From Thuidium tamariscinum (lineage: Eukaryota; Streptophyta; Bryopsida; Hypnales; Thuidiaceae), in the NCBI GenBank assembly GCA_947034885.2, contig OX344750.2:11526053-11590052 (forward strand): a stretch of 64,000 nt of DNA. Reading direction: 5' to 3'. Position numbers and translations under genes: made by a program. Below, piece by piece: positions 1 through 64,000 of the stretch. Position 1 is the stretch's first letter. Each line of letters starts with the position of its first letter. Under the pieces are notes generated by a model. It had not been told where the DNA came from. It saw only the letters and a program-made list of their open reading frames with translations, and did not search any database.

Positions 1-1400
1 TTGGTTATGAATTTTCAAGGTCATGGTATATTTGTGTGTTGTCTATGCTAAAAGTCTTTTAAGATGAATCTACAACAAATCAAATATTTACAGATAGAGT
101 CTTGATATGTGACAATTTTCAATGATAGGTTTTATCAGGATTAAGATATAATCAAGGAACACTGTAATCTTGAAATTATGAGCTTAGTGAAATTGGACAA
201 ATAGCCTTATAAAAGTATACCCTAGGTCCTCTCAAACTTTCATTGATTAGACTTAGTGAGAATTACTTTTGAATGACTTGTTTTCTTTGTATACTAAATA
301 TATCTCTTGGTCGACACTTTTGCATTTGATTCAACTTTATTTATATAGTTGCAACTACAAGCCTATTGTGTAAGAGCATTCACTATGCAACTTGCATATT
401 GGTAGTCTTTCTACACAATTATCTTTTCATTGGTTAATAATTAGAATTTAGAATTTATTTTATTAGAAGTGCATCCAAAAGTACTTTGAATATATGCAAA
501 AAAAAGCTTAAACCAAAATCAGTACCACCAAAAGTAAGATGAAAGATAAAAAAATTGACATAGAGGCCTTGACTCAAGTAATTGAGCAAAATCATGCTCA
601 TTGTATGGCAAAATTGATGTACTATTGGCCCAATTTTGCTTGATTTTCTAAGGCTGTTATATTTCCATGTCCTTTAGTTCTCCATATAAGGATTTTATCT
701 CCATCATACAAAGTCTAAATCTACATATAATTGTATTTATTGATTGAAAGTGCTTTTGGATGCACTTCTAATTATGATAATGATTTAAAGTTCTAATTCT
801 AATTATAAACTACTAATAAGAAATTGATAATGTATTTGGAGGGCCAATAAGCTAGGTGCATAGTAGATGTTCTAAGGTGCAAACTTGACCAACTATCAAT
901 ACATCATATGAATATTCTATTGGTATATTTTTAATGATTCTCTTGGCTTCAATTACTTCAATTACTAATCACAAGAAATACAAGAAAAGATAATTCAACT
1001 TGATTCAAATATATCATTTGTTCTACAGACACCCATGTAATATTTTTAATAAAACTACCTGAACAAGCTATTCTTGATGATCTTAGGATCAACATAAAAG
1101 GAGTTGTATCTAATTGTGATGTAAGATTAGATAACTATCCAATCTAAAGTCTTGCCTAAAATGTAATCTCTCTTTGAACATGAGATCCTAGGATGAATTT
1201 TGGATACACCAATTTCTAACATTGTAAAAATTCATAGTTTATTTATATAGTATCCTAAAAAATGCACTACTAATTAGACATTCAATATAATTTCTTTGTT
1301 ACTACATCCAACAAGACTAAACATAAACATTTGTACATAATTCAATAATAGTAACCATGCTTTAACCCTTATTGGGACTATTTTAAAATTTTTAAAAATA
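1..1400. other. AT-rich gene-free flank
   Basis: Low-GC sequence with stop codons in all frames and no protein-like reading frame or RNA gene that I recognise. It is the downstream flank of the thioesterase gene, whose stop codon is at 1447-1449. No polyadenylation site could be chosen with confidence. Confidence 0.5.
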
Positions 1401-1446
1401 AATTACACTTTATGACATTTTTTTGGTGTTGGTCCCTTCTTCTTCT

Positions 1447-4400
1447 TCAAGTAGACTTCGGTCGCCATGTTGTCCTCGCCCTGACAATTTCTTGTGGCTT
1501 GGAGGAGCCGTGAGTTTGGAGAAGGTGAGTGAACTGGCAACCGTGACGGCCAGGTCTGACCAAGAATGTCCAACCACTCTCCGCAAGAGCCCCAGCAGAA
1601 TGGTCTTGACCGTCTTCTTGCTCCAGCATGGTTTTGGAGCCTGTGAGAGACTCAACAGTGGTTTTGCTTTGCAATTCTCGTCGATACTCCAAGGTTAGGC
1701 TCGTCAGATTGTAGGTCTCCAAGTGCTCCTCCGGCACACTCTGCAGACAAAAACATTTGCACATAATTAATTGGCAAAAAAAACCCACAAAAAAACGAAT
1801 TCTTTTGGCACGCTGAGCCATGAACTGAAATGGTGCAGGTAATGCATATGCTCACAAAGTTCAAAGTTGCAGATGTTTCAACAATCTGCAGCTAGAGTGA
1901 AGATACATATGAAAAAATCAGAATGTTGACCATCATCGGCAAAATTTTCTATAAAACTTAAAGAAGCAGAATGCAGCCAATGTTTTACTGGCACAGACTA
2001 TCCAGTGGACTCTTAAGTAAAGTAAAACATCCTAAATCATTTTTTCTCGAGGTTCCTTCGCAGTTCTCATAGTGCGGTAAGGGTGCGCCAACTTACTTCC
2101 AATACAGTTGTTGAATTATAGAATGGCCAGATCATGTTAGGAGTTTTTTTTGTTTTTTTTCTCACCTGAAGGGTCCAGCTGATGTACTTGATGTTGCTCA
2201 CGTGTTGGTTCACGTCCAGGTCTGCCCTGCAAGACTGGAACACAACTCACAGCACGTGATGTTCAGCGCATGTTAAGGCATGAGCTGCATCCATCGTCAA
2301 CTCTAAATAAACTTATGATCAGCAGTTTAGAACCTAGAAAATGTGAACTTGAGAGGGGAAGTTAGGAAGGTGTGGTAGTAAACAATATGCATTAGAGAAA
2401 ATATGGGCTCTCCGGAGGGCCGCTAAGCGCTGCCGGAGAGACCCATCGTAAAGATTTATTTTCATTTCGACAGTTTTTTTTCCTATTGACGTTCGTGTCA
2501 GTTTTGGTGTTGTCAGAGCATTTAATCGTAAAGGAAATACAAAAAAATTCAAGTTTCAGCTTCCAGCTTCCAGGTGGACTGCGAAAGAGGGAACCTGTCA
2601 TCTCTCCCTGACAGATCTAGAATTAAAAAAGAAAGATGCTTAAGATATTCACACAAGCTGAAAGGCATTTCTGTCAGTAATTTCGTCCTTTCAGTAGCTT
2701 AGTAGAGGTGCAATACAGGTGCAGTAATAGATTGGTTTGTCAAAGTCTGACGGCCCTCCACAGAGTCCATATTTTCTCTAATGAAAGATTCTGAATTCTT
2801 GAGAACCAATCACTATCTCTAGAATTATCGCAGCAATTGGGTTAAATTGTGTAGTGGATATCATGTGGCGAGTTTAGAAAATAATCAAGTAGCGAATTTA
2901 GAAATCAAGTGGCAAGTTCAATTTACCTGGAGAGGAGGGCTCACGTACTGCGCACTGAGATGATCTAATTTGGGGATTCGGGGTGAGAGGAGTCCTTTCT
3001 CAGTCTGCTCGAAAACAAATCGGTCGTCCCAAAAGAAAGGGCTCAGCTCTGCTTGGACTGCGTCGGGCATCTTACACAGTCGGCGTGTTGTGGAGTCCAT
3101 CACGCTATAAGTGCTGCGCTATCCAAATGCACGCACGAAACTAGTGGTTTAACATCATCTCAAATGTCTCCCGAAGAAACAATATTGACAACGTAACGGA
3201 CTCGATCAAGATTCTTGAGCTTCTTTCTCAGTGCCCTCACGAAAAGAGAATTATTTTCGATTGTTCACAATCTCTACTCGCTGAAGATGTATTTTACAGT
3301 GATACATAGTGATGCTTTGAAATGAAATAATTTGGTGTGATGAGTCTTTGGGGAGGGATGGTATATTTCTCTAGAAACCAATATGATGACAAGGAACAAA
3401 TGGGCTGCAAATAATTGTACCATGTTGCCCGAACAAGGACTTCATTTGTTTCACAATGACGCACAATCCAGTCTCGTCTCACCCCGCTTTTGCCAGCGCG
3501 AGCCACCCACGAATCAATCTCTATCACACTAGGCCTGCATCACGCCGGTGTGCAAATCATGTTCTCAGATACGAACTAAGTGGTTACTATACTGTCTCAT
3601 GTTCACTCACCAAAATGTTTCTCCAACTATTCCCCTGCACTGAATCTTGTCAAGCACTTGGCTTCAATCACAACTCGGCCATTTTCATCAATTTGTCAAT
3701 TCGATAGCAGGGTTGTCACATTGGACAAGTTACTATTCATTTCTTGTCCAATTGGACAAGTCTCGGACAGTTCATTTTTTGTCCAATTGGACAAGAAATG
3801 AATAGTAACTTGTCCAATGTGACAACCTTGTTCAATAGCAGTTTTTGCAGTTTAAACAGTGAACTAATTACATTTGACTGGAACTTACAAATGTTTCATC
3901 CCTCATTTGACATGAAGTCTTGAGCATTTTTCTCGAAGACTCCAAGTGAACCTTTTATGAACCGATTCAGGGCATACTGAGACAGGGTCACATGATTTGT
4001 GAGTCTAAAGAATATTCGATTGCAACTTGTTGCTGAAAAATCAATGCCCGGAGTGTTTATCAGAACGGCAAAATTTCAAGATATTGGCCCTCGTATGTCT
4101 GACTCCAACCTGGACCCTGGATCTGCAGGATACGAGTCCAAAATTTTGCCGGAGAGCTTGGCCTGTGAATTTTGAGATCTTGGCAATTCGTAATTACACA
4201 CCGTCAGAACTAATGAATATGACCACGCGCGTTATTCTTACCATTTTGGAAACTCCTCCACTTCCACGTGCATCTTAGCCACAACCCAGATGAGTCCATG
4301 ACGGTTCATGGCCTTTGTAGCCCCAAATCCATCCTCCGTAATTCCCATTAATTGGACATGGCACAGGGAGACTTCCTGCAAATTGAAACATGCTTAATTA

Positions 4401-4980
4401 CCCAATGCTCAATTAAACTCATTTTTTCCTGCAGCTGTTTAGCACCACAAACGATTCTGAAAAACAGTCTGAGTATTTCTAAACTGTTTCGTCAGAAATG
4501 CGGCTCAAGAAAATTCTGAATCTTAAAGAGCACTCGGATACAAACTTGGAAAAAGCTGAATATTGTTGTGATCGATATTGCCTTGTCTGCACCCACTTCG
4601 TACGAACGAATCACAAATTTCTGTCTGAACAACAAGCGATTCTCCAAAAATCCACCGCTGCACAACTGATGCAATGGATCATCGGAATTAGACTTCATGA
4701 TCTGCTGTGCATCTGGTTTTCCTGAGCTTGGTTTAACCAAAGTATCCTGAGCCACAGCTTCGGAATGAAACAACTTGACAGCCTTGTCCTGTGATGGCAT
4801 TTGGCTTCTGTCCATCATGGCTCCAACTGCTGCCACGCTAGATTTTGAAACTGTGCGTGAGCTTTTCTTCCACCTCATCAGTGAGGAGTTCAGCATAGAA
4901 TGCGGGATGCATAATTTTTCAGTGCTGATGGGCTGCAGCCAGTGTGTCGAACCGCTTCGAAGATTCAGGATATTAGCCAT
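1447..4980 (-). CDS. FATA: Plastid acyl-ACP thioesterase, FATA type
   Basis: The enzyme hydrolyses acyl-ACP (FATA prefers oleoyl-ACP) in the plastid stroma, releasing fatty acids for export. Six minus-strand exons join in frame: 4546-4980, 4242-4375, 3421-3534, 2927-3113, 2166-2234 and 1447-1740, giving 410 residues, close to the family's usual length. All introns are GT-AG. Residues 1 to about 110 are unconserved and Ser/Lys-rich, consistent with a transit peptide. The body then follows the family order: KFVIRSYEVG, then GITEDGFGATKAMNRHGLIW of the first hotdog domain, VRRDWIV, STTRRL, the catalytic block ADLDVNQHVSNIKYISW carrying the Asp, Asn and His, and LTLEYRRE, ending in TTWRP. The DLDVNQHV block and the last-exon pattern favour FATA over FATB. 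The start is the ATG at 4978-4980; an upstream TTG is not used. Identity is very secure; exon 5's acceptor (2235-2236) was chosen by frame. Confidence 0.95.
3708..3830. mobile_element. hAT-like MITE in a FATA intron
   Basis: A 123-bp element within the intron between FATA exons 2 and 3. It starts CAGGGTTGTCACATTGG and ends CCAATGTGACAACCTTG. The arms continue as an inverted repeat of about 50 bp that includes GGACAAGTTACTATTCAT, with a loop of about 20 bp. The flanks TTCGATAG (3700-3707) and TTCAATAG (3831-3838) agree at 7 of 8 positions, the duplication length of hAT elements. The CAGGG/CAAGG end also fits hAT. It has no coding capacity. Confidence 0.85.
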
Positions 4981-5900
4981 AATCAAACAATTTCAACAGT
5001 TCCTCCTCCTGAAAATTTCCAAAACCATTGGTCAACTCAATGAGAAGCACACATGGATCGATGTGTTACGAAAGCACGAATCAAACCATGCTTGCAAGTT
5101 CTACAACTTCCACTGTGACAAGAACGACATAGATCGAAAAAGATTTGCCTTCAAGATCGAGTTCGAATTCTCAGCTGCAAGTTACCAATTGACGTGCGTT
5201 GCAAGTAACTGTAATTTCGGAGGCAAGTTCGATTCAGTCTGTAGGCGTGATACTGTATATGAAAACAAGTGGCTCAAATGTCCCTCAATTGGTGAACATG
5301 AATGGATTTGAGGAGTCGATCGATCCTGAATTTGTGATCGAATGGGTGACTGATATAGTTTCGAGTCTTGCGCAAATTTCGTGAAGATTAAATTACACGT
5401 CACTGAGGCCTCGAGTCCACCTGCAGTCGATCACAGACAGATCGAGCAGGTGGTTTGCTTTACGTGCTTGATCGACTCTCTTTCCAAATCGATCATTCGT
5501 TCATTTGCAGCTAGAGAGATGATCGATGGTCCCTACTGTAGTACTGATATGACAGCAACATTCGAATGCAGACTGCAACGTCTTGCCTCAATCTTGACAA
5601 TGCTTTCTGCTTTTCATAATCACACGAGTGAAAGTCTTCAATTCCCTGTGGTCCGGAGCCAGCAGTAGCTAGATTATTGTCGTTAAAGTCAGTTGCAGTG
5701 TACGTTTGCACAATAATTTCCACATTTCGTAGTCGCAGTGAATATAAGTTACATGCATGCAGGATGATGGTGCAACCACCAATAAATTAAAGTACTGCTG
5801 ATCGGTGAAGTGCCAGCCAGTCTCCAGAAAAGTGGCGGCTGTTCTACGGACGACTCCTGCTCAAATTCAATTCTGGTCGAAAGGTTGTGTGCTTTCTTCA
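4981..5900 (-). other. Probable 5' leader and promoter region of FATA
   Basis: This stretch has higher GC than the spacer beyond 5900 and directly precedes the FATA start codon on the minus strand. Open frames on both strands show no conserved motif. It most likely holds the 5' untranslated region, perhaps with a leader intron, and the promoter. No TATA element could be assigned. Confidence 0.4.
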
Positions 5901-6455
5901 ATTCTCAGGCCAGGGTCTTGCTCATGTGAATTTAGTCTATTCTGTCAGTGTGGACGTTGATTGGGAGTCCATGACTGCATTGATTACCCTACCAATACGG
6001 TGGAGACACCTCAAACCATTAGTATAAGCAAATCAGCATATATAGTTCATTGTTTTTTTTTGTATTTCTTATGAAGTGACTAAGTGGAAATATTTCATTT
6101 TATTGTGGAGCTCCAAATCTCAACATTCATATATTGGATAGAAAATATCATATTAGCACATAATACATATCTATCATTTTATTTTCATTCATTATTTGGC
6201 AATTTTATATATTATTTTTAAGTTTTTTAAAGTTTTTTGGCGATTTTATCCAAAAATTTACGGGTTTTTTCTATAGGCTTGGTGCCAAGCCAAAAAATTT
6301 TGTGCAATTTTGCACCAAATTGCCAAAAAACAACTTTATATAGTTGGAGGCACTTGGTGTTAGGGATTGTTATTAGTGAGGGTCTTAAGAATGAATTTAA
6401 ACCTATTTTTGTACCAAATTCATGTTGCAAACATCACTTCTAACATCAAGTGTGA
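5901..6455. other. AT-rich spacer, nothing recognised
   Basis: AT-rich sequence between the FATA upstream region and the element at 6461. It has short open frames without protein-like composition. Nothing else seen. Confidence 0.4.
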
Positions 6456-6460
6456 ACATA

Positions 6461-7359
6461 GGTGATTCCAAGAAACATTTGTCTTACTTTTTGTCCCCTT
6501 GCCTTTAGACAAGTGTTTTTTTGCTCATAACTTTTGTATCTTTTGTCTTTTTCTTTGAAATTTGAAGTGTTCAAAGGTATATGAAATAGTTTCAAATGTT
6601 CAATAATTTTTTTGACTTTTTAAAAGTTATTATACTATTTTGAACAACCCCTGATTTTATGTCTACCTTGGTTATTTTAGGGTTTTTTAGTACTATTAAT
6701 AACCCAAAAATTCAAATTTGAAGCTCAAAATTGACATAAACGGGCTTCTACTACAGTTATACAATCCTTCAAAAGATTTTCTTATGATAGTAAACTTTCC
6801 ACCTTCTGCATCTGCTCAAAGTGCACTACCTTTACATAAGTGCAAAGAATACAATTTTATTTTCTTAGAGATGAGAAATTGAGAATGGTTGAAAAGAAGT
6901 ACCTTAAAGTTTGAAAAAAAATTGGAAGGGGGGGGATTTTTTTGGAATTCTTTTACTATTTTTAAAAATCAAACATCAAAATGGTCAATTTCGTTAAAAT
7001 GGAAGTATTCCAATAAAATGGCATGACATTCCATTAAAATGGCATGATATTCTATTAAAATGGCACATTTTCTTCCTCTACCTCTAGGCCTCTATGTCAA
7101 AATGGTACATGAAATATGTCAAAATGGCACTTGAAATTTGTCAAAGTGGCACATGGAATATGTCAAAATGGCACTCGGAATACCACCATTTTAACAAAAT
7201 TGACCATCAAAATTCTTAATTTTCATGGTATTTTCCATCACACTTTGAGAGTACATAGCTCTTAGAGATTATTTTTTTAAATTTTATTCCAAAATTTACA
7301 ATATTCCAATACAAAGGCCATTTTGAGCCAAAATTATTAAGTGTTTCTTGCAATGATCC
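6461..7359 (+). mobile_element. Non-autonomous derivative of the large element
   Basis: An 899-bp element. Its 5' end GGTGATTCCAAGAAACA and 3' end TGTTTCTTGCAATGATCC match the ends of the 18.4-kb element at 17176-35578. The similarity extends about 280 bp inside the 5' end: both carry TTTTTGTCCCCTTG, TCATAACTTTTG and TGTCTACCTTGG in the same order and spacing. Over about 40 bp inside the 3' end both carry TTTTGAGCCAAAAT followed by TTAAGTGTTTCTTGCAAT. The flanks ACATA (6456-6460) and ACATG (7360-7364) agree at 4 of 5 bases. The internal sequence has no transposase and contains a second, nested element. Confidence 0.85.
6982..7206. mobile_element. Nested 225-bp MITE (TGGYMAATTT family)
   Basis: Terminal inverted repeats of about 30 bp: TGGTCAATTTCGTTAAAATGG on the left and the complement of CCATTTTAACAAAATTGACCA on the right, one mismatch in the first 21 bp. 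The outer bases are flanked by identical TCAAAA at 6976-6981 and 7207-7212. The inside is a run of degenerate repeats of AAAATGGCA type. It is inserted into the element at 6461-7359 and so is younger than it. Related copies lie at 36578 and 44510. Confidence 0.8.
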
Positions 7360-9002
7360 ACATGTAAAATTCATATTCATGAGTTTTCACAAATAAATTA
7401 AAAAAATTTGGATAAGACATGTAATTTCTATGAATGCTTAAAATAGAAGCTCCCATTAGGAGGAATTTGAGGGCTCCAAAGGGTCATTTTGGGACTGTTC
7501 CCAAAACTGGTCTGGGAACGGCTAGTTGCGGCTAGCATTTCTCAAAAAAAAAAAATTCTTTTTTTTGGAGCCTGAAATATGAAAAAAAGTCCCAAAAACA
7601 AATTCAAAGAAAAAGAAGTTAATGACGTGGCAGTCGCTCGACCACGTAGGATTCTTGCAAAACTGCGTTCCTGTAGCAAATTACGCAATTTTGGACTGTG
7701 GGAACTCGCGGGCTCCTAGAGACCTCAAATCTCTCCTAATGCTAAACCACTAAAACTGTCATATAGTTGGATTCTAAAACCAAAATCTATAAAAAATAGC
7801 ATTCAACTAGTCATAGTTATATAAAGGGATCTAGATTTATGACACTTTTGAGGGGCATTTTTTTTTAGGTTTAGGGTCACTTCAAAGAAAATGTAATATG
7901 CATAAATGGATATATAGACAATTTTGGGTGTTTCTCTTAGAGACAAATGGATCTGTTGGAGGGTGATTCGCAAAAAAGCATATTCTATTATTTTGTTGCT
8001 TTTGATTCAATACTTGATTTTTTTTTATTTCTATCATTTCTTAAAGTACTTGAATGAGAGAAAAATACTTTTGAGAACCAAAAAAATTGTCTAATGTTTA
8101 AGAATTTAAGAAAATTGTAATTTAGAAAGATGAAGTACATAGAATAAGTTTTTAAGTAGGATGACTTGAAAAAATTGCAAAATCTAAAGGAAATAGCTAC
8201 ATTGGAGAATTTAATCTTAGCCGTTATGGAGAGCAATTGGTGAAGACTTTTTAAAATTTAATTGCATAGGTATGTAGAAACATCTATATGCTCAATTGCT
8301 CATCTTTCATATTAAAAAGTATTTCATTAAGTAACAAAAACATATTCTAGGAAGAAATCAATGTGATGTAACATATATATGACCAAACTATGTAAAATAG
8401 ATATCTTTATATTTTAAATAGGTTTTAGCAAAGTAATAGTATCATCATGCTGAAATGACAAAATTAGTTACAAAGTGAGACTAAAATAGCACAATGTAGT
8501 TAACACCTAAAGGTTTTTGACTATGTTTTCACAAAAATTGCTCCAAAATTGTCATTTCTAGGACAACTACTAAATTTTAAGAAAATAAAACTATTTGAAC
8601 AAATGTAATTGTAGGATATTTTAGTAAACTAGTTTGAAAAGATGTGAAAAAAATTTCAAACTTTTTTATTGTGTAGATTGCAAGATATTAGTGTTTGAAG
8701 TGACAAAAATCATTCTTTTACCATTGCTGAAATCTGGACAATTGCACTTCAGAAAGTTTCATTTGTATGGAAAAATGTCTAAAATGGAAAAATGGAAAAA
8801 TAGTAAGTAGAAAAAAGTAGAGAACGATTCAAAATACTAAATTATTAACAATTTGTTAATAGATTTTAAAAAAAGCCAATCCCAATGGTTGTAATGTTGT
8901 ATTAAAAAATCTACATCCAATATTTTTGATTTTTTTCAAAAATACTAAAAATTGAATTAAATATAGAATCTCAAACTCTTTTGTAGTGTAGAGATTTTAT
9001 AA
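7360..9002. repeat. AT-rich region of old dispersed repeats
   Basis: No gene. The part around 8500-8720 reappears inverted at about 41240-41420; for example GTGTAGATTGCAAGATATTAG has a near-identical complement near 41250. A block at 7624-7646 containing GCAGTCGCTCGACCACG has an inverted near-copy at 63165-63187. A possible degenerate element end, GGGTGATTCGCAAAAAAG, lies near 7961. Confidence 0.55.
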
Positions 9003-10493
9003 GGGTGAATGCAAAAAAGACTTGTACTATTTGGCGTCACACTTTGAGTGATGGAGTTGTCATGAGCTATAACTTTTAGAGCATTAACTATTTTAACTTT
9101 CAATTTTTATTAGAGATGGCTAACTTGATAGTAATCAATATTCTTTCTTTTTTTTAAATTAAAAAATCATTTTATATTTAAATTCCAATTTCTCTAATTT
9201 GTCACACTTTGTGGTCCGGGTTTTTTTAATATTGGGGAGATAGTGCTTTAAATTAATGATTTAGAGGGTCATTGCAAGAAACGGTGGTCCTATTCTCCGT
9301 CACAATGGGAGTGACGTCATTCTTTTCTGCTATAACTTTTGAATAAAAATATTCGAGAATATGAAATAATTATTGGACCTCTCTAACTTGATGGTTTTTA
9401 CATCCCTTATTTTTCAGAAATTAAAAAAAATCATTTTATATTTAAAATTAATTTTTGTTAATTTGTCACAAACTGAGGTTTAGGGGTTTTTACTACGTTA
9501 GGAGTACCCAAATTTAATGATCTAAAGTTGAAATTTTCATGGTTCATTTGCGTAGTAGCAAAGTATATTCCTACCAACTAGTTTTCTAAAAATATATTAT
9601 TTTATGTCCTCCACATGCATGTAAACAACACTCCAATTGCACGCAATTCCTGACCATTGACAATAGTACTAAGATTATTTTTTTGGTGAAATCTCATCAC
9701 CATCAACTCTTCTCAAATGGCCAATTTTTAGATTTGAGAAAAAGAGCTTTTCCTATTTTTTACAAATTAAAATGTAATTATGCTCACTTTCATGAGATTT
9801 TCCACTTTTCTAGTTCTCCTACTTAGAGAATTTTCCTAAGGTTTTCCTCCATAGGGTACCTTCTTCTTTAAGGTGTGTACATTGTACATATTTTTCATAT
9901 TTTTTAAAAATTGTTTTTCTAATTAAATAGTACTCCTAAAGAAAAAGGGGGAGTACTATTGAAACGCTACGCTTTTTGAACGCCGTTTCTTGCAATGACC
10001 CTAGAGCTGAGATTTCTAGAAGTCAATTCCTACACTAGGTAGGCATGTTTCTACCAAAGGAAATTTAAAAAACTATTATTTTCTTTCCTCTCTATGTGTG
10101 CTAACAAGCCTCCCTTGCGCACACATTTTTGAACAATCAAGATGGTTTTTAGATCATCATTTTAGTGAAATATCTTTACCATAAAGTCTTACCAAATGTC
10201 CAATTTTTAGTTTTAAGAAAAATTACTTTCCCCATTTTTTACAAATTAAAATGTGAAACTATACCAAAAGTTACAATTTTCATAAAATTCATAACACTTT
10301 TCTAGTTCTCCTACTTAGAGAATTTTTCTATAATTTCCCTTCCTAGGGTACCTTCTTCTTAAAGGTATATACATCAAACATATTTTTCACTTTAAAAAAA
10401 AATTGATTTACTAATTATACACAACTCCCAAAGAAAAAAATGAGTATTGTGCAAAATGCTACGCTTTTTGGCAAGTCTTTCTTGCAATGACCC
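9003..10493. mobile_element. Non-autonomous element of the same family, interrupted
   Basis: Outer ends GGGTGAATGCAAAAAAGACTTG and GCAAGTCTTTCTTGCAATGACCC form an inverted repeat of about 22 bp. ATAA lies directly outside both ends (8999-9002 and 10494-10497). Removing the inner insertion at 9267-10001 leaves an element of about 750 bp. Its internal sequence aligns with that of the inserted copy: TAATGATTTAGAGCTGAG here against TAATGATCTAAAGTTGAA in the insert. They therefore belong to one subfamily. Confidence 0.75.
9267..10001. mobile_element. Second copy nested in the first, TSD TAGAG
   Basis: A 735-bp element with ends GGTCATTGCAAGAAACGG and CCGTTTCTTGCAATGACCC, flanked by TAGAG at 9262-9266 and 10002-10006. 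The flanking sequence rejoined across one TAGAG is colinear with the homologous internal region of the insert itself, so the pre-insertion site can be read. This is direct support for a 5-bp target duplication in the family. Confidence 0.85.
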
Positions 10494-10497
10494 ATAA

Positions 10498-11950
10498 CTA
10501 ACCACAAACTATCCCAAACTAAGAATCCTCATAACTATTCTCATTCATCAAAATGGAATGATTCAAAGCTTTTCAATTAGATAAAAATCAAATAAACCAA
10601 TTTCAAATTTTTTATTTCTTAAAAAAAAGAATTTTGAAGAATTTTTTTTTTGTGCCCCAATTGCTTGCTGAGCAATGAAAACTACATAACATATAATAAC
10701 TTTTGAATCAAAAGTTATGAAAATTGTTGGGCTTTAAAGCTACACCCTTGGAAAATGTTATGTAAGAACTTCAAAGAAAAAAAGAAAAATTCCATTCATA
10801 GGAACTTGCACAAAATCCCTATCTTGCAAAAAAATGCACTTTGGTCCTTTGGGGGTTAAAATATAGATATATATATTTTATAAACTTTTGTTATATAACA
10901 AGTCACATTGATTTCTTTCTAGATTATATTCTTGTTACTTAATGGGGGTGTTTTTTAATATGAAAGATGAGCATATATATGGATGATTGGATGTTCACTA
11001 CATACCTATGCTATTAAAAGAAATTTGATCAATAATTGTTTTCAATAAAACTACTATGCCTTGTACCATTGCTATAATCAAATCTAATTTTTGAATGTAT
11101 AAAACCTTTGAAATTAAGCAGAAAGAAGTAGCAAATGATTCAAAATACAAAATTATTGATAATTTATTTATAGAACATATTGTGTAAAGATTTTGAAGTA
11201 AATTATTAATAATTTATTTATAGAACATGTATACTTAGGCACATGTTGTGTAAAATTTTTGAAGTGAAAATATGAAAATCCATTTGTAGTAAGCTACCCA
11301 TAATCACTATGTTGCCAAAAAATTTGGGCCTTCAGGGGCTTAAGAATATTTGATTCATAGGGCTTGAATGCTCAACAAAACTACATTACCAAATGTTTGG
11401 GCAACCTTAAGAAAAATTATGTTGCTTTGTGCTTGATCATGAATATCTTACACACACATTACTTTAAGACCCTAATTTTTTTTTCCAATCCTACGATTAT
11501 AACAATCAATTACAACATCCTACAACAAATTAAAAAGATTTGAAATGGATAAAATTTAATTAGTTAAAGTCCTAGTTTTACAAAGTGCTATTTTTGACCA
11601 TTTTGGAGATATTTCGTATTCAAAGAACTTACTTTAGGTTTGAATGGAACTCCCTTTTAACATTAACCGTTAAATAAAAGTGAATTTGTTGTAATGTTAA
11701 CAATGACAATGAAGTAAAAGTGAGTTCATTGTAATGTTAACAATTAAGAGAAAAAATGAATCATTGTTCATCTTTATTTATTCCAAACATAATTCCATAG
11801 TCACATAGATGTCACTTTTTGGTGGAGAAGTGAAATGCCTTCTGTGGATCTTCACTCATTCAACTATTGAAATGATGAACATTGTAGCCATTGCTTGTCT
11901 TTGATCCACATTGCATAGAACTTGTAAAAACTCTTCTAACAGTCCTGTAA
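10498..11950. repeat. Dispersed repeat with inverted relative at 41-42 kb
   Basis: No gene. Blocks near 10520-10740 (ATCCTCATAAC, then ATGGAATGA, then GTTATGAAAATTGTTGGGC, then TAAAGCTAC) occur in the same order on the opposite strand at about 42080-41840. The 11220-11340 portion also resembles that locus. This is a long, decayed repeat rather than a functional feature. Confidence 0.6.
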
Positions 11951-12030
11951 TTAAGCATAATTAAGCATAATTAAGCATGATTAAGCATAATTAAGCATGA
12001 TTAAGCATAATTAAGCATGATTAAGCATGA
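11951..12030. repeat. 10-bp tandem repeat overlapping a stop codon
   Basis: Eight exact-length units of TTAAGCATRA (R is A or G), in phase from 11951 to 12030. On the minus strand the last unit supplies the final codons His-Ala and the TAA stop (12021-12023) of the amino acid permease. The remaining units form the start of its 3' untranslated region, so the array appears to have grown out from the stop-codon segment. Confidence 0.95.
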
Positions 12031-15025
12031 GGTTTGAAAAACTCCAGCTTAATCCCTCTTCGGATGAGAAGCCCGACCCCCGCCGCCGTGACCAGCCCAC
12101 TCAAAGCCATGCCCACGATCGCCAAGAACCAGTTGAGGTACCACGTGAAGCTGCCCTTGTCCGGTCTCCGCAGTTTGAGCCACATGAAGCACGGGACGGC
12201 GAAGGTCACAGGAATCGAGTTGAGGCCGCCAATGAGACCTGCCAGACTTGTCAAGAACGGGAATGCAATGGCCACGAAGAACACCACGAGCACGTACACC
12301 GATCTGGAGAGGAGCCTGACGTAGGGAGTGCACTTCTTCTTCCACCTTCCCGTGTACAGCTGCTCCATCATGTCGAAGACAGGCATGGAGAAGATCTGGA
12401 AGGAGCTCAGGCAGCTGAACATGACGAAGAGGAAGGTGAGAGCGAGGAAACCCCGGGCAGTGCTGGACAGAGTCGAGGCTTGGAGAGAGTACAGGATTCC
12501 GGAGTCCATCATCTGCACATCGACAATCGCGCGATAAATTAATCAACCGGTGTAAGAACTTTGAATTCTCGGTGTAAGAAACGAATAGGGTTCAAGAATT
12601 GAAGGCAGTTTGTTTGATTAATTGAAGAGTGAATCAGTTTAGATGATCACCGGGTATGCTTGATAAACTGCGACATGACTAAACCACCCTCATGTTTTTT
12701 TAGCAGTTGTGGGTATTAGGACTTCTTTTGACCATTTTTGTTATTATTTGACTGGCATCTGCAATCATGTTCTTCATTGATTCAAGTGGTATAAAATTTG
12801 GACCCATCTGATTCACGATTTTTCACTTAATCATTAATCGAATTGGTTGTTTTGAAACCATGAATCCGTAGTCTCTAAGATGTAAATCGGCAGACCTCAC
12901 TGAGAGGTGAATTGAGATCTGGGATGCGCGCGGCTTGTTGAAAATTTCAAGTTAACCCTTTAAAGCCTACATGGACCATAATTGGCAAAAGAAGTTGTAC
13001 CTTGTTCCCGAAACCGGCGTAACCACCGATGGCTAATGGGAAGTAGCAGAGGCCCAGAACCAGGTATGCAGTTTTTGCTCCGTTCCACATGGAGACAAAT
13101 GACGGCTCTTTCAACGTTGAAGGCAGTGTTCCCTGAAGATGTGCAAGCATCTTGATTATATTTTGATTCCAAGAACTTGGGCCGAAAACCTAATGATGGT
13201 ATCATTTCTCAAATTGAAAAACCAGTGAATCTGAATGCATTAAGAATATGCTTGTTCTGCATAACAGGCTACAAATGAGTTCGAGGATGGATACGTTACA
13301 CTTAAGCAAGGAGATTTCAAGCCATTGGAAAACAGTTAATGCCAGTCTCATATCCGTAGTGATTGAGGAATCTAAGGATTCACAAAGAATTCGTGTATTT
13401 GATAGTTTCATGTTGGTGGTGATTCACAAACCTGAATTTCAAGGACGAGGTTATGGCCTCGAAAGGCGAAGGTGATGATGCCAATGGCATTCAAGACTGC
13501 ACACGTGGTCACAAGCGGAGAATCGCCCTCGGTCGCCAGAGCGTAAGAAATGTGGTGTGGCCTACTTTTGAAGACCGAAATCATCCAAATCAGAGTGGTG
13601 TACGAGACAGCCATGACTGCTCCCGCGAGTGAAACGCCGGCTATGGAGTTCATGTTCGGCAACTGTGCAAGAATGAGGCAAAGAGCGGAGAATACCAAGC
13701 ACCATTCTATCGTCGTCATGGAATTTTCCACACACTTGTGGCAAATGGTGATATAGAACAGCTCTAAGGCGCTCCCTCCAACCACCACAAGACCAATGGA
13801 GGTTCCCACCGTCAAGTTGAGGATCGCTGGAAGTGTCATGTGCAGCCCGATAGTCTGCCCTGCACATTGCAGCAAAGCAGGAGCGATATGAACACCAAAC
13901 TTTAGTGTCAAGACTAATCGAAACATTCAAAATCTTTGCATTTCTTTCTTCAATAATTACAATTTAAGACTTACATGAACTTCAATTATAAAACTGGGCA
14001 TCTATGCAGGTATTGACCAATTTTTTAAGTTGATCAACTAGAAGTACTCTTCAGATTGCATCTTGATGATTCTGCACGCCATTACTCCAAGTAAGCTGTG
14101 CAGATCTATGCCAAAAATAAATAATAAAATCCAGATGTATGTGTAAACTACATGCATGAATCACACTGTCAAGGTTTACCTGATTGTACCCTAACCATGG
14201 ACTAGGACGTTTCAGCGAGGATCCGAGAATTACCAAAAGCTTCTTGAGAAAGTTCAATGTAACTGCGAATTCGCTTGCCAGGTTCCGATTCGTGCATCAT
14301 GATAAGTTGCCATTTCGTGTACGTCTGCCACACGAATGCCAAGCTCAATACAGTCAAGCCCCACGTCCTGCGCAGGCATAAGAAACTACTTCAAGCATGC
14401 TCTGTATCCATCAGTTTTGAAGAGATTACGAACGATGGCGGACCTGCTTGTGGAAGTTGCGGATCTACTACTAAAATTAAGATAGCTTGAAATGAATTGA
14501 ATTGAATTGAAATAAACGAAGTACAATTCGTCACGGAGACTCATTTACGTACCACCCGAGGTACATGAACGCGAAGGGGAGGAAGATAGCCTGGTACCCA
14601 ATCATGGCATTCAAGTTGTGGAATGCTGCATACGCCGTATTTCCGTTGCGGCTCTCCGTGAGAGGAAGCCATGTGTCCTTCACATTCAGTGTTGTGGTGT
14701 GCCCGACTTCTTCGAGGTAATGCTGCAGGTTGTGCAAAGTCCTGTGTATAGGAGTTCCAATCGGTGTCATGAAACTGGGTGACAATCTACTTGCTTTACT
14801 TGTCGGTGGACTTCGCCATGGGGACGCCACTAAAAACTTAGATCCCATCGGTTTGGGTTCGCCGTTGAACTCCGGGGCGGCCCTCGTCTGTGCACTTCGA
14901 AATTCTACGGAAGGTGGAGCAGCTACGGGAGGCCTCACACTCGGTAACTGCAACAAGTTATCAGGTGTTGCAGGAGTCGATTCTACTTCCGTCTCGACGA
15001 GAGCCCGGCTTCTTCCCCCCGTCAT
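12021..15025 (-). CDS. Lysine-histidine transporter-like 8 type amino acid permease
   Basis: A membrane amino acid/proton symporter of the AAAP family, most like plant LHT7/LHT8 (AATL1). Five minus-strand exons join in frame: 14553-15025, 14234-14367, 13432-13859, 13001-13132 and 12021-12512, giving 552 residues. All introns are GT-AG. A Pro/Ser-rich cytosolic N-terminus of about 110 residues precedes WLPLTESRNGNTAYAAFHNL and the first hydrophobic segment. Family signatures follow: YLGWTWGLT, TKWQLI, EPGKRIRSYIELSQEAFG, QLPNMNSIAG, NAIGIITFAFRGHNLVLEIQ, STLKEPSFVSMW, FSCLSSFQIFSMP, LAGLIGGL, VTFAVPCFMW and the C-terminal KLEFFKP. About ten or eleven membrane segments are visible. The start is the ATG at 15023-15025. 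The substrate cannot be told from sequence. The stop codon lies inside an eight-unit 10-bp repeat. Confidence 0.95.
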
Positions 15026-15600
15026 GGCGATCAACTCCGAAAACGATTGATTCGATGACAGTGAAAATTGTAATCAAAGGAATCCAATAGGTCGAATGTC
15101 TATGATCTTCGATACCCGAAACGTTTCCTCTAAGGCACCAGCTTCTTCCAGAGCCGACCTTCGAATCCGAATACTTCAAAACAGAGAACTGACTTTGTTC
15201 GTTCTCAGGACTTTCAAAACTATCGATCGGCCCATAACAAACTTTCCCGATCAGATACGGCTCTGGAAGTAATGTTCAATCTTTGAGCTGCACACTTGAG
15301 GTAATCAACAGGCATTACGACTACAAAAATTACCTCAAGAACTCCGAATTTTCCTGTTGCAAAGCTGTAAAAATGGGAATTTTCGGAGATTGCTAGCTAA
15401 TCCAAAAACAACGTCGCCTTAACGAGAGTCTCATATATTGTGACCTACCCGAACTCATGATTCGTTCGAACAAACCTTGACTGCATACTTTACTGCGCGG
15501 CTCAAATTGGGCGGTACTAACAGACAGTACTACCTGCACACTCCGCCACACAGGACCCGTGACCTGCACGGATCTTGTCACTGGTGCCCACCCTAAAAAA
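15026..15600 (-). other. Probable leader/promoter of the permease gene
   Basis: A GC-richer stretch directly upstream of the permease start codon on the minus strand, ending about where composition returns to AT-rich. Open frames here lack protein-like features. The promoter probably lies within it, but no core element was assigned. Confidence 0.35.
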
Positions 15601-17175
15601 AATTCTGATCATTTCAAACCATTTCTGAAGATAAATCTCACGATTCTCACATCTAGATTCACTGTCTATCTGAACATGAGAGCTGAAGGTCAATTTGGGG
15701 GTATATGAATAATCAGCACAATGAAAATTTTATCTTTCATTCAAACGGCATCTTGAAATTACATGAGAATTCATAGTTTATTCATCTGCCATCGGAGAAT
15801 GTGAAATCTCTCAACAGACACTAAGATTCAACAGAAACGAATCGAAAAGCTGATTGCAGTTTAAATATGCATAAAAGGAACCATACTCCTGAGATGCTTG
15901 TTGAGAACTGAATCTTTGAGACAGTCATCAAGTTGACTCGCTAGGTATGTCATTAAAACATAGGTACCCTTTCAAGGCTGCACATACATCACATTACTAA
16001 GGTGTAGTACATTACTAAGGAAACTACATTTGAAATCAACCCCTTTCTAAAATTGGGACCTACATATTCTTCTCTAGAATGTACTCCCATTATTCATGAG
16101 AGTCTAGGTCAATTTTATAAACACTTATTTTCACTACTTTGAATATTCATAGTTAGCTTTATTCATACTATGTCCAAAAATTGCATTCTAAGAGAATCTA
16201 AAATCTGCTTTTGACTACCAATAGGACCCTACAAAAAGTTTTCCAATATCATAATAGGAATCATGCAAAATTATTTATTTGGTCAATTTTACGTATAGTT
16301 ACCTTAATGGTGAAAGATATGTGCAATGTTGAAGGAAAACACTATCACGATCAACGACTCTTTGAGCAATTTCTCAATTGTGTGCATGTAGTTACAACTT
16401 AAATTAGCACTTGATGAACACCAAGTCCTATCATCCAGATATTATTTATACCCTATCATCCAGATATTATCACTGCAAGAGACTCATCCGTACAAAATTC
16501 TCAATTAAGTCTAGCAATCTGAAAAACAATATTAGAATTAATTGTAAAGTGTGTGCAATGGGGGACCAAGAGCCAAAGTTTATGAAAAACATAAGACGAA
16601 ACTCCTTGCAATACCAAAATTGGGGTTCAAAGGAGTTTGGTGCTAGATTTCTTTTCTACTAATCTCAATTATACCACCCTTTGACACTCCTATTTCAAAT
16701 TGGGGTTTCCTAAGTTACAATTAATTCTATTATCTCCAGTTCTCCATCATTCCAATCATACTTGGAGGAATTGCCGATCAAACATGGAATTGTCATTCAT
16801 CTTGGCCCTCTCGACAACTCCCTTAAAACTCTATTGTCATGTTCATCATGATAGAGAACAGAGAAATGGACTTTGAATCTAGTTGGTCTCAGACACCATC
16901 ACCTGCAGATCAGTGATCCCAGAACTAGTTTATAGAATTTAGTGTAATATGCTACCTAGTTTAGGGGATTTAGTGCAATTTGCTACCTTCAAAATAAATA
17001 AGCATCAACTTTGGCTATCTTGAGAAAAAGTGGCATTTCCAAAATTAGACAAAAAAAGGATTTTGCAAGTTGTAAAAGATAATGGAGGGGTACTAATACC
17101 CATAACTAACTACAGAGATGCTAATTCCAATATAAAGTAAGTAATAAATTGGCTATCAAATTATATTGGTTGTAA
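15601..17175. other. AT-rich spacer, nothing recognised
   Basis: Low-GC sequence between the permease upstream region and the left end of the large element. Short open frames show no recognisable protein. Only small local repeats, such as two CATTACTAAGG copies near 15990-16020, were seen. Confidence 0.4.
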
Positions 17176-17176
17176 G

Positions 17177-17196
17177 GGTGATTGCAAGAAACACTT
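17177..17196 (+). repeat. Left terminal inverted repeat of the large element
   Basis: GGTGATTGCAAGAAACACTT, identical to the complement of 35559-35578. An extra G at 17176 separates it from the TGTAA duplication. Sequence inside the repeat diverges at once between the two ends. Confidence 0.9.
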
Positions 17197-18023
17197 GTCC
17201 TATTTTTTGTCCCCTTGACCTCTCACGACTGGATTTTGGCTCATAACTTTTGCGTCGCTTCTTGGTTTGCTCTGAAATTTGGAAGGAAGGTGTACAATAA
17301 AGTTTGTGACATACAGAATTTTTTTCAGAATTTTAAAAATTAATTTGCTATTTTTTAAGTGCCCCCGATTGGCTGTCTACCTTGGCCATTTTGGGGGTTT
17401 TCAGTCCTATTTTGGAACCAAAAAAGCGAATTATGACCTGAAAATTGGATATGTTGGACATGGTCTAACATTACACGGACTGGCGTTGAGTTTTTTGAAG
17501 AATGACCCCATGTGAAGTGTGCACATAGGGTCAAAGGGGTCACTGTTTGAGCTCACAATACGAAGAGGGAAATACTTTTTTTTAAGAAATTCTTGTTCCT
17601 ATGTGAGCACAATGAAGTTTAGGAAAATGGATTTTTTTCTTTTAATTTTTTTTTTTTTTTTGGAATTACTAAAAATGATCACATGAAACTGCCCTTTTTC
17701 AGCTATTTTCGACTGTCCCTGCCCTCCGCAATCCTCTTCTACGCACATTAGTATTCAGAAATACTCTGTATTACTCAATAGTACTCTTCAAAAATTGATT
17801 TGTCAGGACCTTGTCAGGATTGCCAATTACTTCTCGCCTACAGCGGCAGTTTTAGTTAATGGTAGTTGAGCAGCTCCTGTTTCCATCGGAAACTCTGCGC
17901 CGCCATTGTCAATAGCTGCAACGTCCCGCAAGTTTGGAACTCCGGACGTGCGGACATGCGACGTCCCAGATTCCTGTAGGGCTGCCGACGCGGTTTAGTC
18001 GGCATGCACCGCATGGCGATGGG

Positions 18024-21000
18024 ATGGATCGACCTTGGCCAAGCACGTGGCGTGCTGAAGAAGTTGCTAGACAAGAAGAGCGGCGAAGACAGTGGAGAGA
18101 GAAGCAACGGTGATATCGTGAGCGACAAAGGGAGCAACGACAAAGGGAGGTCGATCTGCAGAGGCAAGCCCATGAGGAAGATCAGATCGCGCTATCGGCT
18201 GCGACACTTAAGCGAAGGGCCGCGGAGTTCTCCAGGGATCTCATTTGGCACTTGCAGAGATTAGGCGATGAGGAAATCAGGCTGCAGTGCTGGACATGGT
18301 TTTCAAGAACCAGACCGTCAGGATGCTCATGCCCGATTATTATCCTTGTCCGGAGGATGCTCGAGCGCAACGTGACATACTCCAGAACATTAGACTTGAC
18401 TTGCAGGCTATGAAGGTTCCTCATTGCAACGGCATGCTGGCAAGAAAACGGGCCATTTTGGAAGCTGTAGTTTCCGATGTCGAGACCGATTCGAGACGAT
18501 TCCCGAGTCTTCTTGGAACTCGAAGGCAGAACTTCATTTTAGCAGTGCAGAGAATTGAAGATGCTCGGACGGAAACCACATCGCGATTCACAGTACCAAG
18601 TAGAAAGAAGCGAGAAGGAGGCATTTCCGAGGAAGTGCGCCAGCTTGTGGCGTTGTGGTGGACCGAAGAAACTCGGGTCTGTCCAAATCGCAAGCAAGTT
18701 CGGAAAAAACGACTTGGGCGCCGCTTGTACGACCGGCATGCTGCCCACCTTCTTCTCGAAAGTCAGGCAAGCTTTCTTCACCTTCTTCTTATGCATGCAA
18801 TGGATTCACGTGACCTTCATCTTCTCTTTCTTCCACATGTTACAACAGCCACTTCTTTCGTGTTTAGTGCAACGTAGATGGTAACCATCATTCATTGCGT
18901 GTTCTTCTGTCCCGATGTTGCCACTGAATTCCTGTACTGTTTCCTACCTCATCCTCCGTATTGTTGTCAATGGCAATTGGATGTTGCTGTCATTGATAGA
19001 AAGATATCTTTCGCATAGCGTAGCAGTGAATTGATGAGAAACTACATTTCTCATGAGGTAGTCCTCAACATTTGCGCTAATTGTTGTTTTTGACGTCCTC
19101 CATTCAACTCAAATATTGATCCTTCCTTCATAGACTTCAGTACCTTCAGTGCCCTATTGCGCGTAGTGAATGTCACTACGCTATTTTCCACCCCTGTAAC
19201 ATACTGTCATTGACTACTCTATCACTCTTGTAAGGACAGTGGAGAATCGTGAAATTGATTTGAGCAAACGACAGTAGAAAATTACTAATTCTTCATGAAG
19301 CCTTTGAACCTATTGCACTGTGGAGCGGATGTTGTCTTGCGTTCTCATGTATTTGCTACCTTAGTAGCACATACTCAATCCGCATATGCATGGAGGACCA
19401 TGTATATGGAGTTCAAGGTATGTCCAAGCAGAGTACTACTACATTGATGTTGGACGTCCTATTCCGTAATAACGCTGTATTCATTACCAATTAGTAAAAC
19501 CACAGCATACAACCTCTCCTGGCTGCGTGAACCATTCATCGACAATGTCCCTATGATGCTCAAAGAAGACTATGTATGATTGGTGACAGCAACGTCACTA
19601 CCATAGACACCTACGCGAGTGCTTCCCAATCTTGGTTGTATCGCGAAGGACTTGCGGAGTATGTCCCATTGTATAATCCCACCGGGAATTCTGCTAGGAA
19701 GTCCTATGTCATGCACTGACTTCCATGTTGCTAACGGATTCATTACACTTCTCTGTCTAGTAAGACAACAAATGACTTCGTGAGGGTACTCCCCATACCC
19801 ATGTTGCTCATAGCAGTGCTTATTGACTCTGATTCCTTATAGTAAATAATGCAGGTTTGCCATTGCACATGTATAGGACCGTTGACCTTAGTGCTTGTAG
19901 GAGTCGTATAGTACTAGGGAACCATTATAAATACTAGTATGCATCTTCTTCTGTCACCGTTGTAGCGTCCTGGATGCAAATTGTCCTACATATTCGCCTA
20001 TACGCTTGCTGCATGATGTAGTCCTTGCGTAGAGTACTACATGCAGTCCTCAGTACTTGCTTGCAGCACTATAGGTCCATATAGCACTTTGTACAAGTAC
20101 TACATCTGACTGCCCGTCCTTCTTTGCAGGTGGACTTGTACAGGCGCTTCATTGAAGCGCATCCTCAGTCTCCGATTATGCTGCGGTCCTTCATCAAATT
20201 GCGGCCTTTCTTTGTCATTAAGTGCAAAGAGAGAAATGTCTGCTGCTGTAGGTACCACATCCAGGTGCTTTTCCTACTTGAGGCTTTGAATGCTTTTCGG
20301 GCCCCTCGGCATGGGGCACACACCTTATTCCACTGCACTTGCACATGCAGCGTCTGCGGCTCCAACATTGAAGGCATCTGCCATGTTGGAGTCAACCGCT
20401 TCTCAGGTGTCACGGCAATGTGGATGTCTATCTTGTGCGAGAAAGCAGAAGATGCAGAATTCCACAATTTCAGGTGACATGTACAGGCCACCGTGCTTGT
20501 TCAGAGTTTATATGAGTTCAAATTGCATTTCCTGAACACCACTTCCTTGTCCGCTATTTCGGTATGTTTCTTACGGTCGTTGACTTCTTCCTTGCCTTTT
20601 GTAGCTGCTTGTCAGGAACTTGCCAGACATGTGGTATTCACAAGTTTCCCCTCTGCCCACAAGAAAGAGTGGATGGACCTGGACGTACAATCAAGTGGAA
20701 GAAATTCCAGTATGAAATAGACCAAGCATCAGACTCCAACAATCCCCGCAAGCGCATCACTGAGGTTACCGTGACTACTTCATTTTCTGCGTTTATGGAT
20801 TTCCTGAAGCCAACTTTGCAACGCTTTGTGTATCACAACTTCTGTGCCCATTGGCAAAACGACCAAGCAAAGTTAGCTAAAGAGAGCTTGCCTAGCAATG
20901 CCATACTTACCCATATAGATTTTGCAGAAAATTACACCTTCCAAGTGCAAAACGAAATCCAATCCATGTATTACCATTCAACTCAGGTAACAATTATGGT

Positions 21001-22681
21001 GCAAGTTGTCTACCGAGTGCATGTGCCTGATGACGAATTTGATGGAGAACTTGAGCTCCTCCGTGAAACTCACTATTGGATATCTGATGACAAAGCTCAT
21101 GATACACTTTTTGTACAACATTGTCTTCTGCGGCATTGGCAGTGGTTACAGTCACATGGTTGTACACCGGACACCCACATTGTCTTCAGTGACGGTTGCT
21201 CTGTACAGTTTAAAGGTGCACGCAGTCTCTACTTCGTGTCTAGGTATGTCATTTCCTCCCCATTGTACTTAAAGCTTCCCTTTTGCTGACCACTTCTTTG
21301 TGCTAATGAAGACAACTACAAACTATGCACTACTGCTTAGTACAACATTGTGAATGCCTTGTCCTATTTTCCGTATCATAGGACCTCTATTTTTGTTGTA
21401 TAGTACTGGAAGACTCCTGTATCCATACACTATCCGTCTACTAATAATCACTCAAACATTCTAACGTGCCCCTTCACACTCTTGTAGGTACCCTTCTCTA
21501 ACAGGAGGTTGCAAAATGCTATGGAATTTCTTCGGGTCAAGGCATGGCAAGGGTGAGTGGGATGGTGCAGGGGCAGTGGTCAAGAGGGCCTTGCGATCAG
21601 AGCAACTCATGAATCCTAACCGACCACTACAAAATGCACGTGACTGTGTAACGTTCCTTGATGCCACAATGGCAGGTCCTGTACCAGTCCGCAATGGACG
21701 CATTTGGTAAGGCTGTAGTATATTGACTTCTTTCTTGTACTTTAGTTTTCTTCATTTGTACTCTAGGACATGAACGGCTGCATGTGCAGCAAAGCTTCAT
21801 ACTCATCCTCTTCACAAGGCCTTCAAGCCCTCTTGTTATGTCCAATTCAACAATGCAGCCTACTTTGCTTTTCACAGTACTCTTTAGGACTATGTAATGC
21901 CTAAATTTGGAGGAAGATGATTGAGTGAAGACAGTGAGTATTGATCTTATTTGTGTTGTCTGCTATGAATGTGTGCTGCAGATCGTTTCGTTACTTCCAT
22001 TTGGTTAATGTAAACAATGTGGACCGGAGTTGTTCCCATGCATGTCGAAAGATCCCTGGATCTTCCAAGTTGCATTCCGTGTTTGCACCTGATGCTGGGG
22101 ATCCAACAAAACTTTTGGTGAGAGCACTTTCCTGCTTCTGTGGACCTTGCTTGGAGGGTGATCACAGGAACTGCGACCAGAAATCTTACGTGCCGACCTA
22201 GAAGGTTCTCAAAATAGAGCCCCTCAATGTCCAGTATGCACAAGCAGTATTAGAAGCGGAAAATGAAGAAGATGAGGAGAACTGGGAGTACGAATATAAT
22301 GAAGACCGCATGGGGGATTTGGTTCAGGCTGGAGATAACTTTGCCATACCTGCCGAAGCAGAGAATGCTGAAGGTGTTCCGTACTACATTCTTCAGTGTC
22401 AAACTCCAAAGCAGTTGGTAGAAGAAGACTTTAAGTGCCCTTGGGGTCCAGAATTTAAACGGGGCGACTTTATGATCATCGCCACTTACTATCAGAAGTG
22501 GGGCAGGGCGACCTCTCACAATTATGTGTACTTGAAGGACTCAAGGCCTGCACATATAGCCGCTGACTTAGTACTCGCTTGTAAATTCCAAATGCTTCCA
22601 AGAGCACATAGAGTGAAAGGTGGGGATCCTGTTTACACCCTTCCACAGGAGAGTGTTGACGTAATTTCATGTGCGTTGTAA
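18024..22681 (+). pseudogene. Transposase-like gene of the large element, decaying
   Basis: A spliced gene with exons at about 18024-18766, 20130-20473, 20605-21243, 21488-21706 and 21982-22681; phases agree at every joint. The first intron uses a GC donor (CAG/GCAAGC). The protein is roughly 880 residues: an Arg/Gln/Glu-rich coiled region; a basic block near RKRAILEAVVSD; SFIKLRPFFVIKC followed by a Cys/His-rich stretch (CCCRYH, CTCTCSVC, GTCQTCG) likely to bind zinc; then HIDFAENY, YWISDDKAHD, FSDGCSVQFKGARS and HGKGEWDGAGAVVKRA; and a C-terminal SCFCGPC segment. The Asp of DFAENY, the Asp of FSDG and the Glu or Asp of GEWDG are spaced 90 and 39 or 41 residues apart, as in RNase H-fold transposases. 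Lesions: TGA at 18111-18113, a frameshift near 18275-18290, a TGA formed across the 21706/21982 joint, and TAG at 22199-22201 where a Trp seems expected. From memory it resembles unnamed animal proteins; the transposase role is inferred. Confidence 0.75.
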
Positions 22682-24100
22682 GAATACCAGGACTGCCAAT
22701 GAGTGCATGGTAGTGGCAGCATTACTTCATATGCACAATGCTAGAAGTATTGGTTCCCCTGAGGAAGCCTTTCACCCGTGGTAGAAAGCCGTTCTATTTT
22801 CCTGTTTTGTTGACCTTCTCTACAACAGCTTCCTAATCTGCCCCATGAATGTTTTGCAGACATGACCCTTGTATGACCTTTGGATTTTCAATGTGCAAAA
22901 ATTGGGGCTCCATTTTTTATTTATATTTTCATATCTTCTTAAGGGTTTTATATGCAAACTTTGTGTTCATTTCTGAATCCATAAATAGGTCTAGGAACTT
23001 TAAGGGCAATGGTAGAGCTAATAAATCCATGTCATGCATAGGGCCATATACTATTATACAAATTTCAGGGATTGAGGAAGATGACAAACATCTGAAATAT
23101 TTCATGAATGGTATACATATTATATATATGAAGATATTATACTTTGGGATATTTCATCTATATTTATGTATATATGTTGATGAGCTTTAAGAAAAAGATG
23201 CAGCATCCTACAAACCAAAAAATACTGTGAAGAACAGTAAACCTAGCATAATTTCTTAAAATGAGTAAAAATTGTATACCTTTGGCACTTTCAACAATTT
23301 ACTATAGACTCTAAAATGAATACTAATTTTAGAGTTATGAACTTTGAAATTCTCTTCAACATAAGTGAAATCCTAATTTATCATAGATGTTGACACAATG
23401 CACTTTACAATGTATAACTATTCAAAACCTACATTTCTCTTTGGTGTTTGAAATTTATATGCTTACAACATTTCACTTTCATAGTTTGAACTACATGATA
23501 TAGAAACGGCATATGAAATATGCCCATCAATTTGCCATATTTCTATAAATATGTCCATTCCATCCACTTGGCAGCAAGCTTGTCTACTTATATATACCTC
23601 ACAATTTGTATGTCTTTACTACATATCAATGTAACTACCCTTGACTAGGAATGCAGGAATTATTTCCAATAAAAAATCCAATGAGATTGCATCAATGTAC
23701 TAGAAGTGATAGCAATTAGTAGGATGTTGGCTACTTTATTTTGAGAGTTTTTGAATGATATAGAGAAGTGTATGCAATACTTTAAAATTAAAATTAGCAG
23801 ATTTTTGGATGTGGACCGGTTCCAAGAAAAAAATTCAATAGTGAGACCGTACTCCTTCTGGAGTATTTCTAGGGAAATTACCATTTTGCAGGCCTTCTTA
23901 ACAACAAGTAGGCAATTAAGTATACCATTATTAGGACTTTTTCACTTGTAATACTTATGACTAATATTTTGGCTTATAATACTAACAAGCCTCTGGGAAA
24001 TACTTGTACCCTTTTTGGATTTTCGTATTTTGAAGAAGGTACATCCTTATCCCTAAGAGAGGAGGGGCTTAGCTAGCTTCAATTCCTCACCAAGATAGTT
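22682..24100. other. AT-rich interior of the large element
   Basis: No recognisable gene after the transposase-like stop codon. The composition drops to AT-rich near 22900. A dispersed repeat at about 23960-24110 (containing CTGGGAAATACTTGTACCC and GGGGCTTAGC) has a relative at 58797-59160 downstream of the decayed hAT gene. Confidence 0.5.
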
Positions 24101-24104
24101 TAAG

Positions 24105-25200
24105 AAAAAAAAATAGGAAGTGAAATTAGTCAATGCAAAAGAGACTTGCAAGAAATAGTAGGAAAAAAAATAAGGACAAGAAGGGGAATTTAAATTATCG
24201 ATAGCAAACATACGGTTTGGAAAATGAACGATAAGAGAGAGACTAGCAATTATAATTAATAAATGCGAAAAACACATTCCCCGGAAAAAAATAGGAAAAA
24301 AAAATGGGAATTATTATTTCTAAAAATCAAACATACCTTATAAAATAATGGAACCAAAAAAAATAGGATTGAAATTAATAAATGCCAAAGATACTTCGAA
24401 GAAAAAAATAGGAAAAAAAATGGGGAATGTAATTTATGAATGCCAAAATTTTAACTGAAAAGAAAAGAATAGGAAAAACAATGTTCAATATAATTAATAA
24501 TTGTGAAAGATACCTTCCAAAAGAAATAGGAAAAAAAATGGGGAATTTAATTTTCAAAACTGAAACATACCTTAAAAAAAAATAGGACAAGAAGGAGAAT
24601 ATAAATTATTGATGCCAAACATACGGTCTGGAAAATGAACGATGTGAAAGAGCCTAGCAAATATAATGAATAAATGCCAAATACACATTCCCCGGAAAAA
24701 AATAGGAAAAAAAAAGGGAATTATTATTTCCAAAAATCAAACATACCTTATAAAATTATGGAACCAAAAAAAAAAAGGATTGAAATTAATAAATGCCAAA
24801 GATACTTCGAAGAAAAAAATAGGAAAAAAAATGGGGAATGTAATTTATGAATGCCAAAATTTTAACTGAAAAGAAAAGAATAGGAAAAACAATGTTCAAT
24901 ATAATTAATAATTGTGAAAGATACCTTCCAAAAGAAATAGGAAAAAAAATGGGGAATTTAATTTTCAAAACTGAAACATACCTTAAAAAAGAATAGGACA
25001 AGAAGGAGAATATAAATTATTGATGCCAAACATACGGTCTGGAAAATGAATGATGTGAAAGAGCCTACCAAATTTAATTAATAAATGCCAAAAACACATT
25101 CCCCAGAAAAAAATAGGAAAAAAAAATGGGAATTATTATTTCCAAAAATCAAACATACCTTATAAAATAATGGAACCAAAAAGAGGAACATAATTTCTAG
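24105..25200. repeat. 411-bp tandem repeat, about 2.5 copies
   Basis: The landmark CATACGGT begins at 24209, 24620 and 25031, so the period is exactly 411 bp twice. Each unit is itself built from smaller A-rich modules of about 60-70 bp with the shared core AAAAAATAGGAAAAAAA followed by GGGAAT. Identical small open frames on the minus strand at 24375 and 24786 come from this repetition and are not genes. Confidence 0.9.
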
Positions 25201-27539
25201 ATGCCAAAGATACTTCAAAACAAAACAATGTGAAAGAACTTGGTTAATATTATAAACTAATACCAAAGGACCCTTAAAGATAAACAATTGGCATGTGAAA
25301 CACATTAGAAGTACATAGAAATTGTGAATATATAGCAACAAAATTCTACAAAATTTCTACAAAGAACGTAGACTATGGACTAGATTGTCATGGTACCTTT
25401 GCTTTTAAGAAATTGCTTCAATTTCATGAACAGAATAGTATATTATATCAAACCTAATGTAGCACCATTTGTTTCATACACCTATGAACAATGAGAAGTG
25501 GATTGGAAAAATCATGCATTGTAATTTGGTTTTCAAGACTAGAATAAAGCTTCAATATAAACCAATGCCATGTTAGTAAAGAATTCTATGGCAACCACTA
25601 ATAGTTGCAACAATTGGTACAACTTCAAAGGTGACCATCTAAAAAGAAAATAGTGTCATAGATAGTAAACTCAACAAAATTCAAAAAATATTGTTTTAGT
25701 GAGAACCATGTGGGAAAAAGTTAGGTTGGATTTCTTACAAGGAAGCTAGTGTTTTTATGGAACTGAAAATGGAGACAACCAACATAATAGGGGTATACAC
25801 AATAGTAATTTCAGGTGCTTCTACCATACCTTAGTTTCGATTTCAAGATTCAAAATTCAACAACTACAAACTGTAGAACCTAAGATAATGGCATTCTCAA
25901 TTCCATTGAGCACATCATAGAGAGATGAACTTTAAGAACTGCATCACACTCCTTGCCATTCAAAATATGAAACATTACCAATGCAAAACAACAATGAATG
26001 AACTGAAGACATGTAAAGTCATTAGAATATGAGTATGACTTTAAATGGGAAGAAGGTCACTTGCAAGTTCAGAATAAAAAAGGCTAAGACATAATTAACA
26101 CTCATATGATTACAACAGAAGATAGAAAATTAGTGACACTTTGCTTTACAGGGTGATGTCATAGTGTATCCAATAACGCAACACTTGCCTTCAGAATTCT
26201 GTTTCATGCTGCGATCGACACATTATGCATATTCGAATCTGAGAGAAGCTTTAAAGAGCTCCATTTCTAACTCAAAGATCGTTGGAGCTAAATTAGCATT
26301 TTCAAAATGAAGTTGGTGGTGCACAAACCATGATATGATCTTCCATCTTGGACACTACCTGCCATATATATACAACCAATGTGCAAACAAATTAGAACTC
26401 GACCGTGTTTCGAAAACAAGCCTACCCTAGAACAATTATTAATAAAAATCACAAACTCAGCATCGGAAATTGGCTATGACTATTTCCTTTCCCACGTGTA
26501 CAAGAGGCAGACCTTATCTTCCTCATTCACTAGAAATTGCAGAAAACATTCCACGAATTTATACACAGTGGCCCCCTAAACAGATTGAAGAAAAAGTAAG
26601 GCATTGGTGGTGCCAAAAAGCTGCAGGGTTCATCAACACAAAGCCTTCGGTAGAAACTCATACTAAAACTGGAAGAGATAAAATTACAAGACTTGGGGAA
26701 CGGAAAAGAGAATGGTCAGCAGGTCTATGGTTTACCTGATGAGTGTCAATTTCATTCAGTAAAGATGACACTTGGAAGCTCAGAGAAGACCTTGTGAACC
26801 TACTGCAATAGTTACTTGACCCCTGCACAGTCCATTGGACTTGTTCACCTAAACCCCTAATTGCTCTATGAATCATCACGATTTTCATGTACAAAAATCT
26901 ATTGACATGAAAATCAAGAATCGTCAGGAGTATGCCATTTTCACACATATTAGGCACAATGACATTAGTCAATGACATTACTCAATGCAAGGACAAAGGC
27001 TACAACGCCAAGAACCTTGAAATAATCCTTGCAGATGAAAGCATCCCAAAATTCAATGACAATGCAAAAGTAACCCTGATCACGAATGGAGAAAATGCTC
27101 GCACCTTCGATCAGAAAAAAAATTCTCAACAACAATATGGCTGCAAGAGCAATGTGGTTGAACATAATGAAAGTGAGGAAGTTGCTGGCAATATCATTTG
27201 AAAGAAGAACCCTCACCCGCGCCAGCCAAGGACAAAACACGATTACATGTCTCTCAATGCAGAATACTCAGTAATACTTCAGAGGAAGATAATACCATTA
27301 CATCAGTACTTGGAAGCACTCTGTGTGCATTGTGGTTGTGTTTACAAGTGTATGCGGGAAGTGATAAGGTACTTCAAGACCTGTGTCCACTACAATAACA
27401 ATTCAGCCCACTCTGAGGACTTCATTGGTAACAGTAGCTTCCTTTGTAGGACATACTACGCATTACCTCTGTACTAGCTGGAGCTCCTACAAATTCTTGC
27501 TGGATTGTAGCTGTACAAAACTCCAGGTGTGCTTCACAA
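25201..27539. other. Interior of the large element, no gene recognised
   Basis: AT-rich to about 26100, then moderate GC to the post-SET exon. Open frames near 26379-26739 and 26658-26978 have no recognisable motif. The part nearest 27539 may be the 3' untranslated region of the SET-domain gene. Confidence 0.4.
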
Positions 27540-29026
27540 TTACTTACTCCTGCACGAATCACTACCGCACACGCATAGGAAGGGTTCCACTTCACCTTCT
27601 CGACGTGTAAATGACACACCGTAATCCCACGTTATCTCTTCACCAGCTGCTATATCTCTCTTTGCAAAAAAAGCTACCTGCATAAAGTAGTAGTAGAAGA
27701 ATGTTAGAATGCAGAAACAAATCTACACAATAGCTAAGGTAGAAGTGATCATGAGCTGTACAAAGGGATTTGGAATGCTCATGTGGTAGACCGTAGGTAA
27801 GGTACAACCCACCCAAACGGGCATGTCCATCACATTAGCATCACCGCACCTACAGGAAGAGCACACGTCAGTGCTCCAAACGCTTGTTCGTATTGACCAA
27901 CAAAGTTCATGTCGTCATCAATGTCATACCTGTGATTTACCCATCGTGCAAGGTTGGTGCACTACGACGAATCAATGCAGAGCAACTCCTTGTCGCTTTT
28001 GGAGGCCTCTGACTACCAATGCGCATCTAGTAGGAGTGAATACTTCTTACCGCCCCCACGACGAAACAACTCAGCATTGGTCACCACCTCACCCGCATAC
28101 TCAAAGAGGAAGGTACCTTGTCGGAGCAGCTCTAAAATTCGAATGCCCCAACCCTTCGAAGCACTTACAAAGTACACCTGCGCAGGAATTACATGAAGTC
28201 CATGGTTGCTAACAATATTTATCTGGAAATAGAACAATAATTAGCATCACTCAAAAGGTCAAATTCAAAGAAGTACCTCAAACCTTTTTGTTACACCAGC
28301 TTGGATGACTCTATTCCCGCACTGCCGACTGCACTGACAACTACTAGTACACTCTTGTATGTATGAGCGCTGGACGTGGCCGGGACATGCTCCACTCCAA
28401 AATCCTTTGCACAAAAATTTTCCACGGCAGTGAACCAAATGCGCATTGCCTCCATCCGTCAACTGCACAAATTGTACAGCCAGAATGGTGGAGGATTTAG
28501 GTTACCTAAGAGCAAAAGCATGACTACGGTTCAAAATAGTTCATGAAATAAATGAAGGCACATTTAGAAAGCATACTATATACAATATCCTATACACAAG
28601 AAATAGTATGCCTACGGAGTCATTGGAGTTCTCATTAACACACCTCTTTAATAAACCGTGATTGCAACAATCCATCAGGGGTATAAGCACAGCCTCCGGA
28701 GACAGAAAAGCATTGGCACTTCTTCCTGTCAGCACTACAAGTACTTCCACATGTACAACCAAGTTCTGTGGACAGACATGCCCTCAGCACATTTCGTGAC
28801 AAAGAATGGTGTAATATAGGACTTCGGATGTAAGTGAATGACATGTCTAGGCATGGAGCTGCCTGTCCACCTCTAAGGCTGGAGCATGGAATAGGAACAT
28901 TCTCATGACCTCTGGAGCAATCCAAAATAACATAGTCCTGTAGCAGAATTTCCAGACAAAAAAACACACACTTGAAAGTTGTCCCATGTGCCCAATGTCA
29001 TTGAGGCTATCCATGAGAACCATCTG
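27540..29026 (-). pseudogene. SUVR-type SET-domain histone methyltransferase, broken
   Basis: Minus-strand exons at about 28972-29026, 28644-28937, 28277-28462, 27930-28177, 27783-27849 and 27540-27677 encode, in order, a lead-in ending ENVPIPC; a Cys-rich pre-SET (TCGSTCSADRKKCQCFSV; CQCSRQCGNRVIQAG); SET core KGWGIRILELLRQGTFLFEY, ARWVNHRCGDANVMDMP and GEEITWDYG; and post-SET CVCGSDSCR. These are the SAM-binding and catalytic motifs of H3K9-type methyltransferases, closest to plant SUVR1/2/4. Breaks: TAG at 28013-28015 and at 27962-27964, both inside conserved SET sequence, and a donor that should follow the Tyr-His codons at 27783 but reads ATGAGC instead of GTGAGC. No alternative splice in phase removes both stops. 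The exons lie wholly inside the large element, downstream of and in the same direction as the RING-like gene, and could be its 3' half. Confidence 0.8.
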
Positions 29027-29407
29027 TGAATGAGTACACAGATTATGCAAAGGAAAAACAATGTAGAATACACCACACACACCACTTCTCAATAATTACA
29101 CTAAGTGGTCCTCAAAACAGTTAAAAAAGAGTGCCTGCACTCAGAAGTAATAACTTCTTACAAAACTTGGTCGCCTGGTTGACCAGCAATATGTGAAGGT
29201 AAAAACTGCAGACAGTTTACATACTTATGGTAGAAGGCGGGGCTACTTCTTCATATACAACACATGGGAGGCCCCTGAAGCAAGCGGCATCTTGAACGGC
29301 TACCCGTCCACAGAGGGGGGCCGTGCGCCAAATCTCTTCGGGGGTTCTCCAACGCAAATCTCTCAGTTCGAATGCACTGCATATAAAATTCCTCACTTCT
29401 TCATTAC

Positions 29408-32400
29408 CTTTCCTTTCTTTGATGTTGGTGCAACTTCAGCTGAGATTGCAGCTGGAATTGCTGAAGACTTCTGTATCTGCTTAAGAGATCGCCGGGACTT
29501 CATAGGTATGCGCGTTGGAGATTCTGACGTCGTTGGTGACCGACCCTTTGAGCTTTTACCTGTAACACCTGAGTTGTCCTTTGACCGTCCCAAAGACCCG
29601 CCAACGTTAGCATCCCCAGTACTCTTGTCCTCTTGTGCACTGTCTATACTTCGTCCTGTAGTCTTCTTCTCTGAGATGAAAGAAAGCACTTTGAGGCACC
29701 GTTAGTAAGCAAGACATTGTCAATAATACACTTTGGAGGAAGAACTTTCATGTCATTGCTGAATTCAGTGTTTGTGACGTACCCTTGCTTGCCGTCCTAC
29801 TCTTGTACACCAGAGGATTGACTACTTCAAGAGTAGGATTGACTGCTTGAGGAAGGGGAAGACCATCGGGGTTGTCTTCAGTGACTTTCTTCTTCTTTGC
29901 TTCCTCCTCTTCAAAGTATTGCATGTATGGGTCAAGCTTAGATGGGACAGCCTGAACATGCACAATGGGGGCAAGAGTGGCAGTTATGGAGGGCGCTGAG
30001 GATGTTGGCTCCACCGTCTCATCCACCTAATTCAGCCCATACAATGGAGGTCAGAACGCCAAGAAAAAAATGCGCCAAGTGAATGCATGAGGTGAAAAAA
30101 AAAAGGAAATTTTTAGCCAAGAGAATAGGCAGACCTGGTTCTCATTTGTCAAAGGCAGTGTCTTTTCGACGGCCTGATCTTCTTTCTCGAGGATGTCGTC
30201 GAGATCCCCTCTAGCAAATGGATCAACAAAGTTTTTGGGGGCGTTGGCGGTCTCCACTGTTGGTGTCAAATTCAAATTATTGTTGGAGGGGTCTATACAT
30301 TCTTTTAGTGTGTCAAGGCTGGGTGGTACCTGTGCAGTGCTGGGAGATTGAAATTGAGTAGATCTTGGTGTCCTTAGAGGAGACTTGGCGGATAGCTCTG
30401 AAGTCCCCGTTTGAGTAGGCCGTTGCCCCAGAGGCAATGGCGCACCATCCGCGCATTCAGTCATGCACTTTGAGTAAGTGCTACCAGATGCGGAAGCCGT
30501 GGGAGCGCCCTGGCCAATTGGAACAGAACCTGGTCCTACTGCATGAAGACAGAACATTACACATATAAGTATTATTGACCAAATTGTTGCTTGAATGAGT
30601 CTATACATAAGGCTAGTGAGGCAGTCTTTCTATCACTTACGAGTGTAGTTAAGAGTGCTCCGTGCTGGAGCAGTGATGTAGGACTCCAAGTTTGGTGCTC
30701 CTCCAACACCTGTGATCGCAAGACAGTCCCGAGTGGCCCCACTACGGTCTTCATTGTACGACGCCGAGAAGCCATAAGCCTTCAGCCACATGGGATGCAC
30801 GCGCCCGCAATCTGCTGCAACACAGTCTGAGGTATCTTTAAACCATGCTGCAGCACACCAAGGATGATATAAGTGGTGGCAACTGCAGATAATGGCATGC
30901 CAGAAGGGGAATCCTTCTAAGCACACAATACAAAATGAAGGCACAGGAAAAATCCCAAAGTCAGGTGTGCCTTCAATCTCTGAAGAGCTTAAACGTAGTG
31001 GACTGGGGTGCATGATGCACCCAAGATCTCCAGACTGTAGAGAGCTCTGATCTGTCTGCAGGAGTGAGAGGTAGCGTTTTGAAGCCTGCAAGCGCTCTGC
31101 CAAGAGCTTCTGTTCACGAGCCAAAGCCTTCGTCTTTGATTGTAGACTCTGTAGGTCGTTGATGTTGTTGCGGAGCATGTCATGCATAGGGCCATTGCCC
31201 AAAACCTCCACAGGGAAGTCCTTGCTGTCATTAGCATCGGGAAGCTCATACCGCTCTCCATATTTGGCGAATTGTTTGATGAGCTGTTCCACCATGCCGT
31301 AGCAGAAAGAGGACTCTTTCTGCGCTTCTTCAAGTTTTAGGGAGACGTCGTCCACATTCGATTGAAGACCATCGACCTTCAACTCCAATTGGCTTACAAT
31401 GCTGTCCATGTTGGCACTTCTGCAGTACAGTGAGGTACAATTAGTGACAGTTATTTCTCCCAAAGTGCTTTGAAATCGATGAGCCCTCTCAACCTAACTC
31501 CACGGCAAGAGGAAAAAAAATGAAAGCACAACGTAGTAGTAAGAAGTGACAATTACCTTGAAGCCAGCATATCAAAGTCAAGGGAGGGCAGCATGGATGC
31601 AAACCCTTTGTGCTTGCTATCCTCAGCTGGCAATGAAATGGGTGGAGGAAGTTTGAATGGCACCAGGGACTTCGACTTCCATTTGCTTCCATCTGTGTCC
31701 TTCAAGAAGTCTTCGAGGTCACGCTCTACGTCGATGTCTTTTTTGCCGGCAGCGAGAAGGCGTTTCAGCCAGGTCCTCACTCGTGATCTGTAGTTCACCT
31801 GTTGGAGTTGATTCGTGTCTGCGGCAAATTTAGCCCAATCGACTTCCTCTTTCCGCACACGGTCAAAGACCCATCCAATCGCCAACTCCTTCGCAACGTG
31901 ATTGGGAGCGTATTCTTTTTGATAGCATATACAATAGAGGGCCTCTATTCCACGGCAGTCAGCAACGGAGAGCTTGTCTCCTAAACTATAACCATTCCGC
32001 CCTTTCTCCGATCCAAATACTGCCTCCACTACCTGTATGGGGATGTGTTTCCCTATTTTCAGTTTGTGGGGATTCTTGCCCACGCTGCTGAGGTTAAACT
32101 GAGTGCGAAAGTCTTCTTTGGTCAGACGCCGTGGAGGCAACTTCAGAGCGGTCTTCAGTTCTGCCAACGCCCTCTTGCACTCTTGCTTGCTATACTCCTT
32201 GTTTCCCTTGCTTTTGAGTTTCTGAAAGGAAATAGAGGATTAAAGGCTGTTAGATGTAGTTACAACAAGCGCATATAGGCAATTCAATGACCACGGAAGT
32301 GCACGGACAGAACTTTGGCATCTTCACATGAGACTTTCTAATCTTCAAAGAGCACTGACAGTCCTCTAGAAGAGCTCAAAATACCTTGACGGAATACTCT

Positions 32401-33268
32401 GCGGATTATTCAATGAACATGTAGGACAATAAGAGTGGTCCAAGTCACTTGTTGAATCCTACAAGTACTTGATGAAGCATACGCGCTTGCGCAATAAGTG
32501 TCCTATGGGAGTACTACAATACAAGCGAAGTACCATGTGTAATTCAAAGGACATGACTATAGTATTGAGAATAATTGCGATTACACTGACCTTAGTGCCC
32601 GAAGCCTTCTCTGGTGAAGAGAGACTGTCATGTTCGTCTTCTGTATGGTACGATGAGCCGCCGGAGTTAGTCTGCCTCGGCCTCTTCCCCTTTGACTGTT
32701 GCGTTTGTTCGGAAAGAGGAGAGTCAGTGGCAGCTTTGGATGCTTTCACGGTTGGTTGCCGCTTATCCTTGGCAACAGGAAGTGTGCGAGCCTCAGGTAC
32801 ACCCTTTTTCTTGTTCCGTGGCGGCAGTGCTACCTCCTTGTCACGGACAGCGATGTCTTCATCACCGTCACTGCCCGAGTGTTCAATGTCTTCTTCGTCC
32901 GAAGCGTCAGAAATGTCTTCCCCTCCGCGACTTTGAACTTTCCACAATACATCTTCTTGATCGTCACTGTGGGGTGTGGTGGCAGCTTTCGATTGTCTCG
33001 ACCTCCCAGATGCAGTAGCAACAACAGCTGCTGAGGCTTGCCCTTTCTTCATCCTTGCCTGCATAACCTTTGGGCCAGAGTGGGTGCCCTTCGATTGTGA
33101 GGTCCTCTTGGTAGTCTTCGGGAGGTCTTCTTCCTCATCTTCTAAGAGTTGGACTTGCCGTACTTCTTTCTGGCTGTCCTTCTCCGTTCGTGCTTGCTGC
33201 AACTGGGCTTCGTGACGTGTCCCCCCAAAAGAAACGAGCTTCCTCTTCACAAATCTTGAAGAGTCCAT
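29408..33268 (-). CDS. RING-like, coiled-coil protein of the large element
   Basis: Six minus-strand exons stay open and in phase: 32591-33268, 31557-32223, 30641-31419, 30135-30538, 29783-30026 and 29408-29670. The ATG at 33266-33268 follows an acceptor (TTTTGCAG), so a leader intron is likely. The first exon is Lys/Ser/Glu-rich and disordered. The second holds an unrecognised domain of about 200 residues (near KIGKHIPIQVVEAVF and WLKRLL). The third has a coiled coil (residues near MDSIVSQLELKVDGLQ) and a Cys/His cluster, FCIVCLEGFPFWHAIICSCH then HLYHPWC, CVAADCG and HPMWLKAYGF, resembling a RING or PHD variant. The rest is Ser/Thr/Pro-rich. It ends at a strong donor (AAAG/GTAATG at 29407), so the true C-terminus lies downstream, possibly the SET exons. 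No function is known to me; a ubiquitin-ligase or chromatin role would be a guess. Confidence 0.65.
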
Positions 33269-35500
33269 GTTAGTATGTGCCGATCCTGCAAAAGAACACA
33301 GTGTCACACACAATGCTTTAGAAGAAAGAGCTCGAATGAAGAGTAAGCTAGGTTTTGTTGTCAACGTCAACGGAAACTTCTATGAAAGACTGTGAAGTAG
33401 AGGCCCACTGTACACTAGAATACAAAAAGTACTAAGGTTTGTTGCCAAAAAAGTCCTACCAGTCAAGCATAGGATAGAAGGTAGTACGAACAGGTTGTTA
33501 TATGGTTACATAGGCATAGTGGAAGTGCCCCAAAAGCATTCACTAAGACTATCATATAGTCCTATGAGTACTTAACCAGCGCCTAGAGCTTACGAAGGAC
33601 TGTTGACACTGTCTTAGAATAGCTTAGACAGAACAGCGGGGGACTACACATTATTACTACGAGTACTAAGAGCGCGACGTCCGTTGAAGCCGTACTTCTT
33701 CCAATCCCTTAAAAGGCCCAGAGGACGTGTAGTAATACTAACAAAAGCAAAGGACAAACGAATTCCAAACCACAGAAGACAATGTGTACTGCAGCCTAGA
33801 TTCGTATCCCCAAAGGGATAAGTCAAGCATATAGCAAAATATACACCTTTCCACACTACATTACAGAACACTCCGTAACGCTTACAGAAAAACAACAAAT
33901 ACTATATTGTATGAGCCAAGCAAACCTCTGTCAACAGCGTCACATACTATAGAGGTCAAGGAAGTCCTATGGAGAGCACATGTGCATGTGTAGAGGATAG
34001 TGTCTGAAGAAATAGGACAATGTGCATGGTCAGGTACCTTAATCCTACGCGCTTCATTGGACTGCAGATGCAACCCCAAGTAATGACAGGAGCCAGTAGA
34101 AGCACTAATGGTTATACATAGATAACGCACAGTGTACCTTTGAAGCATGACTACGAAAACCAAGAGTACAAACTTCAGAAGAGAAACAAGTCCTGTGAAT
34201 AAGAACAGTGTCGTATTAAGAGTCAATCATGGGAAAAGAATAAAAGAAAGGAAGAGCATCAGAAATGAATGGTGACTTAGGAGCCGTGGTTGGTGAAAAC
34301 GTGCCTTGCACAATAGTTTATTATAAGAAGCCTTAGAACATAGGAACAAACATTTAGGGCCTTGTCAACAGAATTCACATCAGTTGAAGAGAAAACCGAA
34401 GTGGAGGCTGATCTATCTATACATTGACGTCCTACTGTGCAACAATGAATCTTATAGAAGCTGAATGGCTTAGTGTTGTGCTATTTCTGTGCCTCGCTGC
34501 AAAACACAGCAACAGCAACATCATATGTGGAGAAGGCTGACCGTTTTGAGGTTTACATGTGTACATATTGTTTGAGAAATCATTTTTCACACTATGATGG
34601 CATAGGGAGCTACGGATATGGAATGCAGGACGTTGTGTTTGGACAGCAAATACATTGGTCGCCCTGAACCACTACTGTGAAGAGCAGAAAGACCTAGACC
34701 CCTAAACTTTAATCGAAGGAAGTACCCTAAACCAATGAAGTAATTACTTTACAATAAAATTGCATCACGATTTATCGTCTGTGAACACTCTCAGTCCCTC
34801 TTCGATAGAAATTGACGAATTGCATATTCAAAATTATCAAAGATGAAAAACATGAATAATCACCGAATGCATGTACATCAACCTGTGGATGCTGTCGTAG
34901 AAGTCGTGGGTGCGAAGGTGCCCGATCGGCCTAAATTCTAAAGCCGCAGTATTGCCGCAGTGAAGAGCGCTCCAGCCCTTGATTCCCTTAGCGCTCCAAC
35001 TACAACTTCCACCCCTCCAAGAATGCGTGCAACGAGTCCTCCTTTGCAAAACAAGCCGCGTTGCCTCCGTCCTACCAACGCCAATGCGGAAAGTGAGTCG
35101 CCTCTCCTACAACGATACTCCCTCTCATTCGGACGTGCCCTCTTGCATCGCTCCTTCTTCGGCACTATGCCTAATTCACCAACAGTACAAGGCCTCGCGT
35201 TGATCTCCCAAAACCCTAAACCACAACCACACCAATTACGCAAACGCAATGCCACAACCCACAGACAGATTGAATGGCATGCACAGACTTCCGGAGGTCA
35301 GAGAGCAGCAGCTGCACGACGACAGTGCAGTCAGAAGCGGTCAGTACATGTACTACACAGCGCTGCTGTCGTCATTTATTACTGACAGCTTCCTCATGAC
35401 AGCGCTCCGTCAAGTCATGACGTCTATCGCGTTAAATGCAACGGTCAGGCGAAATCAACGGTCCAGATCTACGATTCACTGCGGCCGGTGAGTACTAAAA
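33269..35500. other. Leader/promoter region of the minus-strand gene, with GC-rich end
   Basis: Follows the first coding exon of the RING-like gene upstream on the minus strand. An acceptor lies at 33287, so at least one leader exon should be upstream. The best candidate is the GC-rich stretch at about 34930-35490, just inside the right end of the element. Open frames on both strands there lack recognisable motifs. Confidence 0.4.
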
Positions 35501-35558
35501 AGACTGCCAGTACTGCCAGTACTGTGGCCAAAAACTGCGTTTTTGAGCCAAAATCGTT

Positions 35559-35578
35559 AAGTGTTTCTTGCAATCACC
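35559..35578 (-). repeat. Right terminal inverted repeat of the large element
   Basis: Complement of the left 20-bp end. The adjacent inner sequence TTTTGAGCCAAAATCGTT is shared, with small changes, by the short element ending at 7359. TGTAA follows at 35579-35583. Confidence 0.9.
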
Positions 35579-35583
35579 TGTAA

Positions 35584-38500
35584 TAATCATATCTTAGCTA
35601 AAATTTAATTTTTTCAAGGATTTTTTCCTATAGAGATTTAGCTCCTAAAATTTTTTAGTAGCAATGGAGCGAAATTTAGCCAGTTTTGTGAACGCTACTG
35701 CAAATGTGATTCACTACCAGTGGGGCTTCAATAATCTATGTATTCATGCCCGTCTCAAGTATATGAGGATAACAGTGTTGCTCTATACTTGGTACACTAA
35801 TGCATGACTGTGTGTATACAATCATAGACCTACTTTTATATATGAAGATATCAAAAATATTTGTTTTCATATTTGATATCTATTGAAAATGCTTATGCAA
35901 AAAAATCTAGAATAAGCCTACATATCAGATTTCTCATTCTGAAATTCAATAGATTTGAGAAATCCATGAGTGGAAATTCCACATGATTCACTTCAATTTC
36001 AACAACTTTGCAAATTGTTTGACATCTTTGTTGCATAGAATGTGAGGTCAAAAATATTATGGTGGTTTTGTAGCAAACTTTCCACACATGTTGACACAAT
36101 GTGGAGAAGACTTTGCATCCAAGAAAAGAAATCCTGCAATTGTAATAGTTTTGCAATTTGTTTTGTCCAAGTTTGGTCATGAATCTTTAGTTGTTTTATG
36201 CACCCACGAAGAAAGAAGATGGCATCATTTGCCTTGTACAAGTTCTTGGCACAAAAAGCAACAATACTTTACCGGATCTACGAGTTCATAAAAAGGTGGA
36301 TCTGGTACACAAACAAATCCTTCCCAAGAAGTAAAACATGTCCCATCAAATTCTCTTTTGCTCCGAAAGGCTGCAAAACAAAAAACCAGAAAAAATTCAT
36401 TTGTATACTTAAAATTTTGCTATTGATGCATTAGACCAAAATAGAAGGTGATGAAAATGTATTACACATTCTAATGTATTATAACACATCCACATAATCA
36501 ATTTGGTCCTCTCTACTTTACAAAGGTCAATCTTTCTTTTTTATTATGATTGATTTTTTGAAGGTTGACAAATGGTATGGCAAATTTCATTAGAATGGCA
36601 GTATTCCATGTGCCATTTTCAAACCACTCATTTTGAACTGTAAAAGTGACATCTACGATAGGTGTAGATTTCAAACATCTAGTATTAGTATGGATTGAAA
36701 AAATCTAGGATTGGTACACATTTCAAAATGCATGTCTAAATCATCTAGGAGAGGTAAAGATTTCAGATATCTAGGAATGGTATAGATTTCTAAAATCTAT
36801 AGTTGATTTACATTTTAAAGTGCATGGTCTAAACTATAAAAATGTCAAAGTAAAAAAAAATTTCCATTTTAATGAAATTCATTGTATCATCACGTGTAGG
36901 TCACTTTCCTAAATAACTCAAGAAAATTTGGAAAATGTTGAAGTTTTAAAAATTGTTTGTGAGAAAAAATAGAAAAAGGAACACAATTATCCAAGAATAG
37001 GAAGAATCAATCCAAAATTAGGTGTGTCCTTATAGAATGCTAAAAACAAAAAATTCCAATCAGCTTGTCGAATTGTCAAACTAAGAAAAATAAATGATTT
37101 TGGCCTAATTTGCCGAAACAAACCTACATGTACGGTAGTTGCAATATGATTTACTGCCATCATTGTGTTATCATTATTGCTACACTTTTTAAAAATATTC
37201 TCTTTTAAATATTTGTAAAATGAATTCAAATTGACAAGTGACAAGAGTTTTGTTAAGATTGGCATGAAAACAACTAAGGGAAAAAAGTTGAAAAAATTTG
37301 AAAAATTAAGGTATATTGAAGTAGAGTGAAAAACAATTAAAGATCAAAAAATACAAAGTGAAATGAATATCAAATCAACTATACTTTACTCAAGCAAATC
37401 AATAATACATTTTGATAAATATCATTAGGGGGGAGATTAGAGATTTTGAGGGCATTAGAAGACCATGAGTTTCCTTGAGTTCCCGGATTGTGAAAACACA
37501 CTACATCAATAATTTGATGTAGTTAAAAGATTGCTACATTTAAAAATAGTTTTTAAAAAAAATTAAAATTATTTTTTAATTATCATTGTTTTTTCAAAAT
37601 TGAATTTAAGAAAAAATTAGGTTTCTTAATATTTTTTTGAAATTTTTGAAAAAAATTCAAAATTCAACCATTATGGATTGATTTATTGTTTCTAGATAGT
37701 ACAAGGAACAAACAAGGGAACGGCCTTAATAGAGCCTTCCCTTGCCTTCGAATCTCTTTAATGATTTAAATAAGAATAGATGATGTAGACAAATCAATGT
37801 GTTGACTTAAGCTTCTAATTTTGAATCTCTTCTTTAAAATGTTACTTTGAAAATTAGGTCTTAATTCACTTCCAAATGATCATGCCAGTGTATTATGGTA
37901 ACCATAAGGTTGATTTAAGCTAGAGCACAAAGAAAGAGCAACTCCAAGGTCTTATAATAAAAGCTTCCTCTTGAATAAAATAGAATTCTAGTGACTTGAA
38001 ATTTAGCCCACTACTAGCAATGAGTCCACCTTTAGTAAATTCAACATTGCCAATCTCTTCCATTCTTCATCAACATTTCTTTTTGTTACTTTACTCAATT
38101 TTCTAATGCCATTCTATCTTCAATAATGTACCTACATTCTACCCTTTCAACTTAAAAAATCCACAAACATTGATACTTTTTATTATAGAATAAGAGAGGT
38201 ATTAAAGATGGCTCTTGTATTGCCATTTATACTTTGATTTTGATTTTCTACTGCATGAAAGCTTTTGCATTTGGTTTTTGAAAGCATATATTATGGAACT
38301 CAAGTTGTAATGATTGAATTTTATATGGTTGTATATTCTTGTGATTGAATAAAAAAGACATTTGAAATTTATTTTTTGAATGTTTTCAAGGAATATAATG
38401 TTCCTTTTCATCTAATTTAAAAGAACTACTTGCAATTATATATTTGTATTTAAATTATAAATTTCCTTAAAACTAAAATAGGAGACATTTTGTAAAATTA

Positions 38501-39220
38501 CAAAAAAAAATCTATCATAAAAAAATCCATAATAGATGTAAAATGCATAAGAATTCTTTTATATACGAGAAAATGGAATCTTGTGTAAACAATTCATAAT
38601 GGATAATTGGATATTGAAATTGTGAAAAATTAAGCTACACCAATTATAAATAACAATTAAAGAAGAATTGAATTTGGGAAAAAATTTCAAATAATATTTT
38701 TAATCAAGGACATTGATTTGCAACACCACATCATTTGAAAGAGGATTAAAAACAATGTGATATTTATGATTTGATGTATAAGAAAGTATATTAGAACAAA
38801 TGTATTCTTCAAAACAATTGTAAGAGTTTGCGATCAAATGCAAATATGTACAATGGAATTAAATCCCTTTAGCAACTAGAAAATTGAAAATGATTGCTAG
38901 AAATTAGTGTGTCTATAGAAGTTGTAGTTTGATAGGTATGTTATGAGGCGTGGATGAAGGATCAATTCTAGATGGAGGCAACATAAATTTGGTATAAAGC
39001 TTTGAAGAGGTTGTTTGTGGTCAAAAGGCATTACTTAGGATTTTGTAGGGCAATGACTACCATTCAAGGCATTAGCTAGAAAATGCAAGGGCAATGACTA
39101 ATGTAGAATCACTAATTGTAAAAACAAAGATCCAAAAAAGTCAATTGAATTTCATCCTACACATTTGACTGCTTCATTCAAAGATCCATTCCATTGAATG
39201 TTTGTATGCACATAGGTTGC
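35584..39220. other. AT-rich spacer with scattered repeats
   Basis: No gene seen. Open frames near 35893-36434 are short and without motifs. Contains one TGGCAAATTTC element (next entry). Otherwise low-complexity A/T-rich sequence. Confidence 0.4.
36578..36884. mobile_element. MITE of the TGGYMAATTT family, worn copy
   Basis: The left end TGGCAAATTTCATTAGAATGG matches the copy at 44510. The right end (CCATTTTAATGAAATTC) is the inverted counterpart, with the last few bases diverged. The inside shares repeated GGTATAGATTTC-like and ATCTAGGA motifs with the other copy. The right boundary is approximate and no target duplication is clear. Confidence 0.65.
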
Positions 39221-39223
39221 ATA

Positions 39224-39449
39224 CACTAGAAGAAAAGCTCTGAAATCTGCGTTTGTTTCAACACAACGCGTCAAGTGAATTGTGTTGAAACAAACGCAGA
39301 AAACGCAGTGAAAAAGTGGGAAAACGCAGAAAAATGCATTTTTCTGCGTTTTCCCACTTTTTCACTGCGTTTTCTGCGTTTGTTTCAACACAATTCACTT
39401 GACGCGTTGTGTTGAAACAAACGCAGATTTCAGAGTTTTTCTTCTAGTG
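39224..39449. mobile_element. CACTA-type foldback MITE, near-perfect palindrome
   Basis: A 226-bp palindrome centred between 39336 and 39337 (TGCA). Its arms of 113 bp match almost completely; one mismatch was seen near the ends. It begins CACTAGAAGAAAA and ends with the complement. The 3-bp flank ATA occurs on both sides (39221-39223 and 39450-39452), as expected of CACTA elements. The arms contain a second-order inverted repeat, GTTTGTTTCAACACAA and its complement, so each arm can fold on itself too. Confidence 0.9.
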
Positions 39450-39616
39450 ATAAGTTGCATTTCATTTTATAGGTCATTGGATTTGTATGCACATAAGTTG
39501 CATGCTACAATGTGTCCATATTCATATCATGGTCTTTGCAAACTCTTATAAGGGTTCTTTCAAACCTATTCCAATATTCTTAATGTCATACAAATCCTCA
39601 AATAGATCGAGACATT

Positions 39617-39823
39617 CACTAGAAGAAAACTGCGTTGAATTCCATAAAAACGCGTCAGGTTGTTTGTGTTGAGTTCCCTGTTCAAAACGCAGTGGAAACG
39701 CAAAAAAACGCAGTTTTCTGCATTTTCCTGTGTTTCTTGTGTTTCCATTGCATTTTGAACAAGGAACTCAACACAAACAACCTAATGCGTTTTTATGGAA
39801 TTCAACGCAGTTTTCTTCTAGTG
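39617..39823. mobile_element. Second CACTA-type foldback MITE
   Basis: A 207-bp inverted repeat with the same outer ends, CACTAGAAGAAAA and its complement, and flanked by ATT at 39614-39616 and 39824-39826. The arms differ from the first element (GCGTTGAATTCCATAAAAACGC type) and carry more mismatches near the centre. It lies 167 bp from the first and is an independent insertion, since the target triplets differ. Confidence 0.9.
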
Positions 39824-39826
39824 ATT

Positions 39827-42800
39827 GTTGCCGTAGCTCTAATACATGTGCAACCCTCTTGGATTTGATTCCTTGCAAAGAGGATCAGTGTGTTGTTAGT
39901 TGTAATGTTCAACCGTTCAAGGTATTATAACCTCAAAAAATTAAAAGCAAAAAATGAGCGGAAGGAAGTAAATTGTTAAAAAATGGAATCAAGTAAAGTA
40001 TTGGTAACATTTCATTCATTGAAAGTTCACAATAACAATGAAAAGAAGCTTGCTTTAATTTGCAAGAGCTCCTCTATAAACATTCAATACAACATTCTCT
40101 TATAATATTTGTACAGACATGATACAAGACTCCATCTCAAGCAAATAACCATTTGCATTACTTATGAACCCATTGTGCCACAATAAAAAATCCATGTTTT
40201 AAGTGACACATTTTAGGTAACATTCAATGTAACAACACAAGTTTTTGCGTCATTAATGATGTCCACCATAACATTGGGTGGAGCCTCAATAGCAAGAAGG
40301 CTAAGTTTCTCTCTTGCTCGAGCAGAGGTGGAGTTTCTTAACCATGCATGTAGCTCACACAAGCCTCTATTGTTTCTTACGCAACACAAGAAAAAATGCT
40401 TTGTAAAGTCAAGAAACTTGACCTAAAGATAAAATGTGAGGTAAAGCAGCTCCCCATCATCTAAAAAGTCTACTTATTGATCTAGGGATTTGAAATAATG
40501 GTACATGTTTCAATCCATAGGAATTAGATTCCTATCATCAAGTATCAACCTTTACAATTTTGGTTCATCTAATCTAGTAGACTTTCCAAACCCAAATTGA
40601 ATTCTTTTATTTCTTAAAAGAAAACAAAAATTAGTCTTTGCACCTACTCCTTGAATGAATTCAAACTTCCAATCCTCAAACTTGCATAAATTCCATTTTC
40701 CATCACCCACACGTCTCCTAAAAAGACATATACATTTAGCTTTGAATTGAAAACACTACATAATTACCAATTTGGTCAAAAACTACTCTAGGTGGGGGTT
40801 GTTTGGAGCTATAATATAATCTTCATGATGTAGAGAACTTTTGGGATGTATAACTTAGCTACAATGGTGATCCCATTTGCAAGCCATTTGGAATCTCCAG
40901 CAAGTAGTACTCAACGCTCCTCTGAGGCTAGAGTAGCCTACTCAAATCCAAGACCACAGGGTGCACTGGTGCAATGAGTGGCTATGCTTGAAGATTTAAG
41001 CTTATGCCTTTGCCGCTTGCATGCAAATTTTGCAAAAATTTCAAATTTGGAACAGTGATATTTGACAAAAAAAAAAAGGATGCACTGATATATATTTCTA
41101 AAGCATGGGCCATTGAGTTGATGACAAAGAGTAGTGCATAGTGCGTTGAGTTAATGCATTGGCACAATGCACTACCAAAAGACCAAAAGCTTTGGTGGCG
41201 GGCACTTATTATGCCCATCAAAAAAGTCTACAACAATTAATTCAAATGCTAATATCTTACAATCTACAAGGTGAAAATTTGTGAAATTTTTTCCACATCT
41301 TTTCAAATCAATTTACTAAGAGATCCTATGGTTGGATGTATTCAAAAATATTTTTATTTTAAATTTTGACACTTTTTCTAAAAATGGCAATTTTGGAGCA
41401 TTTTTGGCAAAAACATACTCAAGGAACTTTAGCAGTTAGTATAATGTGTGACATTGGTCCCACTTCTTTGCTTCTTTGAGGTTTAATTCTATCCAAAAGG
41501 ATTATATTATTTTATAATCTCAATTCTATATCTTTGTAGAGCTATTTTTCCTTGATGTAATGACGGACAATATTAATGATGCAAAAACAAATGTTGCTAC
41601 ATTGAATGTCACCTAAAATCCATCACCTAAAACATGAGTTTCTTACAATGTGCATGGTGATAAAAATGTATCAACAATTGCAAATGAATTGCAAATCTCT
41701 AATGAGCACTTACTCAACTATTGAGTTAACCCCTAAAGCCTTGAGTTGCGTTTTTTGGCAATATAAATTTTTTGGGCAGCTCACTAGGAATGGAGTTTTT
41801 AATTTTTTTCTTTGAAATTTTTACACAATATGTGCCTAAGGAGTAGCTTTAAGGCCCAACAATTTTCATAACTTTTGACTTTGTAGTTAAAAAGTTATGG
41901 CATAATATGTTGTTTTATTTACTCAGAGGGCAGCTTGGGAAGCTGAAAAAACTTCTTTAAAAAAACTTTTTTTTCAAAATTAAAATTTCAAATTGATTTT
42001 TTAGATTTTTACAAAAATGGGAAGCTTTGTTTCATTCCATTTGGATTAAGGAGTCAAAAGTTATGAGGAATTTTAGTTTGCATGTAGGTGTAGTTTTCAA
42101 AGATTCCACACCTACCCGCAAACTAACTAAAATGTTTTTTGGATATTTTTGAAGAATAAGGAATCTCATTACAATCAAGTTAATCATCTTCAATAAAAAT
42201 TTCAAGTCAATTGTCTTCATGCCCCTAAAGTCACAATTGATGACAATTCCACTACTCTAATTGTAACGCCAATTCACCAAGTAGGACGGGTGTTTCTTGC
42301 AATCATCTAGGGGGCAATATTTCCAACCAAGGTTAGGACAAATTTCCAACCAAACCTTAGAATACATATTTTGGGTCTTTTTCGAGGTTGAGACTAATAA
42401 GGTTATAATACATGCTCTAAATTAGTGAGCAAGAAAATAAGAAGTAGTCGGAGTACAATAATAAATTGTGGATGATCAAAATTTGAAGACACTAAACATT
42501 AGTTGTTGGTCAAGAGTCTTTTCTGGCTCTCAAAATTCATAGTAATTTCAATTTTAGAAGAAAAATTGTGAAAATTTTGCAATCTTCGTACTTTCTATCT
42601 TTCTATGTGTGAAAAATTTCCACCACCTCATATTGAGCACAATTTGCTCCCATACTACTTATTAATAAATGATCAATTATTTGTGCCTCAACCTTAAATA
42701 GTGAAATTAGGTTGCCCTTCACTAATTTCTTGACATTTGTTTCCACACTATTTGAATATTTATTGATTCAATTCAAGAATACATGCATTTCTTTGGATTA

Positions 42801-44500
42801 GTTATTGATGTAGTTGAAACTCATAAACCTCCATCTGTACAAATGGAAATAATTGTAAATATATTTGTTGATTTTGATGGCTTGTAGAATAATTTTCTTG
42901 AAGTGGAGCAACCTAGTTGTATAATTTCAGTATTTACTGTAGGGAAGAGAAGATGGTTGCAAGATTCCGAATTGTCCGGTTCTATTGGATTCAGTTATAC
43001 TAGTTCCATGACTATAATTGTGAGTAATTTGGAAGTTTAATCCATTAAGAACTGGTTGACCACTTTTTGATCAATTTCATGACTTTTTCTCTTGTGCAAT
43101 CCGTAGAACATTTGATTTCAAAAAACTTAGAGAAGAGCTCATTGAAAGTGTCTTCATACGCTTCTAACAAAACCAATTTCAAAAGAATGTGTGGAAAAAT
43201 GAATGAGTTGTGCTTGTCCAAACTTGAAATGGCCTAGCCTTTTATATTGGAATTTTCAATGAGAAATGCATATTTAATATAAAGGACAACTATATATATG
43301 TGGGAAGGAATTATTCCAAAGGTTTTTGGTCAATTTCCAAACCATATATTCAAATTTACACCCAATTGTAGCAAACCCTATTTTGCACTAGTGTTGAAGG
43401 GTGTTTACAACACATCAATTTTTGAAGAATAATTATAAATATGTGAACCATTAGATCACTTTCATTTTTTGTGTGGTTCAAGGACCTATTCTATGGAACT
43501 TATTTATTCAATCTGATCTTAATTAACATCTTTTGAGAGGAGATAAAATGGTGTTTTTTTAGAATTGTATACAAAAACTATGACCACCCCCCGAATCGAC
43601 CACATACATTAATGACTTAATTTGAAAGAGGTGTTGCACTTATCCATGTTGCTTGCACTTCCTGTATTAGAAGAAATATACAATATCAAATCATATTATC
43701 TAATTTGTTGAGAATCTTAATAAAAATTCACTATCATACATTATATAATCCAAAATTTTATAATTTCCTAAGAGACAATTTCTGTGAAATGCCAAAATTG
43801 TCTACTTTTGAACTTCAAATGATTTATAATTGCACCATAAAGATAGAATTTTATAAGGACAATATGTAAAATTTTTTTAATGACTATTGGATTTGTTCTT
43901 CAAGGTTATCACAAATCTTATATAGTTTCACATTTGGGAGAGGGTGGACACAACTCTTTCCAAAATTTGAAGTTTACATTGTGAGAGGCAAAGATATACA
44001 TGGGTAAGGGGTAGAGGGAACTAGGCTAAAGCAAGTAGGGAGCAAGGAAGGCTTGAGGTACTCAAGTTATAGGGAGAGAAGAGAGAGGAGCAAAGAGGCT
44101 TGCATTGAACATCTTTAATCAAATTCTAAGTTGATAGTTCTTGGTATAATTTTAAAATTTCAACCTATAAGTTACAGAGTTTAGTGTTAAAACTTAGTAT
44201 GAAATCTATTATTAAACTATTAAACTTGTGCTAACTTGTGTAAATTTGCATTAAAAAATGACAACACTTAGCATTTATCACTTGAAATGTTTGATCTTTT
44301 GAAGAAAAAAATCAACAAGCCTTGGGCATGCACAAAGGAACACATATTTTCAGTAACTTAGTTCAAAAATTCTACTGAAAGGCATAGAAAGAAAAGTGAA
44401 TTAGGCAGTTTGCTTCTGTGTAGGGACCACTCAAGCTCTTTGTCTAGTGATGGACAAAACACATTTCTACTCTATGTACAAAACAAATCTTGTACACAAT
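39827..44500. repeat. AT-rich spacer with long inverted relative of the 8-11 kb repeats
   Basis: No gene recognised. The minus strand from about 42305 leftwards begins GATGATTGCAAGAAACACCC, an end of the large-element family. It then runs colinear with the repeats at 9-11.3 kb and 8.5-8.7 kb as far as about 41240. The other end of this copy could not be found. The remaining sequence is AT-rich and non-coding. Confidence 0.5.
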
Positions 44501-44509
44501 GTGTAAATA

Positions 44510-44820
44510 TGGCAAATTTCATTAGAATGGCAATATTCCATATGCCATTTTTAGACTATGCAATCTAAACTATTAAAATGAAATCAAGGACTAGTATAGA
44601 TTTCAAACACCTAGGCCAAATAAAGATTTCAAAATTTATGACAATTACAAATTTCATTCCATGCGGTCTAAGCATCTAGGAAAGGTCTAGATTTGACACA
44701 TCTATGAGAGGTTTAGATTTCCAAAATCTATAACTAGTATAAATTTCAGACTGCAATCTAAACTGTAATATGTGCCAAAGTTGCATCTGACTATTTATGC
44801 CATTTTAATGAAATTCACCA
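44510..44820. mobile_element. MITE of the TGGYMAATTT family
   Basis: A 311-bp element with left end TGGCAAATTTCATTAGAATGG and right end the complement of TGGTGAATTTCATTAAAATGG. TA lies immediately outside both ends. Its inside has tandem worn copies of a TAGATTTC-containing motif. It lies upstream of the 3' end region of the KNOX gene. Confidence 0.8.
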
Positions 44821-44939
44821 TAAGTGCAGTAAAAGAAAATGAAAACCAGTTTTCTTTATCCCTTAGCCACTCAAGGCTGATGCAACTTATTACCATATTT
44901 GATTTCAAGATTTAAGTTCCAACATCTGAGACGGACACA

Positions 44940-46143
44940 GAATTTGAAGAAATGCCATCTGAGCAGGCATATGAACTCCGTTGACAAGTGACAAACATAT
45001 ATTTTCACCTGTAAACATTCTAAGGTAATCCTAATCATAGTTTCATTACACAGTGCTGTTTAGTAATCATTTCAGAGCATATTGAAGTCTGAAAAATCCT
45101 CAATTACCTCTCCAGCTGTTAGTGCTCTCATTAGTATCAGAATCAGAATAAACCCAGATTTAACCTAGAATTGAACAAATGGCTCTCTGTCAGCATGATT
45201 CCTGAAAAATCCTGAACATTACAAGTCAAAATTTATTCAGCATGGGTCACCTTGAGCATCTGCATCCCACAAGCTCAAGTCCTATTAACTATCATTTTGT
45301 GGTATATCACAGCTTGTGGCAGCAGTTGCATGGTTTGACATCATCACTTCCCCATCCTGGATCTCATGATATGAAAGTAATGCCAAATTTTAAGCCTAAA
45401 CAGGAATGTTTTGTGAGTATATCCAGTGTCAAAACTGACTGAAGGATATCTACTGTCTGCTCACTGAAGCCTGGGCATTAAAGGAGAGATACTAATGGCT
45501 CTTAGACCACCTTCAAATTCACCTTCAATAATTCTACTCTTTTCTTCTTTTTTTGAAACAAATGAAACGAAATTTCATTGCCAGGAAAGCAAACAAAACA
45601 ACCAGCCACAGGTGGCCTAGCATGCAAGCATATTCTACTCTTTCTAATCTTGCAAAAGGGCGTTGATGCTCATTAGGAGCACTTTCTCACTGCGCTGAAA
45701 AGACCATGTGCTAATGAGCAACTTCTCAATAGCTTAAGTCTACACTAATCCTTGGTCCCCAATAGACAGTTGATATACTTCAAGCCGATCTTCGCCCCAG
45801 CAAGGATCTTGCAAGTTTACCAGCTGCATTCATCAAGTGAACAAGTTAGTTAAATCCTACTTGTCAGGGGTTACGTTGAGTTGAAGCTCACTTTGAAATC
45901 CTAAAATATAAAGAAAAAGAAACCCAAACCCATAATATACAGTGTTTTCTTTGGGGCAGAAGTATAATGGTGTGGTAACAGATCTTAGCAAAACCTTGCA
46001 AACAACAGCCTCAGGGTGCATGAGTAAAGAGGACATTTGTAATGTGTAGAAACTATGATTCACTGATTACTAAAGTTCAAGAAGTTATTGGGTACTGAGT
46101 ACTGACACTTAAGAAGATGATTTTTCTTGGAATCTATTGTTAG
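44940..46143 (-). other. 3' flank of the KNOX gene
   Basis: Moderate GC, no open frame with recognisable protein. A strong donor overlaps the KNOX stop codon (AGAG/GTAACT at 46146), so a 3' untranslated exon may lie here. A repeat of about 90 bp at 45550-45640 (AAATGAAACGAAATTTCATT, then AGGTGGCCTAGCATGCAAG) has a second copy at 62870-62950. Confidence 0.4.
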
Positions 46144-49100
46144 TTACCTCTTTCGTACTCTAAGCTTTGAATCAACGTGGGATGACATGGGGTTGCTATG
46201 CCAATTTCGCTTCCGTTGATTTATGAACCAATTGTTGACTTGCTTCAGCTCCAATCCCGTCTGCTGTATTAAGTGTTCTTTCTCATCCTCCTGATAACAT
46301 GCAATGTTCCACGGGACAGTATGTTTAGCATTGATCCGATGCATTTTACATATGTATCGAGAGAGACCTTAGAGTAGCTAGCTAAAAGTGTGTTTCTTAA
46401 AATCAATTTGCTAATTGCTCAAAAAGCAGAATTTAAATGCTCCGGTAAGTATTTGAAACAGTATGATTCAATGACATGGCTCACTCTTTCAAAATCAAGT
46501 TGATACCCTCGCATACCGAAGCACGATCATTCAGTTTTTGTGAGTATGAAGCGGACTGCACAACTAAGAATCAAACGCTAAACAATCTGGTTGGATGGAA
46601 GTGAAGCTGTTTAAGGAGGTGAAAGGATGTACCGTTGGGTAAGGCCACTTAGAGTGTGCGTGCCACCAAGCTTTGAGAACAGTTGTGGTGCCTTCAGGAA
46701 GTTTCCCAGCACGCCGTTTGCGCAAAATTTCCTCTCGAACATCCTCAATTTTGGATTTGTAGCCCTGGGGATACCCAAGTTATTAAATCTCAAGGAGCTA
46801 GCGAGAAGAAAAGTAAGCGATAATTTCTAAGGAGAGCTAAGCATGATCAATTGCAGGAGGTCGCTGCGTGTAGCTGGCTATGGCAGCTGAAAACTAAAAA
46901 AATGTAATCTGATTGCTAATTTATTGACTGGATGTAACTTTATCAAGTATTGACTCAATTCTGCGTCAAACACATTTAATTGTTCTATCTTTGCCATAGA
47001 AAATGAAGTGCTACGTATTCATATGATCTTACGAAGTGCCTCTCTGAGTGATCTTGAGAGACTTGAGAGATCTTCAGAAGGTGAAATAATCTAGACCAGA
47101 AGAATTCGTCCGAAAATTTAAGTACAGGAAAAAATGCAAAATTTTTGTCAAAATTTAATTACAGCTTGCCTGCTTAAGTTCATGCTTGAGTTCCTGGCGC
47201 ACGCGCTCCATGAGAGTTCGCTCTGTTTCCGTCGGCACGAGGGGTCCATATCCTCCACTGTCATGGTAGTCCATATTATGGTCGTATGCGCCGTAGTCAC
47301 TATCATACTCTTCGTCTTCATCAGACATAGTTGCTCCGAAGCCTTCTTGTGGAGTGGCTCCTAATAGATTCGTCCGGACATACAATTATTTGAACTGTTA
47401 TTGCTGAATTTTGAAGAATTCTTTGAACATGAAGGCCGCGTCAAAAGAACACAGATACCTTCAGCACTTACACCACGTGACCTTACTCAGCTTTTCATTT
47501 GATGCACTAAGGGAAGAAGAGAAGAAGAGTGTTAATTTCAAAAAAGTATCCAATATCCACTCCTTTGTGCACAATTGATGGTATTATGTTGGGGATTCTT
47601 GCTTAAACGTTTTGGTTACTTTAGAATCAAATGTCAATTTCAAAAAAACTCACAGTATTTCATACCTTGAAGGTGCTTAAAATTATATTTAAATAATTAT
47701 AATAAGAAACTTAATTTTGATTGTTCTAAAATTTAAAGCCATAATTTTCCAGATAGCCGACCAGTATATTTATTAATTTTGTCAAGCCAAAGATGACGTG
47801 TTTACCAGTGAGAGCATGAAGAGCCTGTTCCAACTCCCAGCATGACATCATTGCCTCCGTGACGTCTGTGAACACGTGATGCTGCAAGAGATCCTTGAAT
47901 GCAGCCAGGATCATAGTGTAATCAGTCTGCAGATAGTCAAAAGAAAGCCCGGTCGAATTCGTTAAAATAGTGAAATTTCAAGAGGTTGGAAATTTCCACT
48001 AGTTCCATGTAGGCAAGCGTCTGGAATATCATATCTGTATCAGTCCTAGTTTTTTGAGCTCTGAGCCACTTGAATGTCACAATTTGGTCAGTGGCTCTGA
48101 AACACGCCGATTTGACAAACCTGACTATGAGCTGAAAACATTGAGATTAACTATCGGTTCTAGTTTTCATGGAGGATAAATTTTACGGAGTATTACGAGA
48201 ATCTATAATCCAATTACAAAAATCAAAAACAAGAAAAGAAAAATCGTCAGAGAAGCTACATCTCATTACCAATGGCGTTAATCCCCTTCAAATTCTAACT
48301 GAGTTTAAACTGGTGGGAATATCTTGACATTTGGAGCAAAAAGGTCACTTAGTAAATTTACCACGCAGCGGTCTAGATCCAATTGCTCGTCTTCAGTGAT
48401 ACCGGTATCGACAAATTGGTCGTGCAACAACTTGTATTTCTCAATGACTATCGGGGCCTGAGACAATTGGGTTTCGATGTTAGGAAGCAAATCTGTAGGA
48501 GTTCCAACACGGAGACAATCCGCGTGATTGGCGAGCATTTCTTCATAGAGGGGATGATTTACAATCATACAGCGTTTCCTGATATCCTCCCACTCCGCGT
48601 TGCGCCTCGCACCGTGACGGTCCCAATCACCCTGCAGTCATACCAAATAGCAAATTTTTTGTCTGATAATTCTAGAGCAGATACTGAATATGTTTCTTTT
48701 TATAGTTTAAGTTATGCACAAGCACGATCGATAACCTCGACTTGAGAATATAAGATTGTACAGATCAATGAAATTTGATCGGTGAGACAGGAAAAGTGTA
48801 CATGCAAGCTCAAGAACCCACCCTGCCGTAGTCTCCAGGATATCGTTGTCCACCCGCCGAGGGGTTTAACTCCAGGACCCTCTGGGAATCCCTTCCGTGT
48901 GCTGCTGCTAGATTAAGCTCTGTGGCCATCCGAGTCTGCTGCTGATCAACATCGAATTTGTCATCCTTGCCATCCCCAAATTCCCCTGGTCGATGCTGTG
49001 AAGCATGAGTGCCAGTGACGTGCCAGTGGGAATACGTACCCTGATTTAGAAATGACGTTGCATTAGTACAACCAGCAGGGATTTGTGTGCTACATATGCA

Positions 49101-49529
49101 CGTTTGCGAACCACCAGATGAACAAACCGGACACCACTTCTCGGCTTCAACGTGACAATGTTCTGTGTCATCTAGTAATTGGTTCTGCTGCCTCAACAGG
49201 GCACTGCTGAACCATGTTGGAGGGCCACCAGCCCTTCCACTGCTTGGATCTTCATTTTCAAGAAGATGACTGTCTTCATCTTCTGAATCCCTTGGTCGAT
49301 CCTTTCCGTCATTCTCAGTTTTAGGTACGGTTGAACCAAGCTGATGGTTTCGGGGCAAATCTATATCCTTGCGACTTCCATCTTTAGCAAACTGGCTATC
49401 TTGATAATTTTCTGCATGATCGCTACCAAGAGGATCTTGCCTTTGTGTGAACCTTGAGCTTTCCCATAGCTCGGGAAACTCCCCTTGCTGCAGGGACACG
49501 TCTTGGGACAAATTATTGTCGAAAGTCAT
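46144..49529 (-). CDS. KNOX2: Class II KNOX homeodomain transcription factor
   Basis: A nuclear TALE homeodomain regulator; class II KNOX genes in land plants act in diploid-phase development and pair with BELL proteins. Six minus-strand exons join in frame: 48822-49529, 48362-48631, 47806-47926, 47170-47360, 46633-46764 and 46144-46290, giving 522 residues. The N-terminal 236 residues are Gln/Asp/Ser-rich and unconserved. KNOX1 follows ([21 protein letters not shown]), then KNOX2 ([15 protein letters not shown] to [15 protein letters not shown]), an acidic linker [15 protein letters not shown] ([18 protein letters not shown]) and the homeodomain ([53 protein letters not shown]) with the TALE Pro-Tyr-Pro loop and WFINQRKRN helix. 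GATMSD and RKRRAGKLP mark class II. The fourth intron uses a GC donor (CAG/GCAAGC at 47169). The start is the ATG at 49527-49529. All other introns are GT-AG. Confidence 0.96.
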
Positions 49530-52300
49530 CCTAAGAAAACGTCAATAGAAAAATCGGGCTTCTCCGCACTTCTTCGAGGCAGCACTAGAATTCTGCATTA
49601 CAGCAGGTACACAAGATATCATTTTAATTTTCACCTGGACACAACAGAGACGAAGGATATCGTTTTCATTTTCATCTGGACACAAAATTCTGGAACTTAA
49701 ATGTGATATTAAAGTCTTAAACATCAGAATAAACATCGCATCACTGATAACCGTGATCAAAATGGTCTAATTTGCAATCTGCAAGCTGAATGGATCTTCT
49801 AAATCGCACGGGAACTTTACGCAGCTACTCAATTCGCCAATCTTAAGAAAGAAACCCACAACAAGATTTTCCCTTTTAAATGCACTTATGCTAGCTCCTC
49901 CGACGTGAATTTGACTGTACTTCAGAATATCCCACGCCAGTCACTTGAAAATATGTCGTGGACTGTCATTGACAGGATCTTCACCCTTCTGCAACTGCTG
50001 TCGAGTTGAAGTATTAATGGTCTGAGGGAAAATTTAGACAATTGTAAATTATCTTCTGCTAATGAACACTGTCTGGTAGATCTAACACAAATGATATTCT
50101 GAAACTATCAATATTAGAGGATGAAAGCAAGTCTTAGTGTTATTTATTACTACCAAATTGAAATCCTAATATATAATAATGCCGACACCAAATATTTTCA
50201 ATTAAGGTACGTTTAAAAGGAATCATATATTTCTGTCAACTCCAAAAGCTAGATCTATGGAAAATATTTAATTCTAAAGATCGCTATCTTATACTGATTA
50301 CATTATCTATTAAATGTTCTGGAAATGAAGGTTTAAGATTCCAGCCCCCAATAGTCCTCTATTTTCCGAACCGTCAACTAGTCCTCCCGATCGACAGTTC
50401 GTGAAAGTTCGTATAAGCGAGGACGAAAGTCAAACCCGGTCAGCACAGGAGGATTAGGAGCGCATAGGATGAAGTGGCAAAGAACAGACGAATAAGCATG
50501 TGATTGCGACACAACGTAGCAACTCGCAGGGAACCTGGACCGGCGTTCTTGGTTGCACACTTGAACGAAAGAAAACAGAGTCTGCGGAAAAATCTGGAAG
50601 CACAGTGAACAGCAGACGAAATTTAGAAATGTAAGATGTAAGGTATTTTGTAGAAATCTACTCTCTTGATCCTGTTAATCCGAAGTCATCTCTTCCTAAG
50701 CATATGAAAATGAGCTCTCCCAGTCTCCTTGCGAAATTCTATAGCTAGCCTACCGGTGGAACATCTAAAGGTCGGGCAGGTAAGGTTATCTGCACTCTAT
50801 CACGATGGTCAAGTGAAATCTTCTTGCGCAGTCTAATGAAAACCTGATCACTCGAGCTAGCAAACCTACTTAATTTAGAACGGTTTCAAGAAAATTGGAG
50901 AAGGTCATCGCAACAGAGCATCGCTCTGCAGACCTCTCGGGGTAGGATGGCAGCTGATCGATTACACGACATTCGGGCTTGAGCTTCACAAGATTATCGT
51001 TTATAGAAGGGCGAAACAACGAGATCATACATGTATCTGCCTGCTTTCAGCGGTTCACAACAACCTCATGAACAACTCTGCAAACTGCTGATAATTAAGC
51101 TAATTCACAACCGTCATAGTTAACAACACTACCTCGTGAAGCAAGTTGCAAAAAAATCTTTTCTACATGGGGTGATCAATCTTCTTAGACTCGACAACGG
51201 AGCAGATCTTACAATAGAGAGGGAAACTCGAACCAAGAAATTGTCCATTTCATTTTCGCAAGCACTGACGTACGACAGAAGCAAACGTACTCAGCATCCA
51301 AAACAGGGAGCTCCAGGCATGTCTACTGAGTAAAGCTCACCACAACAGGGGAATGCGTCGTCTGAAGCCAACCATTTCAATTTCAATCAACACGAAGGGC
51401 CAGGCATCATCGCTCATATCCGGCAAGACTTACAGCACTTCGTACGCGCTACTGCTTCAACATTCACTAGTACCGGCCTCTGTTGAAAGCTATTCGCCCA
51501 CGTACACCCAGAATCACGCACACCAGATGCAAAGTCCTACTCTTTAGCCGACCAAGAACATTTTCATTCAGCATCAAGAGCTAGCCAGGCATTTCCGCTC
51601 TCATCGTGGAAGACAACAAGTACTTCGTCCTACTGCTTCAGCAGAACTCATCTGATCGTAGCCAACCATCACAAATTCATTCTGCACGAAGAGCCAGAAA
51701 CACGTCGTGCAAGACAGTTCTACGTACTCCTACAGCTTCAACAATGTACCTGTCTTGAAAACGCTCAGTCACAACTCGTGACGCGAGAGATGCAGAGTCC
51801 AAGATCCAGCGCTCAATTCAACGTCGACAAACAGGGCTTGCCTCCGATCTCGTTCAAACCATGTGTGAACAGTTGCTGCGGGAGGAGAAGAAAGAGCTCA
51901 TACAGACAGTCGAAGATGTCCCTGGCGCCCGCCCTGGCGTCGCATGGTGTTCACAAGAACAGCGATAGCCGGGGCAATAGTTGGTCGATTGCGAGTCGGG
52001 AAACGGCAGCAGAGGGAGCGGAAGCCACGGCACCATGTGCGGGAGGCAGGGAGAGCACGACGCAGATCTTGAATTGACAGGGTGATCTGAGAATACAGTG
52101 AAGAGTTTGGTGAGCAAGGCTGAGACGCAACGAAGACGTCTTCACCTCTCTCTTTGTGTACTGCACCAGCTAGCCTTTCCGTGAGTGACAACGACGGCTG
52201 CTCAGCCCCTGACCACGCCCTCCCTCACTACTCATTAGTCGCTACTCCCCTCTCTAAGTACTCTGATTGCAGTAGTCCCCTCGACACTGTTTATGAGATT
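49530..52300 (-). other. Probable long 5' leader and promoter region of KNOX2
   Basis: Composition is clearly GC-richer than the spacer beyond 52300, especially at 50900-52260, yet no open frame on either strand carries a recognisable motif. The simplest reading is a long untranslated leader, possibly with an intron, and the promoter, with transcription beginning near 52200. CT-rich runs occur at 52200-52260. A separate short gene cannot be excluded. Confidence 0.4.
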
Positions 52301-52789
52301 TAGCGTCACTCAGTGTTTTAGTGTGTATACACAATTAGTGAAGTAATTTAAGAACTTAACTCTTTGAAAATCGTGGGCTAAAAATAAAGCAGAAGCACTG
52401 CTCGCAAGTTACCTTTGACGTATCTGTGCATAGCACTTTCAAAATTTGTTATTGTGTTAGAATGCAAAGAGCTTGTGTGCTTAATACAGTGTTGGTCATT
52501 GTCCTTTGGTCCAAACCAAAAATTGCACTCTTGGGCATTTGTTGTCCAACTCCACCATCATGTGTAATTTTTCATTATAGCAGATGCAGCCTAATGTTAT
52601 ACATTTTAATAGGTAAATGATCTATCTATGAATCTTTAAGCAGTAAATGATTGGAAAATGTGGAATTATATTGTTTTATCAACTTAAAGTGACCCCATTT
52701 TGGCACTTTTTTGAAAATGGAATTTTAAGAAATTATTAACAATTCTATCGAGGTATCCACTTCTTTCTTGTCATATTTATATTTATATG

Positions 52790-53088
52790 TAGCTTATCTG
52801 ACTATATCAACTATCCAATCTTCAACAAATCCACCACATTTATGAGACCCACTACTTGGTAGCTTGTCAGACTATGCCTACTGTCCATTCCTATCTTCAA
52901 TAAATTCACCACATCATAAACACACACTACTTTGTAGTATATTGAATTGCACCAACTATCCATTCATATCTTCAATACTTGATCTTCCGTATCATAGACA
53001 CCTATTATTTAGTAGCTTATTGGATTGTACCAACTGTCCATTTTTATTTGCAATAAATTCACAACATCATAGACAACCACTAGAGTTT
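52790..53088. repeat. Degenerate 75-bp satellite, about four units
   Basis: Four successive segments of 74-77 bp each follow the order TAGCTTATTGGATT, ACCAACTATCCATTC, TATCTTCAATAAATTCAC, CATCATAGACACC, ACTA. Further worn pieces appear near 53390, 53560 and 54311, the last two on either side of an inserted element. The open frame spanning the array only reflects the repetition. Confidence 0.8.
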
Positions 53089-53568
53089 GCTATCAATTAA
53101 TAGAAATCAAGTAAGATTTGAAATAATGTAAAAATATAAAGAAAGTGAAAGGATACAATTGCTATCACATTTCATCACATGCAAAATATAATTATTTAGT
53201 GTGTTTATTCCAATGTGATTTTTTTGAAAGTACTGGCAAATGTAGAAATATATTCTTTCATCAAATTCAAGTGATTGCTATATTGGAACTTTTGGAAAAT
53301 GGAATTTAAAAAAATTGCTTCCAACCACATAAAGCTATATTTTTCCTTCTTGTTATGTTAGTGCTATGTACAAACATATGTACATAGAAGCTTATTGGGC
53401 TATACCAAAAAGATTGATAGAAACACTACGTTTCATCAAAATACTATTATTGTTATTTTAGCAATTTCTGAAAAATGAAAATTCTTTTGTTGACAATCCC
53501 TCTTGACAACCATTGCTAGTAGTTGTCTTTCATCTTGTCACCTTTGTGCTACTTAAAAGCTTATAGAT

Positions 53569-54302
53569 GGGTCATTGCAAGAAACACCTGTCCTATTTGT
53601 TGCGTTTTGCAACAATACTCATGAATTTTTTAGGTGTACTATAAAATTAGAAAACTAATTTTTTAAAAATTTGAAAAATAGGAATAATGTATATACCTCT
53701 AAAATGAAGGTTTTCATCGAAGGAAATTGATAGAAAAATTCTCTAAGTAGGAGAACTTGAAAAGTGCCAAATCTCAAGAAAATAGGTATTTTGATTCAAA
53801 AATTAGGAAAAAAAAGTAAAAAAAAGTATTTTCAAAAAATAAAAAGTGAACATTTGCAACAACTTTATGGAGATGGTCATTCACAAAAAAAACCACCAAA
53901 ATAATATTTTATATGTTTCAAAATACAAGCAGAAGGGAGCTCACTTTGTAGACCTCTATACCTCACAAAATTAACTTTTTCTTAAAATCCTTCCCTGGAG
54001 AGCTAGAAATCTACTAGAAGACCATCTCATCCAAATTTCATCTCAAAATCATTAAAAAAAGGTATAGCTTAGGTACTAAAAACCCCTAAACTATCAAGTG
54101 TGACATCCAATTGGGGTTTATTTTTGGATAGTAAAATATTTTTGAAAATTATGAAAAAATCAAGGAAGGTGTATAATAGTTATGAGTACCTTTCCTATAA
54201 ATCTTGAATCATTTGGAGCTAAAACACAAAAGTTATGGCCAAAAAACTGATCAGCATGCAACGTGTGACACAAAATAGTACAGGTGTTTCTTGCAATGAC
54301 CC
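53569..54302. mobile_element. Short element of the large-element family
   Basis: A 734-bp element with inverted ends: GGGTCATTGCAAGAAACACC at both, continuing as TGTCCTATT on one side and TGTACTATT on the other. The internal block CTAAGTAGGAGAACTTGAAAAG is the complement of blocks in the elements at 9.8 and 10.3 kb. It interrupts the 75-bp satellite, whose sequence resumes at about 54311. No clean target duplication was found. Confidence 0.85.
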
Positions 54303-56060
54303 AGAATATACAAGTTGCATATTCCTATCCTCTATTAATTCACTACATAAAACCATCTACTGGAGTTTATTATCAATTCACAAATGTCAAGTAGATTTGA
54401 AAAATACAAAAATTTTAATAGGTAAAAGGACACAATTACAATTACAAATTCACACCATCGCATGCAAAAGATATAATTAGTATATTTATTTGGCACATGA
54501 TAATTTTTTTTAAATTATCAAAATTTAAATAAGGAAAAAAAGACAAAATTGTGGCACCCTTTCATAACACATAAAATTTGAAAAATATTAAAGGGCTAGA
54601 TTCTATCCCTTCACAATAGCTATTATATAAAGTCAATACTATTGTTTTATAATCAATTTTTTAAAATAATATTATATTTAAAGATTAGTCATTAAATTTT
54701 TAAATTAAAATAAATTTTATGAATAATATTGATCAGTGATTACAATATTGGCAATTTATAACATGTAAATATCTTTGAAACTAATTTTTCATTATTTTTT
54801 TCTTAAAATTCAAAAGTATCTTTTCATTTAAATTCAAGATAATTTGTATTTAATTTAATTATATATTCTAATTATAATTTGAAAATCAAACTCAACATTA
54901 TTTTAACAACATTCCAAACACGGATGTGTTGTGACTAGGTGCTTCAACCAATTGAAAGTTGAAAGTAAGGCAAGTATACCTATATTGAATCACTTAAGAA
55001 ACTTTGTAATGGATTATGAGTAACGTGAGGCAATTCAAATTTTTACCAAGTGAAAACATAGAAAATATGGAGATTGCACTTTTTTCTTAATTTTATTCCC
55101 AAAATTGAAATAACTACAAATTTTGGGAACCAAAAAATACTCACAATCTATAGCTGATGTCTAGACTCTTTTTATTTCAATATTTGAAGAATTACTTCCT
55201 GCTTACAACTTCCTACTTTCACTACAAGGAAAAAGGGTCCAAATTGACAAATCTTTGATAACAAAATGTCCAAGATGGCAAAGTCCACATTTTTCAATTC
55301 AATTTATGTCATTTTCTTGAATTTTGCACTATTTGTCAATTTCTTCTTGTATTGAAGAGTTTGTACATATAAGGGGTTGTCTATACTTACTATCCAACAT
55401 GGCTACATCAGTAATTTACAAAAAATTACAAAGTAAGATAGAACCAATAATAACAATGTGAAACTTGAAATTCTACCAATTTGAGTATAAGTAACATAAT
55501 CCTAGCAACATCATGTGTTCATTTTACGTAGATTTTAGATGTTGTTAATAGATAAAATTCTATTCAAGGTCTATTGTACCAAAGCTATCCCTAGATGATT
55601 TAGCTTTGTCTAAGTTATTCCCCCCCCCCCCCCCCAAACCCTAACTCATGACATCCTTAAGCAATTCTACTAATTTAAGATTAACAAGTATAATTGTTGT
55701 CACAACCTTATCCATTTGTTTCCCCAATTGTTGCCTCCTAATACCAATCTTGGTTCTACATACATAAGTTTTTACTCCTTTTTGGTTGTCATAGATTCGA
55801 CCAAACTTTACCATATTGTTGAATCCAATGCTAGTGCCTTTTAAGGATTGTGGTTCTAGTTTGCCATTGAAGGCTATTTGTAGTATTGTTGGAAGAATTT
55901 AGTCCTTTTTGCAATGAATTTGTTTGTATTTGTTTGCTCAATGGACTTGCTAAAGGTTTAGTTTAGAAGGCTTAGGATGCTAGAAAATAACTTGGGATTT
56001 TAGGGTTTGTTATATTGGAAAATTTTAGGGTCCAAGTCTTCTTTTTGCATTTTTGTATTA
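54303..56060. other. AT-rich spacer with a poly-C run
   Basis: No gene. A run of 16 C residues lies at 55620-55635. The remainder is AT-rich without recognisable features, apart from a fragment of the 75-bp satellite at its left end. Confidence 0.5.
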
Positions 56061-56350
56061 GGTGAATGCAAGAAACACTTGTACTATTTGTTGTGTTTCG
56101 TCACACTCTAGTTTTTTATTTTTATTTTGGCCATAACTTTTGTGTTTTAGCTCCAAATGACTCAAAATTTATAGGAAAGCTAGTCATAGCTATTATGTAT
56201 CTATAATGAATTTTAGAGATTTTTCAAAAAATTATTTATTATTTCTAAATAGCCCCAAAAATTTCTTACTATACTCAATTTTGTGTGTTCTTTATTTTTT
56301 TCATAAATTAGTCTTCCTATTTTTTTGTCCTTTGTTTTGATTTGAATGTC
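56061..56350 (+). mobile_element. Truncated element of the large-element family
   Basis: Begins GGTGAATGCAAGAAACACTT and for about 180 bp matches the complement of the right part of the element at 53569-54302 (shared GGCCATAACTTTTGTGTTTT, then AGCTCCAAATGA). No matching right end is present in the following sequence, so it is a 5' fragment. The right limit is approximate. Confidence 0.7.
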
Positions 56351-56511
56351 ATGAGTTCGACCTGTACTTTTTGGTGCAATGAACTTGCAAATCTGTTGCT
56401 ATCCAATGCTTAAAGTCTTCACTGTGGTAGATTTGCTTTAATTTTACAAAACCGTCATTATTATTTTCTAATACTTGGGTGTACACTGTGCTTTACTAGC
56501 AGATTCTCTCA

Positions 56512-58690
56512 ATGGCAAAGAGGCAAAAATCAATCCGGGACTCCTACTTTGGGAGATCACGGAAAGTAGATTCTTCAGATCTGCCATCTTCCGCAAGTGA
56601 CAACGTGAGATCACTTGACAGCCCAAGTATGGATCAACTAGCCCCTTCCGAGGCTGAACTAGCCAGATCTTTGTGGAAAAAACAATGGGCCATTCAATTC
56701 GACTGGCTGCATTTTTCTGCCTGGGAGGGCAAACTGTATTGCAAAGTTTGTAAAGACAAGGGGGGCAGGGGGCCCCTTAGTCTATGCAAAGGAGGGGTCA
56801 AATTTTTTTAAGGTGAGTGCGTTTGTAGACCATTCTCATTCAAATGAACATCACAAGCTTGCCTAGGCCAACAACAGTGGAGAGAAAATCATGGAGAAAG
56901 CAATTTTGACTAGACAATGGGCTTGTGACGAGGCTTTGCACACCCTATTCCAAGTTGCATATTTTACAGAAAAGCAATCTCTTCCTTATTCAAAGTTCCC
57001 TGCATCCTGTAAATTGTTGGTATTTGTAAAAGTTCCCATCATAGCTAGCATGTACCAAAATGAAAAAGCTTTTAGTGATTTTGTTTGGTACATATCTGTA
57101 GTAATCTAGAAGAAAAGTATTTGTAGGATTCACGATTCTCCATTCTTTAGCATTATGATTGATGAATCTACAAATATAAGTGCTATTGAACATCTTATCA
57201 TATTTGCTACAATTGTAGAGGAGGATTTGCTTGTAATAGTTTTTTTTAGGTCTACTACAACTAGATGGTGGCAAAAATGACTCTGCTTCAATTTTCGCGC
57301 GTGTAATATCTCAATTGCAACTGTAGATTTTAGATTTGTGCAAGTTTGTGGCTTTTGGCAATGATGGAGCTAGTAGCATGGTAGGCTGCAACACTAGTGT
57401 TTCAACATGATTCCGCAATGAGGTAAACCTATTCCTCTTGGTAGTTCATTGTATAGCTCATTGCACTAACCTTGCTATCTTAGATGCTGCTAAAGCACCG
57501 GGCTGTAAAGTTTTGTCCATTGAAATAGACTCCTTAATTACTTCAATTTCAGGGTTCTTCCACAAGTTAGGTAAGCGCAAGCATGCACTCATGGTCTTGC
57601 AGGAGCACTTGTTTGATTGAAAGAAACCTATGAAGCAGTATTACAAAATTTGTTGATTGAGTAGGTAGCAAGCATTCACTACCTTGTGTAATTCATCGAA
57701 ATCTATTCTGATTTTTTTCATGAGGTTGATGAGAGTGATTCCGCTATTGCAAAATCTGTTTGAAAAATTTCGGTGAGTTCAAGTATATCTACATCTTGTT
57801 GTTTTTTTGCTAACATTCAATCCTTAGCCATATTGTCTAAGGTATTTTAGTTGAAGTTTGTTGATGTTACAACTATAGGCAACATTGTGCGTGTTGAGAT
57901 AGCTCAAATTTGAATGATGTTCATTATTAATTCGTGTGATTTGAATGTTGATGTCTTAAATGAATCCACTAATTATCATATTTTGCCTGATTACGGTCCT
58001 CATGGTGGATACTTGAGGAGGCTGCAATTTCAAGTGAGGGGATCTATGTTCTACAGTTTTTAGATGAAGCGTTCTAGGCTTGGCACTAACTTAGAGGAGG
58101 CATTGACATTCCAAAAGAATTTTGCAAAGGCTATTTGTTGTGCCCTTGATGTACATTACAATGACAATGATTTGATCTCTTATTTCAAGATTTTGAATCC
58201 AACTAATATGCCTTCAAGATAAGTGGGCTTACAGAATTGGTATATCTGTGAATTGGACACATTATTGGGCCATTATGGGGTGGACCGCTCACATGGAGGC
58301 TTCAAACTCCGTCCTCTTGTAGACCCTGTAGTATATAAACATGAATTTCTGACCTTTAAACTTTAGTGCACTACAAAATGGGGTGATAAAAATTTTAGGG
58401 ACTTATGGGGCATGATAACTTGGAATCATGCTTTACAAAAATGGTACTCTAACATCTTTATTCTTGCAGAATTAGTTCGTGTGTAGTGTGTTTCTACAAC
58501 ATGTGAGTGTGCTTTTAGTGTATAGAGTTTGATCAAAACTAGAGTTAGAAACAGGTTGGGTAGTAAAAATCTTGAGGCAATGCTATAAATTGCCTTGGAA
58601 GGGCCAAATGAAGCTATAGATGACATTATTAGTGATGCTATCCTACTTTAGAAGAATGACAGTAAGTATTGTTTTTTATATGATAACCCC
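56512..58690 (+). pseudogene. Decayed hAT transposase with TTF-type zinc finger
   Basis: The ATG at 56512 opens a frame (MAKRQKSIRDSYF start) with a TTF-type zinc finger split by a frameshift near 56811: LYCKVCKDKG, then FVDHSHSNEHHKLA. Downstream, broken frames carry SPFFSIMIDEST, a block near FFHKLGKRKHALMVLQ, and the C-terminal hAT dimerisation region STTCECAFSV, SLIKTRVRNRLGSKNLEAML and EGPNEAIDDII. TAG and TAA interrupt that last region where Gln codons would be expected, alongside many other stops. The order and motifs match the ZNF862/KIAA1586-like hAT group. It is not functional. The terminal repeats were not found. Confidence 0.85.
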
Positions 58691-58841
58691 TCTTTTTACT
58701 TGAATTCCCCTAATAGACCGAGTTTGAGTGATGCCACTTGTTCATTTAGGGCAGTTGATACTAACAATAGTAGTACACAGATTTCTTGATTTTCAATACT
58801 AACCAACCTTTGGAAAATACTTCGACCCTTTTGGGGTCCTT

Positions 58842-59080
58842 GCACAGTTGCTAGTATGTGAGCATAGAAGTGTGAGCTTGTGAGCCTCAAAGATGATATA
58901 CCTCTAGTATAGGTACTTAAACTATAGAAACCTTCTATGATAAGAGTGTATTTATACTATAGGTACCTATATTATAGGCATTTCTACTATAAACACTTTC
59001 AAAGGTGGTAGTATATCTACTTATATACATATTAGAAGCTCACATGCTCACATGTTCACGCTCACACGCTAGCATCATTG
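58842..59080. mobile_element. 239-bp MITE with 10-bp target duplication
   Basis: GGGGTCCTTG occurs at 58832-58841 and 59081-59090. The ends match as inverted repeats: CACAGTTGCTAGTATGTGAGC on the left, and CAATGATGCTAGCGTGTGAGC as the complement of the right end, 16 of 21 identical. The host sequence is a dispersed repeat whose uninterrupted relative at about 23975-24110 shows the empty site. A 9-10-bp duplication suggests a Mutator-type element. Confidence 0.85.
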
Positions 59081-59352
59081 GGGGTCCTTGTATTTTTTGA
59101 AGGCTATATCCTTGGCCCTAAAATGGTAGGGGCTTTGCCAAATTCAATTCCTGCTATGGATATTTTTTAGACAAAAAATAGAGAGAATTTTGGATCCTAA
59201 ATACTTGGAAGAAAAAAAATAGGGAATAAATGACAAGGAGACTTAAAGGAAAAAAATTGGGGAAGGAATAAAAATCCACCACCAAAACCCAAAACTAGCC
59301 CCATTTTAGAAATTTAGGAAAGTGGATAAATGAAAACAAAAATGTTGGTTAA

Positions 59353-59712
59353 TTACCTAACTATATTAGAAAATTGGGGATGCCAACTGATAAAATTTGC
59401 ACTTTCTAGGTCTACTTCCGGGTAAAAATTGAAAAATCTGAGCCACTTATTCAAAGCTAGGAAATTGTCCATTTTCTCTACAAAACTCCCCGGACTGTCT
59501 TCCAGGAAGAGCACCCTCCCGTCTGATGGAAATGATGCCCATTGTCGCATCACCAAGCTGGGGACTGTCGGGGCTTGCCTGCGCAATTGATGGCGAGATT
59601 GAAGGGGTGAAGCGACTTGCCACCAACTCGGCCAGGCTTGCCTCATTGTCACTCCAGTTTCCAACAAGATCAACCCCAACTCTCTATGGTAAATAATTGT
59701 TTGCTGGGCCAT
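59353..59712 (-). CDS. Unrecognised 119-residue open frame
   Basis: An ATG-initiated minus-strand frame of 119 residues in a locally GC-richer patch, Trp/Gln/Leu-rich at the start with LVMRQWASFPSDGRVLFLED in the middle. I recognise no family. It may be a fragment of an old transposon or gene. Neighbouring sequence to 59900 on the same strand shows no obvious upstream exon. Confidence 0.25.
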   Translation of the reverse strand: MAQQTIIYHRELGLILLETGVTMRQAWPSWWQVASPLQSRHQLRRQAPTVPSLVMRQWASFPSDGRVLFLEDSPGSFVEKMDNFLALNKWLRFFNFYPEVDLESANFISWHPQFSNIVR

Positions 59713-59899
59713 CAGGAAGATGATTGGTAATATTCAGTTCTAGGTGCACTTGGAAACTTATCCATTCAGTTGGCAAGTGATAAGACGAGCATGCTCAATT
59801 TGTCACCCTGCGTTGGAGTGCTCAACTGAAACCAATTCAATTTGTGAAGCAGTACGGTGGAAGCACCTAAAACTGTCCAAATAAGGAATTCAGCATAGT

Positions 59900-62263
59900 T
59901 GGAGGCAGCTTTTTCTTAAAATGATATTTTTCTAGTATTCACAAGTGAAAATCATGAATATTAAAAAAAAAAAAGATTTTTTGAATGTTGTATGTAATTT
60001 CTCTGATTTTTCAAAGTGTTGGCTCCCTAGACCACTAAAATTGTGCAATAGGTGCACCCGAAAACTAAACCCTGCTAAAATCAGCAGTGAGACAGTTAGA
60101 TATTTATATGTGTCTTTGAAATGTGTCAGCCAATTAGAATCAAGTATGTAGCGAACTGATTATGGGAACTCTACTGACACAATTGGGTGAGTCTATATTT
60201 CACTGCAAGGAACACGTTTGGAAATGGGTGATTCTCCGTTAAGCTTAGACTACTAAAGGAAATGCATCCATAATCATCATTACTCATGTTAGGTGCCATT
60301 ATTGAAACCCTAAAATGATACTAACAAAATTAGAACATGAGAGCCAAGGAGAGCTTTACTATTGTTGATTTTCTTAAATGCACCTACAAACAATACCTTT
60401 AAATTTTGTAAATTTATTTATATAGCAAAACACTAAAATAATGATATAAAAATTCGCACTAGAATTCTCAATTATATGCCAATAAAATCCAATAAAAAGG
60501 AATGCTTGTTAAATGAAATTCTAACTATATGTCCTATTGTTATTAATATTAATTAAAGGTGCACTTATCTTATTAGAAATTAAATATTGGTTGCATAAAC
60601 TTGAGGAACTTATCCCAAAAAATTGGTGTAGGTTTCCATTTGAAATCTTCTTGTGAGTATTAGGAACATTTTGCAATATGTCCCAACCTTCTAAGTCCCA
60701 ACCTTCTAAGTCTTGATTTATGGCCAAATAGAAAATATCTTGGATTGTAGGAGTTGAATAAAATTAAATATCAAATGCAAGACTTAGAATTTCATAGTGT
60801 GGAGACCAAAGTCCCAACTTGTCTCATGTTGTACAACAATTAAGTACCCCCAAAATAGATCAAAAAATCAAAAATCCATTTGGAGGCACTTTCAACATCA
60901 AATTTGAATTGGGCAAATTAAGACATGATTTTAACCCATTAGGATATTTAATATCAGGATTTTTTTTTCTCATTTTATATACAAAACAATAGTTGAAACT
61001 TAGAACTAGAGATGGATCTCTACTTTTATAGGATCCAATTTAGCTCCAAGTTTTTAGTGCCCAAACTCTCTAAATATTGCCATATAGACATTTTGGAGAC
61101 TGAAGATCCAAGTTCCAATTTCAAGTCTCCACCTATTACATTGTTAGAATCCAATGGGACTTTGGACTTAAAAAGTGGTATGAAAGGATATTTGTCTCTA
61201 GTCTACATGGTCAACTTTTCTTTTAGTGAACTAATTACTCATGTACATTTGATAGTAATTAGTAGCAAAAGTGTCCCCATGAAGAATCTTCTTGTAGGTC
61301 TTATCTTTGGACTTTGGTCAAGGTAGTCAACTTTTTTATTAGTCAACTAACCAATCACAATATACAAAAATCAATAGCAAAAGTGTCACATGTGGGATCT
61401 TCTTGTAGGTCTTATGTTTAGTCTATGTAATCAAGTTTTCTACTAATGATTAACTAACCAATCATGTACAATAACTAATAGCAAAGTTGTCCCTATAGCA
61501 AATCTAATCTTGGCATGATTTAAATCTTCACTCTATGAAACATTATAATCTACAATCCATTCTTTGATATAGACCTTTACATAGTACAGCTTTTGAAGTA
61601 AATCTTATTCATGTACAATCTTGCCTTGATTGTTCACCTTGTAAATATCAAAGCCTAGAGTCCTTTTTGTATATCTCAAACTCAACACTTTGAAAATTCA
61701 TAGTTTATTTGTTATCATGTCCCCAACAGATGTAAACAAAATCTAAAATCCTATTTGAATTGCCACCAAAATCTATTGGAAACTAAAACAAATTAATGAT
61801 ATGAAGTATGAACCATGCTAAGATACTATTAGGATGTATTCTAAACATGAGGTCGACATACCCCCAAACTACTACTTTTGTTATTGTGCCTTATTACTAT
61901 TATTAGGCCAGTCAAATTTTCATATGTTCTCATTGGCAATTGAAAGGAGGTTTCTCTGCACCAAAGAATGTCACATCTTCATATCATATGCCAAAATTAG
62001 TTACAAAGGATCAAGATTCTTTTTGGTAAAGGTTCTGAGATCACATTTCTTCCACAGAGCTACATTTGTATTTTGAAGATGTACCCAAAACGATGATAGT
62101 GATTTGAGGTGACAAGTGCATTTGGGAGTGCCCATCTTAGTCACCTTGTTAGCATAGGCCTCCATGACATCTGAAATTATGGCCGAGTTTGGATGACACT
62201 GCAATTAAGGTAAACTATTGATGGGAAACCCCACACTAAAAGGGCAGGGAGAACTGACCCCCT
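59900..62263. other. AT-rich spacer, nothing recognised
   Basis: AT-rich sequence with short open frames and no recognised protein, RNA gene or element. A small direct repeat (CCAACCTTCTAAGTC, twice) occurs near 60685-60715. Confidence 0.4.
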
Positions 62264-62697
62264 TGCTCGGCCACTTGGGTAAAACGCTGTAATTTTTTAT
62301 TTTTTACACTAATTTTTTTTTGCAAATTTTGAATTCATATTTGCAATAAGAGACCGCAAATTAGCTAGGGGGCAAAGAAAGTAGGGGTGATCACGGCCCA
62401 AACTAGGGGGCTTTTTGTTTTGATTGCACCTGTGGTAAAACATGGTAAGGCCGAGCGAGGGGGCCAATCCACCCAGATCTTGCTCGGCCACTCAGGTAAA
62501 ATGCTGTAATTTTTTATTTTTCACACAAATTTTTTTTTGCAAATTTTGAATTCATATTTGCGATCAGAGACCTCAAATTAGCTAGGGGTCAAAGAAAGCA
62601 TAGGTGATCATGGCCCAAACTAGGGGGCTTTTTGTTTTGATTGCACCTCTAGTAAAACATGGTAAGGCCAAGCGAGAGGGCCAATCCACCCAGATCC
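62264..62697. repeat. 217-bp tandem duplication
   Basis: Two adjacent units begin TGCTCGGCCACT at 62264 and 62481 and end with CCAATCCACCCAGATC at 62464 and 62681, so both landmarks are 217 bp apart. The copies differ at a modest number of positions, mostly transitions. Confidence 0.9.
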
Positions 62698-64000
62698 ACT
62701 AAAAGGTACAGACTACTTTTTTTTCCAATTCATTGAGAAAACAATAAGCTAACTAATATACCTAATATCAAATGTGGCTTTCAGTACTGGGGACAATGGT
62801 ACATATGTGATCAGATAAACACCAATTGCAAGATCGTGCAAGGCATGCTTTTATATCAATTAATTTTTATTGTTTTTTTACAAATGAAACAGAATTTCAT
62901 TTCCAAGAAATAAAAGATACAACCAGACACAAGTGGCCTGGCAAGCAACCACCCACTACCCTACACAATTAAACTTCTTTTCATATTTGTAAGGGATTAT
63001 GAAAGTGACCATTATTCATATGAAATTGAACAAGAGGATAAATGAACCCTCCTATTTTTCAAAGAAAAATGTACACCCTAGCTACATATGGACGGGAATG
63101 GATACATGGATGGGAATGGGTGTTTTGTCCTTAATTAAAGTGATTTTTCATCTTTTAACTTGGAGGTGGTCGAGCGACTGCCATGTCAGAAAATATTTAT
63201 TATTATTATTTTTAATTAAATATTAAACATTTTTAAAATATTTTTTTGAAACATTATTTTAATTTTTAATACATTCTGAAGTTTTTTGGAAAAAAAATTT
63301 CAATTTTTTTTTTCAAAATTCAAAAATTCAGATCAGCAGGGGGCTGGTCTGCAGCAATGGGAACAGTTTCAGGGAACACCTTTGCAATAGTCTTTTGAGG
63401 GCCCAAAAATCTTCTTATGAATTGCATGTTTTTGGTCCTTTCCAAGGCTAAGATTAATAAGGTAATGACATGTCCCAAATTAGTAAGTGGAAGAAGTGAG
63501 CGGAAAGCAAACATGGAATGATTGGAATTGGAAGACTTTGGACATTGGCTACTGGTGAAAAATACTTTTTGCTTCCTAAAATTTACTATAGCATTTTTGG
63601 TATATAACATTCAGTAGCACCTTGTAACTCTGCCTTCTCTTTACATTGAAGGGTGTGGCATATTCCACACCCAATAGCCTCTCCATCCTCCACATGTCTA
63701 CTTACTTCAATAGTTATTGATAAAACACTATTGGAATGTTGAATATTTCACACCCTCCTAAAGGCAAAGCTACCTAATGCTACTAAATGTTATGTAATAA
63801 ATTCTAAATTTTTTTTGTATTCCCATATTTCTTGTCTTTCTACATAGAGAAAATGTCCACTACCGCATATTGTGCACTATTTGCTCCACAATTGCTTAAA
63901 TGATTGGGTATCGGTGCCTCCACCTTAACCCCTCATTGCCAAGGGGAACAAAAAGTGTCCTCACAACTTGGCACTCTCATTCAAATTATTGTAACTTTTG
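62698..64000. other. AT-rich spacer with two dispersed-repeat fragments
   Basis: No gene recognised. Contains the second copy of the 90-bp repeat (62870-62950, first copy near 45550) and the inverted near-copy of the 7624-7646 block at 63165-63187. A 96-residue minus-strand frame at 63320-63610 has no recognisable motif. Confidence 0.4.

Follow-up and report, generated by a model that had tools for sequence, protein, structure and literature searches.

The stretch of DNA analysed here (the window, 64,000 nucleotides of the moss Thuidium tamariscinum, located at C2:11526053-11590052 in a genome of 363 Mb on 19 contigs) contains, between positions 17176 and 35579, two genes that face each other within a pair of terminal inverted repeats (TIRs) and a short target site duplication. 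The predicted products would be a transposase of about 870 amino acids and a chromatin protein of about 1336 amino acids, the latter combining a conserved domain of unknown family, a RING-like finger and a SUVR-type SET domain. Pieces of an acyl-ACP thioesterase and of an amino-acid transporter in the window, like the CHG-context decay described below, suit a plant genome. The features, in window positions, are as follows (T, transposase; R and S, RING-SET gene):

17172..17175, no strand: target site duplication, left copy (GTAA), from the family-wide 4-bp register and paralogous empty sites
17176..17196, plus: left terminal inverted repeat GGGTGATTGCAAGAAACACTT, from the 20/20 repeat, short-copy comparison and genome pattern count
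18024..18263, plus: exon T1; premature stop at 18111, frame change between 18263 and 18272
18272..18766, plus: exon T2; GC splice donor in 4/4 long copies
20130..20473, plus: exon T3, Cys-rich
20605..21243, plus: exon T4, with the first two Asp (HIDFAENY, FSDGCSVQFK)
21488..21706, plus: exon T5, with the third Asp (GKGEWDGAG)
21982..22681, plus: exon T6; premature stops at the T5/T6 junction and at 22199
24163..25182, no strand: AT-rich tandem repeat of period 411, between the two genes
27540..27677, minus: exon S5, WDYG motif, post-SET cysteines and stop codon
27783..27849, minus: exon S4, C-G-DAN motif; no GT donor after it in the window
27930..28222, minus: exon S3, SET core; premature stops at 28013-28015 and 27962-27964
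28277..28462, minus: exon S2, end of pre-SET and start of SET
28644..28937, minus: exon S1, pre-SET
29408..29670, minus: exon R6, with a GT donor in phase with the SET exons
29783..30026, minus: exon R5
30135..30538, minus: exon R4
30641..31419, minus: exon R3, zf-RING_2-like (E 0.005, below the Pfam cut-off)
31557..32221, minus: exon R2, conserved domain of unknown family
32591..33268, minus: exon R1, presumed start codon; charged and of low complexity by eye
35559..35579, minus: right terminal inverted repeat, outermost base different, from repeat comparison and TIR-like site count
35580..35583, no strand: target site duplication, right copy (GTAA), from short copies and empty sites

Exons T1 to T6 together amount to about 874 codons, and their splice sites, including the GC donor after T2, agree in the four long copies A to D (A being the window's own). 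The three Asp, separated by 90 and 41 residues in the window, are kept in A-D and in all three loci examined at 39-51% identity, and are presumably catalytic; L064 lacks the Glu that precedes the third Asp by two residues. The transposase had no Pfam match at E up to 1, and a search of viral contigs for relatives of exon T4 found none. A single-sequence fold of this exon reached a mean pLDDT of only 32 and was not used.

The eleven minus-strand exons R1-R6 and S1-S5 form one frame of 1336 codons plus a stop codon, with two premature stops, both in S3. The GT donor of R6 and the AG acceptor of S1 are present in 4/4 long copies and the joined frame is open but for these two stops, which favours one gene. 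Thus, the coding blocks described in the original prediction, a transposase-like gene and two further blocks, are indeed there, but the latter two are probably parts of a single convergent gene, the case for one R and SET transcript being made by splice sites and frame only, with the missing GT donor of S4 in the window counting against it. The same splice sites disfavour a gene end at the stop that follows R6. A candidate exon S0 (29220-29435), conserved as DNA with no consistent frame, was left out.

In the window's gene, Pfam detects SET (E 5.4e-17) and Pre-SET (E 1.1e-10), the best relative of known structure is EHMT2/G9a (E 9.6e-32), and the post-SET cysteines align with those of EHMT2; the Pre-SET, SET and post-SET parts of SUV39-type enzymes are thus all found. 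The NHR-C-DAN motif, which resembles that of SUVR proteins, suggests the plant SUVR (H3K9 methyltransferase) type. In nine further SET loci the asparagine-histidine motif reads NHR (once NHK) in 9/9, and DAN and WDYG occur in all three whose aligned piece extends that far; for two of these three (L058 and L059), no transposase is listed within 20 kb. The methyltransferase gene had gone unrecognised in the earlier reading of this DNA.

Ends, copies and placement of the element

Positions 17177-17196 and 35559-35578 form an inverted repeat identical at 20 of 20 bases, just as originally predicted, and the full repeat is 21 bp long (GGGTGATTGCAAGAAACACTT), with its outermost right base altered: most other copies end in CCC, and the window has T instead of C. 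Nine TIR-like sites (at most 3 mismatches) lie in the window, compared with a shuffle maximum of 0. The sequence TGTAA, previously taken for a 5-bp duplication, does stand on both sides (17171-17175 and 35579-35583, a single G separating it from the left repeat), yet the duplication of the family is 4 bp. The fifth base matches by chance, because a T ends the element on the right and a T precedes GTAA on the left. Other copies of the element read GGGTGATT...CACCC, or a close variant, and carry a 4-bp duplication, found in 4/4 long copies (gtaa, aaat, agcc and ttgt in A, B, C and D). Among 35 short copies, an exact 4-bp duplication is present in 31 and a 5-bp one in none, the corresponding 4-bp count with shuffled partners having a mean of 1.5 and a maximum of 7 (2000 shuffles); the exceptions are L021, L032 (3 bp), L050 and L051. 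It is these family data that decide the 4-bp register, since removal of either 4 or 5 bp from the window leaves the same sequence and its empty site alone cannot separate the two. The search for further copies that the original prediction proposed as a check thus turned out in favour of 4-bp duplications and against 5-bp ones.

Throughout the genome, with one position left open and up to one mismatch allowed, there are 4841 and 4870 matches to the TIR pattern on the two strands, 9,711 in all, and 0 and 0 to the reversed pattern. With the first 225 bases as query, all 40 scored places match (40 scored of 1661 candidates), and the copy analysis covers 39 of them, namely the window and 38 others (C2:12146828 was left out). 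Copy B (C1:11502901) is 98.2% identical to the window's element over 18.4 kb and has a different 4-bp duplication, and copies C (C5, minus strand) and D (C1:37744418) show 68-81% identity in matching segments. Both ends are present in A-D, with lengths of 17.9-19.9 kb (C including a nested 0.7-kb element); the TIRs are perfect in B and C, and D and A have one mismatch each, in A at the outermost base. The remaining 35 are short copies of 727-770 bp, apart from one that measures 1071 bp. At C1:5100220-5114352 lies a diverged element of 14.1 kb that encodes a transposase 59% identical to the window's and ends in GGGTCATTGCATGAAAGACTTGTACTATTT and its inverse with one difference; the flanks of this single diverged element (ttta and gtga) show no 4-bp match.

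When the flanks of the window's element are joined, all 40 scored places (of 476 candidates) match across the junction at 90-93%, and therefore the element was inserted in another repeat family. Six such empty sites were read at base level: the junction is TGTAATAAT in five of them, L066 being different there, and five bases found just beyond the window's junction are absent from all six. The nested 728-bp copy inside copy C is flanked by ATAT, and copy D, uninterrupted at that junction, provides its empty site. Empty sites thus exist for the window's element, at paralogous places, and for the nested insertion. Together with the 98.2% identical second copy and its own duplication, the long relatives and the thousands of ends, these sites bear out the giant 18.4-kb DNA transposon that had been proposed.

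The window's copy is decayed, and all four long copies contain premature stops (in aligned codons of transposase/R/SET: A 2/0/2, B 1/2/1, C 2/4/1, D 5/6/4). Copy A has one extra stop at the T5/T6 junction in addition to its frame change between 18263 and 18272; frame changes are found in T1 and T2 of B and D, and exon S3 of C is interrupted for about 380 bp. The alignment of A with B shows 306 differences in 18,396 bases, at a transition to transversion ratio of 8.6, and C-to-T type differences affect 95 of 2583 CHG, 72 of 2048 CG and 106 of 11,018 CHH sites, a pattern that looks like deamination of methylated cytosines.

The Sola superfamily, with Sola1 of Physcomitrella, was reportedly described by Bao et al. 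in 2009. In the accessible parts of a later account, Sola elements have a DDD transposase, 4-bp duplications and TIRs of 11-1124 bp, mostly measure 2-9 kb, with some over 15 kb, and count Physcomitrella among their hosts (PMC10741241); Sola1 of Physcomitrella also appears in the available portion of a second source (PMC9033089). The element resembles Sola, including this moss representative, in its 4-bp duplication (4/4 long and 31/35 short copies and the empty sites; 0/1 diverged elements), its three Asp (A-D and 3/3 diverged loci), its TIR length (21 bp), its size (17.9-19.9 kb in A-D) and its plant host. Agreement in duplication, Asp residues and size gives a place to what had been presented as an unplaced family, as a Sola-type element that is not a proven Sola, the assignment being made on structural features only and not on transposase homology.

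Other superfamilies fit less well. The fixed TTAA target of piggyBac and Kolobok disagrees with the 28 different 4-mers in the left flanks of the 35 short copies, where TTAA occurs once. The absence of 5-bp duplications from all 35 rules out Transib and hAT5, and no retroviral-type integrase domain of the Ginger kind is found (Pfam, no match at E up to 1). CACTA, Chapaev and Transib elements, according to the sections available, mostly have CA..TG termini and a C(2)C, H(3-4)H motif between the second D and the last E (PMC12730594); here the termini are GGG..CCC, and no such motif was seen by eye between the second and third D. KDZ elements, for which the same partial source gives an 8-bp duplication (Zisupton and a Dileera), are excluded by the 4-bp duplication. 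A new superfamily, in which another three-Asp transposase would produce 4-bp duplications, is improbable: it would suit a transposase with no recognised domain and a placement made by structural features instead of protein comparison, but Sola is described with the 4-bp duplication, the DDD residues and, in some elements, lengths above 15 kb, with Sola1 recorded from Physcomitrella (PMC10741241 and PMC9033089, as far as their accessible text goes). We thus read 17176-35579 as a large DNA transposon of Sola type that moves by cut and paste, present here in a decayed copy, with 21-bp TIRs that begin with GGGTGA and a RING-SET gene facing its transposase (probability roughly 0.78). Cut-and-paste movement would be carried out by the D-D-D transposase, and the short copies may borrow the transposase of the long elements.

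A convergent gene pair under selection

With exon T4 as query, 150 loci were scored of 280 candidates, at 39-100% identity to the window's transposase. With SET as query there were 180 matches (132 scored of 430 candidates), of which 150 were used and merged into 117 loci, many of them decayed and with host SUVR genes counted together with transposon copies. A listed SET locus lies within 20 kb of at least 90 of the 150 transposase loci, and 90/90 times it is downstream on the opposite strand, that is, convergent. By comparison, 500 random placements gave a mean of 0.5 and a maximum of 3 convergent pairs (any orientation, mean 2.3 and maximum 11; contig C11 was entered as 18.0 Mb, its true value being 17.5). 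Among the matches listed, a SET locus lies within 20 kb of 2/2 transposase loci at 98-100% identity, 10/12 at 76-86%, 53/57 at 54-63% and 25/79 at 39-51%; the two misses at 76-86% have a convergent SET farther off, at about 33 kb (C4, with a different transposase locus closer by) and at 44 kb (C1). The other 60 of the 150 have no SET within 20 kb among the matches listed, and 54 of these 60 belong to the 39-51% group; SET is therefore not universal, and most of the more diverged transposases are without SET among those matches. Conversely, 27 of the 117 SET loci have no transposase within 20 kb among the matches listed.

The R module, used as a third query, gave 115 matches (97 scored of 388 candidates) in 83 loci. 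A SET locus is found within 20 kb of 66 of these, always on the same strand and with R upstream in 65 (random mean 0.26, maximum 2). The join of R and SET may not hold at every locus, as no R module is listed within 20 kb on the same strand for 52 of the 117 SET loci. Note also that the loci are not independent events, some being duplicates (including at least one inverted duplicate on C3). Taken together, the convergent pairs and the upstream position of R indicate that this gene order, in which R-SET follows the transposase and faces it, characterises the lineage.

Comparison of the A/B family with the C/D family gives dN/dS values of 0.14-0.15 (transposase), 0.19-0.23 (SET) and 0.31-0.34 (R part), with bootstrap upper limits of at most 0.41 (the SET blocks include about 24 codons beyond the final exon limits, and codons with a stop were dropped). 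Exon R2 alone gives 0.13-0.16 and exon R1 alone 0.38-0.42, the upper limits for R1 reaching 0.58. In comparisons within families, upper limits range from 0.41 to 0.98 for the transposase, SET and R part, and exceed 1 for R1 and R3 each taken alone (4/4 comparisons). Purifying selection has thus acted on the transposase and RING-SET genes between families. Many diverged families, the same convergent order and selection on both genes indicate that the pair is a long-standing part of the transposon lineage.

What the methyltransferase may do for the transposon

Plant genomes silence transposons by means of SUVH/SUVR H3K9 methyltransferases, and a transposon that carries its own version of a host silencing enzyme raises the question of its use to the element. 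One possibility, which we put forward tentatively, is that the RING-SET protein works on the chromatin of the transposon itself and sets or adjusts H3K9 methylation, either at new copies or at target sites. Methylation so placed would let insertions do little harm and the element persist. The RING-SUVR methyltransferase, selected across families, might then be a core gene, a self-encoded heterochromatin writer that controls the transposon's own silencing or its target chromatin and by which SUVR-type genes would have spread to more than ten times their usual number of loci; this, too, is conceivable without being the expected outcome.

A role against silencing, which we judge unlikely, would have the RING-SET protein compete with or divert the host SUVH/SUVR enzymes, or its RING mark them for destruction, so that the transposon stays expressed. 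The RING-like finger in the conserved module (a weak match) and the purifying selection on the gene would agree with such a role, but the catalytic motifs are conserved in the loci read, and a mere decoy would not need them; moreover, the C-to-T type differences between A and B are enriched at CG and CHG sites, which would fit copies that are methylated and silenced. Self-directed chromatin writing is favoured over anti-silencing. Transposons do capture host genes and the window's SET copy has stops, but a passenger, that is, a host SUVR gene captured once and carried with no function for the transposon, is very improbable in view of a SET dN/dS of 0.19-0.23 between families at a synonymous divergence of 0.72-0.79 and of 90/90 nearby pairs being convergent with transposases 39-100% identical.

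A SUVH/SUVR-like enzyme that a transposon lineage keeps under purifying selection, opposite its transposase, suggests that some transposons steer their own heterochromatin. The pair, found at no fewer than 90 transposase loci in one genome, offers natural replicates, and transposon copies may swell the number of SUVR genes counted in such genomes.

Comparison with known transposons and methyltransferases

Differently from Sola as presented in the available text of PMC10741241 and PMC9033089, where no such cargo is mentioned, the element carries a SET methyltransferase gene. Sola2 elements of slime moulds, as far as the source could be consulted, carry Fanzor1 and have short TIRs and 4-bp duplications (PMC3627910); the extra gene, short TIRs and 4-bp duplications are shared with the element described here, and the extra protein is a different one. 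SET genes on transposons are already known from oomycetes: PMC12730594 mentions that in Phytophthora SET histone methyltransferase genes are carried by HarbingerS and MuDR elements. These are likewise DNA transposons encoding a SET-domain lysine methyltransferase, but they belong to other transposase superfamilies and an oomycete host. A literature search, which did not cover reports found only in Repbase, retrieved no SET gene on Sola or on plant transposons, so that the Sola-type and plant case is without a published precedent that we could find.

The gene resembles plant SUVR genes in its Pre-SET, SET and post-SET parts and differs from them in lying inside transposons and in being joined to a RING-like module. 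Seven Su(var)3-9 SET proteins, with SUVR1/2/4 and SUVR5 groups, were obtained from Physcomitrella according to the sections available (PMC3063831), compared with the 117 SET loci found here, many decayed and host genes included. A further parallel is provided by the TET/JBP enzymes carried by KDZ and other fungal transposons in several families (PMC12730594, in part). As in these fungi, an epigenetic enzyme is borne across several transposon families; there, however, it is a DNA dioxygenase on other superfamilies, and here a histone methyltransferase.

Setting of the main element in the window

The main element, a Sola-type DNA transposon, is bordered on both sides (17026-17175 and 35584-35733) by sequence that is part of another dispersed repeat and shows 90-93% identity to all 40 of the 40 places scored. 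Ends related to those of the main element also bound three more elements within the 64-kb window, which holds gene pieces as well:

Further features of the window (element flanks read by eye)
6460-7359, element with related ends, flanks ACAT/ACAT
9003-10493, element with related ends, flanks ATAA/ATAA
53569-54302, element with related ends, flanks AGAT/AGAA
56060, solitary related end, unpaired
12021-15073, minus strand, amino-acid transporter pieces (Pfam Aa_trans)
1450-1851, minus strand, C-terminal domain of an acyl-ACP thioesterase (Pfam match, E 6e-6), which suggests a plant host

The transporter pieces, in which all three ORFs matched Aa_trans (one of them below the cut-off), probably represent a host gene.

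A conserved stretch in a putative intron of the proposed RING-SET gene

Within the putative intron between the last RING-part exon (R6) and the pre-SET exon (S1), at 29254-29400 on the minus strand, about 100 bp appear by eye to be strongly conserved in the four long copies A-D, and no consistent reading frame runs through this stretch across these copies.

SET and transposase loci elsewhere in the genome

Among the matches listed, contig C11 (17.5 Mb) holds many of the diverged SET loci that have open frames. At C3:12641934-12675096, two SET-transposase pairs with identical scores, inverted relative to each other and with their SET loci about 20 kb apart, look like an inverted duplication.

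Several transposase loci of the T. tamariscinum genome that have 39-51% identity to the window's transposase retain open frames of more than 600 aa. Of the 79 loci in this class, 54 have no SET locus within 20 kb among the SET matches listed; these may belong to a SET-less sister lineage, or to a lineage carrying other cargo.
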